DNA of 64,000 bases from Cellulomonas timonensis (lineage in GTDB: Bacteria; Actinomycetota; Actinomycetes; Actinomycetales; Cellulomonadaceae). The stretch is taken from positions 1 through 64,000 of the forward strand of contig NZ_FCOT01000010.1 of assembly GCF_900046455.1 (NCBI RefSeq), read 5' to 3'. Each line of letters opens with the position of its first letter. Position 1 is the stretch's first letter. Below are positions 1 through 64,000 of the stretch, piece after piece. The notes below the pieces were generated by a model. The model did not search any database, was not told the origin of the DNA, and saw only the letters and a program-made list of their open reading frames with translations. The position numbers were made by a program, and so were the translations under genes.

Positions 1-2582
1 GTCGTGGTCGCCACCGGCAGCGACCGATTGGTCCCGCCGGTGCCGGGCGTAGTGGAGTCCGAGCCGTGGACCAGCCGCGAGGCCACGTCCGCGGAGGTCG
101 TGCCCGGCTCGCTGGCCATCATCGGCGTCGGCGTGACGGTCGGGCTCACTGTCGGGCTGGGCGTGGGGCCTGGGCCGCCACCCGAGCCCGAGCCACCGGA
201 CCAGGTGTGCGCGCCGCTCGCCACGGTGCGCCCGGCGGGCACGTCCAGCGTCGTGCCGTCGGAGAACGCCACGGTGATCGGCGCGGACGTGACGTTCGCG
301 GCGACGTAGGTGCGCGCGCCGTTCGTGGCGAAGACCGCCGCCAGCGGATGGTCGGCCCGCACTGTCGCGTCAGGCGGACCGAGGGCCGCCAGGCTCGAGA
401 CCCAGTGGAACGTGTGCGCGCGGCTCTCACCCTCCTCGGGCAGGTAGCCCGGCTGGGCGTTCAGCGCCGCGAGCGCGGCGGGCCCGTCCCCGAGGGCCAG
501 GTACTCCCACCAGATGTCCTGCCACACCGTGGGCGGGCCGCCGTTGACGGCGGCCATCTCGGCGTAGTTCTGGCGCACGTCGTCGGGCCGCTGGCCCAGG
601 TACAGGTGGCTGCCGGTGATGGGCAGGGTGTTGATGCCCTGGATCATCTCGGGCTCGGCGCTGAACCACGTCGCGTACGCCCCGCCGTCGCCCCAGATCA
701 TGCCGACGGTGCTGTGGCCGAAGCCGTCCGGGATCGCCTCGGCGCCGTCGAACCAGTACGCCTGGATGGCGGCGGCCTGGGTCGCGTACAGGTACGCGCC
801 CAGGTCGCGCATGGCCGTGTCCCCGGTGGCCTCGCCCCACTGGACGAGCGCCCCGGCGAAGTTCATCCCCTCCGAGCTCGACTCCTGGTTGTTGCCCGCG
901 GCGAACGCCCCGTGCCCGGACGCCCAGTCGTGGCCCGCGTACACGTCGAAGTCCCGCAGGTACGGGAACAGCGGGTCGGAGCGGTCGGCGCCGTTGGCGT
1001 CGCGCACCAGCAGGTCCACCATCCCGCCGTAGGCGTCGTCCGCCGCCCAGGCCGGGTCGAACTTGGCCAGCGTGGCCGCCGCGGCGATGAAGTAGCCGTA
1101 ATGGAAGTGGTGGTCGTTGAGCTCCTTGTCGGAGCCGTAGGACGCCGGGTAGCCGATGAGCGTGCCCCACCTGTCGTCGTAGGCGAAGACCTGCTCCGTC
1201 TTGCCGGGCGCAGCCGTGAACCAGTTCGTCAGGGTGGAGCGGATCTGCCCGAGGGCGGCGTCCCGGACGTCCGTGCGCCCCACCAGGTCGGCGATCTCCG
1301 CGATGCGGGCCGCGCGGCCGAGCCCCTTGCCCGTCCAGTACGTGTCCGGGGAGACCTGCTGCATGGGGTCGGCGGCGGCCTCCGTGAGGAGCGCGTCCAG
1401 GCGGGCCGCGGCGTCGCCGGAGCCGGTCGCGACCGCCGGCAGCTCGGGGAGGATCCCGGTGAACGGAGTCTGCGTGGTGAACGACGTGGCGCCCACGTAC
1501 GCGGTCATGTCGCCGCGCGGCGACGGGTACTCCGCGGGGGCCGGCTCGGCTGGGCCCGCCACCGACGCCAGGTGCTGCTGCTGGTGCGGGTACAACGCCA
1601 GCACAGTGCCCTGCGCGGAGCCCTCCAGCGGAGTGGTCTGCACCGCGTACGTCGTCGAGACGCTGCCCGCGGCCTCGTCGTAGGCATAGTCGGCCTGCGT
1701 GCCGGTGACCTCGGCGAACGCGTACAGCTGGTACTGCGCCAGTGCCGCCTGCCGGGCCGCGTCGTCGGAGGCCGCGCTGGTGGGCAGCGCCGCGACGCTC
1801 AGGTACCCGAGCCCGGCCAGGCCGCTGACCAGGCTCGACCCGGACACCGTCCAGGACGACCCGCTGGGGGCGAAGGCCGCGTAGTCGTGGCCGCCCGCGG
1901 TGAAGCCGATCGTCCCGCCGTCCTGGCTCCACACGCGCGGCGTCCCCGTGACGGTGAGCTGGGCCTGGCCGCCGGTCAGGTGGTACCAGCTGAACGGCAG
2001 GCCGTGGCCGATGGTGGCGCGCATCGTGCGGGCGCCGTCGTCCCACGAGGGCGTCACAGTCCAGTCCGACCAATCGGCCACCTCGACCACCGGCGCCGCG
2101 AGGCCCGCGACGCCGACCAGCACATCCTGCGCGTACGGGTAGTGGAACTCCCCCACGCCGCCGGGCGTGCCGGAGAGCACCGGGTCACGGGTGCTCGACA
2201 GGCCCAGGCCCGCCGCCGTGGGCTGGTACGAGACGGGGTGGGCGTGCAGCGGCTCGCTGCCCACGCAGTTCCACCGCTTGAAGACGAGTGACGACCACCA
2301 GTCGTTGGTGGGGATCGCGCCCGTGGGCGCGTCGTCGGTGAGGTACGCGCGCGGATCGGACGCGAGCGGGGCGCAGCCCTCCGGCGAGGGGCCCACCCGG
2401 TCCGTGGTGTAGCCGCCCGAGCCGACGGGGACGGGCTCCGCCTGCGCCGACCCGGCGATCGCGCCGATCCCGGTCACCGCGAGCGCCAGCGCCGCCAGCG
2501 AGGCTGCCCATCGAGCGGGCCCTCGGGGCCTCACACGGGCAGTCCGCGACCTTCCCGCGTCATTCGTCGTCATCGACAGCAT
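1..2582 (-). CDS. Secreted GH81 endo-1,3-beta-glucanase, 3' end cut by window edge
   Basis: Secreted enzyme expected to cleave internal beta-1,3-glucosidic bonds of fungal or plant beta-glucan (laminarin, callose). The frame stays open from ATG 2582 (alternative ATG 2573, three codons inside) to the window edge, about 860 codons. An Arg-rich N-terminus followed by a hydrophobic stretch ending in GSAQA looks like a cleavable signal peptide. GH81 hallmarks are visible: PTNDWWSSL near residue 90, DHHFHYGYF near 490, and the catalytic-type ESSSE pair at about 567 and 571 inside NNQESSSEGMNF. After the catalytic domain comes a Gly/Ser/Pro/Thr linker near residues 800-830, typical of a joint to a carbohydrate-binding or other C-terminal module, which lies outside the window. 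ATG 2582 is preferred because a run of six G lies a few bases upstream. The family call is firm; the C-terminal module is unknown. Confidence 0.93.
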   Translation of the reverse strand, partial: MLSMTTNDAGRSRTARVRPRGPARWAASLAALALAVTGIGAIAGSAQAEPVPVGSGGYTTDRVGPSPEGCAPLASDPRAYLTDDAPTGAIPTNDWWSSLVFKRWNCVGSEPLHAHPVSYQPTAAGLGLSSTRDPVLSGTPGGVGEFHYPYAQDVLVGVAGLAAPVVEVADWSDWTVTPSWDDGARTMRATIGHGLPFSWYHLTGGQAQLTVTGTPRVWSQDGGTIGFTAGGHDYAAFAPSGSSWTVSGSSLVSGLAGLGYLSVAALPTSAASDDAARQAALAQYQLYAFAEVTGTQADYAYDEAAGSVSTTYAVQTTPLEGSAQGTVLALYPHQQQHLASVAGPAEPAPAEYPSPRGDMTAYVGATSFTTQTPFTGILPELPAVATGSGDAAARLDALLTEAAADPMQQVSPDTYWTGKGLGRAARIAEIADLVGRTDVRDAALGQIRSTLTNWFTAAPGKTEQVFAYDDRWGTLIGYPASYGSDKELNDHHFHYGYFIAAAATLAKFDPAWAADDAYGGMVDLLVRDANGADRSDPLFPYLRDFDVYAGHDWASGHGAFAAGNNQESSSEGMNFAGALVQWGEATGDTAMRDLGAYLYATQAAAIQAYWFDGAEAIPDGFGHSTVGMIWGDGGAYATWFSAEPEMIQGINTLPITGSHLYLGQRPDDVRQNYAEMAAVNGGPPTVWQDIWWEYLALGDGPAALAALNAQPGYLPEEGESRAHTFHWVSSLAALGPPDATVRADHPLAAVFATNGARTYVAANVTSAPITVAFSDGTTLDVPAGRTVASGAHTWSGGSGSGGGPGPTPSPTVSPTVTPTPMMASEPGTTSADVASRLVHGSDSTTPGTGGTNRSLPVATT

Positions 2583-2686
2583 GAGCAGCCCCCCGACGAC
2601 CGGCCTCTCTCGGCCCGTCACCCGCTGACGCCGCCGTGAGATCGGTCTCCTCGCACCGTAGGCGCGGGAACAGCCCGTCGCAAACC

Positions 2687-2702
2687 GACACGAATACGTG
2701 TC
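2687..2702. promoter_or_regulatory. Perfect palindrome upstream of the GH81 gene
   Basis: GACACG-AATA-CGTGTC is a perfect 6+6 bp palindrome lying about 105 bp upstream of the glucanase start codon. It could be an operator for a glucan-responsive repressor. It does not match the CebR/CelR-type cellobiose box, and no regulator gene is adjacent, so the role is inferred only from symmetry and position. Confidence 0.3.
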
Positions 2703-2726
2703 AACGGGGTGGCCCTGAACGCGCGA

Positions 2727-2764
2727 ACGGCCACCACCTGACGCTGGGGCCAGGCGGTGGCCGT
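2727..2764 (-). terminator. Hairpin downstream of the thioredoxin gene
   Basis: ACGGCCACCACCTG pairs with CAGGCGGTGGCCGT across a 10-nt loop with one mismatch. It lies 27 nt past the thioredoxin stop codon, where a terminator for that minus-strand gene is expected. There is no clear U tract, as is common in GC-rich actinobacteria. Confidence 0.6.
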
Positions 2765-2790
2765 CGTGCGAGGCCCCTCGGGGCAGGCGC

Positions 2791-3165
2791 TCAGTTCTGG
2801 GAGGCTGTCTCCTGCGCCGCGATCTGGGCGCGGACGTCGTCCATGTCGAGCGCCTTCACGGCGCTGATGACCTGCTCGAGCGCCGGCGCGGGCAGCGCGC
2901 CCGCCTGGTTGAACACCAGGATCCCCTGCCGGAACGCCATCAGTGTCGGGATCGACGTGATGCTGAGCTCCATGGAGAGCTGAGGCTCGGCCTCCGTGTC
3001 GACCTTCGCGAAGACGACATCGGGGTGCGCCTGCGAGGACGCCTCGAAGATCGGCCCGAACCGCTTACACGGTCCGCACCACTCCGCCCAGAAGTCGACG
3101 AGCACGATGTCGTTGTCGGTGATGGTCTGCTGGATCGTGTCTGCGGTCAGCTCAGTGGTAGCCAT
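2791..3165 (-). CDS. trxA: Thioredoxin
   Basis: Small cytoplasmic dithiol-disulfide oxidoreductase of 124 residues that reduces protein disulfides and is itself recycled by thioredoxin reductase. The active site WCGPC sits near residue 30 inside the classic VDFWAEWCGPCK motif. The cis-proline motif SIPTLMAF follows near residue 72. The ATG at 3165 is chosen over an upstream in-frame ATG because it is preceded by a strong GGGAGGAG ribosome-binding site and gives the normal thioredoxin length. The C-terminus has an extra Ala/Gln-rich helix (about residues 108-124). The gene is divergent from the DUF4916 gene, and the roughly 117 bp between them must hold both promoters. Confidence 0.95.
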   Translation of the reverse strand: MATTELTADTIQQTITDNDIVLVDFWAEWCGPCKRFGPIFEASSQAHPDVVFAKVDTEAEPQLSMELSITSIPTLMAFRQGILVFNQAGALPAPALEQVISAVKALDMDDVRAQIAAQETASQN

Positions 3166-3282
3166 GGCCGCTCCTCCCTCGTCGTGAGTCTGCGCACGTA
3201 AGAGCACGCCCACCCTCCCGAGTATTCCCTCGTCGACGCGCGTCGGCCTGCCCGGGGTCTGCCGGGGAGGTAGAACAGGACC

Positions 3283-3843
3283 GTGACCGACACTGCTGAC
3301 TTCCCGCATGAGCCCGAGCCCCAGCGTCCCGCTGGCTGGATGGACCACGAGGAGATCCGCCACGTGCGCACCCTCCTGCCGATCCTGTACGTGGACGCCA
3401 TCCCCGTCCGCGTGGACGAGTCGGGCGATGTGGTGGCGGTGGGCCTGCTGCTCCGGGTGACCCGGGAGGGCGTGATGTCCCGGGCGCTGGTCTCCGGGCG
3501 GGTCATGTACCACGAGCGGGTGCGCGACGCGCTGCTGCGGCACATCGAGAAGGACCTGGGCCCGGTGGCGCTGCCGCAGATCCCGGCGTCCCCGCAGCCG
3601 TTCACCGTGGCCGAGTACTTCCCGACGCCGGGCGTCACGCCCTACCACGACCCCCGCCAGCACGCGGTGTCGCTCGCCTACGTCGTGCCCGTCGCCGGGG
3701 ACTGCCGCCCCCAGCAGGACGCGCTCGACCTCGCGTGGCTCACCCCCGAGGAGGCGACGTCCAGCCAGGTGCAGATGGCGATGAACGGCGGCCAGGACCT
3801 GCTGCTACGCCAGGCGATGGCCCACGTGGGCCGCCTGCCCTGA
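3283..3843 (+). CDS. DUF4916 Nudix-like protein
   Basis: Predicted cytoplasmic protein of 186 residues starting at GTG, with GGGGAGG about 12 nt upstream. It resembles the actinobacterial DUF4916 family, a branch of the Nudix superfamily. A degenerate Nudix box is visible near residues 66-88: G, five residues, E, seven residues, then RHIEKDLG. The metal-binding REUxEExGU core is altered, with KD in place of EE, so ordinary pyrophosphohydrolase activity is doubtful. The DxLDLAWLTPEEA segment near residue 147 resembles the C-terminal substrate-gating region of Nudix proteins. The gene is convergent with the PPTase gene across a shared hairpin. Substrate unknown. Confidence 0.8.
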   Translation: MTDTADFPHEPEPQRPAGWMDHEEIRHVRTLLPILYVDAIPVRVDESGDVVAVGLLLRVTREGVMSRALVSGRVMYHERVRDALLRHIEKDLGPVALPQIPASPQPFTVAEYFPTPGVTPYHDPRQHAVSLAYVVPVAGDCRPQQDALDLAWLTPEEATSSQVQMAMNGGQDLLLRQAMAHVGRLP

Positions 3844-3850
3844 GGTCGAC

Positions 3851-3879
3851 GGCGGCCCGCACGTCAGGCGCGGGCCGCC
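3851..3879. terminator. Bidirectional hairpin between convergent DUF4916 and PPTase genes
   Basis: GGCGGCCCGC pairs perfectly with GCGGGCCGCC (10-bp stem, 9-nt loop). The PPTase stop codon lies within the loop. It can end both the plus-strand DUF4916 transcript and the long minus-strand siderophore operon. Confidence 0.65.
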
Positions 3880-4580
3880 ACCGCAAGCGAGGCCGACGCC
3901 TCCCCCGGCTCCTCGAGCCGACACAGCGACACGGGCCTGGCCTGCGGCGCGTCGAAGCGCGTGACCCGGCCGTCGCGGACCTCAAGCCGCAACGGGTCCA
4001 CAGCCAGCCCCCAGCCGACGGCTTTGAGCACCGCCTCCTTCGCGGTGAAGGCGTCCGCCACGTCGGCGCGCGTCCGCAAGGGCTGGCGCTCGGCTGCCGA
4101 CAGGACGACGCGCAGCGCCGCGTCGTCCAACCCCGCGAACGCGGCATGCTGCTCGACGTCCACGCCGACGTCCGCGTCCGCGCAGAACGCGACGACCACC
4201 ACCTCGCCGCTGTGCGAGATCGACACGTCCGGCACGGGCGCCGCCCACCGCTCCCCCGGCGCGGGCGCATACCTGGGCTTCTCCTCGCCGGCCGCGACCA
4301 GCCGGCGGACGAAGCGGAGGCGGCCCGCGTGATCGCCGAGCACCTCGCGGGCGTGCTCCGCCACGATCACCCGCCCCGTGAGGAACCGCCGCGCGTCGGC
4401 CTCCCTGCGGAACGCCCGCAGCCTGGCCCAGTCGTCCGCGACCAGAGGCAGCCACGACGGCGGCTCGGACGGCACGAGGCCCCGGGCGACGACCAGGCGG
4501 ACGTCGACAACGCCCCCGTCCAGGCCTGCCGCGGCCGGTTCCGCGATCGTCACCCAGCGGGCCTCACCCCCGCGCCTCAT
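3864..4580 (-). CDS. Sfp-type 4'-phosphopantetheinyl transferase
   Basis: Transfers the phosphopantetheine arm of CoA to the active-site serine of carrier domains, converting the NRPS peptidyl carriers and the aryl carrier of this locus to holo form. The protein has 238 residues. The magnesium and CoA motifs of the Sfp/AcpT superfamily are visible: ISHSGE, then GVDVE, then FTAKEAVLKA. It is the last gene of the siderophore run, and its ATG overlaps the stop of the preceding ABC transporter (ATGA), so translation is probably coupled. A hairpin follows at once. Because it travels with the NRPS genes, dedicated modification of these carriers is the simplest reading. Confidence 0.93.
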   Translation of the reverse strand: MRRGGEARWVTIAEPAAAGLDGGVVDVRLVVARGLVPSEPPSWLPLVADDWARLRAFRREADARRFLTGRVIVAEHAREVLGDHAGRLRFVRRLVAAGEEKPRYAPAPGERWAAPVPDVSISHSGEVVVVAFCADADVGVDVEQHAAFAGLDDAALRVVLSAAERQPLRTRADVADAFTAKEAVLKAVGWGLAVDPLRLEVRDGRVTRFDAPQARPVSLCRLEEPGEASASLAVAARA

Positions 4581-6334
4581 GGCGCCATCCGCTCCGCGAC
4601 CCGTCCGACGGCCCGCTCCGTGACGCGCCCCTGCTCCACGTCGTACACCCGGTCGAGCCGTGCGAGCGTCGACTCCCGATGCGCGACGACCACGACGGTC
4701 CGCGAGGCCGCGAGCCGGTCGAGCGCCCGCTCCACGAGCTCGGCGGCGGCGGGGTCCACATCCGACGTCGCCTCGTCCAGCACGATGACAGCGCTGCCCC
4801 GCAGGGCTACCCGCGCGAGGGCGATGAGCTGGCGCTCGCCGGCCGTGAGCGTCGAGCCGGCGCCCAGCGGCGTGGCGAGCCCGTGGGGCAGGCCGTCGAG
4901 CCACCCGCCCAGACCCAGCGAGGCCACCGCCCCGCGCAGCGCCGCGTCGTCCGCGTCGGGGGCCGCCAGCCGCAGCTCGTCCGCGAGCGTGCCGGAGCCG
5001 AGCACCACGTCCTGCGGAACGAACGACACCAGGGCCGCGCGCTCGTCCGGCCCCAGGCCCGACAGGTCGACGCCCGCGCAGCGCACCGTGCCCCGGTCCG
5101 GGTGGTACAGCCCCGCCATGAGCGTGGCGATCGTCGACTTCCCGGCGCCGGAGCGTCCCGCGAGGCCAACGCGCACACCGTCCGCGATCCGCAATGACAC
5201 GCCGGCGAGCACCGGCTCGGCGCCGTAGCCGAACCAGACGTCGACCAGCTCGATCGCGGCCTGCCCGTCGGCCGTCACCGCGCCGCGGGCCCCGGCGCGC
5301 GGCGGCCGCCCCGAGGCCTCGAGGAGGTCGTGCACCCGCGCGGCGCCCGTGAGGGCCTCCTCGACCGAGCCCATGAGCGCGACGAGGTCGGCGAAGCTCG
5401 CGAACAGCGTCACACTCGCGAGCACGAAGGTGACGACCACCCCGGCCGTGATCGTGCCGGAGGCCGCGAGCGAGGAGCCCACCGCGAGCAGCACCGCCAG
5501 GGCGGCCCCCTCGATGAGCGACATGGCGCCGATCCACCGGCTCAGCACCACGGTGCGCATCTGGGCGGCCACGGCGCCCTCGTTCAGACGGGCGAGCCTC
5601 CCGTCGAGGCGCGAGCGTGTGGTCGCGGGGGCCGTGGACAGCAGCGAGCGCGCCCGGATGCCCTCGGCGATCACCGCCGCGACGTCGGCCTCCGCCTGCG
5701 CCTCCGCGCCGAATGCCGCCGCGGCGCGGGACCGGAACCGGTGCAGCACGACCAGTGACGGCGGCAGGAACACCGCCAAGAGCACGACCACGAGCAGCCA
5801 CGACTGCGAGGCCAGCACCGCGACGAGCAGCACCACCGTCGAGCCGGTGACGAGCAGGCCTGTGAGCGACTCGCGCACGAACGCGGAGAGCTCCGCGACC
5901 TCTGCCGTCGAGCGTTGCAGCAGCTCCCCGGCGCGGTGGCGCTCGACGAAGCGCAAGGGCGCCGTGGCGAGCTGGTGCGCCACGGTGTCGCGCACATCCC
6001 GCACCAGGTGCTCCCCGGCCCGCGCGAGCCGCGCTCTGCTCGCCGCCGACAGCACGAGCCGCAGGACTGCCAGCGCGATGCCGACGCCGCCGAGGATGAG
6101 CACCTCCTGGCGGTCGCCGTCGAGCAGCGCGTCGGCGAGGCGCCCGACGACGACGGGCGCGAGCGTCGTGGCGAGGCTGGCGACGACCCCGAGGGCGACG
6201 GCCGCCGCCAGGGCCCGACGATGCGGCCGGGCGAGCCGGAGCGCCGCGCGGCCGACGCCGTGCCGTGCGGGGGTGTCCACGAGTCGGCGGCCGCCGTCGT
6301 GCGCCGGGGCGGGTCCCTGTGTCGGCGCCCTCAT
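4577..6334 (-). CDS. ABC exporter half-transporter with canonical ATPase site
   Basis: Type-IV ABC half-transporter of 585 residues: six predicted membrane helices in about residues 30-310, then a nucleotide-binding domain. Walker A is GRSGAGKS (near 395) and Walker B is VIVLDEATSD with the catalytic Glu intact, but the signature motif is LTAGE instead of LSGGQ. That complements the partner encoded just upstream, which has LSGGQ but lacks the catalytic Glu. The two should form a heterodimer with one competent and one degenerate ATP site. In siderophore loci such pairs either export the siderophore or, as with YbtPQ and IrtAB, import the ferric complex; the sequence does not decide which. Both ends overlap neighbouring genes by ATGA. 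Confidence 0.9.
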   Translation of the reverse strand: MRAPTQGPAPAHDGGRRLVDTPARHGVGRAALRLARPHRRALAAAVALGVVASLATTLAPVVVGRLADALLDGDRQEVLILGGVGIALAVLRLVLSAASRARLARAGEHLVRDVRDTVAHQLATAPLRFVERHRAGELLQRSTAEVAELSAFVRESLTGLLVTGSTVVLLVAVLASQSWLLVVVLLAVFLPPSLVVLHRFRSRAAAAFGAEAQAEADVAAVIAEGIRARSLLSTAPATTRSRLDGRLARLNEGAVAAQMRTVVLSRWIGAMSLIEGAALAVLLAVGSSLAASGTITAGVVVTFVLASVTLFASFADLVALMGSVEEALTGAARVHDLLEASGRPPRAGARGAVTADGQAAIELVDVWFGYGAEPVLAGVSLRIADGVRVGLAGRSGAGKSTIATLMAGLYHPDRGTVRCAGVDLSGLGPDERAALVSFVPQDVVLGSGTLADELRLAAPDADDAALRGAVASLGLGGWLDGLPHGLATPLGAGSTLTAGERQLIALARVALRGSAVIVLDEATSDVDPAAAELVERALDRLAASRTVVVVAHRESTLARLDRVYDVEQGRVTERAVGRVAERMAP

Positions 6335-7980
6335 GCGGTCCCGGCCCGGTCGTGGAGCACGAGGACCTCGTCGGCCGCCGCGAGGAGCAGTTCGTCATGC
6401 CCCGCCGCCACGACGATGCGCTCCCGCGAGGCCCGCTGCATCGCCGCCACGACACGTGCGGCCGTCTGGCCGTCGGCGGCCGAGGTCACGTCGTCGAGCA
6501 GCAGCACGGCCGCCTCGGCGACGAGGGCGCGCGCCAGTGCGAGCCGCTGGCACTGGCCCCCGGACAGCGCCCCTCCTCCGTCCCCGACCTCCAGGTCCAG
6601 CGGGTCGGCCGCCCGCCCGGCGAAGTCCAGGTCGAGCCCGACCTCGGCGAGCACCCGCCGGTAGCGCGCGTCGTCGGCGGCGGCGTCCTGTGAGGCTGCC
6701 CCCAGCGCGAGGTTGTCCCGCACCGTCCCCATGAGCACGAGCGGCCGCTGCGGGACCAGGTGGACGCCCCCGAGCCGCGAGTGGAGGGGCGACCCGTCGA
6801 CGAGGAGGCTGCCGGCGGTGGGCTCCGCACTCCCCGCGAGGACGCGCAGCAGCATCGACTTCCCGCTCGCGACCCCCCCGGTCACGACGACCAGGCGGCC
6901 CGGCGCGAGCACGACGTCCACGGCCGAGGCGCCGCGCACGGGCACGAGCGCCCGCCCCTCGATCCGGCCCGGCCGATGGGGTGCCGCACCGGGCACGGCC
7001 ACAGCGCCGTTCCCGATGTCAGCGCCGCACCCGATCACGGCGCTCAGCCGCGCGGCGCCCACACGCGCGTCGACGCTCTGCGTCCACCGCATGAGGCCCA
7101 CCTGCACCGCCAACCCGATCGTCGCCATCCACCCCGTGAAGGCCACCAGGCCACCGACGGTCAGGCGCCCGTCGAGCACCGCCAGCGCGCCCACCAGGAC
7201 CCCGACAGCCGCGGCGACAGCGGGCACGCCCTCCCCGAGGGCCGTCCAGCGGGCGAGCACGCCGCTGGCCCGCACCGTGCGCTCGGCGAGCTCTGCCGAC
7301 GCCGCGTGATGACGTTGGACGATCGTGCCCTCCGCCCCGATGCCCCGCAGCCCCAGCGAGGCGCGCACGATCTGGTCGACGAGGTTCGCGCGGGCGCCGT
7401 GCGCCTCCGCGGCGTCGCGGGAGGCCAGCTCGAACCGGCGTGGGTAGACCACCGACAGCGCGGCGAGGCACGGCGCGGCGGCGCCGGCCACGAGGAGCAG
7501 CCACGGGTCGAGGGACGCCAGGCCCGGCACGAGCACACCGACGGTGACCGCGATGACTGCCCAGGTCGGCAGCCCGTGCACCCACACCCGGACGAGGCCG
7601 ACGTCGCGCCCCGCCCGGATCAGCAGGTCGCCGGTCCCGAGTCCGTCCGCGCCGTGGAGGGCGCCGTCGCGGACACGGGTGCGCAGCGCCGACCCGGCCC
7701 GGGCGTCCGCCAAGTTCGCGCCGTGGTCCCACACGCACATCCCGGCGAACTGCAGCACCGCGGCCACGGCGACCGCCCCGCACCAGAACGCCATAGCCCG
7801 GGAGTCCCCCGCGACGACGCCATCGTCGATGGAGAAGCTCAGCAGGTACGGGGCGGCGAGGACGCCGGCCTGCCGCACCACGGCGCCGAGGACAGCGGTG
7901 AGGAGCGGCCCGCGAACCCGCCACGCCGTTCCCCGCAGGAGCCGCCGGACCTGCGCCCGCTCGACCGCGCTGCGGCTCAC
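6331..7980 (-). CDS. ABC exporter half-transporter with degenerate ATPase site
   Basis: Partner half-transporter of 549 residues with an N-terminal membrane domain (about residues 20-300) and a C-terminal ATP-binding domain. Walker A is GGVASGKS near residue 367 and the signature is a normal LSGGQ near 470. Walker B reads LLLDD, so Asp replaces the catalytic Glu. Start at GTG 7980 is chosen because it overlaps the stop of the upstream NRPS gene in a GTGA arrangement; the frame stays open further upstream only as a shadow of that gene. Together with the next gene it makes a heterodimeric transporter for the siderophore or its iron complex. Confidence 0.9.
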
Positions 7981-10900
7981 TCGGGCGCCGTCGCCGGGGC
8001 CGACAGCTCCAGCTGTCCGGACGCCCCCAGCCGAGCCGCGACGATGCCGCCGGTCCGCTCCCACGCCTCGGGCGCCACGACACCGGCGTGGTCGGCGTCG
8101 GGGCCGACGCGCTCCGCGTCGTCGCCGAGGAGCCCCTCCCACGCGGTCAGCCGCGGCTGCTCGCGCTCGGCCACGACCAGGACCGTCGGCACAGCCGTCG
8201 TCGGGGACTGCGAGGCCGCCATCAGCCGGGACGCCCAGGCGTGGCTCTCCACGATCGCGTCGAGCGTCGCCCTGCCGTCCAGGCCGAGCACGCCGCGTGA
8301 CGCCCGGATGGCCTCGCGCAGGTCGGGGTCGAGGCCGCCCTCCCCTGCGAGCTCCGCCAGGAACTCCTGCTGCTCGGCGCGCAGGGCCGCCCGGTCCTCG
8401 TCCTCGACCCCCTGCCGGGGCCCGCCGAGCGGCGCCGGGTCGAGGAGCACGAGCAGCTCGACGGCCTCGCCCTCGCGCTGGAGCTGTGCGGCGATGGCGT
8501 GGGCGATGTTCCCGCCGAACGAGTAGCCGAGCAGCCGGTACGGGCCTCGTGGCTGGAGGGCGCGCATCCGCTCGAGGTACTCCGCCGCGAGGCCGTCGAC
8601 GTCGGCGGCCGCGCTCATGGCGCCCGAGAGCGCCGGCGCCTGCAGCCCGATCACGCCGATCTCCGGCGGGAGCAGCCGCACCAGCGGGGCGAACTGCCAG
8701 GCGAAGCCCCCCGCCGGGTGCACGCAGAACACGGGCGCCTCGTCCGCTGGCTCGCGGAGGGCGAGCACGGGGGCGAGGCCGGCGTCCCGGGCCGGCTCCG
8801 CGAGCGCCGCGGCCAGCGCCCGCACTGTCGGGTTCGCCATGACGGTCCCGATGGCGACGCGGGCACCGATCTCCTCGCCGAGGTGGGCCACCACCCGCAT
8901 GGCCAGCAGCGAATGGCCGCCGAGGTCGAAGAAGCCGTCGTCGCGGCCCCCCACGTCGATGCCGAGCACCTCGGCGAACGCCGTGGCGACCACGCGCTCG
9001 ATCCGTCCGACGGGCGCGTCGCCCCCGCTGGTGGTCCGCGGCTCCGGGAGCGCGGCCCTGTCGATCTTGCCGTTGGCGGTGAGCGGAATGACCTGCGCCA
9101 CCGCGAACAGGCTCGGCACGGAGAACGCGGGCAAGGTGGCGGCGAGCTCGGCCCGGACGTTCGCGAGCAGCGCCTCGTCCTGCGGGGCCACGTCCTGCGG
9201 GGCCACGTCCTGCGGGGCGGCGGCACGCGGCACGACGTGGAGGCAGAGGGCCTCGGCGCCGGACGCGCTGCGCCGCACCGAGGCGGCGGCCTGCGCCACG
9301 CCCGGATGCGCCTCCGCGGCCGCCTCCACCTCCGCGAGCTCGATCCGGTGGCCGCGCACCTTCACTTGGTCGTCCCCGCGCCCCCGGTACTCGATGCCGC
9401 CGTCATGCCGCCGGTGCACGAGGTCGCCCGTCCGGTAGAGCCGTTCGCCCGGAGCCCCGAACGGGTCGGCGACGAAGCGGGACGCCGTCAACGCCGTCTG
9501 CCCGAGGTAGCCGCGCGCGAGGCCGTCCCCGCCGAGGTAGACCTCGCCCGTCCCGCCGGGCGGCACCTCGCGCAGCGCGGAGTCGAGCACGTGGGCGCGG
9601 GCGTCGAGGATCGGCCGCCCGAGGCATGGGCTCTCACTCGAGGCGAGGTCGACGCCGAGCGCGTTGATCGTGAACTCCGTCGGCCCGTAGAGGTCGTAGG
9701 CGACGAGGTCGTCCCGCCCGCGCGGCCGCGTCCACAACTCGGGGGGGCCCGCCCCCCCGCCGAGGAGGAAGAGCGCGGGCGGACGCCTGTCGAGGAGCCC
9801 GGCGCGGATCAGCTCCCTGCCATAAGACGGCGTGACGTTGACGACGTCGATGCCCACGCGCGCGTACCGCTCGACAAGGGCCGGCACGTCGAGGCGGCCC
9901 TCCTCGTCGATGACGTGGACCTCATGCCCGTCGAGCAGCCAGAACAGCTCCTCCCAGGACATGTCGAAGGAGAACGAGACCGTGTGGGCGACGCGCAGCG
10001 GGGTGCGGCCCGCCCGGTGGATCGCCGGGCGGAAGATCGCCTCCAGGTGGTTGTCGTACATCGTGACGAGCCCGCGATGCGGCACCGCGACCCCCTTGGG
10101 CTCCCCCGTCGAGCCCGAGGTGAAGATCGTGTACGCGAGCTGGTCCGGCCGGACGGCGGGCGGGGTGAACGGCGTCCCGGCCCCGCGGACCGCCGTCACG
10201 TCCAGGGTTGGGACGCCCTCGACCCCCGCCCCGCCCGGCGCCGTCAGCACGAGCTCGGCGCCCGCGAGGCGTGCCAGGCGGCTGAGCCGCTCGACGGGGT
10301 GCGCCAGGTCGAGGGGCAGGTAGGCGCGCCCGGCGCGCAGCACCGCGAAGATCGCGACCACATGCTCGACGGTGCGGGGCAGCGCCAGCGCCACGACGGC
10401 CTCGGGCCCCGAGGTGCTCTCGACCACGCGCGCGGCGAGATCGTCCACGCGGCGCTGGACGTCCTCGAAGGTCCAGGCGGCGTCGGCCCCGGAGAGGTCG
10501 CGGCCCACCAGCGCGGTGCGAGACGGCGTGCGCTCCGCGGCGCGGGCGAGCAGGTGGGCGACGGTGCGCGTCCCGCCGGCGTCATGCCGGCCGCCCGGGC
10601 CGACGCGCGTCGCCTCCGCGTTGACCCGCCCGACGGCCGCCTGCTCGGCGGGGACGGCCGCGCGCAGCCGGGCCACCGGCTGGTCGGCCTGAGCGACGAG
10701 GGCGGACAGGGCCGCCACGTAGCGGGCCAGGTAGCGCTCGGCGCGCTCGGAGTCGATCACATCCGGCCGATGCGCGAGGGCCAGCTCGAGCCGCTCACCC
10801 GGGTTCACCGTCATCGCCAGGCTGTAGTGCGTGCCATCGTAGGCCTCCGCCTCCACGATGCGGTGGCGGGCGAACGTCGCCGACTGCGCCTGCTCGTCGA

Positions 10901-13900
10901 GCGGGAGGTTGCGGAAGACGTACAGGGTGTCGAACAGCACCGACCTGCCGGCCGCGCGCTGCACGTGGCCGAGGCCGACGTGGTGGGCGGGCATCGTCTC
11001 AGCCTGGGCCGCCATATGCGCGCGCAACTGCTCCAGCACCGTCTGCCCCGGGCGGACGCGCACCCGCACCGGGATGGTGTTCATGAGCAGCCCGACCATC
11101 CGGTCGACCCCCTCGAGCTCTGCGGGACGGCCGGAGACCGTGGTGCCGAACACCACGTCGTCCTGCCCGCAGATGCCCCGCAGCACGAGTGCCCACGCGT
11201 AGGAGAGCACCGTCGAGAGAGTCACCGAGGCCCGCCGCGCGAGCCCCGTGAGCGCCGCCGTGAGCGCGTCGTCGAGCAGTCGCGTCGCGGACTCGGAGAG
11301 CACGGGCGGGGCGCCCACCGCGCGCGGCTCGACGAGCGTGGGGCCCGGCAGGCCCGCGAGCGCCTCCCGCCACAGCGCGATGCCGGACTCCTGGTCCTGC
11401 CGCGCGACCCAGGACAGGTACTCCCCGTAGTCCGCCGCCGGGGCGAGGCCCGCGTCGGAGACCGGGCCGGGCGCGCGCAGCGCCTGGTCGTAGAGCTCGA
11501 ACAAGTCCTCGAGCAGGATCGTCTGCGACCAGCCGTCCGTGAGGATGTGGTGGTGCACGATGCTCACAAGCCAGTGCTCGGGGGCGAGGCGGGCCGCCAC
11601 CAGGCGGATCAGCGGCGGCGCCGCCAGGTCGAAGCCCACCTCCACCTGGCGCTCGGTGAGCAGGGCGAGCGCCGCCTCCTGCTCCGCCGGCGCCAGCGCG
11701 ACGAGGTCGAGCCGCTCGAACGGCATCGCCGCCGCCGGGGCGACGAAGGACAGCGGCGCCGCCAACCCCTCGGACACGAACCCGGCGCGCAGGCTGGGGT
11801 GCCGCCGCAGCAGTGCGTCCCCCGCGCGCCGCAGCGCGTCCACGTCCACCTCGGTGCGGAGCGTGAGCTTGTGCTGCACCACGTACACGTCGAGGTCGTC
11901 GCCGCCGAGCTGCGTGTGGACGTAGAGGCCCTCCTGCAGCGGGCCGAGGCTGAGCACGGCCTCCCGATGGGGGGCCAGCCGGTCCAGCACCTGGCGGGTG
12001 GCCGCATCCTGCTCGATCCCGGCCTGCGTCCCGGCATGGCCGCGTGCGCGCCGCAGGGAGTCCCCGGCCTGCGGGGAGGCGACATGGGCGATCGCCGCAG
12101 CGGTCCGCGCCTCGAAGACCGTCCCGAGCCCGATGTCGATCCCCGACCGCCGCGCCAACGCGACCAGCCGGATCGCGGAGATGCTGTCGAGGCCCGCCGC
12201 GAACAGATCGGCGTCCACGTCGACCTCGGAGCCGATCACGGTGCGGGCGATCTCGGCGATCCGTGCGGCTGCCGGCTCCATGCCTCGCGTGAGCTGAGTC
12301 TGCGGGGAGAGCGCGGCCCGTGTGCGCGCCCCCCGCACAAGGTCGAGCGCCGCGCGCCTGTCGAGCTTGCCGTTCGCGGTGACGGGCAGGGACTCGACGA
12401 CGAGGATGACGGCGGGCCGCTGCGGGTCGGGCAGGACGTCGGCGAGCCCAGCCGCGAGGGCGGCGGGCGAGGCGCTGGCCCCCGGCGCGAGGCGCACGAG
12501 GGCGACGAGCGCGGGACCGGCCTCCTCGTCGAGGAGGACGGCCGCGTGCGACACCTCGGACAGCGACTCGAGCGCGGAGCGCGTCTCGTCCGGCTCGACG
12601 CGCATCCCGCGGATCTTCACCTGGTCGTCGCGGCGGCCGCGGTGCACGAGACCCTCGGGCGCGATCTCGACGAGGTCCCCCGTCCGGTACAGCCGGGCGC
12701 CTGACCCGAGGGGGTCGGCGACGAAGCGCTCCGCCGTCATCGCGCCCCGCCCCGCGTAGCCGAGGGCGAGCTGCTCGCCCGCGAGGTAGAGCTCGCCGAC
12801 GCCGCCGAGCCCGACCGGGCGCAACGCCGTGTCGAGCACCCGCAGGGCGGTGCCCGGCGCCGCTGCGCCGATGGGCGACGAGGCGCCGGTGGCCTCGTGC
12901 GCGCTGTCGCCCGCGGTCACGTCGATCGCTGCCTCGGCGGGCCCGTACAGGTTGTGCACCGGCGCGCCCGCGGCATGGGCGGCCGCGGCGGCGAGCGCCG
13001 ACGGGAGCTGCTCCCCGCTGCACACGACCCGTCGGACGCTCCCCCACGCGGGCTCGGGGACCAGGTCGAGGTACGCCGCGAGCATCGACGGCACGAAGTG
13101 CACGGTGGTCACGCCCTCGCGGGCGATCAGCGCGTCGAGCGCCTCGGGGTCGCCGTGCGCGCCGGGCGGCGCGAGCACCAGCCGGGCGCCCGTCACCAGC
13201 GGCAGCACGAGCTCCCACACCGAGACGTCGAAGCCCACGGGCGTCTTGTGCAGGATCACGTCGTCGTCGCCGATCCCGTAGCGCTCGCACATCCAGGCCA
13301 GGCGCACCGCGAGGCCGCTTCGGGTGTTCACGCAGCCCTTGGGGCGGCCCGTGGTCCCCGACGTGAACACGACGTAGGCGGGCGCCGCGCCCACGGTCGA
13401 GGGGCGCCCGGGCGCGGCGGGGTCGGTGGCCCGGTGGCGGATGATCGGCGCGTCCTCGACGTCGGAGCCGCCTTCGGGGCCGCCGTCGAACCCCAGCGCT
13501 GAGGCGGCCTCACCGGCGCCCGGCGCGACGATCAGCGTGGTGGCCTGGGCCTGCTCCACGAGCTCCCGCAGGCGCGCGGGCGGCAGGGATGGGTCGAGGG
13601 CGAGGAAGGCCCGCCCGGAGCGCAGCGCCGCGAGGACGCTCACCACGAGGGTCGCCGAGCGGGGCGCCAGGACGCCGATCGTGCCGCCGTGCGCGCCGAG
13701 CCCCGCCGCGACGACTGACGCGGCCTCGTGCAGCTCGGCCGTGGTGATCCGCGACGTGCCATCCACGACGGCCACCTCGTGGGCGTGCTGGGCGAGGACG
13801 TCGTCGAGGAGGGCCTCGAGATCGGCCTCCGGCGCGGGCCCGCCCTCGAGCATCGCGGGCGCCGGGGCCCCGCTGTCGAAGGCGATCTGCGCGACCCGGG

Positions 13901-15199
13901 CCCACGGGTCGTCGAGCACAGCGTCCAGCGCGCACCGCAACGCCGCCTCCACCCCGTCGGCCCCACCGGGGACGTCAGACCGCACGTTCAGCTCGAGCCG
14001 CAGCTCGGCGCCGATCTCGGCGAGGAGGGCCAGCGGGTAGTGCACGGCGTCACGCGCCCAGGTTCCGGCCACGGCCACCGAGCCGTCGGCGCTGCGCCAG
14101 CCGCCCACGTCGCCCGGGTAGTTCTCCACCACGAGCAGCGTGTCGAAGAGCGTGCCGAGCCCGACACGCGCCTGGACGGCCCCGAGGTCCGCGGCGTGCG
14201 CGTCGGCGACGACGCCGTGCAGCCGGTGGGCGGCGCGCACCACGTCGCCGAGGCGGTGACCCGGGCGGGCGTGGACCCGGAACGGGAGGGTGTTGCCGAG
14301 CAGCCCGACGATGCGGTCGCTGCCCGGCACGTCGGCGCCGCGCCCCGAGACGGCGAGCCCGAACACGACGTCCGCGTCGTCGACGATCCGGCCGAGCACG
14401 AGCCCCCACACCGCCGAGAGCACAGCCGCGGGGGTGGCGCCGAGCTCGCGCGCCCGGCTCCGCAGATCGCCGGCGCGCGGGACCAGGACGGTCCGTCGTG
14501 CCGCCGCTCCCCCGGCCGGGGACGCCGCCGTGGCCACAAGGGTCGGGGCGCCGAGCCCGTCGAGCGTGCTGGCCACGGCCTCCGTCGCCCGCTGGCCGTG
14601 CGACGGGTCGTCCTGCGGCAGCACGGCGTCGAGGTGGTCGACGAATCCCGCCTCACGCGGCTCGGGCCGGCCCCCGGTGGCCCGGACGAGGATCTCCTCG
14701 AGCAGCAATGGCACGGACCACCCGTCGAGCACGAGATGGTGCGCCGTCAGCAGGAGCACCGCGCGCCCCGTCCCGACGCGCGCCCACCGGGCCCGCAGCA
14801 GCGGCGGGCGCCGGGGGTCGAAGCCCCGCTCCCACTCCGCGTCCGCGACAGCCGCCACCGCCGGATGCGTGAGCGCCTCGCCCGGCCCGGCGCCGGCGGC
14901 CGTGACAGCGTCGACCACCTCCCACTCGGGCTCCAGCCCGTCCGCGACGAACTGCACGGGCGCGGAGTCGCCCTCGGCGAAGAACCCGGCACGGAGGTTC
15001 TCGTGGGCGTCCAGCACCTCGGCCAGCGCCGACCGCACAGCCCCGGCCTCCATGTCGCCCTCGAGCTCGACGGCGAACTGCAGCAGGTACGTCGGCCGCT
15101 CGCCCGCGTCCCGCTCCCAGAGCGAGTGGAACAGCAGGCCCCTCTGCAGCGGGGTGAGCGGCCAGACGTCGGTGACGGAGGGCATCGGCGCGGTGGTGC

Positions 15200-15203
<4 letters not shown>
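7977..15203 (-). CDS. Siderophore NRPS, modules 4-5 and release: C-A(Ser)-PCP-C-A(hydroxy-Orn)-PCP-TE
   Basis: Two-module peptide synthetase of 2408 residues. Order: C (HHLVLDGWS near 155), A ([11 protein letters not shown] near 615), PCP (GLDSISAI near 1003), C (HHILTDGWS near 1218), A ([11 protein letters not shown] near 1695), PCP (GGHSLLAM near 2095) and thioesterase (GYSFGG near 2226). Threading on GrsA gives pocket code DVWHVSLIDK for the first A domain, an EntF-like serine code. The second gives DMENLGLINK, the code known for ornithine/N5-hydroxyornithine in coelichelin synthetase. The thioesterase marks this as the terminal protein. Its ATG overlaps the stop of the upstream NRPS gene (ATGA), supporting the order. 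A 15-bp tandem repeat encodes QDVAP repeats in the linker before the last carrier domain. Confidence 0.95.
9181..9219. repeat. 15-bp tandem repeat inside the NRPS gene
   Basis: The unit TGCGGGGCCACGTCC occurs twice in tandem and begins a third time, giving [15 protein letters not shown] in the minus-strand protein. It sits in the flexible stretch of the last adenylation subdomain ahead of the carrier domain. Being 15 bp it keeps the frame, so copy number could vary between strains with little effect. Confidence 0.8.
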
Positions 15204-20227
<5,024 letters not shown>

Positions 20228-23200
20228 GACCCGGACCCGTCCTGCGGGGTCCGCGGCGGCTCCGGGCCCACGAGGACGCCGGCGCCGGGTGGGGCGGGCA
20301 GCGCGAGAGGTGTGGCGTCGAGCCCGTCCGCAAGCCGCGAGAGCACAGCGCCGAGCCCTTCCGCGAGCTGCTCCGCGCGCTCGGCCGGAACCCGCGCCTC
20401 GTCAAAGTCGAGCTCGACCCGCAGCCCCTCGCCCGGGAGTGCCGTGACGCCGACGGCGTAGTGCGTCGACCCGGCCGCGGCCATGCCCGCGACCTGGAGC
20501 CCGCCGGGCGCCGAGGTCCCCGGGGGGTAGTTCTCGACGACGACGAGGGTGTCGAAGAGCGTCCCGACGCCGGCCGTCGCCTCGATGTCCGCGAGTGGCA
20601 GGCACTCGTGGTCCTGCAGGTCCGCGCGCTCGCGCTGCAGCGCGCGGAGCTGTTCGCCGAACGGGCGCCCCGGCCGCATCCGGAACCGGGCCGGGACTGT
20701 CGTGGACAGCAGCCCCACGACCCCGTCGACGCCCTCGACGGCCGCGCTGCGCCCGGCAGTCGTCACCCCGACCACCACGTCGGCGCTGCCGAGCGCCCCC
20801 GCCACGATGTGCGCCCACGCGCCTGTCAGGACGGTGCTGACGGTGAGGCCGGCCGCGCGGGCCGTTCCGAGGAGCCGGTTCGCGGCGTCAGGGGCGAGCG
20901 GCACGGCGACGGTGCGCGTGCGCACCGTCGCACCGGACGCTGGCGCGAGGATCGACGCACGGGACAACCCGCAGAGGTGCGCACCCCACGCCTCGCGCGA
21001 CGCGTCGACGCCCTGCTCGACCTGGGCGAGGACGGCCCGGCGCCACGCGGGCCAGCCGTCGGCGACCCGGCCGCCCGCCGCGGCCTCGATGACCCGGTCG
21101 ACGAGGATCGGCGTGGACCAGCCGTCGAGCAGGAGGTGGTGGGCGGCGAGCACGAGCGTCGCCGACGCGGCCCCCGCCCGCACGATGTGCGCGCGCAGCA
21201 GCGGCGGGCGCCCGACGTCTGTGCGCCGGGCGGGCTCCGCCGCCACGAGCGCCTGGACGTCGGCGCCGTGCTCATGCACGGTGACCTCGGCGGACGCCCG
21301 GCGCGGCACAAGCTGGACGGGCCGATCGGCGACGTCGACGACGAAGGCCGCGCCGAGCTGCGGATGCGCGCTGACCACGGCGCCCACCGCCGCCGCGAGC
21401 GCGCGCACCTCGATTGGCGCCTCGCGGCCGTCGCCGTGCGGCGTGGACACCAGGTCGACGGTGGTCGTCGTCGTGTACACGTCGTCCTCGCCGTCGCGCA
21501 ACGCGTGGAAGAGCAGCCCCTCCTGCAGGGGCGTGAGCGGGGCGATGTCGCGCAAGGGCCCATGCTCGCGCTCGATCGCGCGGATCTGCGCGGCGTCGAG
21601 CCCGGGCAGCGCGGCCTCGGCCGGGATGAGGGTGGCCGGGGCGTCGGCGTCCGCGCGGCCCGCGAGCATCACCAAGCCGGCGAGGGCACGGTCCCAGGCC
21701 GCCAGGAGGGCGTCGGCCTCCGCGGCGAGCCCCGGGGCGATCGTCCACTCGACCTCGAGGCCGGCGTCCCCGGGCAGCACGAAGACGGCGACCTCGAGCG
21801 CGTGCCCGATGCCCAGGCCCTCCGGCAGGTGCACCTCGAAGGGCCGCTCGCCGCGTAGCGCCACCGAGGCGCCCGCGCGCGTGTCGCCGCCGAAGCGGCC
21901 GAGGTAGTTGAGCAACACGCCGGGGCGGGCCGGCTCGGCGGCCAGGCCGGCGCTGTAGCCGTCGCCGGGCGCCTCCGCCCGGGCCTGCCGGGCCGCGCGG
22001 ACGGCCTCCGCGAGGGCGTCCGGGTCCTCAGCCAGCGGCGCCTGGGCCGCCGCGGGGAACTCGATCGAGACCGGGAACTCGGTGGTGAACCACCCGATGC
22101 CCTCGGACGGGTCCTCGCCGTCGTGCAGCGGGTCGCGGCCGTGCGTCTCCCAGTCGACGAGCAGCCGGCCCTCGGCCGCCACACCCCGCCACTCGCGGAG
22201 CGCGGCGGCGAGCGCTCCCGCGAGGACGGCGTCGGGGCGGGCGTCGAGCAGGCTCGGCAGCCGGGTGAGCACGGCCTCGGCGACGTCCGCGGGAGCGGCG
22301 CGCACGATCCGCAGCGCCGACTGCGCCGCGAAGGCAGGCTCCGAGACGGGGAGGACCGAGCATGGCCGCTCCGCGAGCGCGCGCCAATGCGCCTCATGCG
22401 CGGGCGCGGCCTGCTGCGCCTCGAGGGCGAGGGCGCGTTCGCGCCAGGCCGCGTCCTCGCCTGGGGGGAGGTCCCCGCGGCCGAGCAGGACGCCGAGCTC
22501 GCGGATGATCGTGCGCCACGAGACGCCATCCACCACGAGGTGGTGGGCGGCCACGACGACGGCGTCGTCGCGGGCGATGAGCCCGACGGCGAGGACCCGG
22601 CCCGACGACGGGTCGAGCACACCGACCAGGCGGCGGCGCGGCGCCTCCGCTCCGGCCATGCCGTCGGCGGTGGACTCGTCTGCCAGGACCTCGATCGGCT
22701 GGCGCGCGTCGGGCGCGGGAATCTCCAGCGTCCACCCCTGCGCCGCATCGGCCGCGCCGTCGCTGGCGACGAGGTGCAGCACGGGATGCCGCCGGGCGAG
22801 GGCGTCGACGGCCGATCGCAGCGCCGCCAGATCGACTCCCGGCGCGCTGAGCACGATGCTCTGCGCGTACCCGCGCACCGCGTCGAGCCCGGGGGCGAGC
22901 CGCTCCAGCGCGCGGACCACGGGAGTGAGGGGCGCCGAGCCCCACGCGGCGTGCCGGGCGCGGGCCTGCGCTGTCCCGGCGAGCGGGCGGAGCAGGCCCG
23001 CCAGCCCGCGTGCGGTGCGCGCCGCGAAGAGGTCGCGCGGGCGTGCGACCCAGCCGGCCTTGCGCAGCGCCGACACGATGGCGATCGCGGAGATGCTGTC
23101 GCCGCCGAGGGACACGACGTCGACGTCCACGGGCACGTCCGCGAGGCCCAGCACCTCCCCGATGGCCGCGCACACCAGGCGCTCGGCGGCCGTCTCGGGC

Positions 23201-26186
23201 GCCGCGCCGCCCGTGGCGACGTGGCCGGGCTCCGGGAGCGCGGCGGCGTCGAGCTTGCCGTGGGCGGTGAGCGGGAGCCGGTCCACGACGCCGACGGCAT
23301 GCGGGACCAGGTGGTCGGGCGCCACCTCGCGCAGCCGCCCGAGCAGGTTGGCGGGGTCGAGTTCCGCGCCAGCGGCGGGGACCACGTACGCGAGCAGCCG
23401 CGTCGAGCCACCCGTGCCGCGGACGAGGGCGACCGCCTGCCCCACGCCGTCGAGCGACGCCACCGCGTCGCTCACCTCGCCGAGCTCGACGCGGTGCCCG
23501 CGGATCTTCACCTGGTCGTCATCACGCCCGAGTGAGGACAGGGCGCCGTCCGGCTCGACGCGGACGATGTCGCCCGTCCGGTAGAGGCGCCGCCCGCCGC
23601 CGCGGGGGTCGGCGATGAAGCGCGCGGCGGTGAGTCCGGATCGGCCCTGGTAGCCGCGGGCGAGGTGCGGCCCGCCGAGGCACAGCTCCCCCGCGACGCC
23701 GACGGGCACGGGCTGAAGGGCCCCGTCGAGCACGATCGCGTCGCTGCCCGCGAGCGCGCGGCCGATCCGGGGACGCTCGCCCACCACCGGCGCGCCGAGG
23801 GCGTCGACTGTCGCCTCGGTGGGGCCGTAGAAGTTGTGGCAGGCCATGCGCGACGCCGACAGCCGGCGCCACAGGTCCTGCGGGGCGGCCTCGCCGCCGA
23901 TGAGGAACAACTCCGGGGTGTGCGCCGTCTCGAGCAGCCCGGCGTCGACGAGTGCCGAGGCGAAGGACGGTGTCACGTCCAGGGTGTCGATCCTGGCGTC
24001 GTCGATCGCCTCGACGATCGCGCGGGCGTCGCGCCGGTCCTCCTCGTCGAAGACGACGAGCTCATGGCCGAGCAGCAGCCACAGGAGCTGCTCCCATGAC
24101 GAGTCAAAGGAGAAGGACGCCGTGTGAGCCGCCCGCAGCCGCCGACCTGCCCGCGCGGCGGTGGGGCCGAACAGCGTCGCCGCGTGGTGCGCGAGGAAGT
24201 AGGCGAGGGAGCCGCGGCTGACGCCGACGCCCTTCGGGCGGCCCGTCGACCCGGACGTGTAGACGACGTAGGCGAGCGTCGCCGGGTCGTGGACGGGGCC
24301 GGGGCCATCGGCAGGGTCGGCGTCGCCGGTGACGACGGAGGCCTCGCCGCCGGGGGCGCTGCCGTCCTCGTCGAGGACGAGCGCCCGTGGGTGCGACGCG
24401 GCCGCCGACCCGGCAGTTGTCACCACGACCACCGGCGCGGAGTCCCCCAGCAGGAAGGCGATGCGCTCGGCCGGGTAGCCCAGGTCCACAGGGGTGAGCG
24501 CGGCGCCCGCCTCCAGCACGGCGAGGAGCGCGACCACCAGGTCGACGCCCCGCGGCAGCGCCACGGCCACGACCCGCTCCGGCCCGGCGCCGTGGGCGAC
24601 GAGCTGTGCCGCGAGGGCGCGGACCCGTCCGTGCAGGGCGCCGAACGTGATCGCGTCGACCCCCGAGCGCACAGCGATCGCCCCCGGATCGGCCGCCGCC
24701 GCCCGTGCGAGCGCCTGGGACACGTCCAGGACGTGGAGGCCGCCCTCGGGCGCGGGCTCGGAGCCGTCCGCGCCGCGCTCGCCCCGGGGCAGGGCGGGCA
24801 CGCGCCCCACCGGGCGGTCGGGATCGGCCAGGAGCCGCTCGAGGAAGCCCCCGTAGCGCGCGGCGACCCGCTCCAGCTCGGCCGGGGTGTAGGCGTCCGG
24901 GTTCGCGTCGAGGCGCAGCGCGATGCCACACTCCCCTGCGACGACAGACAGGTCGAGGTCGTCCACCGGCCCCGCCGCCTCGGTGCGCAGCTCGCCGCGG
25001 GCCTCGCCGAAGTCGAGCGTGGGCGTGTACGGCTTGAGGTTGACCCCCGGCCCGCGCAGCAGCGAGGGGATCCCCTGCTGGGCGACGATCTCCTCGCCGC
25101 GCAGCGCCTGGGAGCGGCGCAGCACCGCGAGGCCCTCGGCCACGCGACGCGCGAGCCCGGCCAGCGACTCCGCGGGGTCGACGCGCACGGGCAGCGGCAA
25201 CACGGTGACCGACATCGACGGGGTGCGCGCCGCCTCCCGCGTCGTGCGAGCAGCGAACGGGACGCCGAGCACGAGGGCGGCGGAGCCGGAGGCCCTGGCC
25301 GCGAACGCCGCGAAGGCAGCCGTGTGCACGTCGGCCCACGTGATCCGCCGGTCCCTCGCGGTCAGGCGCAGGACGGCTTCGCCGACCTCCTCGGGCAGCA
25401 CGAGGGGGACTCCGATCGCGCGGCGCACCGCGGGGGCCCGCCGCCCGGACACGGTCGGGACGGCGCCGTCGGCGGCAAGCGCCGAGGTCAGGGCGGAGTC
25501 GAGCAGGTCGGTGATCGCGGAGCCGTCGCAGGCCGCGCGCCCCGCCGCCTCCGCCTCGACCAGCCGCTCGAGCGAGCCGAAGCCCTGACCCGGGCCATCG
25601 GCGCCCACCAACGCCCGATAACGCTCCGCGACCCGCTGCGCGATGAGCGAGATCGCATAGCCGTCGACGGCGACGTGGTGGTAGCGCTGTAGCCACAGCA
25701 CCCGCTCCGGCCCCGTGCGGATGATCACCTGCCCCACGGGCTCCGCGGCGTCCAGGCCTCCCGCGCCGCGGGCCAGCTCGGCGTCGACAAGAGCCTGCGC
25801 GGCCCCCGACGGATCGGCCTCGCCCGAGACGTCGTGCGTCCGCACCGTGGCCTCGGCACGGACGGCCACCCGGAACGGCTCCCCGGTCTCCGGGTCGCGC
25901 TCGACGCGGAACCCGAGGGCCTCGGCCTCCCGGACGACCTCCGTGACGGCCTGCGCGAGGAGCGCCGTCGACACGCGGCCGGTGAGCTCGACGCAGTCCG
26001 CGACGACGAAGACGTCGGAGTCCGGGTCGAGGGCCTGCGCGTCGACGATGCTGCGCTGGGCGGCGCTGAGCGGCAGGCGGGAGACGGCCGTGGCGACTGC
26101 CAGGTCCTCGGGTTCGGTGCGTGTGGGTGACACGGGTGATGGGCCCTTCACGGAGTCGGTGGATCGGTGCGGGCGGGACGGCGACG

Positions 26187-27236
26187 TCAGTCGTCCTCGT
26201 CGAGGTGCTCGTGCGTGTCCGCTGCCCCGCGCTTCCAGTAGCCGGTGATCGACGAGTGGTCCTTCGTCAGTCCGAGGTCGTGGCGCACCCAGCGCCGCAG
26301 CGGCTTGATGGCCCCGGACTCCCCCGCGAGCCACGCGAAGACGCTCGCGCCCTCGGGGAGGGGGACGGCCCGCGTCGCGTCCTCGAGCAGCGTCGTCGCG
26401 GCGCCGCCGTTGTGCAGCCACGTGACGGACACGCCCGGCGGGGCGTCGAGCGGCTGCTCGGACGCGGGTCCGGGCACCTCGATCAGCACCGCTCCCCTGC
26501 GGTCTCGCGGGCTCTCCTCGAGCCAGCGGGCCACAGCGGGCAGCGCCGTCTCGTCGGCGGCGAGCACGTAGAAGTCGTAGTCGTCGCTGACCCGGTAGCC
26601 GCCCGGGGGGCCCGCCACGTGCACCGTGCCCCCCGGCTGGACGTCCCTCGCCCAGTCGGAGGCGAGGCCGTGCGCGTGCACGACGAAGTCGATGTCGATC
26701 TCTCGCGCCTCGGGCCGGTGGGCGCGCACCGTGTACTCGCGGCCCGTGGGGATGGGACGCGGCCACACGAGGTCGTCGCCGTCCGGTTGGGGCAGTCGCA
26801 GCTCGCCCGTGTCGGGGTCGGGGAAGAGGAGCTTGACGTGCTCGTCGAAGACGCCGCTCTCGAAGCCCTCGGCCCCCGGCCCACCGAGTGTCAGCCGGAT
26901 CATGGTGTCCGTCAGGCGGGTGCGCCGCACCACCTCGACCTCGCGGATGCGGACCGGGAAGTCGACGTATGCGACGGGCTCCGGCGTGCGGCCCCCTCCC
27001 GTGACCCCCTCCCCTGCGGCCGGCACGCCGTCCATCGCCTCGCGCAGCGACCGAGGGCGCAGGTCGGTCCAGGTCCGCTCGACGTAGTCGAGGGAGTCCG
27101 CGCGCGTCGACTCGCCTTGGGCGACCGACCAGCCGGAGGGGACCTCCGCGAAGCTCGGCCACAGCGAGAACTGCTCCTCGTCGTTGACCAGCACGAGGAA
27201 GGCCCCGTCCTCGTCGTCGAAGGGGTTGGTGCTCAT
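26187..27236 (-). CDS. MbtH-like protein fused to a siderophore-interacting (SIP) FAD reductase
   Basis: A continuous 349-residue frame joining two normally separate functions. Residues 1-70 are a complete MbtH-like domain with [18 protein letters not shown] and the [12 protein letters not shown] signature; MbtH proteins bind and activate NRPS adenylation domains. After a Gly/Pro-rich linker (about 71-90), residues 90-345 are a SIP-family reductase: FAD motif REYTVR, a GPPGGY phosphate-binding loop, the [11 protein letters not shown] segment and the C-terminal [11 protein letters not shown]. SIPs reduce ferric siderophores to release iron in the cytoplasm. ATG 27236 overlaps the stop of the aryl carrier gene (ATGA), and the NRPS follows 53 nt downstream. 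No other MbtH gene is in the window, so this domain probably serves the NRPSs here. Confidence 0.93.
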
Positions 27237-27508
27237 CGGTGTCCTTCCGTCTGTGGTGTGGGCTGTGGTGTCGGCGCCGCCCCGTCGAGGGCGGACGCGA
27301 TGAGGGCGAGGGTGGGACCGCCGACGAGGTCGGCGTACCCGATCTGCCCGCCCTGTTCGGCGACGCGGGCGATGAGGTCCATCACCCGCACGGAGTCGAG
27401 CCCGTAGTCGCGCAGGTCCTCCGCGGGACCGGCGTCGGCGACGTCCTCGGGCACGATCTGGGCCACCAGCCCGCGGGCGCGGGCGAGGGCGATGTCAGAC
27501 GACGGCAT
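27233..27508 (-). CDS. Free-standing aryl carrier protein
   Basis: Carrier protein of 91 residues with the phosphopantetheine site at Ser39 in DYGLDSVRV and a four-helix carrier pattern around it; the last 18 residues are Pro/Thr/Gln-rich. It should carry 2,3-dihydroxybenzoate, loaded by the adjacent DHB-AMP ligase and handed to the starter condensation domain of the NRPS. In EntB and DhbB this domain is fused to isochorismatase; here the isochorismatase of the locus lacks it and it is encoded alone. It overlaps the hydroxylase gene by 14 nt upstream and the MbtH-SIP gene by ATGA downstream. Aryl loading is inferred from context. Confidence 0.88.
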
Positions 27509-28808
27509 GGCGTCCTTCCTCCAGGCGTGAGTGGCGCCCGGCGCGGACCGCGCCGGCGAGCAGGTCGGCGATCTCGCCAGCGCGGACGGCGACTGTGGAC
27601 AGCAGCGGGGAGGTCATCCCGTGCAGGTGGTCGCTCTGGCCGACGAGGACGAGGCTCGCCGAGCCGGGGGCCGTCAGCTCCGCCCGGTGGTCGCGTCGGA
27701 TGACGGGCCTGCCGGAGGCGTCCCGCCGCACAAGGTCGACGTCGTCGCCGAGTAGCACGGACATGTCGAGCGCGTCGTACCCCGTGCCGAGCACCACCGC
27801 CTCGGCGTCGAGCACGGACTCCCGGCCGTCCAGGTCGGAGCGCACCACGACCCGGACGCCATGCGGCCCCTCGGCCAGGGAGGCCACCCGGCTGGCCCGG
27901 TGCAGGACGAGCCGCTCGCGGCCGAGCCACCGGTCCCGGTAGGCCCGGTCGAAGAACTCCTGGATGACCTCGGCGCTCGCGACGCCGTTGTTCGCGTTGC
28001 GGTGCAGCCGGTCCAGGCGCGCCCGCACGTCCTCCTCCGCGGCGTACAGCAGGTCGACCGTCTCGGGGTCGAAGATGCCGTTCACGAGCGGCCCCTGGTA
28101 GGACGGCCCGACGCCGAACTGCGAGGACACGAGGTGCACGGCGGCGTCCGGGAACCTGTCGGAGAGGTCCAGCGCGACCTCCATGGCGCTCTGGCCGGTG
28201 CCGACGACGACGAGCCGCGTCGGCGCGCGCAGCTCCCCGACGCGATGCAGGTGGTCGGAGCTGTGCCAGCAGCGGGGCCCCGGCTCGACGCCGACGGGCA
28301 GGCGCGGCTGGAGCCCGGCGGCGACCACCACCGCCCCTGCCCGCACGGAGCCGATGCCGTCGGATGACGCCACGACGACGTCGAACGCGTCGACCCGGCC
28401 GTCGGCCCCCCACACCGGCGCGATCCGCTCGACGCGTGAGCCGTAGCGCACCACGTCGTCGAAGGAGGCGGCGGCCCAGCGCAGGTAGGCGGCGAACTCG
28501 ATCCGCAGCGGCTCCATCGAGCCCCTGTTGGTGAAGTCCGCGAGCCTGCCCTGCTGGTGCAGGAAGGAGACGAACGAGTAGCGCGAGGTCGGGTTCCGGA
28601 ACGTGACCAGGTCCTTGAGGAAGGAGATCTGCATGCTCGCGTCCGTGAGCAGCATGCCCGGATGCCACGTGGGCTCAGGCTGGGCCTCGAAGAAGACCGC
28701 GCCGGGCGCCCCCGGCTGTTCCCGCAAGGCGATCGCTAGGGCGAGGTTGGCCGGGCCGAAGCCGACGCCGACGACGTCGATCCGGGCAGCCAGCGGACGC
28801 CCGGTCAT
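27495..28808 (-). CDS. L-ornithine N5-monooxygenase
   Basis: Flavin-dependent N-hydroxylase of 437 residues, family of PvdA, CchB and IucD. It uses FAD, NADPH and O2 to convert free L-ornithine to N5-hydroxyornithine in the cytoplasm. The FAD-binding motif GVGFGPANLALA is at residues 14-25, the NADPH motif VVGTGQSAMEVALDL is near 205-219, and the ATGY-type motif appears as VLGTGYDALD near 346. The product matches the terminal A-domain code (DMENLGLINK), so ornithine rather than lysine is the likely substrate. No formyl- or acetyltransferase is present, so the hydroxyornithine probably stays unacylated and cyclises or is acylated by the peptide chain. Start overlaps the ligase stop (ATGA). Confidence 0.92.
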   Translation of the reverse strand: MTGRPLAARIDVVGVGFGPANLALAIALREQPGAPGAVFFEAQPEPTWHPGMLLTDASMQISFLKDLVTFRNPTSRYSFVSFLHQQGRLADFTNRGSMEPLRIEFAAYLRWAAASFDDVVRYGSRVERIAPVWGADGRVDAFDVVVASSDGIGSVRAGAVVVAAGLQPRLPVGVEPGPRCWHSSDHLHRVGELRAPTRLVVVGTGQSAMEVALDLSDRFPDAAVHLVSSQFGVGPSYQGPLVNGIFDPETVDLLYAAEEDVRARLDRLHRNANNGVASAEVIQEFFDRAYRDRWLGRERLVLHRASRVASLAEGPHGVRVVVRSDLDGRESVLDAEAVVLGTGYDALDMSVLLGDDVDLVRRDASGRPVIRRDHRAELTAPGSASLVLVGQSDHLHGMTSPLLSTVAVRAGEIADLLAGAVRAGRHSRLEEGRHAVV

Positions 28809-30526
28809 GCCCGCCCCCGCGACCCGGAGGGCGACGAGGTGAGGCGCCGCCTGTCGACCTTGCCGACGCCCGTCGCCGGGAGCGCCTCCACGAACGCGAA
28901 CACGTCGGGCGTCTTGTAGGTGGCCAGCCCTTGCGCCGCGAGGAAGCGTCGCAGCTCGACCGCGCGCGGCGGGGCCGCCCCGTCGCGGAGCACCACGTGC
29001 GCGCGGACCCGCTCGCCGAGCACCTCGTCGGGGAGCCCCGACACCGACACGTCATGCACATCGGAGTGCGCGAGCAGCGCGTTCTCGACCTCCTCCGGCG
29101 CGATCTTCTCGCCGCCGCGGTTGATCTGGTCCTTCGAGCGGCCCACCACCGTGAGGTAGCCGTCCTCACGCTCGACGACGAGGTCGCCGGTGCGGTAGAA
29201 GCCCTCGGGGGTGAACGCCCTGACGTTGTGCTCAGGCGCCCGGAAGTACCCGCGAATCGTGTACGGCCCCCGGGTCAGCAGGGCGCCGGCGGTGCCCCGA
29301 GACACCGGGCGGTCCCGCTCGTCCACGACGAGGACCTCGTCGTCCGGGCTGATCCGCAGCCCCTGAGTCGACAGGACCGTCTCCCGGTCGTCGTCGAGCC
29401 GCGTGTAGTTGACCAGCCCCTCCGCCATGCCGAACACCTGCTGGAGACGGCAGCCGAAGGCGGGCTCGATCCGCGCGGCCACGCTCCGGCTGAGCTTGGC
29501 GCCGCCGACCTGGACGACCTCGAGGCTGGTGAGGTCGGCCGTGGCGGCCTGGGCCGAGTTCAGCCAGGCGATGACCAAGGGCGGCACGGTGGGCACGATC
29601 GTCACGCGGCGCCGCTCGACCAGCCCGAGGGCGCCCGCCGGGCTCGGGTCCTCCGTCAGGACGATCGTGCCGCGCGCGTGGATCACGCCGAGGACGCCCG
29701 GCGAGGACATCGTGAAGTTGTGCGCGATGGGCATCGCCACGAGCAGGCGGCTGTGCTGGTCGAGGCCGCAGATCCGGGCGCTCTCGCGCACCGAGTACAG
29801 GTAGTCGTCATGCGTGCGCGCGATGAGCTTCGGAGTGCCGGTGGTGCCGCCGGAGAGCTGCAGGAGCGCGACGTCGGCCGGGCAGACGGGGACGGTCGGC
29901 GCGGCCGGGAGCGGCCGGATGACCTCGACGAGCCCGACGCCACGGCGCTCGGCGGCGGAGGCTGCGTCGTCGTCATCCGCATCGTCGACCAGCAGGACGC
30001 CGCGCACGCTCGCCACACACGCCTGGACCTCGCGGGCGAGGGCGCCGTGGTCGAAGCCCGCGATCACGCCGCGGGTGACGATCAGCACCGCGTCCGCGGT
30101 CTGGGCGATGTGCCGCAGGTCGCTGCGCCGGTGCGCGGGGAGCGTGAGGACGGGGACGGCCCCGAGCCGGGCCAGCGCGAAGACGACCAGCACGAACTCG
30201 GTGATGTTGGGCAGTTGCACGACGACCCGCTCGCCCCGGGTCACGCCGTGGCATCGCGCGAGCAGCGTCGCGGCACGCCCTGCCAGCTCGTCGAGCTCGC
30301 GGTAGGCGAGCTCGCGCTCGCCGTCGATGACCGCGACCTGCCGAGGCGCCTGCGCGGCCGCCTCGCGGAGCAGGCCGTTGAGGGTGGCCCCCGTCCAGTG
30401 CCCTGCGGCGCGGTAGCGGGCCGCCACGTCAGCGGGATAAGGCACGGCCCCGTCGATCAGCAGCGGGGCGGGAGGGGCGACCAGGCCGGTGGGGCTCAGG
30501 CGCGCTGCCCCGGCGTCGCCGCTCAT
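28805..30526 (-). CDS. entE: 2,3-dihydroxybenzoate-AMP ligase
   Basis: Activates 2,3-dihydroxybenzoate with ATP and loads it on the aryl carrier protein (EntE/DhbE family). The protein has 573 residues. Visible are the aryl-ligase P-loop SGGTTGTPKLI near 225, the pocket segment IAHNFTMSSPG, VFGMAEGLVNYTR, YRTGD and a C-terminal GVGKVDRR with the catalytic lysine. AHNF with the small Ser/Gly residues that follow is typical of DHB/salicylate ligases; the DHB synthesis genes alongside favour DHB. Start ATG 30526 overlaps the isochorismate synthase stop (ATGA); the frame is open upstream only as a shadow of that gene. The ornithine hydroxylase overlaps its 3' end. Confidence 0.93.
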   Translation of the reverse strand: MSGDAGAARLSPTGLVAPPAPLLIDGAVPYPADVAARYRAAGHWTGATLNGLLREAAAQAPRQVAVIDGERELAYRELDELAGRAATLLARCHGVTRGERVVVQLPNITEFVLVVFALARLGAVPVLTLPAHRRSDLRHIAQTADAVLIVTRGVIAGFDHGALAREVQACVASVRGVLLVDDADDDDAASAAERRGVGLVEVIRPLPAAPTVPVCPADVALLQLSGGTTGTPKLIARTHDDYLYSVRESARICGLDQHSRLLVAMPIAHNFTMSSPGVLGVIHARGTIVLTEDPSPAGALGLVERRRVTIVPTVPPLVIAWLNSAQAATADLTSLEVVQVGGAKLSRSVAARIEPAFGCRLQQVFGMAEGLVNYTRLDDDRETVLSTQGLRISPDDEVLVVDERDRPVSRGTAGALLTRGPYTIRGYFRAPEHNVRAFTPEGFYRTGDLVVEREDGYLTVVGRSKDQINRGGEKIAPEEVENALLAHSDVHDVSVSGLPDEVLGERVRAHVVLRDGAAPPRAVELRRFLAAQGLATYKTPDVFAFVEALPATGVGKVDRRRLTSSPSGSRGRA

Positions 30527-31656
30527 GCGCCCACCAGCCAGGCCGGGCTCAGCTCGGTGACGTCCGCAAGCGCGTCGAGGGCGGTGCGGAGCTTGGCTGC
30601 CGTCTCGGCGTGCTCGGCCCCCGGGTCGGATCCGGCGAGGATGCCCGCGCCCGCCTGCACCCGCGCGCTCGCGCCGGTGACGGTCGCGCAGCGCAGCGCG
30701 AGGGCCCATTCGCCGTCACCCGAGGAGTCCATCCAGCCCACGAGCCCGCCATAGGCGCCGCGCCCCTCGGGTTCGAGGGCGTCCACCAGGGCGGCGGCCT
30801 CCTGGGCCGGGACGCCGCACACGGCGGCGGTGGGATGCACCGCGTAGGCCACGTCGAGCGCCGTGACGCCGGGGCGCAGCCGCCCGGAGACCCGGGTCCC
30901 GAGGTGCCACAGGCGGTCCGCCTCCACGATCGCCGGCGCGGCGGGGATGTGGAGGTCGGTGACGAGCGGCGCGACGTCGCTAGCGAGGCCGGCGACGAGG
31001 ATCGCGTGCTCCTCGCGGTCCTTGGAGGACGCCAGCAGGGCCGTGTGCGCCACGTGGTCCTCGTCCGGGTCGGCCCGCCGCGCCGCGGTCCCGGCGAGGG
31101 GGTGCGAGCGCACGGCCAGGCCCTCGACATCGGCCACCAGCTCCGGCGACGCTCCGACGATCACCGAGCCGTCGGCGAGCGGGATGTGGAAGCCGTACGC
31201 CGCGGGATTGCGCGCCGTGAAGGCGGCGAGGAGCGCCTCGGTGTCGATCGGCGCGGGGGCCCGCACGTCGAAGGCCCGCGCGAGCACGACCTTGCGGATC
31301 ACGCCGGCGCCGATCGCGTCGAGCGCCTGCTCGACGGCTGACCGGTACGCGGGGTCGTCCGCGAGGGCGGGCGCGGTCCCCCGCGCCTGGCGCCCGGTGG
31401 CCCGGCCCGCCCGCGGCTCCTCGATGACGCGCTCGGGCACGACGAGCCGCGCGGGTGATCGGGGGTCGAACGGGATGGACCCCATCACCAGGCGCGGGAC
31501 GCCGTCGGCCTGTTCGAGCTCGCGCAGCAGGGCGAGCGCGGCGACGGCCGCGCCGGGCCCGCAGGCCAGGTCCTGGGAGAGGACGGCCCGGCGGCCGGAG
31601 CCGCGCAGGCGCCGCCGGCCGAGGAAGACGAGGTCGTCGCGCGTGGGTGTCGTCAT
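30523..31656 (-). CDS. entC: Isochorismate synthase
   Basis: Converts chorismate to isochorismate, the first committed step to 2,3-DHB. The 377-residue chorismate-binding protein has the family's GVIRKVVLAR motif near 120, the conserved RSHPLAGTAAR region near 189-199, HPTAAVCGVP near 277 and the C-terminal GAGILAGSDPGAEHAET magnesium-site segment. The start ATG is supported by AAGGA seven nt upstream. A 69-nt gap with a hairpin and direct repeats separates it from entA, the largest gap among the DHB genes, so some local control of expression is possible. It overlaps entE by ATGA. Confidence 0.94.
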   Translation of the reverse strand: MTTPTRDDLVFLGRRRLRGSGRRAVLSQDLACGPGAAVAALALLRELEQADGVPRLVMGSIPFDPRSPARLVVPERVIEEPRAGRATGRQARGTAPALADDPAYRSAVEQALDAIGAGVIRKVVLARAFDVRAPAPIDTEALLAAFTARNPAAYGFHIPLADGSVIVGASPELVADVEGLAVRSHPLAGTAARRADPDEDHVAHTALLASSKDREEHAILVAGLASDVAPLVTDLHIPAAPAIVEADRLWHLGTRVSGRLRPGVTALDVAYAVHPTAAVCGVPAQEAAALVDALEPEGRGAYGGLVGWMDSSGDGEWALALRCATVTGASARVQAGAGILAGSDPGAEHAETAAKLRTALDALADVTELSPAWLVGA

Positions 31657-31695
31657 GTGCGTCCTTCTGAGCGTGGGAGTGGCGCCTGTCCTGTC

Positions 31696-31724
31696 GATGC
31701 GGCCGGCTCGATGCGGCCGGCCGC
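31696..31724. repeat. Direct repeats and hairpin between entA and entC
   Basis: GATGCGGCCGGC occurs twice, 14 bp apart. GCGGCCGG (31699-31706) can pair with CCGGCCGC (31717-31724) around a 10-nt loop. The hairpin lies just after the entA stop in the transcript and could act as a partial terminator or an RNA-stabilising element. No function is shown. Confidence 0.5.
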
Positions 31725-31725
31725 C

Positions 31726-32445
31726 TCAGCGGAGGGAGGCCCCGCCGTCGACGTAGAGCTCCTGCATCGTGATGTGGCGTGCCGCGTCCGAGGCGAGGAA
31801 GGCCACGGCCTCGGCGATGTCCTCGGGCTCGGCGACCCGGAGCAGGGGGATGCCCGGTTTGAAGAGGGCGGAGTCCCCCGCGATCGCCCGCTCCGCGGCC
31901 TCGTCCACGCTGTCGCCCAGCCGGGTGAGCATCGCGGTGCGGGTGGTCCCGGGCGCGACCACGTTGCAGCGGATGCCGTGGCTGGCCAGCTCGAGCCCGA
32001 AGGACTTCATGTACGCGGTGGCGGCGGACTTCGAGGCGGCGTACGCGGCCATCCCGGCCCGGGGCACCCCCGCGGCGTTGGAGGAGACAGTGACGATGGC
32101 GCCGCTCCCCCGGGGGGCCATGCGGGCGGCCACGGCGCGGGAGACACGCGCGGCGCCGACGGTGTTGACCGCGAGCAGCGCCTCGAGGTCGGACAGGTCG
32201 GTGTCCAGCACGCTTCCGGCGCGCAGCACCCCGGCGGCGTTGACCAGGACGCCGATCGGGCCGTCTGACCCCTCGACGGCCGCCACCAGCGCGTCGACCG
32301 ACGCGGCGTCGGTGACGTCCACGCGGCGCCGCGCCCCTGCGAGGTCAGCTCCGACCGCCGTCCAGCCCGCGCGTCCGAGCCGCTCGAGCACCGCCGCGCC
32401 GATGCCGCCGGCAGCGCCGACCACCAGGGCGACCCCGCCGCTCAT
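31726..32445 (-). CDS. entA: 2,3-dihydro-2,3-dihydroxybenzoate dehydrogenase
   Basis: Short-chain dehydrogenase of 239 residues that oxidises 2,3-dihydro-2,3-dihydroxybenzoate to 2,3-DHB with NAD+. The Rossmann glycine motif VGAAGGIG is at residues 9-16, NAAGVL follows near 70, and the catalytic Ser-Tyr-Lys set is seen as VSSNAAG, then YAASKSA. The C-terminal VDGGASLR is typical of EntA/DhbA proteins. ATG 32445 overlaps the stop of the isochorismatase gene (ATGA). Position between entB and entC supports DHB synthesis over a generic reductase. Confidence 0.93.
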   Translation of the reverse strand: MSGGVALVVGAAGGIGAAVLERLGRAGWTAVGADLAGARRRVDVTDAASVDALVAAVEGSDGPIGVLVNAAGVLRAGSVLDTDLSDLEALLAVNTVGAARVSRAVAARMAPRGSGAIVTVSSNAAGVPRAGMAAYAASKSAATAYMKSFGLELASHGIRCNVVAPGTTRTAMLTRLGDSVDEAAERAIAGDSALFKPGIPLLRVAEPEDIAEAVAFLASDAARHITMQELYVDGGASLR

Positions 32446-33098
32446 CGGACGGCCTCCCGCGTCAGCTGCGCGAGCTCGGCGATGACGTCGTCGGCGGCCA
32501 GCACCCGCGCGCACCGGGTGGCCGCGTAGCGCAGCGCCGCCACGTGGTCCTCGCGGGAGAAGTCGGCCACGGCGTCGGCGACGAGGAACGGCTGGACGTC
32601 GTTCATGAACGCGTCCGCGGCCGTCAGCAGGCACCCGATGTGCGCGTACACCCCCGTGACCACAAGCTGGTCCCGGCCGCCCTCGACGAGCAGCTCACGC
32701 AGCGGCGTGCGGATGAACGCGTTGTAGCGCCACTTGGTGAGGATGACGTCGCCGGGCTGCGGGCTCAGCCCGGCGACGATGCGGGCGCCCGCCTCGTCCT
32801 GCAGCCCGGCGCCCCAGAAGTCGGTCAGCAGGCCCCGGTCGGACGCCGCCTGCCCGGGGGGCTGCGCCGTGTACACGACCGGCACGCCCTGCTCACGCGC
32901 ATGGCGCAGCACGCGCGCGATGGTGGCCACCACCTCCCCGATCGTCTGGTCGGGCTCCTCGTACGCGTCGACGAAGTGGCGCTGCATGTCATGCACGAGG
33001 ACGACTGCCCGGCGCGGGTCGAGGGGCCAGGCCACTCGTCCCCCCGCGTAGTCGTCGGGGCCGGGCAGCGGATACGAGGCGATCCGGGGAAGGCCCAT
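32442..33098 (-). CDS. entB: Isochorismatase (no carrier domain)
   Basis: Hydrolyses isochorismate to 2,3-dihydro-2,3-dihydroxybenzoate and pyruvate. At 218 residues it equals the N-terminal isochorismatase half of EntB/DhbB; the C-terminal aryl carrier domain is absent and its role is taken by the separate carrier gene at 27233-27508. The catalytic triad is visible: Asp37 in LVHDMQ, Lys in [10 protein letters not shown], and Cys in GVYAHIGC. The start lies one nucleotide after the fepB stop, so translation is probably coupled to the binding-protein gene upstream. Confidence 0.94.
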
Positions 33099-33099
33099 G

Positions 33100-34104
33100 T
33101 CAGCCCCCGGCGACCGCGTCGGCGAGCACCGGCACGAGCCGTTCCAGGACCCAGCCCTCGCTGAGCGGCGTCGGGTAGGCCAGCGGCGAGGCGACGAGGT
33201 CGTCGATGACGGCGTAGTGGCCGCCCGCCACTGCGGGGACCTGCTGGAACAGCACGTCGCCCTCGAGCGCGGACTGGCTCAGCAGGCCCTCGTCGCCGAA
33301 CGGGTACCCCACGAGGAGCACGTCGGCGTCGAGCAGGTCGAGGTTCTCGCGGCTGACAGCGGCGCTCGACGCGCTGAACTGCGACGCCGTCTCGGGGAGC
33401 GTGAGGCCGAGCCTGGTGAAGAAGGTGACGTCGCTGCCCTCGTAGGAGATGTACGTGACCTGCTCGGGGTGGATCACGGCGTAGGTGAACGACGTGCCGG
33501 CGAACTCGGGGTGCTCGGCCGCCGCCGCGTCGAACTGCTGCGCGACGCCGTCGATGACGGACTGCGCCTCCTCGGGCACTCCCAGTGCCGTGCCCGCCTC
33601 CTCGGTGCGGTCGGCCCACGTCATCGAGCCGAGCCCATCCTCGCCCTGGTAGGACACCACTGGGGCGATCTTCGACAGGTGGGCGTAGTCCTCGTCGAGC
33701 GTCCAGCCGCTCGTGGCGAGGATGACGTCGGGCTCGGCCGCCGCGATGGCCTCGTAGTCGACCCCGTCGGTGGAGTCGTAGGTGGCGAGCTCTGCCCCGC
33801 CGAGCGAGTCGAGCGCGTCGGCGGCCCAGGGCTCGAGCTCGGCGTGGCCGTACCGCGGGCCGATGACGGGGACCACGCCGAGCGCCAGCGCGATGTCGAG
33901 GTCGACGGACGAGACCACGGCGACCCGCTCGGGCTGCTCCTCGAGCACCGTCTCGCCGAAGGGGCTCGTGAGCGTCAGCGGGTAGCCGCCCGCGGAGCCG
34001 GCCGCTTCCGCGGCCTCCTGCTCGGCGGGTGCGCAGCCGGCGACGGCTGCCGCTGCCAGGGACACGACCGCTGCGGCGACGAGCGCGCGACGGGCACGGG
34101 ACAT
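33100..34104 (-). CDS. fepB: Ferric siderophore-binding lipoprotein
   Basis: Extracellular lipid-anchored receptor that captures the ferric siderophore for the FepDGC transporter. The 334-residue protein has an N-terminal signal with basic MSRARR, a hydrophobic core and a lipobox ending AVAGC with Cys24. The TroA/FepB periplasmic-binding fold follows, with ERVAVVSSVDLDIALALG near 56-73 and EPDVILATSGW near 120. ATG 34104 is chosen over an upstream in-frame ATG because GAGGAG lies seven nt before it and the signal peptide starts there. It sits between the ATPase gene (54-nt gap) and entB (1-nt gap). Confidence 0.93.
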   Translation of the reverse strand: MSRARRALVAAAVVSLAAAAVAGCAPAEQEAAEAAGSAGGYPLTLTSPFGETVLEEQPERVAVVSSVDLDIALALGVVPVIGPRYGHAELEPWAADALDSLGGAELATYDSTDGVDYEAIAAAEPDVILATSGWTLDEDYAHLSKIAPVVSYQGEDGLGSMTWADRTEEAGTALGVPEEAQSVIDGVAQQFDAAAAEHPEFAGTSFTYAVIHPEQVTYISYEGSDVTFFTRLGLTLPETASQFSASSAAVSRENLDLLDADVLLVGYPFGDEGLLSQSALEGDVLFQQVPAVAGGHYAVIDDLVASPLAYPTPLSEGWVLERLVPVLADAVAGG

Positions 34105-34158
34105 GGGTGACTCCTCAGGTGGAAGGGATGGCGATAGGGGTGATGCGGCTCGCCGCAC

Positions 34159-34953
34159 TCACACGTCGTGCCGCCCGCGGGCCAGCACGAGCGGGGCGGC
34201 GGTGTCCGGGTCGTGGATCACCCGCGCGCGGACGCCGAACACGTCGGCGACGAGCTCGGCGGTGACGACGTCGGCGGGCGGCCCGGCGGCCACGATCTGG
34301 CCGTCCTTCATCGCCACGATCGTGTGGGCGTAGCGCACGGCCTGGTTGAGGTCGTGCATCACGACGACGATGGTCGTGCCGGCGGCGTTCAGGTCGACCA
34401 GCAGGTCCAGCACCTCGACCTGGTGGGCGATGTCGAGGTAGCTGGTCGGCTCGTCCAGGAGCAGCAGCGGCGTCTCCTGCGCGAGGGCCATGGCGATCCA
34501 CACCCGCTGCCGTTGTCCGCCGGACAGGGTGTCGACGGCGCGCGCGGCGAGGTCGGCGGCGCCGCTGCGCAGCAGGGCGCCCGCCACGACCCGGTCGTCG
34601 TCCGCGGTGCGCGCGCCGAAGCGCCGGTGCGGGTGGCGCCCGCGACGGACGAGCTCGGCGACGGTGATGCCCTCCGGCGCGACGGGGGCCTGCGGCAGCA
34701 TCCCGAGCCGGCGGGCCACCTCCCGCGTCGGCAGCGCGTGGATGTCGGCGCCGTCGAGCAGCACAGATCCGCCCCTGGCGGGGAGCAGCCGCGCGAGCGT
34801 GCCGAGCAGCGTGGACTTGCCGCAGCCGTTGGGGCCGATCAGCGCGGTGATCTTGCCGTCGGGGACTGCGAGGTCGAGGCCCTCGAGGACGACATGGTCG
34901 CCGTGGCCGGCGGTGAGCCGCTGGGCGAAGACCGCCCGGAGGAGCGCGGTCAT
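34159..34953 (-). CDS. fepC: Ferric siderophore ABC transporter ATPase
   Basis: Cytoplasmic ATPase of the siderophore importer, 264 residues. The motifs are standard: Walker A GPNGCGKST near 40-48, Q-loop MLPQAP, signature LSGGQRQR near 143, Walker B LLLLDEPTSYLD and the switch histidine in VVVMHDLNQA. The FepC/FhuC-type TSYLDIAHQ segment fits iron-chelate importers. The ATG overlaps the permease stop (ATGA). A 54-nt gap follows before fepB, without a visible iron box of its own. Confidence 0.94.
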   Translation of the reverse strand: MTALLRAVFAQRLTAGHGDHVVLEGLDLAVPDGKITALIGPNGCGKSTLLGTLARLLPARGGSVLLDGADIHALPTREVARRLGMLPQAPVAPEGITVAELVRRGRHPHRRFGARTADDDRVVAGALLRSGAADLAARAVDTLSGGQRQRVWIAMALAQETPLLLLDEPTSYLDIAHQVEVLDLLVDLNAAGTTIVVVMHDLNQAVRYAHTIVAMKDGQIVAAGPPADVVTAELVADVFGVRARVIHDPDTAAPLVLARGRHDV

Positions 34954-36023
34954 GCGTCGGCCTTCCGGTGGAGGAGCAGGAGCACGAGCACGGGGGCGCC
35001 GATCAGGCCGGTGAGCACCCCCGTGGGGACGGGGCTCACGTACGGCGCCGTCTGGGCTGCGACATCCGCGAGCAGGAGCACCGCTGCCCCGACGAGCGCT
35101 GCCGGGAGCGGGCCGGATCGCGCCAGCAGGCGGGCGGCGATGGGGCCGGCGACGAGCGCGATGAACGCGACGGGGCCGGCGACGCTCGTCGCGATGGCCG
35201 CGAGCGGCGCCCCGAGCAGGAGCACGCCGACGCGCGCCGCCTGCACGCGTGTGCCGAGGGCCGCGGAGAGCAGGTCGCCGAGCCGGAGAGTCTCGAGGTC
35301 GGGGCCGATCAGCAGGACGGCTGCCATCGCGGCGCCCAGCACCACGGCCAGCACCACGACCTCATCCCACCGCGCGCCCGCGAGCGAGCCGATCATCCAG
35401 CGCATCGCGCGCGTGGACGTGGTGGAGTCGGCGAACGTGAGGAGGTAGCTGGTGATCGCGGAGCAGCAGGCGCCCACCCCGATGCCGACCAGCACGAGCC
35501 GGTACGTCGAGGCCCCGCCCCGCCTGCTCAGGCCGAAGATCAGGGCCGCGGCGGCCACCGCGCCGAGCACGGCCCCGGCCTGCACGGCGAGGCCGCCCAC
35601 CCCTGCGCCGACCAGCACGGCGACGGCCCCGGCGCTCGCGCCGGCGGAGACGCCGATGATGTCCGGCGTCGCCAGGACGTTGGAGAAGAGCCGCTGGCAC
35701 ACGACGCCGGAGAGGCCGAAGAGCGCGCCGACGAGCAGTGCGGTGAGCGCGCGCGGGAGGCGGGTCTCGAAGATCACGAAGTCGGCGAGCCCGGAGCCTT
35801 GGCCGACGAGCGCGCCCGGGATCTCGGCGAGCCCGATGTCGGCCGTCCCGCCGACGAGGATCTCGGCGCAGAACCCGATGAGGACGACGGCTCCCACCCC
35901 CGCCAGCGTCACGGCGGGGCGCCGCCGCACGCTGCGCCGCTCGGCCCGCAGCCCTGCGACCAGGTGGGCGACAGCGTCCTCGGCGTCGCGGCCGGCCGTG
36001 CTGGCCTCGGTCGCCGCCGTCAT
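34950..36023 (-). CDS. fepG: Ferric siderophore ABC permease (FecCD family)
   Basis: Second membrane subunit of the ferric siderophore importer, 357 residues with about nine or ten hydrophobic segments after a charged 50-residue N-terminus. FecCD family landmarks are visible: RLPRALTALLVGALFGLSG near 110, the ATPDIIGVSAGA motif near 140 and, in the C-terminal third, VAGPVAFIALVAGPIAARL, the loop that contacts the ATPase. ATG 36023 overlaps the stop of the first permease (ATGA). Order fepD-fepG-fepC matches catecholate transporters. Confidence 0.93.
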   Translation of the reverse strand: MTAATEASTAGRDAEDAVAHLVAGLRAERRSVRRRPAVTLAGVGAVVLIGFCAEILVGGTADIGLAEIPGALVGQGSGLADFVIFETRLPRALTALLVGALFGLSGVVCQRLFSNVLATPDIIGVSAGASAGAVAVLVGAGVGGLAVQAGAVLGAVAAAALIFGLSRRGGASTYRLVLVGIGVGACCSAITSYLLTFADSTTSTRAMRWMIGSLAGARWDEVVVLAVVLGAAMAAVLLIGPDLETLRLGDLLSAALGTRVQAARVGVLLLGAPLAAIATSVAGPVAFIALVAGPIAARLLARSGPLPAALVGAAVLLLADVAAQTAPYVSPVPTGVLTGLIGAPVLVLLLLHRKADA

Positions 36024-37135
36024 GCCTCCACCAGCCTGCGCGTGCGGGCGAGCACGACGAAGAAGGGCGTGCCGACGACGGCCGTCATGATGCCGACGGC
36101 GATCTCGCCGTGGCCGGGGGCGAGCCGCCCGGGCGCGTCGGCGGCGAGCAGCACCGTCGCGCCCGCCACCATGCTGAACGGCAGCAGCAGCCGTTGGTCC
36201 CCGCCGACGACGAGCCGCGCGAGGTGCGCCCCGACGAGCCCGATGAAGCCGATGGGCCCGGCGGCGGCGACTGCGGCGGCGCAGAGCAGGACCGCGACGA
36301 GCGCCGTGGCGAGCTGGGCGCGGCGCACGCGCACGCCGAGGCCTGCCGCGACGGCCTCCCCCAGCATGAGCGCGTTGAGCGTCGGGCCGCACAGCAGCGC
36401 GAGCACGAGGCCCGCCACCGCGAAGGGCCACAGCTCGCCGATGGCGTCGCCGCGCCCCGCGAGCTGGCCGATCGACCAGAAGCGGTATCGGGAGAACGCC
36501 GACTCGTCGCGGATGATCAGGAGGTTGATGACCGCGCCCAGCATCGCCGCGGTGGCGGCCCCGGCAATCACGAGGCTCACGGCCGTCGAGGCGGCGCGCG
36601 TGAGGCGCGAGACCCCGTAGACCACGACGGCTGTCGCCACGGCGCCGGCGAGCGCGAGCCAGAAGGTCGCCACGACGCCGTTCAGGCCGAAGGCGACGAT
36701 GCCCGCGACGACGGCGCAGGCGGCGCCGAGCTCGACGCCGAGGATGCCGCCGTCGACGAGCGGATTGCGCGTGATGGCCTGCATGATCGCCCCGGACCCG
36801 CCGAGGCAGAGCCCGACGAGGAGGCCGACGACGGTGCGGGGCACCCGCTCGGTGGCGATGACTGTCGCGTCGTAGCTCTCAGGCGATGCGCCGGCCAGCG
36901 CGTCCGCCACCGCGCGCGCCACGGTGCTGGGCGGGATCACGCGGGCGCCGAGGGCGAGTGAGAGCAGGGCGACGAGCCCGAGGAGGAGGACCAGGGCGAC
37001 GAGGCCCGCCACCCGGCGCCGTGTGGTCGTCGTGACGGCGCCGAGAACGGCTCGGGGATCGTCCATGCCGAGCGCGATGGGCTCCGTCGAGCCGCCGTGG
37101 GGCAGGACATTCGTGGACGTTCCACCCCCGCGCAC
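36020..37135 (-). CDS. fepD: Ferric siderophore ABC permease (FecCD family), first gene of the operon
   Basis: First membrane subunit of the importer, 371 residues, multi-spanning. Visible landmarks are RVPRTVVGLLVGLCLGGSGAIMQ near 100, TRNPLVDGGILGVELGAA near 124 and the ATPase-contact loop AGPIGFIGLVGAHLARL near 290. Start is taken as GTG 37135, which has GGAG five nt upstream; an internal ATG at 37066 is possible but has no clear ribosome-binding site. The iron boxes lie 50-83 bp upstream of this GTG, so this gene opens the iron-regulated transcript. Confidence 0.92.
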   Translation of the reverse strand: MRGGGTSTNVLPHGGSTEPIALGMDDPRAVLGAVTTTTRRRVAGLVALVLLLGLVALLSLALGARVIPPSTVARAVADALAGASPESYDATVIATERVPRTVVGLLVGLCLGGSGAIMQAITRNPLVDGGILGVELGAACAVVAGIVAFGLNGVVATFWLALAGAVATAVVVYGVSRLTRAASTAVSLVIAGAATAAMLGAVINLLIIRDESAFSRYRFWSIGQLAGRGDAIGELWPFAVAGLVLALLCGPTLNALMLGEAVAAGLGVRVRRAQLATALVAVLLCAAAVAAAGPIGFIGLVGAHLARLVVGGDQRLLLPFSMVAGATVLLAADAPGRLAPGHGEIAVGIMTAVVGTPFFVVLARTRRLVEA

Positions 37136-37184
37136 AGTGCTCCGTCCCGGCGCGGATCGAGCGACGCACCCCTGCAGTCTCGAC

Positions 37185-37203
37185 TTAGGCTTGCCTCAAT
37201 TAG
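37185..37203 (-). promoter_or_regulatory. Second, weaker DtxR/IdeR-type iron box
   Basis: Plus-strand TTAGGCTTGCCTCAATTAG carries the TTAGGC and GCCTCA half-sites expected of an iron box but is less perfect than its neighbour. It overlaps the better box by four bases, nearer to fepD, giving room for two repressor dimers side by side. Confidence 0.65.
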
Positions 37204-37218
37204 GCAAGGCTCACCTTA
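37200..37218 (-). promoter_or_regulatory. DtxR/IdeR-type iron box upstream of the siderophore operon
   Basis: Plus-strand TTAGGCAAGGCTCACCTTA differs only slightly from the actinobacterial iron-box consensus TTAGGTTAGGCTCACCTAA. It lies about 65 bp before fepD and overlaps a plausible minus-strand promoter (TTGCCC, 18 nt, TAAGGT). Fe2+-loaded DtxR/IdeR/DmdR would block transcription here when iron is sufficient. I found no comparable box in the gaps further down the operon. Confidence 0.88.
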
Positions 37219-37297
37219 GGCATCGATCTGCGGTGCGGGCAAGGGTTCGTCCAGAAATGCGCAGTTGCTCCACGCGGCGCGGCGCCGCGAGCCGGGC

Positions 37298-39159
<1,862 letters not shown>

Positions 39160-39163
<4 letters not shown>

Positions 39164-39777
39164 CGTCCGAGGGCGCTGACGATCACCGGGACGAGGGCAG
39201 GGAACGCCTGCCCGCGGTGGCTGATGGCGTTCTTCTCCTGCGGGGTGAGCTCGGCGCAGGAGCGTGTGTCGCCCTCGGGGACCAGGATCGGGTCGTAGCC
39301 GAAGCCGCTGTCGCCGCGCGGCGCCGTGGCCAGCGTGCCGACCAGGTGGCCCATCTCCACATGCTCGAACCCGTCGGGCGTCACCAGCGCCGCGGCGCAG
39401 GTGAAGCGCGCCCCGCGGTGCTCTGCGGCGATGTCCGAGAGCTGGGCGAGCAGCAGGTCGAGGTTGGCGCGGTCGTCGCCGTGCCGCCCGGCCCACCGCG
39501 CCGAGAAGATGCCGGGGGCGCCGCCGAGCACGTCGACGGACAGGCCGGAGTCGTCCGCCACGGCAGGCAGGCCGGTGAACGCCGCGAGCGCCCGGGCTTT
39601 GAGCAGCGCGTTCTCCGCGAAGGTCACGCCGTCCTCAACCGGCTCAGGGGCGCCGACGTCACGGGCGCCCACCACGGCGGCCGGGTCGAGCCCGGGCAGC
39701 GCGGGGGCCAAGATGGCCCGCAGCTCGCCGATCTTGTGCGCGTTGTGCGTGGCCAGGACGAGGCGGGGTGTGCTCAT
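39160..39777 (-). CDS. rdgB: XTP/dITP pyrophosphatase (RdgB/HAM1)
   Basis: House-cleaning enzyme that hydrolyses non-canonical purine triphosphates (XTP, dITP) to the monophosphate, keeping them out of DNA and RNA. The 205-residue protein shows the family's nucleotide motif THNAHKIGE at residues 10-18, [10 protein letters not shown] near 52, [10 protein letters not shown] near 72, [16 protein letters not shown] near 155 and the C-terminal SHRGQA. It sits between rph and the ABC-F gene with ATGA overlaps on both sides; the rph-rdgB pair is conserved in actinobacteria. Confidence 0.96.
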
Positions 39778-40592
39778 GCGCCAGCGCCGAGGATGGGCGC
39801 GGCGGACGGCGCGCCGGCGGCCAGTGCGGCGGCCTGCAGGGCGCCCAGCTCGCTGGTCCCCGCGAGCGCCAGGTCCAGCAGAGCGTCGAGCTCGGCGCGG
39901 TCGAACGGCGCCTGCTCGGCGGTGCCCTGCACCTCGACGAACTTGCCGGAGCCGGTCACCACGACGTTCATGTCCGTCTCGGCGCGGACGTCCTCGACGT
40001 ACGGCAGGTCGAGCACGGGCACGCCGTCCACGATCCCGACGCTCACGGCGGACACCGAGTCGCGCAGCACCGTCTTCTTGCGGCTGATGGCGCCGCGCTC
40101 CACGCCCCAGGCGACGGCGTCGGCCAGCGCCACGTACGCGCCGGTGATGGACGCCGTGCGGGTGCCGCCGTCCGCCTGCAGCACGTCGCAGTCCAGCACG
40201 ATCGTGTTCTCGCCGAGCGCCGAGACGTCGATGATCGCGCGCAGCGAGCGGCCGATCAGCCGGGAGATCTCATGGGTGCGGCCGCCCACCTTGCCGCGCA
40301 CCGACTCGCGGTCGGAGCGGGTGCTCGTCGCGCGCGGGAGCATCGCGTACTCGGCGGTGACCCAGCCCTGGCCCGAGCCCTTGCGCCAGCGCGGCACGCC
40401 CTCGGTGAACGAGGCGACGCACAGCACCTTGGTGCCGCCGAACTCGACGAGCACGCTGCCCTCGCCGCTGTCGAGGTAGCGGCGGGTGAGGGTCACGGGG
40501 CGGAGCTGGTCGGCGCGGCGGCCGTCCGCCCGCACCAGGGCTCCCGGCTCCGCAGGGCTCGCGGGACGGGGGGTCGAGGTCGCAGAGGTCAT
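39774..40592 (-). CDS. rph: Ribonuclease PH
   Basis: Phosphorolytic 3'-5' exoribonuclease that trims tRNA precursors, 272 residues. Landmarks: RADGR near 21, [11 protein letters not shown] near 48, the RNA-binding [28 protein letters not shown] region (about 90-120), the phosphate-site [18 protein letters not shown], and [20 protein letters not shown]. An N-terminal extension of about 18 Thr/Pro/Ala residues precedes the domain. Start ATG 40592 is the first that covers the whole domain; the frame runs on upstream only as a shadow of the MBL gene. It is 56 nt from the MBL gene and overlaps rdgB. Confidence 0.96.
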
Positions 40593-40648
40593 GGCGACGA
40601 GCCTAACCGGGCGAGCGTGGGACGCCGACGAGGCTCGAAGGACGCGGC

Positions 40649-41437
40649 TCAGAGCGGGTAGACCGCGCCGGGCCGGGCCAGGTCGATCGGGCCGTCGTAC
40701 TCCCCCCGGGCCTCGGCGAGCGTCGCCTGCGGGTCGTTCCAGCTCACGAGGTGGGTGAGCACGAGCCGTCCCGCCTTGCCCGCGGCCGCGGCCGCGCCCG
40801 CCCGGCGCCCGGTGAGGTGCACGCCGCGGAGCGCGTCGTCGCGCCCCTCGATGTAGGCGGCCTCGGCGAGCAGCAGGTCCACGCCGTCGGCGAGGGTGGT
40901 GAGGCCGGGGCACTCGTCGGTGTCGCCGGTGTACGCGAGGGTGACGGTGCGTGTCGGGTCGGCGTCGGACGGGCCGCTGACGCGCATCCCGAACGACGGC
41001 AGCGGGTGGTGCACGGCCACCGGCTCGATGGTCAGCGGGCCGACGGTCACGGGGACGCCCTCCTGCCACGGCTCGAAGTCGAACTGGCCGGTGACCTCGG
41101 TCGCCGGGTCCTTGCCGGCCATCTGCGCGAGCCGCTCGAGCGTGCCCGGCGGGCCGTGCAGCCGCACGGGCGCGCACGCCCCCTCGGGCCGGTACCGCCG
41201 CAGCACGTTGAGCACCACCAGGTCCGCCACGTGGTCGGCGTGCAGGTGGGAGATCCCCACCAAGTCCAGGGCGGTGGGGTCGGTGTGCGCCTGCAGGGGC
41301 CCCAGGGCGCCGCTGCCCAGGTCGAGCAGCACCGTCCAGGTCCGGCCGTCCGCGTCCTCCGCCTGCACCAGGTACGCCGACGCCGCGGAGTCCGCGCTGG
41401 GGAACGATCCCGCGCTGCCGACGACGACGAGCCTCAC
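40649..41437 (-). CDS. MBL-fold metallohydrolase, Rv1339-like (possible cAMP phosphodiesterase)
   Basis: Metallo-beta-lactamase fold protein of 262 residues. The zinc motif [11 protein letters not shown] (HxHxDH) lies near residue 63; further metal ligands fit [19 protein letters not shown] and the C-terminal LTHLVSW. It lies between murI and rph, exactly as Rv1339 does in Mycobacterium tuberculosis. Rv1339 has been reported as an atypical class II cAMP phosphodiesterase, so cyclic-nucleotide hydrolysis is the best guess. Start GTG 41437 overlaps the murI stop (GTGA). Family call is firm; substrate is inferred from synteny. Confidence 0.9.
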
Positions 41438-42267
41438 CGCAGTGCCCCTCGCGGCTCGACGGCGAGGACCTCGGGACCGAGGAACCGGCGGGCGAGGGTG
41501 TGGAAGGACTCGGGGTCGCCGGTGGCGAGGAACCGGTGCTCGGCCGGCCCGGCGCCGGGCGAGCGCTCGAGGTCGTGCGCGACGAGCGTGCGGTAGACGT
41601 CCTTCGCGGTCTCCTCGGCGGAGGACACGAGCGTCACCTCGTCGCCCATCACGTAGGAGATGACGCCCGTCAGCAGCGGGTAGTGCGTGCAGCCCAGCAC
41701 CAGGGTGTCGACGCCGGCGGCCTTCACCGGCGCCAGGTACTCGTCGGCGACGGCCAGCAGCTCGGGGCCCGAGGTGATCCCCGCCTCGACGAACTCCACG
41801 AACCGGGGGCACGCCTGCGTGATCAGCTCCACACCGGGGGCCACCGCGAACGCGTCGTCGTAGGCGCGCGACTGGACCGTCGAGCTGGTCGCGATGACGC
41901 CGATCCGCCCGGTGCGGGTGGCGGCCACGGCGCGGCGGGCCGCCGGCAGGATCACTTCGACCACGGGCAGGCCACGGCGCTGGGTGTAGCGCTCACGGGC
42001 GTCGCGCAGCATCGCCGAGGAGGCCGTGTTGCAGGCGATGACCAGCATCTTCACCCCGGCGTCGACGAGGTCGTCCATGACCTCGAGCGCATGCGCGCGC
42101 ACTGCCGCGAGCGGCTTGGTGCCGTAGGGGGTGTTGAGGGTGTCGCCGATGTAGAGGGTCGACTCGTGCGGGAGCTGGTCGAGGATGGACCGCGCGACGG
42201 TCAGGCCGCCGACGCCGGAGTCGAAGATCCCGATGGGTGCGTCGTTCACGGGCGCGAGCCTAGTCAT
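41434..42267 (-). CDS. murI: Glutamate racemase
   Basis: Interconverts L- and D-glutamate to supply D-Glu for peptidoglycan; 277 residues, cytoplasmic. Both catalytic cysteines are in their motifs: VIACNTASS near residue 77 and LGCTHYPLL near 190. The N-terminal [14 protein letters not shown] is diagnostic. ATG 42267 overlaps the DUF2017 stop (ATGA), and its own stop overlaps the GTG of the MBL gene, so it sits in the middle of a translationally coupled run. Confidence 0.96.
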
Positions 42268-42929
42268 CCTCGCTGCCTGCCCTGTCCGTCCCGTCCGGAG
42301 CGCCCGAGGTCGTCGAGCAGTGCCGCCATGAGCGTCTCCTGCAGCCAGCTCAAGGAGACGTAGACGGCGCCGAGGTATCGGCGGACCTCGGCCTGCGGGT
42401 CGTCCTCGTCCTCCGCCGGCTCGCCGTCGAGCTCCACGTACAGCGACTCGGCGTCCTCGTCCTCGTGCAGCCCGAGCCGGTCGGCCAGGACGAGCCGCAG
42501 GTCGGTGAGGGTCGCCGCGACCGCGCCGCCGAGCTCGACGGGCACCACCACGGCGTCATCCGGCCACGCGGCGCCCGGGCCGGCCGTGAGGGCGTCCCAC
42601 AGCCAGGTCAGGCGTTCCACCTTGACGCGACGCAGGTCGTCCTCGGTGAGGCGCCGGAACTCGGCGGCCACCTCCTCGTCGTCCACGGAGGCGTCGGGCA
42701 GCAGCCGCCGCACGGCGTCGTCCTCGGGCGGCTCGATCTCCTGGGTCCGCAGCGACATCCCGGGCATCAGCGCGGGGTCGGCGGGGCCCGCGTCCTCGGT
42801 CGCGCGCTCCTCGAGGCGCCCGGCGCCCAGCAGGTCGGCGACGTCCGCCACGACGGCGGCGATCACGCCCCGCTCGGTGGCGTCGAGCTCGGCGACCAGG
42901 GAGCCCCGCTCGCGGCGGAACGCGCGCAT
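42264..42929 (-). CDS. DUF2017 protein
   Basis: Acidic, probably cytoplasmic protein of 221 residues that matches actinobacterial DUF2017 proteins, which are nearly always encoded next to clpS. It starts MRAFRRERG, is mostly helical in appearance with long Asp/Glu-rich stretches (about 65-95 and 165-190), and has no signal or membrane segment. The start overlaps the clpS stop (TGATG), suggesting coupled synthesis with the adaptor and a possible link to Clp proteolysis, but no biochemical role is established that I can name. Confidence 0.88.
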
Positions 42930-43222
42930 CACTCGCCTCCCCGCTGCAGCGTGGCCCAGAGCCCGTACGAGTGCATGGCCTGCACGTCGACCTCCATCTG
43001 CTCGCGGTTGCCCGTCGAGACCGCCGATCGGCCCTCCTCGTGGACCTGGCGCATGAGCTTCTCGGCCTTCTCGCGGGGGTAGCCGAAGTAGCTCTGGAAG
43101 ACGTAGGTGACGTAGCTCATGAGGTTCACGGGGTCGTTCCACACGATGGTGACCCACGCGTCCCCGAGCCGCTGGCCCGTCTGCGACTCAGCGGTCTCCT
43201 CGGGTGCGATCTGGACTGACAC
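42929..43222 (-). CDS. clpS: ATP-dependent Clp protease adaptor ClpS
   Basis: Small N-end-rule adaptor of 97 residues that delivers substrates to ClpA/ClpC. The N-terminal 20 residues are an unstructured Gln/Glu/Thr-rich tail, as needed for engaging the unfoldase. The core carries [20 protein letters not shown] (the NDPVN motif that binds N-degrons) and [20 protein letters not shown] near 60-80. It is the first gene of the minus-strand run toward rdgB and is divergent from pncB, with 49 bp between the two starts. Confidence 0.96.
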
Positions 43223-43271
43223 CCGCCCACTGTAGGTGCGCCCGCCGAGGAAGTCGTCCTACGTTGAGCGC

Positions 43272-44657
43272 ATGAGCACTCCGGAGGCCACGGCGCCCGT
43301 GTCCGTCCCCACCACGTCCACCACCCCCCGCCCGAGCACCGCGCTGCTCACCGACAAATACGAGCTGACGATGCTCGAGGCCGCGCTCGGCAACGGCACG
43401 GCCGCTCGGCGCTGCGTGTTCGAGGTGTTCACCCGCCGGCTGCCCGCCGGGCGCCGCTACGGCGTGCTCGCGGGAACGGGCCGGCTGCTCGAGTCCATCG
43501 CGGACTTCCGGTTCGGCCCCGCGGAGCTCGAGTGGCTGGCGGCCGAGCGTGTGGTGAACGACACGACGCTGGAGTTCCTCGCGGGCTACCAGTTCACGGG
43601 GTCGATCACGGGCTACGCGGAGGGCGAGGCCTTCTTCCCGCAGTCTCCGGTGCTGGTCGTCGAGGGCACGTTCGCCGAGGCGGTCCTGTTGGAGACGCTC
43701 GCCCTGTCGATCCTCAACCACGACTCTGCTGTGGCGTCGGCCGCCTCGCGCATGACCAGCGCCGCCGTCACCCGGCCCTGCCTCGAGATGGGGTCGCGGC
43801 GCGCCCATGAGGAGGCCGCCGTGGCGGCGGCCCGGGCCGCGGCTGTGGCCGGCTTCACGGGGACGTCGAACCTGGAGGCGGGGCGCCGGTACGGCATCCC
43901 GACGATCGGCACCGCCGCGCACGCGTTCACGCTGCTGCACGACGACGAGGAGGCGGCCTTCGCCGCGCAGGTCGCGGCTGCCGGGCCGGGCACCACGCTG
44001 CTGGTGGACACCTATGACGTCCACACGGGCGTCGAGCGGGCCGTGGCGGCCGCGGGGACGGGGCTCGGCGCGGTGCGGCTCGACTCGGGCGATCTGGGGG
44101 TGCTGGCGCAGGAGGTGCGCGCGCAGCTCGACGCTCTGGGCGCCCGGGACACGCGGATCGTGGTGACGTCAGACCTGGACGAGTACGCGATCGCCGCGCT
44201 GGCCGCCGCGCCGGTGGACTCGTATGGCGTGGGCACGTCGGTGGTGACCGGCTCGGGGGCGCCGACCTGCGGCATGGTCTACAAGCTGGTGGCCCGTGAG
44301 GGCCGCGGCGGGGAGATGGAGCCGGTGGCCAAGACCTCTCGGGCCAAAGCCGGCACGGGGGGCCGGAAGGCCGCCGCCCGACGGTTGGGCCCCGATGGCC
44401 GGGCTGTCGAGGAGGTGTTGGTGACCGGGACCGACGCGCAGGTCTCCGCGTGGGTGTCCCAGGACGAGTCGCTGCGGGCCCTGCAGGCGCCGCTCGTGGT
44501 CGACGGCGCCGTCGACCCTGCCTGGATGGGGCCGGAGGGTGTGCGCCGGGCAGCAGAAAGGCACCGGGCCTCCCGTGATGAACTGCCACGGGGGGCCCGG
44601 CGCCTGTCCGCGGACGAGGCCGCGGTTCCGACGGTGACGCTGCACCTGGGCGACTGA
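43272..44657 (+). CDS. pncB: Nicotinate phosphoribosyltransferase
   Basis: Salvages nicotinate to nicotinate mononucleotide with PRPP and ATP for NAD synthesis; 461 residues. Landmarks: LLTDKYELTML near 26-36, VFEVFTRRLPAGRRYGVLAG near 52-71, the MGSRRAHEEAA segment near 177-187, GTSNLEAG and GTAAHAFTLLHDDEEAAF, and DSGDLGVLAQ near 275. Start ATG 43272 is preferred to a GTG at 43236, which would run into the clpS promoter. The pncB-clpS-DUF2017-murI arrangement is conserved in actinobacteria. Confidence 0.94.
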   Translation: MSTPEATAPVSVPTTSTTPRPSTALLTDKYELTMLEAALGNGTAARRCVFEVFTRRLPAGRRYGVLAGTGRLLESIADFRFGPAELEWLAAERVVNDTTLEFLAGYQFTGSITGYAEGEAFFPQSPVLVVEGTFAEAVLLETLALSILNHDSAVASAASRMTSAAVTRPCLEMGSRRAHEEAAVAAARAAAVAGFTGTSNLEAGRRYGIPTIGTAAHAFTLLHDDEEAAFAAQVAAAGPGTTLLVDTYDVHTGVERAVAAAGTGLGAVRLDSGDLGVLAQEVRAQLDALGARDTRIVVTSDLDEYAIAALAAAPVDSYGVGTSVVTGSGAPTCGMVYKLVAREGRGGEMEPVAKTSRAKAGTGGRKAAARRLGPDGRAVEEVLVTGTDAQVSAWVSQDESLRALQAPLVVDGAVDPAWMGPEGVRRAAERHRASRDELPRGARRLSADEAAVPTVTLHLGD

Positions 44658-44701
44658 GACATGCAGGGGGCTGCGCTCAGGTCACCGGGGGCAGCGCCCA
44701 G

Positions 44702-44860
44702 CTAGATCCGTGCGCCGCGACCACGCCCCACGAGCCCGAGGATCAGGCTGACGACGAGGACGATGACGCCGATCCAGATGAGGAACTGCCCGATGTTCGT
44801 GGCGACGCCCAGGATGACCAGGACGGCGCCGACGATGATGAGGAGGAGCCAGGACGGCAT
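44702..44860 (-). CDS. Small two-helix membrane protein
   Basis: A 52-residue protein made almost entirely of two hydrophobic helices (about residues 3-20 and 25-44) ending in RGRGARI. AAAGGGTG lies a few bases before the ATG. It resembles small actinobacterial membrane proteins of unknown role. It is monocistronic, with a long leader that can fold into alternative hairpins. Confidence 0.75.
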   Translation of the reverse strand: MPSWLLLIIVGAVLVILGVATNIGQFLIWIGVIVLVVSLILGLVGRGRGARI

Positions 44861-44883
44861 AGTGCACACCCTTTCGCTGTTCT

Positions 44884-44914
44884 CGGATCCGACCCCCGGG
44901 GGATCCGGGGTCGG
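44884..44914 (-). promoter_or_regulatory. Alternative hairpins in the leader of the small membrane protein
   Basis: CCGACCCC (44889-44896) pairs with GGGGTCGG (44907-44914), while the overlapping CGGATCC (44884-44890) pairs with GGATCCG (44901-44907). The two stems share bases and exclude each other. They lie 24-54 nt upstream of the start codon. The 234 bp between 44861 and 45094 otherwise hold no gene, and a TTGACT -35-like element lies nearer the helicase end. Confidence 0.45.
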
Positions 44915-45094
44915 TGGCACGTCCAGAAGACTGGCATCGGGACGGGCCCTCGGCATCCGGAGAACAAGAGTTGCGAATCGGGCGACCTTTGCTAAGTGGG
45001 CACGTGTCCAGGGCGCTGACCTGCGGAAACGCAAGTCAAGGCTCCGTCCACGATGTGAGACGCTTCGGGGGCCGTCCCGCCGGGGAGAGAGCGC

Positions 45095-46924
45095 TCAGCG
45101 CTTCCCGACGAACCACGCGCGCAGCATCTCGATCCGCGCCGTGAGCTGATCCGGGTCCGCGAGCGCGACCTCCGGGCCCCCACACCGGCGCCGCAGCTCG
45201 GTGTGCACAGTCCCGTGCGGCTGCCCGCTGCGACGAGCCCACGCCCCCACGAGCTGGGCCAGCTCCTTGCGCAGCTCGGCCTGGCGGCGGTGGTCCATCT
45301 CCGCGAGCTGGTCCGCCTGCTCCTGCGCCGACCTGCTCCTGCGCCGGCCGCTCTGCTGCTCGGCCTGGCGCTGCTTCAGCAGCGTCGTCACCTGGTCCGC
45401 GTCGAGCAGGCCCGGCAGGCCCAGGAAGTCCAGCTCCTCCTCCGAGCCGACATCGGCCCCCGTGCCGAACTCGCCGCCGTCGAAGAGCACGCGGTCGAAG
45501 GACGCCTGCGCCTCCAACGCCTCGAAGGACCCCTGCTTGCCGTCCGGCCCGACGGCGTCCGGGCCGTTGCGCTCAGAGTTCGCCGCGGCGAGGAGCGCGT
45601 CCTCAGGTGAGAACACGTCGCCCTGCTCCTCGGCGGTGAGCGGGCGGTCCAGCGCGTGGTCCCGCTCCTCCTCGAGCGTGTTCGCGAGCGCGAGGAGCTG
45701 CGGGACGCTCGGCAGGAACACCGAGGCCGTCTCCCCGCGCCGTCGAGCGCGCACGAACCGGCCGACGGCCTGCGCGAAGAACAGCGGCGTCGAGGTGCTC
45801 GTCGCGTAGACGCCCACCGCGAGCCGGGGCACGTCCACCCCCTCGGACACCATGCGGACCGCGACGAGCCAGCGGGAGTCCGACGCGGAGAACTCGTCGA
45901 TCCGGTCGCTCGCGCCGTCGTCGTCCGAGAGCACGACGGTGGGCGACTTCCCGGTGATCCGGGCCAGGTGGCCCGCATACGCCCGGGCGTCGTTCTGGTC
46001 GGTGGCGATGACCATCGCCCCGGCGTCGGGCACCGAGCGCCGCACCTCGCTGAGCCTGCGGTCGGCCGCGGCCAGCACCGAGGGGATCCACTCGCCGTTC
46101 GGGTCCAGGGCGGTGCGCCACGCCTGTGCCGTGAGGTCCTTGGTCAGCGGCTCCCCCAGGCGCGCGCTGACCTCGTCACCGGCCTTGGTGCGCCAGCGCA
46201 TCGAGCCGCTGTACGACAGGAAGATCACCGGCCGCACGACATGGTCGCGCAACGCGTCGCCGTAGCCGTAGGAGTAGTCCGACACGCTGCGGCGAATGCC
46301 GTCCTTGCCGCGCTCGTATGCGACGAACGGGATCGCCGCGGTGTCGGAGCGGAACGGGGTGCCGGTCAGGCCCAGGCGCCGCGTCGCGCCCTCGAACGCC
46401 TCACGGACCGCGTCGCCCCAGGACAGCGCGTCGCCGCCGTGGTGTATCTCGTCGAGGATCACGAGCGTCGGCGCCGCCGAGGTCCGCGCCGCGTGCAGCG
46501 CGGGCTTGGAGGCCACCTGCGCATACGTCACCGCGACCCCGTCGAAGCCTTGCCCGTGACGGCCCTGCGCGTTGGAGAAGTTCGGGTCGATCTTGATGCC
46601 GACGCGCGCCGCGGCGTCCGCCCACTGCCGCTTGAGGTGCTCGGTCGGCGCCACGACGGTGACGCGGCGCACCACGCCGGCCTCGAGCAGCTCGGTGGCC
46701 ACGCGCAGCGCGAATGTCGTCTTGCCGGCCCCGGGGGTCGCCACCGCCAGGAAGTCGCGAGGGTTGCGGACGCGGTACAGCTCGAGCGCCTCAGCCTGCC
46801 AGGCACGCAACTTCCCGGCCGTGCCCCGTGGGGCACGGGCAGGGAACGCCGGCGGCAGATTCGAGGCTGCCGACGATGACGCGTGACTGCTGGCGGAGGA
46901 CGCTGGCTGGCGGAGCGCGCTCAC
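45095..46924 (-). CDS. DEAD/DEAH-box SF2 helicase
   Basis: ATP-dependent nucleic-acid helicase or translocase of 609 residues. After a Ser/Ala-rich N-terminus and the Q-type motif RAWQAEAL, motif I is TPGAGKTTFAL near 70, motif II is LDEIHHGGD near 155 (DEIH), motif III appears as LTGTPFRSD near 188, and the second RecA domain has VRMVSEGVDVPRLAVGVYAT and QAVGRFVRAR (motif VI). The C-terminal 150 residues are Gln/Arg-rich and helical. Start GTG 46924 overlaps the DUF3039 stop (GTGA). It resembles UvsW/type III restriction-type helicases, but no methylase is nearby; the pairing with DUF3039 is common in actinobacteria. Confidence 0.9.
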   Translation of the reverse strand: MSALRQPASSASSHASSSAASNLPPAFPARAPRGTAGKLRAWQAEALELYRVRNPRDFLAVATPGAGKTTFALRVATELLEAGVVRRVTVVAPTEHLKRQWADAAARVGIKIDPNFSNAQGRHGQGFDGVAVTYAQVASKPALHAARTSAAPTLVILDEIHHGGDALSWGDAVREAFEGATRRLGLTGTPFRSDTAAIPFVAYERGKDGIRRSVSDYSYGYGDALRDHVVRPVIFLSYSGSMRWRTKAGDEVSARLGEPLTKDLTAQAWRTALDPNGEWIPSVLAAADRRLSEVRRSVPDAGAMVIATDQNDARAYAGHLARITGKSPTVVLSDDDGASDRIDEFSASDSRWLVAVRMVSEGVDVPRLAVGVYATSTSTPLFFAQAVGRFVRARRRGETASVFLPSVPQLLALANTLEEERDHALDRPLTAEEQGDVFSPEDALLAAANSERNGPDAVGPDGKQGSFEALEAQASFDRVLFDGGEFGTGADVGSEEELDFLGLPGLLDADQVTTLLKQRQAEQQSGRRRSRSAQEQADQLAEMDHRRQAELRKELAQLVGAWARRSGQPHGTVHTELRRRCGGPEVALADPDQLTARIEMLRAWFVGKR

Positions 46925-47310
46925 TTCCCGCCGGAGGAGTCGCCCGACCCCTTGCCGCGCCCGAACCCGCCCCAGCGCCGGCCACCGCCGCCGCCGGAAT
47001 CCCCGGAGCCGCCGTCCTGCGGCTCGCGCAGGCCCTCGTAGATCTCCTTGCACTGCGGGCAGACGGGGAACTTGTTCGGGTCGCGACCCGGCACCCACAC
47101 CTTGCCGCACAGCGCGATCACGGGGCTGCCGCTCAGGGCGGAGTCGAGGATCTTCTCCTTGCGCACATAGTGCGCGAAGCGCTCATGGTCTCCGGGCTCG
47201 ACCTGCTCGGTCGTCTCCTCGCGCTCGAGGACGCTGGTGGAGGTGCCCGTGCCCGGGTCCGAGCTGAACGGGTCGTCCGGTTCGACAGGGAAAGGCTGGG
47301 GCTCACTCAT
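46921..47310 (-). CDS. DUF3039 protein with putative zinc ribbon
   Basis: A 129-residue protein recognised as DUF3039. After a polar N-terminus, the core HYVRKEKILDSALSG is followed by ALCGKVWVPG and KFPVCPQCKEIYE; the Cys of ALCGK and the CPQC pair suggest a metal-binding ribbon, though a fourth ligand (perhaps the His of HYVRK) is uncertain. The last 35 residues are Gly/Arg/Ser-rich and probably disordered, a feature often seen in nucleic-acid-binding proteins. ATG 47310 is preferred over an ATG eight codons upstream because it lies closer to the usual family start. Coupled by GTGA to the helicase, suggesting shared function. Confidence 0.85.
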   Translation of the reverse strand: MSEPQPFPVEPDDPFSSDPGTGTSTSVLEREETTEQVEPGDHERFAHYVRKEKILDSALSGSPVIALCGKVWVPGRDPNKFPVCPQCKEIYEGLREPQDGGSGDSGGGGGRRWGGFGRGKGSGDSSGGK

Positions 47311-47379
47311 GCGCACGAGTCTACGGCGGCCCACCCACGAGGTGGCCCGCGTCCACGGACGTGGCGTCGCGCGGATCCG

Positions 47380-48174
47380 TCACAGGCCCTGCCACGGCGG
47401 CTTCTCCGCGAACGCCTCGCGGTAGTACGCCGCGAGTTGGAGCCTGCTCGCCGCGCCCTCGTCGAGCAGCACCGTCACATGCGGGTGGTGCTGCAGCACT
47501 GTCGCGGGCCACATCGCGCTCACCGGGCCCTCGACGAGCTGGTGCACCGCCTCGGACTTGGCCCGGCCGAGCGCCACCAGCACCAGGTGGCGGGCCTGCA
47601 TGATCGTGCCGAGGCCCTGCGTCAGGCAGTGCCTCGGCACGGCGTCGACGTCCCCGTCGAAGAACCGGGCGTTGTCGGCGCGGGTGCCGGGAGTCAGCGT
47701 CTTGAGCCGAGTCCGCGAGGCCAGCGACGAGCCGGGCTCGTTGAACGCCACGTGCCCATCGGCCCCGATCCCGAGGATCTGCACATCCACCCCGCCCGAG
47801 GCCACGATCGCCATCTCATAGGCGGCGCACGCCGCGGGCACGTCCTCCGCGAGGCCGTCCAGGCCGTGCACGTCCGCGGGGTCGAGGTCGACCCGGGAGA
47901 CCAGCTCCTGCTCGATCACGTTGCGGTAGCTGCGGGGATCGTCCGGCGGCAGGCCCAGGTACTCGTCGAGCAGGAAGGCCTCGACGCCCGCGAAGGACAG
48001 GCCCTCCTCGCGATGGCGCCGCGCCAGCTCGTCGTACACCGCGAGCGGGCTGGAACCTGTCGCGAGCCCAAGCACCGCGCGCGCGCCGATCGCGGCCCGT
48101 GAGCGCACCCGCTCCTCGATCACATCCGCGGCGAGCCGGGCGAGCTGCTCGCCCTCGCCGATCAGGACCTCCAT
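47380..48174 (-). CDS. nagB: Glucosamine-6-phosphate deaminase
   Basis: Converts glucosamine-6-phosphate to fructose-6-phosphate and ammonia, feeding amino sugars into glycolysis. The 264-residue protein has the family's LGLATGSSPLAVYDEL motif near 38-53, catalytic FLLDEYLGLP near 70, and the GIGADGHVAFNEPGS loop near 137-151 with the catalytic His. ATG 48174 overlaps the ROK kinase 3' end by 13 nt, so it is the last gene of the sugar uptake transcript and indicates an amino-sugar substrate for the whole locus. The deacetylase nagA is not in the window. Confidence 0.95.
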   Translation of the reverse strand: MEVLIGEGEQLARLAADVIEERVRSRAAIGARAVLGLATGSSPLAVYDELARRHREEGLSFAGVEAFLLDEYLGLPPDDPRSYRNVIEQELVSRVDLDPADVHGLDGLAEDVPAACAAYEMAIVASGGVDVQILGIGADGHVAFNEPGSSLASRTRLKTLTPGTRADNARFFDGDVDAVPRHCLTQGLGTIMQARHLVLVALGRAKSEAVHQLVEGPVSAMWPATVLQHHPHVTVLLDEGAASRLQLAAYYREAFAEKPPWQGL

Positions 48175-49148
48175 GAGGCCTCCCCTCGTCCCACCAGTGC
48201 AGCACCCACGGCTCCCACCGGCACACCCAGCGGCGCCAGTCGCACCCTGTCCTCGAGCTTCATCGACGCCAGGAACGGCGACGCCTCGGCCTCTCGCGCG
48301 AGCGAGCCTGCCACAGCGTCGAGCAGCGGCGCGCCCAGCTCGCTCACACCTCCCCCGATCACGATGCGCTCGACGTCGCAGGTCAGGACGAGCAGGCGGA
48401 CCGCCGACGCCACCGCCCACGCGACCTCGTCGCGCAGCGTGATGGCGCGGGGGTCCCCGGCCGCGGCGGCCTCGAACAACTCGACCCCCGCCGGGCGCGG
48501 GCCGCCGCCCGGCCACACCGCCGCGATCGCGCTGCCCGAGGCGTACCGCTCCAGGCAGCCGCGTTGGCCGCACTCGCAGGGCCGCCCGCCGGGGACGAGC
48601 GTCACGTGCCCGATCTCCCCGGCCGAGCGCGCGGCGCCGCGCCGCAGCGTGCCGTCGAGCAGGAGCCCTGCGGCCACGCCGGTGCCGAGCGCCAGGAACG
48701 CGAGGTCCCGCACCGGCTCCGGGGCCAGGTGCGCCGCGCCCAGCACCGCGGCGTTCAGGTCGTTCTCCAGCAGCACGGGGACCCCGCCGAGGGCATCCCC
48801 GAGGAGCTCCGCGAGCGGGAGGCGCTCGGCGATGCCGAGGTTCACCGCGTGCTCGACGGCGCCGCCGACCGGGTCCACGACGCCTGGCACCCCGACGCCC
48901 ACGCCGCGCAGCACACGGGCGTCGACGCCCGCCCAGCCGGGGAGGTCCAGCACCGCCGCCCGGGCCGTGCCGACCACTCCCCGGGCGCCCGCGGTGGTGG
49001 GCAGGCGCACCCGGCGCCGCACGGCGCCGCTGTCGTCGAGCAGCACGCCCAGCACCTTGGTGCCGCCGACGTCCAGGCCCACCGTCCAGCCCGGGTCTCG
49101 GCCTCCCCCTGTCGCCGCCGTCGTCATGTCGAGCGGGTTCGTGCTCAC
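48162..49148 (-). CDS. ROK-family sugar kinase
   Basis: Cytoplasmic sugar kinase of 328 residues. The ATP-binding motif DVGGTKVLGVLLDD is near 26-39, the catalytic-type ENDLNAAVLGAA near 145-156, and the ROK zinc motif CECGQRGCLE near 206-215; no N-terminal helix-turn-helix is present, so it is a kinase, not a repressor. Next to nagB and a sugar ABC transporter it is most likely an N-acetylglucosamine or glucosamine kinase, with glucokinase the alternative. The start is GTG 49148, one base before the permease stop; ATG at codon 8 is possible. Confidence 0.88.
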   Translation of the reverse strand: MSTNPLDMTTAATGGGRDPGWTVGLDVGGTKVLGVLLDDSGAVRRRVRLPTTAGARGVVGTARAAVLDLPGWAGVDARVLRGVGVGVPGVVDPVGGAVEHAVNLGIAERLPLAELLGDALGGVPVLLENDLNAAVLGAAHLAPEPVRDLAFLALGTGVAAGLLLDGTLRRGAARSAGEIGHVTLVPGGRPCECGQRGCLERYASGSAIAAVWPGGGPRPAGVELFEAAAAGDPRAITLRDEVAWAVASAVRLLVLTCDVERIVIGGGVSELGAPLLDAVAGSLAREAEASPFLASMKLEDRVRLAPLGVPVGAVGAALVGRGEASWRS

Positions 49149-49149
49149 G

Positions 49150-50079
49150 TCAGCCCTTCACCGCCCCCGACACCAGCCCGGAGGTCATCCGGCGCTGCAC
49201 CAGCATGAAGAACACGATCACCGGCAGCGCGAGGAGCGTGGACGCGGCCATCACCTGGCCCCAGTCGACCTCGCGGCTCACGCTCGCCTGCACGAACCCG
49301 CGCAGCCACACCGGCAGGGTCTTGGATGACTCCGCCGGCAGCACCACCAGGGCCAGGGTGAACTCGTTCCAGGCCTGCAGGAACGCGTACACGCCGGAGG
49401 CGATCAAGCCGGGGGCGAGCAACGGCAGTGTGATCCGCATGAACGCCTGCCAGCGGCTCAGGCCGTCGACCATCGCGGCCTCCTCGAGCTCGACGGGCAC
49501 CCCGGCGACGAAGCCGCGCAGCATCCAGATCGTGAACGGGACGACGGCCGCGGCGTACAGCACCGAGATGCCGATCACCGAGTTGAGCAGCTGCGCCGAG
49601 CCCAGCAGCTTGTACTGCGCGATGAACAGCCCCTCGGCGGGCAGCATCTGCACGACGAGGACCGTCAGGACAAAACTGCGACGGCCGGTGAACCGGTAGC
49701 GGCTCACCGCGAGCGCCGCGAGGAACGCCAGGACGATCGCGACGGCCACGGTGAGCGTGGTGATCGCCAGGCTCATCCGCAGCGCGGGCAGGAACGTGCC
49801 GCCGTCGAGCACCGCGGCGAAGTTGTCGAGCGACGGCCGGGTCGGCCAGAACGTCGGGGCGCCCGACGTCAGGCGCACGTTCGGCAGCAGCGAGGAGATG
49901 AGCATCCAGTAGACGGGGAACGCCCACAGCGCGGCGATGACGAGCGTGATGACGCTCAGCAGCACCCGCATGAGGGTCTGGGGCGCGGGCCCGCCGCGCC
50001 GTGGGGCCACGCGGCGCGGCGCTGTGGCCAGCGGCGCCTGGGGGGCCGTCTGGGTGGCGGCTCCGGGGAGGGCGGTCAT
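49150..50079 (-). CDS. Sugar ABC transporter permease (MalG-like)
   Basis: Inner-membrane subunit of a CUT1 sugar importer, 309 residues with six predicted helices after a Pro/Arg-rich cytoplasmic N-terminus. The EAA loop that contacts the ATPase is visible as VELEEAAMVDGLSRWQAFMRITLPLLAPG near 195-222. Its ATG overlaps the stop of the first permease (ATGA). No ATPase gene lies in the locus, so a shared ATPase such as MsiK encoded elsewhere is expected, as for many actinobacterial CUT1 systems. Confidence 0.93.
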   Translation of the reverse strand: MTALPGAATQTAPQAPLATAPRRVAPRRGGPAPQTLMRVLLSVITLVIAALWAFPVYWMLISSLLPNVRLTSGAPTFWPTRPSLDNFAAVLDGGTFLPALRMSLAITTLTVAVAIVLAFLAALAVSRYRFTGRRSFVLTVLVVQMLPAEGLFIAQYKLLGSAQLLNSVIGISVLYAAAVVPFTIWMLRGFVAGVPVELEEAAMVDGLSRWQAFMRITLPLLAPGLIASGVYAFLQAWNEFTLALVVLPAESSKTLPVWLRGFVQASVSREVDWGQVMAASTLLALPVIVFFMLVQRRMTSGLVSGAVKG

Positions 50080-51014
50080 GGCTGCTCCTCTCGCAGCAGG
50101 GTCCGCACGTACGGCCAGCTCAGCGTGACGGTCAGCGCCAGCACGAACATGGACACCGCTGACGCGGCGCCGAAGTCCCCGGAGCCGACGCCCACCTGGT
50201 AGATGTACGTGCCGAGCAGGTTGGTCTCGCTGGGCACTCCCCCGGCGTCCTGCAGCAGCTTGATCTGCGCGAAGACCCGCAGGTCCCAGATGAGCTGCAG
50301 CAGCAGGACGAGGGCCAGCACGGGGCGCACCATCGGCATGATGATCCCGGTGAACCGCTGGCGCGCGTTCGCCCCGTCGATCTGCGCCGCCTCGAGCACC
50401 TCGTCGGGCACCTGGGTGAGCCCGGCGTACACCGAGAACGCCACGAAGGGCACCGACATCCACACGATCACGACGGTGGCGACGAACAAGAACGACAGCG
50501 GCTGCTCGAGCCAGGAGTGCCCCACGAAGTCGAATCCGAGCTGGGTCAGCAGGTGGTTGATGACGCCGCGCTGGTAGTCGAACAGCCAGCGCCACACCGT
50601 CATGGCCGCCACCACGGGCATCGCCCAGGCGAGCAGCAGCGACACCTGCAGCACCAGGGCGACGGGGCGCGGCACGGCCTTCATCAGCAGGGCCAGGAGC
50701 ACCCCGATGGCCATTGTCAGCAACGCGTTGACCAGGCAGAAGGCCAGCGAGCGGAGCACGACGCCCCACAGCTCGGGGTCGGTGACCAGGCGGGCGTAGT
50801 TGCCCAGGCCCACGAACTCGGCGCTCGCGCCGAACTGCTGCGCCAGGCCGAAGCGCTGCATCGACGTGACGATCTGCCAGCCCACGGGATAGGCCAGCGC
50901 GGCGAGCAGCAGGACGACCGCGGGGGCGAGCAAGAAGAAGGGAGCGCGCGGCTTGCGGCGCTTGCGGAGGGCCTCAGCCCGTGGGGGGGTGTCGAGGGTG
51001 CGGGACATGGTCAT
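50076..51014 (-). CDS. Sugar ABC transporter permease (MalF-like)
   Basis: First membrane subunit of the CUT1 importer, 312 residues with six predicted helices. It begins with a basic cytoplasmic tail (RKRRKPR), then a first helix near 25-47. The EAA loop reads VPDEVLEAAQIDGANARQRFTGIIMPMVRP near 205-232. It follows the binding-protein gene across a 72-nt gap with a very stable hairpin and overlaps the second permease by ATGA, as expected of a heterodimeric channel. Confidence 0.93.
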   Translation of the reverse strand: MTMSRTLDTPPRAEALRKRRKPRAPFFLLAPAVVLLLAALAYPVGWQIVTSMQRFGLAQQFGASAEFVGLGNYARLVTDPELWGVVLRSLAFCLVNALLTMAIGVLLALLMKAVPRPVALVLQVSLLLAWAMPVVAAMTVWRWLFDYQRGVINHLLTQLGFDFVGHSWLEQPLSFLFVATVVIVWMSVPFVAFSVYAGLTQVPDEVLEAAQIDGANARQRFTGIIMPMVRPVLALVLLLQLIWDLRVFAQIKLLQDAGGVPSETNLLGTYIYQVGVGSGDFGAASAVSMFVLALTVTLSWPYVRTLLREEQP

Positions 51015-51037
51015 CTCCTTCGTCCGCGCAGGCCGCC

Positions 51038-51075
51038 CCGGGCCGGACGGCGCGTGCAGGCGCCGTCCGGCCCGG
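51038..51075 (-). terminator. Strong hairpin between the sugar-binding protein and permease genes
   Basis: CCGGGCCGGACGGCGC pairs perfectly with GCGCCGTCCGGCCCGG: 16 bp with a 6-nt loop. It lies 12 nt after the binding-protein stop and ahead of the permeases. In sugar importers such elements stabilise the binding-protein message or partly terminate, giving excess binding protein over permease. Confidence 0.75.
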
Positions 51076-51086
51076 AGCGGTGCGGG

Positions 51087-52445
51087 TCAGCCGGCCGCGC
51101 CGTTGAGGATGGGCGTGGCGGCGGCGTCGAACGCCTTCGCGGTGGCCGTGACGTCAGCCCCGCTGGCGATCTGCCCGAAGAACTCCTCGAGCTTCTTGCT
51201 GTTCTCCAGCGCCGCCCAGCCGGGCGCCGCCGGGGTGAGCTTCGCGCCGAGCGCGGACTCGATCAGCGCGGTGGCGAACTGGTCGTCCCCGAGGGCGTCG
51301 ACGTGGTCCGAGTTGCCCGGGCCCAGGCCGTTCTCACCGAGCATCTGCTGGTACTCGTCCGAGAAGATGATCCGCATCAGGCTCTTCGCCAGCTCCGGGT
51401 TCTGCGACTTCGCGGAGATCCCGATGTTGGAGCCGCCGGCGAACACCGGCGCCGGGCCGGTCCCGTCGACGTTGGGGAGCGTGAAGACGCCGAATCGCTC
51501 GTCGTTCCACTCCCGCACCTCCTTGCCGTCCTTGGTGACCAGGTCGCCGACGGACCAGTGCGCCCAGCCCGGCGCCATGACCGTCGCCGCGTCGAGCGAG
51601 TAGGACGTCGTGGTGCCGTCCGCGGCCTCGACGGCGTCGGAGTCGTTGAGGTGGTTGTAGGTGTTGTCGTCCTTCGCGTCACGCGGCGCCTTCGACGCGC
51701 TGGTCCAGATCTCCTGGAGCTGCTCGAGGCCCTTGATCGACTTCGGGTCGGACATCGTGGACGTCCACTGGCCGTCCTTCTGGACCGCGAGCTCGCCGCC
51801 GTTGGCGAAGATCCAGGAGATGCCGTTGCGCCAGTCCTGGCCGCCGATCCAGAAGCCCGAGAGGTTCGGGATGCCGTTCGGCTGCGCGGACGTGATGGTG
51901 GCGACCGTCTCGTTGAACTCGGCGAGGGTCTTGGGCACCTCGACGCCCGCCGCGGCCCAGAGGTCCTTGCGGTAGAAGACGTACCGCGAGCCGAAGTAGT
52001 ACGGGAGCGTGAAGTTGGCGCCGTCGACGACCCCCGCCTCCACGAAGCCGGGCACGAGCTTGTCGCCGCCGAGCTCCTCGTACATGTCGCTGATGTCCAG
52101 GAACGCGCCCACGTTGGTGAACGTGGAGGACTGCGTGTTGCCGAGCTCGACGACGTCGGGGGTGTTGGCCGCGTCGGGCAGGGCGGTGGTGAGCTTGGTG
52201 ACCAGGTCGCCCCAGTCCTGCTGCTCGATGACGAGCTTCGATCCCGGGTTCTCGGCCTCGAAGGTCGTCGTCAGGTACTCACGCAGCGTGTCGGGCGTGT
52301 CGCCGCCCGCGAGCCACAGGGTGATCGAGCCGGCCTCGCTCGTGTTGTCGCCGGCTGGCTCGCCGGTGGGGCCGTCGCCGCTTCCGCAGGCCGCGAGTGC
52401 GAGTGCTGCCGCCACTCCGACGGCCGCCGTCCGTAGGATCTTCAC
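51087..52445 (-). CDS. Sugar-binding lipoprotein of the ABC importer
   Basis: Extracellular solute-binding lipoprotein (family 1) of 452 residues that captures the sugar for the permeases. The signal MKILRTAAVGVAAALALAAC ends in a lipobox with Cys20, followed by a Gly/Ser/Asp-rich tether. The mature domain has ITLWLAGGDTPD, ELGNTQSSTF, LPYYFGSRYVFYRKDL and an aromatic-rich WIGGQDWRNGISWIFANGG segment suited to stacking sugar rings. Start GTG 52445 has GGGAGGA about nine nt upstream. With nagB and the ROK kinase downstream, chitobiose, GlcNAc or glucosamine-containing glycans are likely ligands, but this is inference. Confidence 0.92.
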   Translation of the reverse strand: MKILRTAAVGVAAALALAACGSGDGPTGEPAGDNTSEAGSITLWLAGGDTPDTLREYLTTTFEAENPGSKLVIEQQDWGDLVTKLTTALPDAANTPDVVELGNTQSSTFTNVGAFLDISDMYEELGGDKLVPGFVEAGVVDGANFTLPYYFGSRYVFYRKDLWAAAGVEVPKTLAEFNETVATITSAQPNGIPNLSGFWIGGQDWRNGISWIFANGGELAVQKDGQWTSTMSDPKSIKGLEQLQEIWTSASKAPRDAKDDNTYNHLNDSDAVEAADGTTTSYSLDAATVMAPGWAHWSVGDLVTKDGKEVREWNDERFGVFTLPNVDGTGPAPVFAGGSNIGISAKSQNPELAKSLMRIIFSDEYQQMLGENGLGPGNSDHVDALGDDQFATALIESALGAKLTPAAPGWAALENSKKLEEFFGQIASGADVTATAKAFDAAATPILNGAAG

Positions 52446-52504
52446 GTTGGTGTTCCTCCCAGGTGCGAGGCGATCGCCGTCTGGCGTCGCCGAGGGTGGT
52501 GCGT

Positions 52505-52523
52505 CCGACCTGCAAGTGGTCGG
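52505..52523. promoter_or_regulatory. Inverted repeat upstream of the sugar-binding protein gene
   Basis: CCGACC-TGCAAGT-GGTCGG is a 6+6 bp inverted repeat about 60 bp upstream of the binding-protein start and just after the hairpin ending the repressor gene. It is placed to act as an operator on an internal promoter for the transport genes. The regulator is unknown. Confidence 0.35.
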
Positions 52524-52548
52524 CTCGGGGTCCTCACGAGACCCCGAG
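52524..52548 (-). terminator. Hairpin overlapping the ROK repressor stop codon
   Basis: CTCGGGGTC pairs perfectly with GACCCCGAG around a 7-nt loop that holds the stop codon of the repressor gene. It could separate the repressor transcript from the transport operon. Confidence 0.5.
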
Positions 52549-53727
52549 CTGACCGGACAGGACGAGGACGGCGGCTCCGAAGAGCGCGGCGTCCTCTCCC
52601 AGTGAGGTGGTGCGTAGCCGCAGGTCATGCCCGATGACGGGCATGGTGCGCTGCCTGACGGCGTCCAGCGCCGCCTCCCGCAGGGGTCCGTCGAGCAGCT
52701 CCGGGGGACCGGAGAGCAGGACCTCGGCGAGGTTCAGGGCGCTGATGACGGGCGCCAGCGCGGTGCCCAACAGCCGCCCTGCCGATGCGAGTGCCGCATC
52801 GGCGTCGTGGGGTGAGAGCCCGGCGACGCGACGCCGCAGGGCGGGGACCGACAGCACGGTCTCGAGGCATCCACGGCGCCCGCATGCGCAGGGCAGCGCA
52901 CGGTCTCCCCCGAATGCCTCTTCGCGCTCGTCGACGACTGTGACGTGCCCGATCTCCCCGGCGGCGTCGTGTCGGCCGCGCACGAGGGCGCCGTCGACGA
53001 CGAGGCCGGCGCCGAGGCCTTGGCCGACGGTCACGACCATGAGCCCGTCGCCGGTGGCGCCGCCGAAGGTCAGCTCGCCCAGCGCGCGGGTGTTGGCGTC
53101 GTTCGCGACGTGCACGGGGACGCCGAGCTCACGGGCGAGGTCGGCGGCGAGCGGCACGTCGTACCAGCCTCGGTTGGGGGCCTCGACCACGGCGCCGTCG
53201 GCCGCGATGACGCCGGGCGAGCCGATGCCCACCCCGATCACGGGCCGGCTGGCCGCGGCGAGGAGGTCGCGGCACAGGCCGCGCAGCACGTCGACGGCGG
53301 GCGTCCCGGTGCGGCCCTCGAGCCGGGCGGTGCGCCGGGCGACCACGTCCCCGACGAGCGTCATGACGGCGCCGTGCAGGCTCTCGTCGTCGGCGAGGTC
53401 GATGGCCACCACCTGGAACTCGGCGGTGCGCATCCCGACGAGGATCGCGGGCTTGCCGACCTTGCCCTCCTGGCGGACGCCGAGCTCCTCCACGATCCCT
53501 TCGGCGAGCAGCGACGCGACAAGGTCGGAGACGGTGACCCGGGTCAGGCCTGTGCTGCGGGCCAGGTCGGCGCGCGAGGTGGCGCCGGAGTGGAACAGGT
53601 GCTGGAGCACCATCGAACGGTGGTGGGCTCGGGCGTGCTCGGGGAGCAGCTTGGCAGTGGGCCGGAGGATGCCCCCCAGTGCCCTGCCGGCGCCGCCGTT
53701 GGCTCCGTTCGCGGTGATCGCTGTCAC
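52534..53727 (-). CDS. ROK-family transcriptional repressor
   Basis: Sugar-responsive DNA-binding protein of 397 residues. Residues 35-90 form a winged helix-turn-helix (SRADLARSTGLTRVTVSDLVASLLAEGIVEE). The ROK domain follows, with GVGIGSPGVI near 168, NDANTRALGEL near 207, and the zinc motif CACGRRGCLE near 281-290. The kinase nucleotide motif DxGxT is altered (IDLADDES), so it is a repressor, not a kinase. Start GTG 53727 lies five nt from a XylR-like palindrome. It probably controls the transport genes downstream and itself, with a sugar or sugar phosphate as inducer. Confidence 0.9.
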   Translation of the reverse strand: MTAITANGANGGAGRALGGILRPTAKLLPEHARAHHRSMVLQHLFHSGATSRADLARSTGLTRVTVSDLVASLLAEGIVEELGVRQEGKVGKPAILVGMRTAEFQVVAIDLADDESLHGAVMTLVGDVVARRTARLEGRTGTPAVDVLRGLCRDLLAAASRPVIGVGIGSPGVIAADGAVVEAPNRGWYDVPLAADLARELGVPVHVANDANTRALGELTFGGATGDGLMVVTVGQGLGAGLVVDGALVRGRHDAAGEIGHVTVVDEREEAFGGDRALPCACGRRGCLETVLSVPALRRRVAGLSPHDADAALASAGRLLGTALAPVISALNLAEVLLSGPPELLDGPLREAALDAVRQRTMPVIGHDLRLRTTSLGEDAALFGAAVLVLSGQLGVS

Positions 53728-53731
53728 ATTT

Positions 53732-53752
53732 GTTAGTGAACCTGCCTTACTA
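53732..53752. promoter_or_regulatory. Candidate ROK repressor operator
   Basis: TTAGTGAA-CCTGCC-TTACTAA has inverted ends TTAGT/ACTAA. The same outer half-sites occur in the XylR operator of Bacillus (TTAGTTTG...CAAACTAA). It lies directly upstream of the ROK repressor start codon, in an otherwise AT-poor region, and would allow autoregulation. No second copy was spotted upstream of the binding-protein gene. Confidence 0.5.
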
Positions 53753-53833
53753 ATCGGCGTCAAGGCTCTTCTGTGACTGTGATCACTTCGTGATGTGCCG
53801 GTCTGCCCAGGTTCGACGGCCAGGCTCGACGGG

Positions 53834-54802
53834 TCAACGCGGCCCGTCGGCCTCCGACCGCTCGGCGCCCCGCGCCCCGATCCAGCCGCGCGCGCCCCGA
53901 TGCCGCACCGAGCGTGTCGCCACCTCGACGCCTGCCTCGAGGGCCGCCGCCACCTCGTCGCCCAGTGCGAGCCGAGCCGCGAACGCCCCATGCAGCACGT
54001 CACCGGCGCCGAGCGTGTCCACCACCGCGCCCGGAGGCAGGGCAGGCGGCTGGACGACGCGCACGCCCTCCCCCTCCCCCGAGTCCGACGCTGTGTCGAT
54101 CCAGCGCAGCGGGCCGCCGCCCGCCGAGCGCGCGACCGTCCGCGGGCCCAGGGCCGCGACCGCCGCCAAGTCGTCCAGGCTGCCCGGCGGCGCCGTCGGG
54201 CCGCCCGCCCACACAGGCGGCAGGCGGAAGTCCGCGGAGAGCACCGCGTGGTCCACGACGGCCAGCAGACCTGCCAGCCCGTCCTTCCAGCTCCCGCCGT
54301 CGAGGGCCACCGGGATCCCCCGCTCCCGCGCCGCGGTCGCCAGGGCCACCGCCCCCGCGAGGTGATGGCCGTCGAGCAGCAGAGCCCGCGCGTCGTCGAG
54401 CACCCCCGGCAGCACGCCCCAAGCCCGGTCGCCCAGATCCCCCACACCCGTCCCGTTCACCGACGCCACCGCGCGCTCCCCCGTGGACCGTGTGACCAGC
54501 ACCGTCGACACCGCCGGCGCCGCAGCCTCCCCCTCGACCAGGTCCACCACCTCGACACCAGCCGCCGCGAGGCCCGCCCGCACCAGGTCGGCCACCGGCC
54601 CCGAGCCGATCGCCGTCACCAGCCGGGTCGGCACGCCGAGCGCCACCGCCGTCGCGGCGGCATTCGCCGCCGGGCCCCCGAACGTCACCTGGAGATCGCG
54701 CGCCACGACCTTCTCGTCCGCAGCCGGCACATGGTCGACCACCTGGAGCACGTCGAGGGTGACCAGGCCGCAGCACACCAGCCAGGGACGACGCGGTTCC
54801 AT
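53834..54802 (-). CDS. PfkB-family carbohydrate kinase
   Basis: Ribokinase-type sugar kinase of 322 residues. The first PfkB signature appears as FGGPAANAAATAVALG near 41-56 and the second, with the catalytic base, as DTLGAGDVLHGAFAARL near 260. Start ATG 54802 has GGAGG about ten nt upstream. It is on the same strand as the ROK repressor but 106 bp before it, and divergent from a GntR regulator. The substrate (fructose, ribose, tagatose-6-P or another sugar) cannot be read from the sequence; linkage to the transport locus suggests sugar catabolism. Confidence 0.88.
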   Translation of the reverse strand: MEPRRPWLVCCGLVTLDVLQVVDHVPAADEKVVARDLQVTFGGPAANAAATAVALGVPTRLVTAIGSGPVADLVRAGLAAAGVEVVDLVEGEAAAPAVSTVLVTRSTGERAVASVNGTGVGDLGDRAWGVLPGVLDDARALLLDGHHLAGAVALATAARERGIPVALDGGSWKDGLAGLLAVVDHAVLSADFRLPPVWAGGPTAPPGSLDDLAAVAALGPRTVARSAGGGPLRWIDTASDSGEGEGVRVVQPPALPPGAVVDTLGAGDVLHGAFAARLALGDEVAAALEAGVEVATRSVRHRGARGWIGARGAERSEADGPR

Positions 54803-54937
54803 CTGAGACACACCTCCGGGGCTGGGCGCAGCACGCCAGCCGACTGTATCGACCGATCGCCTCGGCTCACCTCGACGAACCCGGTGACCGCTAGGTTGTG
54901 CGAGACCGCTGCCACGCCGACGACCGAAGGGCCCCGG

Positions 54938-55300
54938 ATGCACCTGTTCATCGATGCCGACTCGGCATCGCCGCCCTACGAGCAGCTGCGCTCGCAGATC
55001 ACTGAGCAGGTCCGCTCAGGCGCCGTGCCACCGGGGACCCGGCTGCCCACCGTGCGCAGGCTCGCCGAAGAGCTCGGCCTCGCCGCGAACACCGTCGCCC
55101 GCGCCTACCGCGAGCTCGAGCACGGCGGAGTCGTCGAGACGCGCGGCAGGAACGGCACCTTCGTCCGAGCCGCCGACGCGGTGCAGGCCAGCGAGGCCAG
55201 GGCAGCCGCGCTCGCCTTCGCCCGCCGTGCCCACGAGCTCGGCCTCGACGACGAGACCGCGCTCGGCTGGGTCCGCGCCGCGCTCGCCGAGCCGGCCTGA
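54938..55300 (+). CDS. GntR-family regulator, YtrA-like
   Basis: Transcription factor of 120 residues. Residues 10-75 are a GntR winged helix (PYEQLRSQITEQVRSGAVPPG, then LPTVRRLAEELGLAANTVARAYREL and TRGRNGTFV). Only about 40 helical residues follow, too few for a ligand domain, which is typical of the YtrA subfamily that often controls ABC transporters. It starts at ATG 54938 and is divergent from the PfkB kinase gene with about 135 bp between, so both may share its operator. Confidence 0.9.
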   Translation: MHLFIDADSASPPYEQLRSQITEQVRSGAVPPGTRLPTVRRLAEELGLAANTVARAYRELEHGGVVETRGRNGTFVRAADAVQASEARAAALAFARRAHELGLDDETALGWVRAALAEPA

Positions 55301-55324
55301 CGCCAGGATCCGCGCTCGGCGGGA

Positions 55325-55543
55325 CTACTCGGCGGGGACCTGGCGCTCGACCAGGTAGGAGTGGCCGTCCGGGCCCACAACCCGCTCAAGCTGGGTGCGC
55401 AGGTCCTGGTCCCGCTCGCGCTCCTCGGCGCTGACCGGGCGGTGCGGGGCTGTCGAGTCGCCGAGTTGCGGCGGCCCGAAGATCGTCAAGAGCTTCTCCG
55501 TCACGCGCATGCCCAGTGGGGTACGGGGGGCCTTGCCCGTCAT
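55325..55543 (-). CDS. Hypothetical 72-aa protein
   Basis: Small soluble, charged protein of unknown function: a basic N-terminus ([18 protein letters not shown]), a Pro-rich middle and an Arg/Glu-rich helix ending in a stop at 55325. It resembles small actinobacterial hypotheticals in having the [11 protein letters not shown] segment. It overlaps the preceding membrane-protein gene by ATGA, which supports it being real. Confidence 0.6.
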
Positions 55544-55959
55544 GGCCTTCTCCTTGCCGGCGCCACAGCGGCGCCCTCTGCTCCCATTGTCGGCCCGTCG
55601 CCTGGCTGCCCTGCGCCTGGCTGCCCGGCGCCGGGGCGGCCCACCGCAGGGCGGTCGACTAGCAGCCAGGTGGCGCCACCGAGCACCAGGGCTGCGGCGA
55701 TGACGGCGGGCCACGCGCCGATCGTCGGGGCCACCAGATGCGACCCGACGAACGCGAGCACGGCCACCAGCACCACGGCGCCCACGCGCAGCCATCCGGC
55801 TGCCGGCGCCGATCGCCATGCGCACCAGGCGCCACCCGCGAGCAGCACCACGGCGGCGAGCGGTCGCACGCCGGTGAGCTGCCCCACGGCGAAGCCGATC
55901 ACGAGCGTCAGTGCGGCGAGCACCGCTGTGGGGAGCGCTGCGGCAGGAGGGCGTGGCAC
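55540..55959 (-). CDS. Hypothetical multi-helix membrane protein
   Basis: A 139-residue protein with about four hydrophobic helices between residues 8 and 105 and a Gly/Pro/Gln-rich cytoplasmic tail containing a short GAGQP repeat. No family is recognised. Start GTG 55959 is a choice based on where the hydrophobic pattern begins; the frame stays open upstream only opposite pgi. It is coupled by ATGA to the 72-residue gene and divergent from pgi. Confidence 0.6.
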
Positions 55960-56098
55960 GGGCCCCACTCTAGGCGCGCCCCCTCGTCCACCGGCCGTCG
56001 GCCAGCCGTCCACCAGCCGTCCACCAGCGCGGAGTCCCGCGTGCGACGCCCCCAGGTGGACATACCGTGGTGCCACTGACCTGACGAGAGGGAGCCCC

Positions 56099-57781
56099 GT
56101 GACGACCGAACCCATCGACGCGACCGCGACGACGGCCTGGACCGACCTCACCGCGCAGCGTGACGCGCTCCGCCCCGACCTGCGCGCCTGGTTCGCCGCC
56201 GACCCCGGGCGCACCGAGCGCCTCACGCGCACGGTCGGCGACCTGCACGTCGACCTGTCGAAGAACCTGGTGACCGACCAGACCCTCGAGTCGCTGGTGC
56301 GCCTGGCCGACGAGGTCCGCCTGGGTGAGCACATCGAGGCGATGTTCTCCGGCGAGCACATCAACTCCACCGAGGACCGCGCGGTGCTGCACACCGCCCT
56401 GCGCCGGCCCGCGTCGGCCAGCCCCGCACTGGTCGTGGACGGCCAGCAGGTCGACACGGACGTGCAGGCCGAGCTCGAGAAGGTCTTCGCGTTCGCCGAC
56501 AAGGTGCGGTCCGGCGCGTGGACCGGTGTGACGGGCGCCCGGGTGGCGACGGTGGTGAACATCGGCATCGGCGGCTCGGACCTGGGCCCCGTGATGGCCT
56601 ACGAGGCGCTCGCCCCGTACGTGCAGGACGGCCTCGAGCTGCGGTTCGTCTCCAACATCGACCCGACGGACCTCGCGGAGACGGTCCAGGGCCTGGACCC
56701 GACGACCACGCTGTTCATCGTCGCCTCGAAGACGTTCGGCACCATCGAGACGCTCACCAACGCGCGCCTGGCCCGCGAGTGGCTGTGGGAGCAGCTCCTC
56801 GCCGCCGGCGCCATCGAGGACACCGACGAGGCTCGCGCGCAGGCCGTGGCCAGCCACTTCGTCGCCGTGTCGACGGCGCTGGACAAGGTCGCCGCGTTCG
56901 GCATCGACCCGGCCAACGCGTTCGGGTTCTGGGACTGGGTCGGCGGCCGTTACTCGGTGGACTCCGCGATCGGCACGTCGCTGGCCATCGCGATCGGCCC
57001 GGACGGCTTCCGCGACTTCCTGTCCGGCTTCCACACCGTCGACGAGCACTTCCGCACCACGCCGTTCACGCAGAACGTGCCCGTCCTCATGGGCCTGCTC
57101 AACGTCTGGTACGTGAACTTCCTCGACGCCGCGACGCACGCCGTGCTCCCGTACGCGCAGCACCTGCACCGGTTCCCGGCGTACCTGCAGCAGCTCACGA
57201 TGGAGTCGAACGGCAAGTCGGTCCGCTGGGACGGCACGCCCGTCACCACACAGACCGGCGAGGTGTTCTGGGGCGAGCCCGGCACCAACGGGCAGCACGC
57301 CTTCTACCAGCTCATCCACCAGGGCACGCGCCTCGTCCCGGCGGACTTCATCGCCGTGGCGAACCCCGCGCACCCGCTCAAGGACGGCGACACCGACGTC
57401 CACGAGCTGCTGCTCGCGAACTTCTTCGCGCAGACCAAGGCGCTCGCGTTCGGCAAGACCGCCGACGAGGTCCGCGCCGAGGGCACCGCCGAGGAGATCG
57501 TCCCCGCGCGCGTCTTCACGGGCAGCCGTCCCACCACGTCGATCCTGGCCCCCGCGCTGACGCCGTCGGTGCTCGGCCAGCTCATCGCGCTGTACGAGCA
57601 CATCACCTTCGTGCAGGGCGTGGTCTGGGGCATCAACAGCTTCGACCAGTGGGGCGTCGAGCTCGGCAAGAAGCTCGCCCTGGAGATCGCCCCGGCCGTC
57701 TCCGGCGACGCCGAGGCCCTGGTCGCGCAGGACCAGTCCACGCGCAGCCTCATCGAGTACTACCGCGCCCACCGCGGCTGA
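56099..57781 (+). CDS. pgi: Glucose-6-phosphate isomerase
   Basis: Interconverts glucose-6-phosphate and fructose-6-phosphate in glycolysis and gluconeogenesis. The 560-residue protein is of the normal bacterial length. Landmarks: [20 protein letters not shown] near 150-169, [13 protein letters not shown] near 206, the catalytic [11 protein letters not shown] region near 283, [26 protein letters not shown] near 383-400, and the C-terminal signature [14 protein letters not shown] near 517. Start GTG 56099 has GAGGGAG five nt upstream; the frame continues upstream without family similarity. Confidence 0.97.
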
Positions 57782-57797
57782 CCGCCGCCTGGGCGCC

Positions 57798-57840
57798 CGT
57801 CGAGGGCCCGCCGGCTCAACCGCCGGCCGGGCCCTCGACG
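57798..57840. terminator. Bidirectional hairpin between pgi and the PDZ protease
   Basis: CGTCGAGGGCCCGCCGGC pairs with GCCGGCCGGGCCCTCGACG with a single bulge and a 6-nt loop. It overlaps the last codons and stop of the minus-strand protease and lies 16 nt after the pgi stop, so it can serve both convergent genes. Confidence 0.75.
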
Positions 57841-58976
57841 AGCGTCACCTCGGCGCTGTGCGACGTGCCGCCACTGGTCCACTCGAGGGTCACGGTGTCA
57901 CCGGGCTCGTGCTCGGCGAGCCGTGACGACAAGTCGGCCGCCGAGGTGACAGTCGTGCCGTCGAGCGCGGTGACGACATCCCCCGCGACGAGCCCCGCCG
58001 CGTCGGCGGGCGTCCCGGAGAGCACTCCGGCCACAGGCGCGCCCGTGTCCTCCGGCCCGCGCCGCAGCAGCTCGTCAGCCGGCTCGTCGACGCCTAGGCC
58101 CCCGGGCCGGGCAGGGCTCTCGGACATCACGAGCTGCACCCCGAGGAATGCGGGGTAGCCGATGGAGACCGTCTCTGTCTCCTCGCCGCTGAGGATCTGC
58201 GCGGCGATGTCCAGCACCGTCCCCACCGGGATGGCGTAGCCGCGGATGTCCTCCCTGCCGGTGGACGCCGCCGTCGTCATGGCGACGCCCTCCCCGTCCC
58301 CGTCGAGCCCCGCGCCGCCCGAGTCGCCGGAGACGACGTCGGCGTCGACCTCGATGAGCCCGCCGAGCTCGCGTCCCGTGGTGCTCCCCTCGGTGCGCGT
58401 GGTGATGGTCCGGTCCATCGACGTGACCAGCCCGGGGGTGGCCAGCAGCTCGCTGGCGCCCCGCGCGTTGCCCACCACCATCACGGAGTCGCCGACGTCG
58501 AGGTCCTCGTCCTGGTCGATGACCGCCACGGCGAGGTTGGCGGCGTCGTCGAGCTGCAGCACCGCGACGTCGTTCTCCGCGTCGGAGCCGACCACTGTCG
58601 CGGTGTACGCCACTGGCGGCTCGCCCACGGTGACGGTCACCTCGGTGGCCCCGGCGATCACGTGGGTGTTGGTGAGCACCACGCCGTCGGAGGTGAGCAC
58701 GATGCCGGTGCCGGCGGCCTCGGCCCGCTGGTAGCCGAGCTCGGTGTCGAGGATCGCCATCCCCGCCCGCTCGTCGAGGCTGGCGGCGCGGGGGTCGAGG
58801 GTGATCGTCTGCACGGGGGCGGGCGCGGCGGCTCCCGACGGATCGGGCCCCGACGCCAGCGCTGAGCCGCCGGCGAGGACCGCGATCGCCAGGGCGGCGC
58901 CGACCCCTCCCGCAGCGACCCGCCGACCTGGCCGATGCGGGTTCCGCATGCGGTCGGCCACAGCGTCGTCTTCCAT
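57816..58976 (-). CDS. Trypsin-like serine protease with PDZ domain (HtrA/DegP-like)
   Basis: Envelope protease of 386 residues. A basic N-terminus (RPGRR) is followed by one hydrophobic segment near 23-42 that anchors or exports it. The protease domain has the catalytic triad in LTNTHVIAG (His), SDAENDVAVLQL (Asp) and VVSGDSGGAG (Ser). A C-terminal PDZ domain (about 290-380) includes GVLSGTPADAAGLVAGDVVTALDG. It is shorter and more acidic than classic DegP. The ATG at 58976 was chosen because the start upstream adds only an Arg/Gly-rich stretch. Confidence 0.92.
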   Translation of the reverse strand: MEDDAVADRMRNPHRPGRRVAAGGVGAALAIAVLAGGSALASGPDPSGAAAPAPVQTITLDPRAASLDERAGMAILDTELGYQRAEAAGTGIVLTSDGVVLTNTHVIAGATEVTVTVGEPPVAYTATVVGSDAENDVAVLQLDDAANLAVAVIDQDEDLDVGDSVMVVGNARGASELLATPGLVTSMDRTITTRTEGSTTGRELGGLIEVDADVVSGDSGGAGLDGDGEGVAMTTAASTGREDIRGYAIPVGTVLDIAAQILSGEETETVSIGYPAFLGVQLVMSESPARPGGLGVDEPADELLRRGPEDTGAPVAGVLSGTPADAAGLVAGDVVTALDGTTVTSAADLSSRLAEHEPGDTVTLEWTSGGTSHSAEVTLVEGPAGG

Positions 58977-59144
58977 CGCGCACCCCCTGCGGCCGCGCCC
59001 CGAGACGCGGTTCCCCCTGTCTCCAGGAGAACCCACGCGGGCGCTTGGGGCCTGCGCAACGCGAGACGGATCAGGCTGTCGCAGGTCGGGGGCGTGCCGC
59101 GCCTGAGGACGCGAGGGCGTGGGACGGCGGAACGGGGTGGTGGG

Positions 59145-60386
59145 TCAGGCGCGGAACCGCTCGGCGCGCTCGACGACGCGACCGGTGCGGGAGGCCGCAT
59201 CCCAGCGGTAGACCGTGACGCCGTCGATGAGCACGTGCTCGGCACGCGACGTCATGTCGAGGGGGTCGCCAGACCAGATCACCACGTCGCCGTCGAGGCC
59301 CGGCGCCAGCGCCCCCACCCGGCCCTCGAGGCCGAAGAACGACGCGGGGTTGACGGTGAGCGCCTCGAGGGCCGTCTGCCGCGGCAGGCCCTCCTTGACG
59401 GCCAATGCCGCCTGGTGGACCAGGAAGTTGATGGGCACGACGGGGTGGTCGGTGGTGATCGCCACCCGCACGCCCGCCGCGGCGATGGTGACGAGGTTCA
59501 CGATGGCGCGGTCGCGCAACTCGACCTTGGACCGGCTGGTGAGCATCGGGCCGAAGATCACCGGCACGTCCCGCTCGGCGAGCACGTCGGCGATCTTGTG
59601 CGCCTCGGTGCCGTGGTTGACCACGAGGCGGTAGCCGAACTCGTCGGCGAGGCGCAGCGCGGTGGCGATGTCGTCGTGGCGGTGGGTGTGCTGGTCCCAG
59701 ACGAGCTCGCCGTCGAGCACCCGCGCGAGGACTTCGAGCCCCAGGTCGACGGCGAACGGCTCGTCCTTCGCTGCGGCGGAGGCCCGGGCCGCCCGGTAGT
59801 CCTGCGCGCGGGTGAACGCCTCCCGGATGACGAGCGCGACGCCGAGCCGCGTCGAGGGGAGCTGCTTCTTGTCCCCGTAGACCCGCTTGGGGTTCTCGCC
59901 GAGCGCCGACTTCACGCTGACCACGTCGCTGATCACCTGCTCGTCGATGGTCCGCCCGCCCCACGACTTGATCGCCACGCTCTGGCCGCCGATGGGGTTG
60001 CCCGAGCCCGGCTTGACGACGATGGCCGTCACCCCGCCGCTCAGCGCGTCGCGGAACCCCTCGTCGTCGATGTCGATCGCGTCGATGGCGCGCACCGCCG
60101 CCATGTTCGGGCCGGTCATCTCGTTGACGTCGTTGCCCTCGACTCCGACGCCCTCCTCGGAGATCCCCACGTGGCCATGCCCCTCGACGAATCCCGGGAG
60201 CACCCAGCGGCCTGTCGCGTCCACGCTCTCGGCGTCCGGCGGGATGGGCCCGTCGGCGCCGACCGCCACGATCCGGCCGTCCTCGATCAGCACGACGCCG
60301 CCGTCGATGGGCGGCGCGGACACGGGAACGACGAAGCCGCCGGTCACAGCGACGACCGGACGGGTGGGGCGCGGGGTGGAGGTCAT
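59145..60386 (-). CDS. Amidohydrolase-superfamily protein
   Basis: Metal-dependent hydrolase of 413 residues, probably cytoplasmic. A beta-sandwich N-terminus leads to the metal motif LPGFVEGHGHVG near 60-70 (HxH); further ligands fit DQHTHRHDD near 215, VNHGTEAHK near 240 and the catalytic Asp in ITTDHPVVP near 300. The C-terminal NPASFFGLEGRVGALAPGLDGDVVIW is typical of imidazolonepropionase/dipeptidase-like members. The substrate is unknown. ATG 60386 gives the standard N-terminus. It precedes the protease gene on the same strand by 168 bp without visible coupling; that gap shows no gene. Confidence 0.9.
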   Translation of the reverse strand: MTSTPRPTRPVVAVTGGFVVPVSAPPIDGGVVLIEDGRIVAVGADGPIPPDAESVDATGRWVLPGFVEGHGHVGISEEGVGVEGNDVNEMTGPNMAAVRAIDAIDIDDEGFRDALSGGVTAIVVKPGSGNPIGGQSVAIKSWGGRTIDEQVISDVVSVKSALGENPKRVYGDKKQLPSTRLGVALVIREAFTRAQDYRAARASAAAKDEPFAVDLGLEVLARVLDGELVWDQHTHRHDDIATALRLADEFGYRLVVNHGTEAHKIADVLAERDVPVIFGPMLTSRSKVELRDRAIVNLVTIAAAGVRVAITTDHPVVPINFLVHQAALAVKEGLPRQTALEALTVNPASFFGLEGRVGALAPGLDGDVVIWSGDPLDMTSRAEHVLIDGVTVYRWDAASRTGRVVERAERFRA

Positions 60387-60567
60387 CCGCCCACGGTACG
60401 ACGCAGGCTGGGCCCTCGTGGAGGCCGACGTCACACCGTTGGCGGGCGCGGGCGCGGCCCGGCACGGGCGTACTCTTCAGGCACGGATCCCTTCGGAACG
60501 CGGCGGTCAGTCGCCGCGAGGCTCCGCTCTCCAACGACACCCCGGTCCGCCGGGAGTCTGGTGACAC

Positions 60568-61065
60568 ATGAGCATCAGCTCGCCTGCCCGCATCCGTCAG
60601 CCCCACCGCGCTCCTGCGTCCTCTCTGTGCGTGCATCCCGACTCGTGGTTCGGCTCGGTGCCCTCTGCCCCGGAGGTAGCGGTGCGGCTGGAGCTGGCCA
60701 CCGGCTCCTCCGTCAGCCCTGTCGGCGGCGCGTGGTGGCCGTGGAGCCGCGACCTCGCCGCCCAGGCGCCGGAGCTGCTGTCCGCGGTGGGCGCGGCCTG
60801 CGGGTCGAGCGTGGTGCACGTGGTCTACGACCGTCGCACCTGGGAGCCGGTCCCCCACCGGCTGGCCCTGGGCGACCGGTACGTCAAGTGCGGGTGGTTC
60901 GACCTGGCGGACCCGCACCAGGTGTCGCTGCACATGTACGACGGCCGGCGGTTGGTCCTGCTCGTGGTCCCGCCGGAGACTGGCAGGCGCACGGCGCTGC
61001 GTGCGATGCACCAGGCCGCGGACCCGCACAACCGCCTGGCCCCGGGGCAGATCCTGCCCCGCTGA
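60568..61065 (+). CDS. DUF5994 protein
   Basis: A 165-residue soluble protein that matches the actinobacterial DUF5994 pattern: VGGAWWPWSRDLAAQAPEL near 52-70, then YDRRTWEP, GDRYVKCGWFDLADPHQVSLHMYDGRRLVLLVVPP near 101-137. The short C-terminus (QAADPHNRL) is also typical. The family has no assigned function that I know. It stands alone between the divergent amidohydrolase and the cold-shock gene; its 181-bp upstream region shows no motif I can name. Confidence 0.82.
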   Translation: MSISSPARIRQPHRAPASSLCVHPDSWFGSVPSAPEVAVRLELATGSSVSPVGGAWWPWSRDLAAQAPELLSAVGAACGSSVVHVVYDRRTWEPVPHRLALGDRYVKCGWFDLADPHQVSLHMYDGRRLVLLVVPPETGRRTALRAMHQAADPHNRLAPGQILPR

Positions 61066-61249
61066 CCTGCGACTCTGGCACATGCGGCCAGAGTCGTGTA
61101 CTGTGACAAAGGATTTGCAGTGCTTGGATGTCATTATTCGCGCCGGTCACACGGCGCGCGTTCCCACAAGGGGCGGACGACGAACACCGTAATCACCTGG
61201 TCCCGTTAATTCTGCGGGGTCGTCCGTCTTACCTCCTGAGGAGAACAAC

Positions 61250-61453
61250 ATGGCTACTGGCACCGTGAAGTGGTTCAACGCCGAAAAGGGCTTCGGCTTC
61301 ATTGCTCCCGACGACGGCGGCGCCGACGTCTTCGCGCACTACTCGGCCATCGCGAGCAGCGGCTACCGCTCGCTCGACGAGAACCAGAAGGTGCAGTTCG
61401 ACGTCACGCAGGGCCCCAAGGGCCCGCAGGCCGAGAACATCACGCCGCTCTGA
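61250..61453 (+). CDS. Cold-shock protein
   Basis: Single-stranded nucleic-acid-binding chaperone of 67 residues with the RNP1 motif KGFGFIAP at residues 14-21 and RNP2 VFAHYSAI at 28-35, plus the opening [10 protein letters not shown]. The start has GAGGAG six nt upstream. The 184-nt region before it is long for this genome, as is usual for cspA-type leaders that fold at low temperature; a TGTACTGTG -10-like element lies near 61096. A textbook terminator follows, so the gene is monocistronic. Confidence 0.97.
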
Positions 61454-61471
61454 TCGAGCGCGCCTGACTCA

Positions 61472-61509
61472 CAAGAACGCCCCGGCCGGGAACGGCCGGG
61501 GCGTTCTTG
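61472..61509 (+). terminator. Strong terminator of the cold-shock gene
   Basis: CAAGAACGCCCCGGCC pairs perfectly with GGCCGGGGCGTTCTTG: a 16-bp stem with a 6-nt loop, starting 19 nt after the stop codon. The A- and T-rich stem ends supply the uridines of a bidirectional terminator. Confidence 0.92.
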
Positions 61510-61525
61510 CGTCTGCTGACAGACC

Positions 61526-62038
61526 TCAGCCACTCATGCCCGTGGACGCCGGGGCCGAGTCCGCAGGCGCGTCCCACAACCGGATCTGACGGCGCTGCCC
61601 CTCGAGCAGGTCGGCGGCGTCGATCGTCACCTCGATGATCTCGCCCCCACCGCGGATGCTGACCACCAGATCGTGGTCCGGCGAGGCTGGCGCCAACCGC
61701 ATCAGCCATGACGAGCGGGACGGCGTCCTCGAGACCCCTCGCACCGAGCGCGGCTCATGCACCGGCGTCGCCAGCGCCAGGCCCGGCTGCCGGGCCAGCA
61801 CGATGACGCTGTGCTCCGACGCGACCTCCCCGGGCTCACCCGTGAGCATCTGGACGTCCGTCGCGTGGATCGGCGACCCTGGCGGCTCGAGCACGATCAC
61901 CAGGTACTCCACCTGGGCGTTCCACACCCAGACGGGGCCCACCACGTAGGACATCCCCTCGATCTGCCCCGCGAGCTGAACGCGTGCAACGCATCCCGGC
62001 ACCACCGTCTCAGCCGGCTCCCACTCGTCGTGGTCCAC
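61526..62038 (-). CDS. Unrecognised protein, about 170 aa
   Basis: A protein-like frame ending at 61526 with segments such as VVPGCVARVQLAGQIEG, PVWVWNAQVEYLVIVLEPPG and LVVSIRGGGEIIEVTIDAADLL, suggesting beta strands; no family is recognised. The start is uncertain: GTG 62038 (GAGGGA upstream) gives 170 residues, whereas the open frame reaches ATG 62185 (219 residues), but that N-terminal extension has poor coding character. No signal peptide or membrane helix is seen. It is convergent with the cold-shock gene and divergent from the S4 gene. Confidence 0.65.
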   Translation of the reverse strand: MDHDEWEPAETVVPGCVARVQLAGQIEGMSYVVGPVWVWNAQVEYLVIVLEPPGSPIHATDVQMLTGEPGEVASEHSVIVLARQPGLALATPVHEPRSVRGVSRTPSRSSWLMRLAPASPDHDLVVSIRGGGEIIEVTIDAADLLEGQRRQIRLWDAPADSAPASTGMSG

Positions 62039-62216
62039 AGCGCCCCCGTCCCTCGCCCCCTCGGCGGACAGCCGCCCCTGCTCCACCGAACACCGCGCCG
62101 CGATGACCGGCAACCGGTCGACACCCGGTGGACATCCAGTGGACACCCGGTGGGCGCAGACGCGATCCCGGGACGCCCTCGCCACGGCTCCCGGCCATGC
62201 CGCCTACAGTCGGTGC

Positions 62217-62597
62217 ATGAGCAACGCCCCGAGCGCGGAGTCCACCCGCCTCGACCGCTGGCTGTGGTGCGCGCGGCTGTTCCGCACCCGCGCGCTCGCG
62301 GCGGCGGCCTGCAAGTCCGGCCATGTGCGGATCAACGGCGCCCACGCCAAAGCCGCGTCGACAGTCCGCGTCTCCGATGAGATCCGCGTGCGGGCCGACG
62401 GCCGGGAGCGGATCGTGGTCGTCTCGCAGATCATCCTCAAACGGGTCGGGGCAGTGGTGGCCGCCGAGTGCTACGTGGACCACACGCCTCCGCCCCCCAC
62501 TCCCGAGGAGACGCCCGGGGTCCCGGTCCGCGACCGCGGCGCCGGCCGCCCGACGAAGCGTGAGCGGCGCCTGCTCGAGCAGCTCCGGGGCCGTTGA
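62217..62597 (+). CDS. S4-domain RNA-binding protein (Hsp15-like)
   Basis: A 126-residue protein dominated by an S4 RNA-binding domain at about residues 10-75 (RLDRWLWCARLFRTRALAAAACKSGHVRINGAHAK), followed by VSDEIRVRADGRERIVVV. The C-terminal GRPTKRERRLLEQL is the basic tail common to actinobacterial Hsp15/YrfH-like proteins. Hsp15 binds 50S subunits that carry stalled nascent chains, which is the likely role. Start ATG 62217 is at the normal family position. Short direct repeats of GTGGACA and CACCCGGTGG lie in the region upstream (about 62115-62155). Confidence 0.92.
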   Translation: MSNAPSAESTRLDRWLWCARLFRTRALAAAACKSGHVRINGAHAKAASTVRVSDEIRVRADGRERIVVVSQIILKRVGAVVAAECYVDHTPPPPTPEETPGVPVRDRGAGRPTKRERRLLEQLRGR

Positions 62598-62683
62598 CCC
62601 GCGGACAGCCTGGTACGAGATCATGGGCGTGACGGAGAATGACGACCAGCACCGCCCCTTGCCCGACGAGCAGAAGGCCCACC

Positions 62684-63151
62684 GTGAACCAGCCCCGCAT
62701 GAACGTCGAGTCCTTCAACCTCGACCACCGCACCGTCGCCGCCCCCTACGTGCGGCTCGCCGACACGAAGGTCCTCCCCGGCGGGGACGTCATCACCAAG
62801 TACGACGTGCGGTTCTGCCAGCCGAACGTCGACCACCTGGAGATGCCGTCGCTGCACTCGCTCGAGCACCTCATGGCGGAGCACTCGCGCAACCACACCG
62901 ACCGGGTCATCGACATCTCCCCCATGGGCTGCCAGACGGGGTTCTACGTGATCCTGCAGGGCGAGTGGGAGTACGACGCTGTGCTCGACCTGGTGCAGGC
63001 CACGCTCGAGGATGTCCTCTCGGCCACCGAGGTGCCGGCGGCTAACGAGGTGCAGTGCGGCTGGGCCGCGAGCCACACGCTCACGGGCGCGCAGGAGGTC
63101 GCTCGCGGCTTCCTCGCCAAGCGCGACGAGTGGGCGCAGGTGAGCGCATGA
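62684..63151 (+). CDS. luxS: S-ribosylhomocysteine lyase (AI-2 synthase)
   Basis: Cleaves S-ribosylhomocysteine to homocysteine and DPD, the autoinducer-2 precursor. The 155-residue metalloprotein carries the HSLEH motif near 59-63 and the catalytic/metal Cys in [10 protein letters not shown] near 89. Start GTG 62684 is preferred because AAGG lies seven nt before it; ATG 62699 gives a very similar protein ([10 protein letters not shown]). Its stop overlaps the ATG of the nucleosidase gene (ATGA), so the two consecutive enzymes of S-adenosylhomocysteine recycling are translationally coupled. Confidence 0.95.
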
Positions 63152-63855
63152 TCGCGATCGACGCCCTCATCGTCACCGCGATGCCGGACGAGTCGGCGCC
63201 GTTCGTCGAGCGCGCCGACTTCGTGGGGCAGCCCACGCAGGTGGGGCACGCCGTGCACCGCGCGCTGTCGTTCGGCGGTCGTGGCGTGCTGCTCGTCCAG
63301 TGCGGCATCGGCCTGGTGAACGCCGCGACGGCGGCAGCCGTCGCCCTCAACGGGACGAAGGCCCACGTGCTGATCAGCGCCGGCAGCGCCGGGGGCATCG
63401 GCGAGTCCGTGCGGGTGGGCGACGTGGTGGTCGGCTCCGAGTACGTGTACTCCGGCGCCGACGCCCGGGCGTTCGGCTACACGCTCGGCCAGGTGCCGGG
63501 CATGCCCGCCGTGTACGAGGGTGACGACGCACTGCTCAAGACGGCCGCGAACGCCGACGTCCCCGACCTGCGCGTCCTGACCGGGGCGATGATCTCGGGC
63601 GACACGTTCATCGACGCGACGATGGTGGACGCGATCCGGGCGGCCTTCCCCGACGCGCTCTCCACCGATATGGAGTCGGCGGCCCTCGCGCAGACCGCCC
63701 ACTTGTACGGGGTGCCGTTCCTGTCCGTGCGCGGCATCTCCGACCTGTGCGGGCCCGCGGCGGACTCCGACTTCCTGCAGCATGTCGATGACGCGGCCGA
63801 GCGCTCGGCGCGCGTGGTCATCAGCTCGCTGGCGGAGATCACCTCGAGGTACTGA
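63148..63855 (+). CDS. mtnN: 5'-methylthioadenosine/S-adenosylhomocysteine nucleosidase
   Basis: Hydrolyses SAH to adenine and S-ribosylhomocysteine, and MTA to methylthioribose; the first product is the LuxS substrate. The 235-residue protein has the family's [12 protein letters not shown] near 9-20, [14 protein letters not shown] near 51-64, [11 protein letters not shown] near 172 (Glu contacts ribose) and RGISDLCG near 195 with the catalytic Asp. ATG 63148 overlaps the luxS stop. It is followed by a bidirectional hairpin before the convergent PhzF-like gene. Confidence 0.94.
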
Positions 63856-63860
63856 CGGAC

Positions 63861-63891
63861 GAGGGCGCCGTCAGATCCGGACGGCGCCCTC
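63861..63891. terminator. Bidirectional hairpin after the nucleosidase gene
   Basis: GAGGGCGCCGTC pairs perfectly with GACGGCGCCCTC (12 bp, 7-nt loop). It begins six nt after the nucleosidase stop and includes the stop of the convergent PhzF-like gene. Confidence 0.8.
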
Positions 63892-64000
63892 GATGCAGCC
63901 GACGCAGTCGCCACCGATCCAGACGTCCTGCCCGTCGCCGTGCACGTGCACGCGTCCGTCGCGCTGCAGCGCCGTGCCCTGCCGCACCACATAGGACGAT
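63871..64000 (-). CDS. PhzF-family isomerase-like protein, C-terminal fragment
   Basis: Only the last 42 residues are inside the window; the frame is open to the right-hand edge. The segment VVRQGTALQRDGRVHVHG followed by DVWIGGDCVGCIEGAVRI matches the C-terminal end of PhzF-family proteins (QGxxxGRxGRV and VWIGG). These are diaminopimelate-epimerase-fold isomerases, most without a known substrate. Assignment rests on this short stretch. Confidence 0.65.
   Translation of the reverse strand, partial: SSYVVRQGTALQRDGRVHVHGDGQDVWIGGDCVGCIEGAVRI

Follow-up and report, generated by a model that had tools for sequence, protein, structure and literature searches.

The stretch of DNA analysed here, referred to below as the window, comprises positions 1 to 64,000 of contig NZ_FCOT01000010.1 from Cellulomonas timonensis (assembly GCF_900046455.1). 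It contains a gene in which an MbtH-like domain is joined in frame to a siderophore-interacting reductase (SIP), with the following parts:

26187..27236, minus strand: MbtH-SIP fusion gene, an ATG-started frame of 349 aa without internal stops
27036..27236, minus strand: MbtH-like domain, residues 1-67, Pfam match at 3-53, with NxExQxSxWP and WTDLRP intact
26967..27035, minus strand: linker, residues 68-90, open and fast-evolving, in the place of the stop and start codons of the two separate genes in the relatives G1012 and Leaf334
26190..26966, minus strand: siderophore-interacting reductase domain, residues 91-349, with FAD_binding_9 at 101-212 and SIP at 222-337

All three Pfam matches lie well above their cut-offs, with 87 bits against 27 for the MbtH domain (E 5.5e-25), 104.8 against 23 for FAD_binding_9 (E 4.5e-30) and 125.9 against 26.3 for SIP (E 1.5e-36), and the succession of PF08021 and PF04954 on the chain is that of siderophore-interacting reductases. 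The MbtH half matches the consensus NxExQxSxWPx5PxGWx12Lx7WTDxRP given for MbtH-like proteins (MLPs) in the accessible text of PMC6668435, except that the last spacing is 6 instead of 7, as it also is in stand-alone MbtH relatives. A pattern search recovered the expected motifs, among them PSGW, WTDLRP, REYTVR and DFVVHxx, although the SIP patterns were composed after inspection of the sequence and are a weak test. Among solved structures, the SIP half is best matched by 4yhb, of which residues 13-271 align with residues 93-349 of the fusion (E 5.6e-56), and several solved MLPs, among them 2khr and 6ea3 (E 2.4e-28 for 6ea3), match the MbtH half; a comparison with NCBIfam at E 0.001 returned nothing for the fusion. 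With its 349 aa the protein is not a small stand-alone MLP, and Pfam finds no AMP-binding domain in it, which sets it apart from fusions of an MLP with an adenylation (A) domain. A strand or code artefact was ruled out, since the minus-strand frame carries strong family matches; the plus-strand translation of the same stretch is a different protein. The MbtH-SIP fusion is therefore real, and the original prediction of a complete MbtH domain and a complete SIP in a single 349-residue frame agrees with Pfam and the motifs, down to the exact coordinates.

The fusion gene is embedded in a set of minus-strand genes for siderophore synthesis and transport:

4577..8142, minus strand: two ABC transporter genes (4577-6334 and 6331-8142) with membrane and ATPase domains, putatively for siderophore export or import
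7977..15203, minus strand: non-ribosomal peptide synthetase (NRPS) with 2 A, 2 C and 2 PCP domains and a thioesterase
15200..20227, minus strand: NRPS with 2 A, 1 C and 2 PCP domains
20224..26142, start approximate, minus strand: first NRPS, with 1 A domain, 1 PCP and 4 condensation-type stretches
27233..27508, minus strand: free-standing carrier protein (PP-binding), whose stop overlaps the ATG of the fusion (ATGA)
27495..28808, minus strand: lysine/ornithine N-monooxygenase family (hydroxamate), by family match
28805..30709, minus strand: 2,3-dihydroxybenzoate-AMP ligase family, the best model scoring below its curated cut-off
30523..31656, minus strand: isochorismate synthase family, by family match
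31726..32634, minus strand: short-chain dehydrogenase, probably in an EntA/DhbA role to judge from its position in the operon
32442..33098, minus strand: isochorismatase domain protein, presumably EntB-like, in which no carrier domain was found
33100..34158, minus strand: periplasmic-binding-protein family, a probable siderophore binding protein, by family match
34159..34953, minus strand: siderophore uptake-type ABC ATPase, by family match
34950..37135, minus strand: two FecCD permeases (ORFs 34950-36431 and 36020-37135), by family match

Together, the three NRPS genes encode five A domains, and the last of these genes also carries the thioesterase; from this gene content the product of the operon should be a catecholate-hydroxamate siderophore. 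The start codon of the fusion is preceded by GGAAGGA. The 4.06 Mb genome gave a single MbtH match, the fusion, and its seven condensation-domain matches all fall inside this cluster; for any A domain here that requires an MLP, no candidate other than the fused domain was found. The first NRPS yields several partial condensation-domain matches, and its C/E domains are possibly unusual or degenerate. The open reading frame of the dihydroxybenzoate-AMP ligase, as called, has 634 aa and overlaps that of the isochorismate synthase; since its family match begins at residue 90, the true start probably lies about 200 nt or more downstream. Siderophore operons are expected to be under iron regulation. 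A search of the window with an IdeR/DtxR palindrome found no box at up to three mismatches, and the site of the iron regulator at this operon may have diverged from that palindrome.

G006, another genome from this genus, carries the same fused frame with 96% identity; there too no MbtH match other than the fusion was found, and its listed neighbours stand in the same order as in the window. Over the 1050 nt compared, the two genes differ by no indel, while 12 substitutions fall within the 69-nt linker. A sequencing or assembly artefact concealing a stop or start, an objection that the original prediction had itself raised, would be in line with the two separate genes of the nearest relatives outside the genus; however, an open and variable linker in both genomes argues against such an error, and equally against decay, and we regard the artefact as practically negligible. 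Nei-Gojobori estimates of dN/dS between the window and G006 are 0.017/0.148 for the MbtH domain, 0.154/0.331 for the linker and 0.014/0.216 for the SIP domain, so both domains are under purifying selection. For the whole fusion gene (344 codons aligned), dS is 0.212, as against 0.091-0.273 for the seven other cluster genes compared; with this ordinary dS, the similarity of the two fusions is unlike that left by a fresh transfer. Among the eight cluster genes compared, the fusion has the lowest dN (0.023), which could hint at a role beyond a neutral join; the highest belongs to the first NRPS, with 0.102 against 0.023-0.049 for the seven others. One half might nevertheless be a non-functional passenger and the fusion a decaying pair, as the genome holds four further SIP-like matches. 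This is very improbable in view of the intact motifs and low dN/dS of both halves and of the lack of any second MbtH match in the genome.

In the closest unfused relatives found, the same two domains occupy the same place between the carrier protein and the first NRPS, but as two genes in different frames and not as one chain. In Cellulomonas sp. Leaf334 (L032, L165), which like the window belongs to the Cellulomonadaceae, mbtH ends with TGA and sip starts 11 nt later, whereas in G1012 (L198), which belongs to another family of the same order, the two genes overlap by the 4 nt ATGA. The gene order carrier protein-MbtH-SIP-NRPS is common to both. Identity to the window is highest for G1012, with 79% for MbtH and 81% for SIP, compared with 72% and 66% for Leaf334. 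In a SIP tree of 26 hand-picked rows (95 of the 201 loci carried a SIP match), the fused pair clustered with a support of 99/99 and was joined by G1012 (92/93), Leaf334 (92/80) and Rhodococcoides fascians (99/99), the two inner forks lying below the 95/80 mark of the tool. A shuffled-label control gave 44 of 500 values as low, which is a weak control with two fused rows. As the fused pair nests beside unfused neighbours, the arrangement is best explained by one recent merger of two coupled genes that lay next to each other; from the tree and the alignments, separate genes are most likely ancestral, the fusion having arisen once, in or near the genus. The original prediction had counted two separate genes in relatives against itself. 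Outside the genus, the nearest relatives do show this arrangement, which makes the fusion derived and not false.

Other genes of these operons give a more mixed picture. For one permease, G1012 is 76% identical to the window and Leaf334 63%, whereas G1012 ranks below Leaf334 for the ATPase (71% vs 75%) and the binding protein (63% vs 67%); that a member of another family stands above the same-family Leaf334 for some genes is a hint of horizontal movement or of a mosaic operon. No EntA, EntB or EntC relatives were seen within 19.9 kb around the G1012 locus. In R. fascians A44A (L033), two SIP-type genes lie in tandem (8028-8798 and 8822-9565), with 63% and 32% identity to the SIP half of the window; the 17.5-kb L033 contains no MbtH match, and the same contig has one MbtH gene (L051) at a distance of more than 200 kb.

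The frequency of the arrangement was assessed in several samples. MbtH and SIP lie on the same strand within 400 nt of each other in 13 distinct genomes or records (from 201 loci), of which two are fused, namely the window and G006; in the other 11 they form two genes, seven in the order MbtH-SIP and four in the order SIP-MbtH. The two domains are thus usually separate, as had been supposed at the outset. Where both occur in the same frame (L039 and L201), stops intervene between MbtH and SIP. The opposite order occurs in three Streptomyces records and in G295 (L036, L039, L040, L152), where SIP comes first and MbtH follows after some 300 nt, either in another frame or beyond intervening stops. 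After removal of repeats and of hits without WTDxRP, 63 distinct MbtH tails were left; 61 of them stop within 26 residues past this motif, and the remaining two are the fusions of the window and G006.

Searches with the whole protein gave a match in 87 of 99 relatives, and among the matches listed residues 1-349 are covered by the genome of the window (G000) and G006 only. In the class sample (match in 116 of 394 genomes) and the phylum sample (20 of 396), none of the matches listed except that of the window starts before residue 38; these searches took E up to 1e-40 and scored five candidates per genome, so a weaker fusion would escape them. The lowest starts were found in G565 (38), G333 (53) and G637 (60), and the flanking stretches examined contain no MbtH. 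Among plasmid records, the best 15 of 680 matching all start at residue 53 or later. An MbtH search of the family gave a match in 12 of 221 genomes, fused in G000 and G006 and not joined to SIP in the other 10; in the five other genomes of the genus that were compared, MbtH gave no match. The order sample yielded 50 rows from 36 of 396 genomes. The 29 new MbtH loci among these were examined, and in each the frame ends no more than 73 residues after the start of the match, so that none is fused; a further 20 rows brought no new locus, and two of them, G024 and G047, were covered by the family search. The class sample gave an MbtH match in 147 of 394 genomes, counted at genome level, and the contig scan of relatives covered 80 of 236 relatives. 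Long open frames around MbtH (L172, L185, L191, L195, L113) revealed no second Pfam domain. In total, 1,506 genome searches in overlapping samples yielded no further fusion among the matches listed and the loci examined. An ancient or widespread fusion is unsupported, with no third case in the samples examined. mbtH and sip often lie next to each other, and their merging seems to be rare.

Several known systems resemble the fusion in part. The fuscachelin system of Thermobifida fusca provides the structural matches 6ea3 and 4yhb for the two halves of the window protein, the MLP FscK and the SIP FscN, 4yhb being FscN; in T. fusca these are separate proteins (separate PDB chains), whereas here they form one chain. 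The structure 6EA3 is listed with the MbtH-like FscK in the accessible text of PMC11253843. A similar separation is found in the siderophore cluster of Arthrobacter arilaitensis, for which PMC2991359 gives separate MbtH-like and siderophore-interacting genes. SlgN1 and NikP1, like the fusion, are larger proteins that begin with an MLP (PMC6668435), and the SlgN1 structure 4gr4 matches fusion residues 3-73. However, their partner is the A domain itself, whereas the partner in the window is a reductase, so that the MLP of the window must act in trans. In ObiF/ObiF1, too, an MLP is fused, in this case inside an NRPS (available parts of PMC6668435 and PMC5490192), and 6n8e matches fusion residues 3-46. 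In the same portion of PMC6668435, the authors report that ObiF1 lacks WTDxRP and suggest a relaxed constraint for fused MLPs; the window protein, in contrast, keeps WTDLRP, as one would expect if its MLP works in trans. Besides obafluorin, nikkomycin and streptolydigin are named in the accessible text of PMC5490192 for MLP domains embedded in an NRPS, which are described there as rare. IrtA (matches 9fxc, 9g2k and 7wiu; 859-901 aa) likewise has a SIP-type domain sharing a chain with another function of the siderophore cycle, but its partner is an importer, the step next to reduction, while that in the window is a biosynthesis chaperone. General background was drawn from the available parts of PMC5550956 and PMC11253843.

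An MbtH-SIP fusion was not described in the literature searched, as seen in the parts of the sources available and with subscription papers, preprints, UniProt and InterPro outside the scope. Within that scope, the initial remark that no described protein with this pairing was known is supported; an earlier database entry or report of the pairing is quite possible.

We consider it probable, at about 0.68, that the gene is a recent fusion of coupled mbtH and sip genes that yields two independently working domains in equal amounts, 1:1, without calling for any new activity. The ancestor would have had adjacent, translationally coupled mbtH and sip genes in an operon for a mixed catecholate/hydroxamate siderophore, an arrangement seen in relatives. 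In this genus a frame-changing indel presumably removed the mbtH stop together with the sip start, which would have left a flexible linker of about 20 residues between two independently folded domains; the two states can be aligned, and the mutational path is reconstructed from them. To judge from their families and intact motifs, the MbtH domain would work in trans with the A domains of the cluster as their sole MLP, and SIP would act as an NAD(P)H-flavin reductase that frees iron from the re-imported siderophore. The join itself may mainly set the 1:1 ratio.

The fused frame might also yield two or more proteins, the full-length chain and a free SIP arising through an internal start at Met68 or Val71 or through proteolysis of the linker. 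Both fused genomes have an in-frame ATG (Met68) and GTG (Val71) at the domain border, with GCGAGG just before Met68, and the linker is variable and rich in Gly, Pro and Ala; moreover, G1012 and Leaf334, the unfused relatives closest to the window, carry Leu where the fusion has Met68. Efficient initiation requires a suitable distance between ribosome site and start codon, however, and only 2 nt separate the purine run from the ATG, less than a good site would need, while 8 of 12 stand-alone MbtH rows from more distant relatives have Met at the same place. We hold split products to be unlikely. A plain inheritance of Met68, as the SLREAM tails would suggest, is made less certain by the Leu of G1012 and Leaf334.

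Alternatively, the MbtH domain could bind the A domains and thereby dock the reductase on the NRPS, so that iron would be released, or redox control exerted, where the siderophore is made. MLPs do bind A domains (accessible text of PMC6668435), the fusion has been maintained in two species with low dN, and a linker of about 20 residues could leave both domains working. On the other hand, related operons in the closest relatives run with separate proteins and the linker is the least conserved part, so that such tethering appears doubtful. We know of no need for a reductase at the NRPS assembly line. Only tentatively can MbtH be proposed as a docking module that couples the building of the siderophore to the release of iron, for instance through its removal from the siderophore or from iron-loaded intermediates at the assembly line.

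Returning to the favoured fusion of two independently working domains, the gene is, as far as its sequence relationships tell, a derived fusion of two known families that is present in two species. In the MLP fusions named in the available parts of PMC5490192 and PMC6668435, the partners are NRPS domains, and a chain of MLP and reductase differs from these. It provides an example of adjacent coupled genes merging while the unfused state persists in close relatives. If the domains are simply independent, this would be a neat but modest fusion of operon genes. As a natural MLP-reductase chain, it nevertheless offers a clean test case for whether MLPs may serve as docking tags and whether siderophore synthesis and iron release may be physically coupled.
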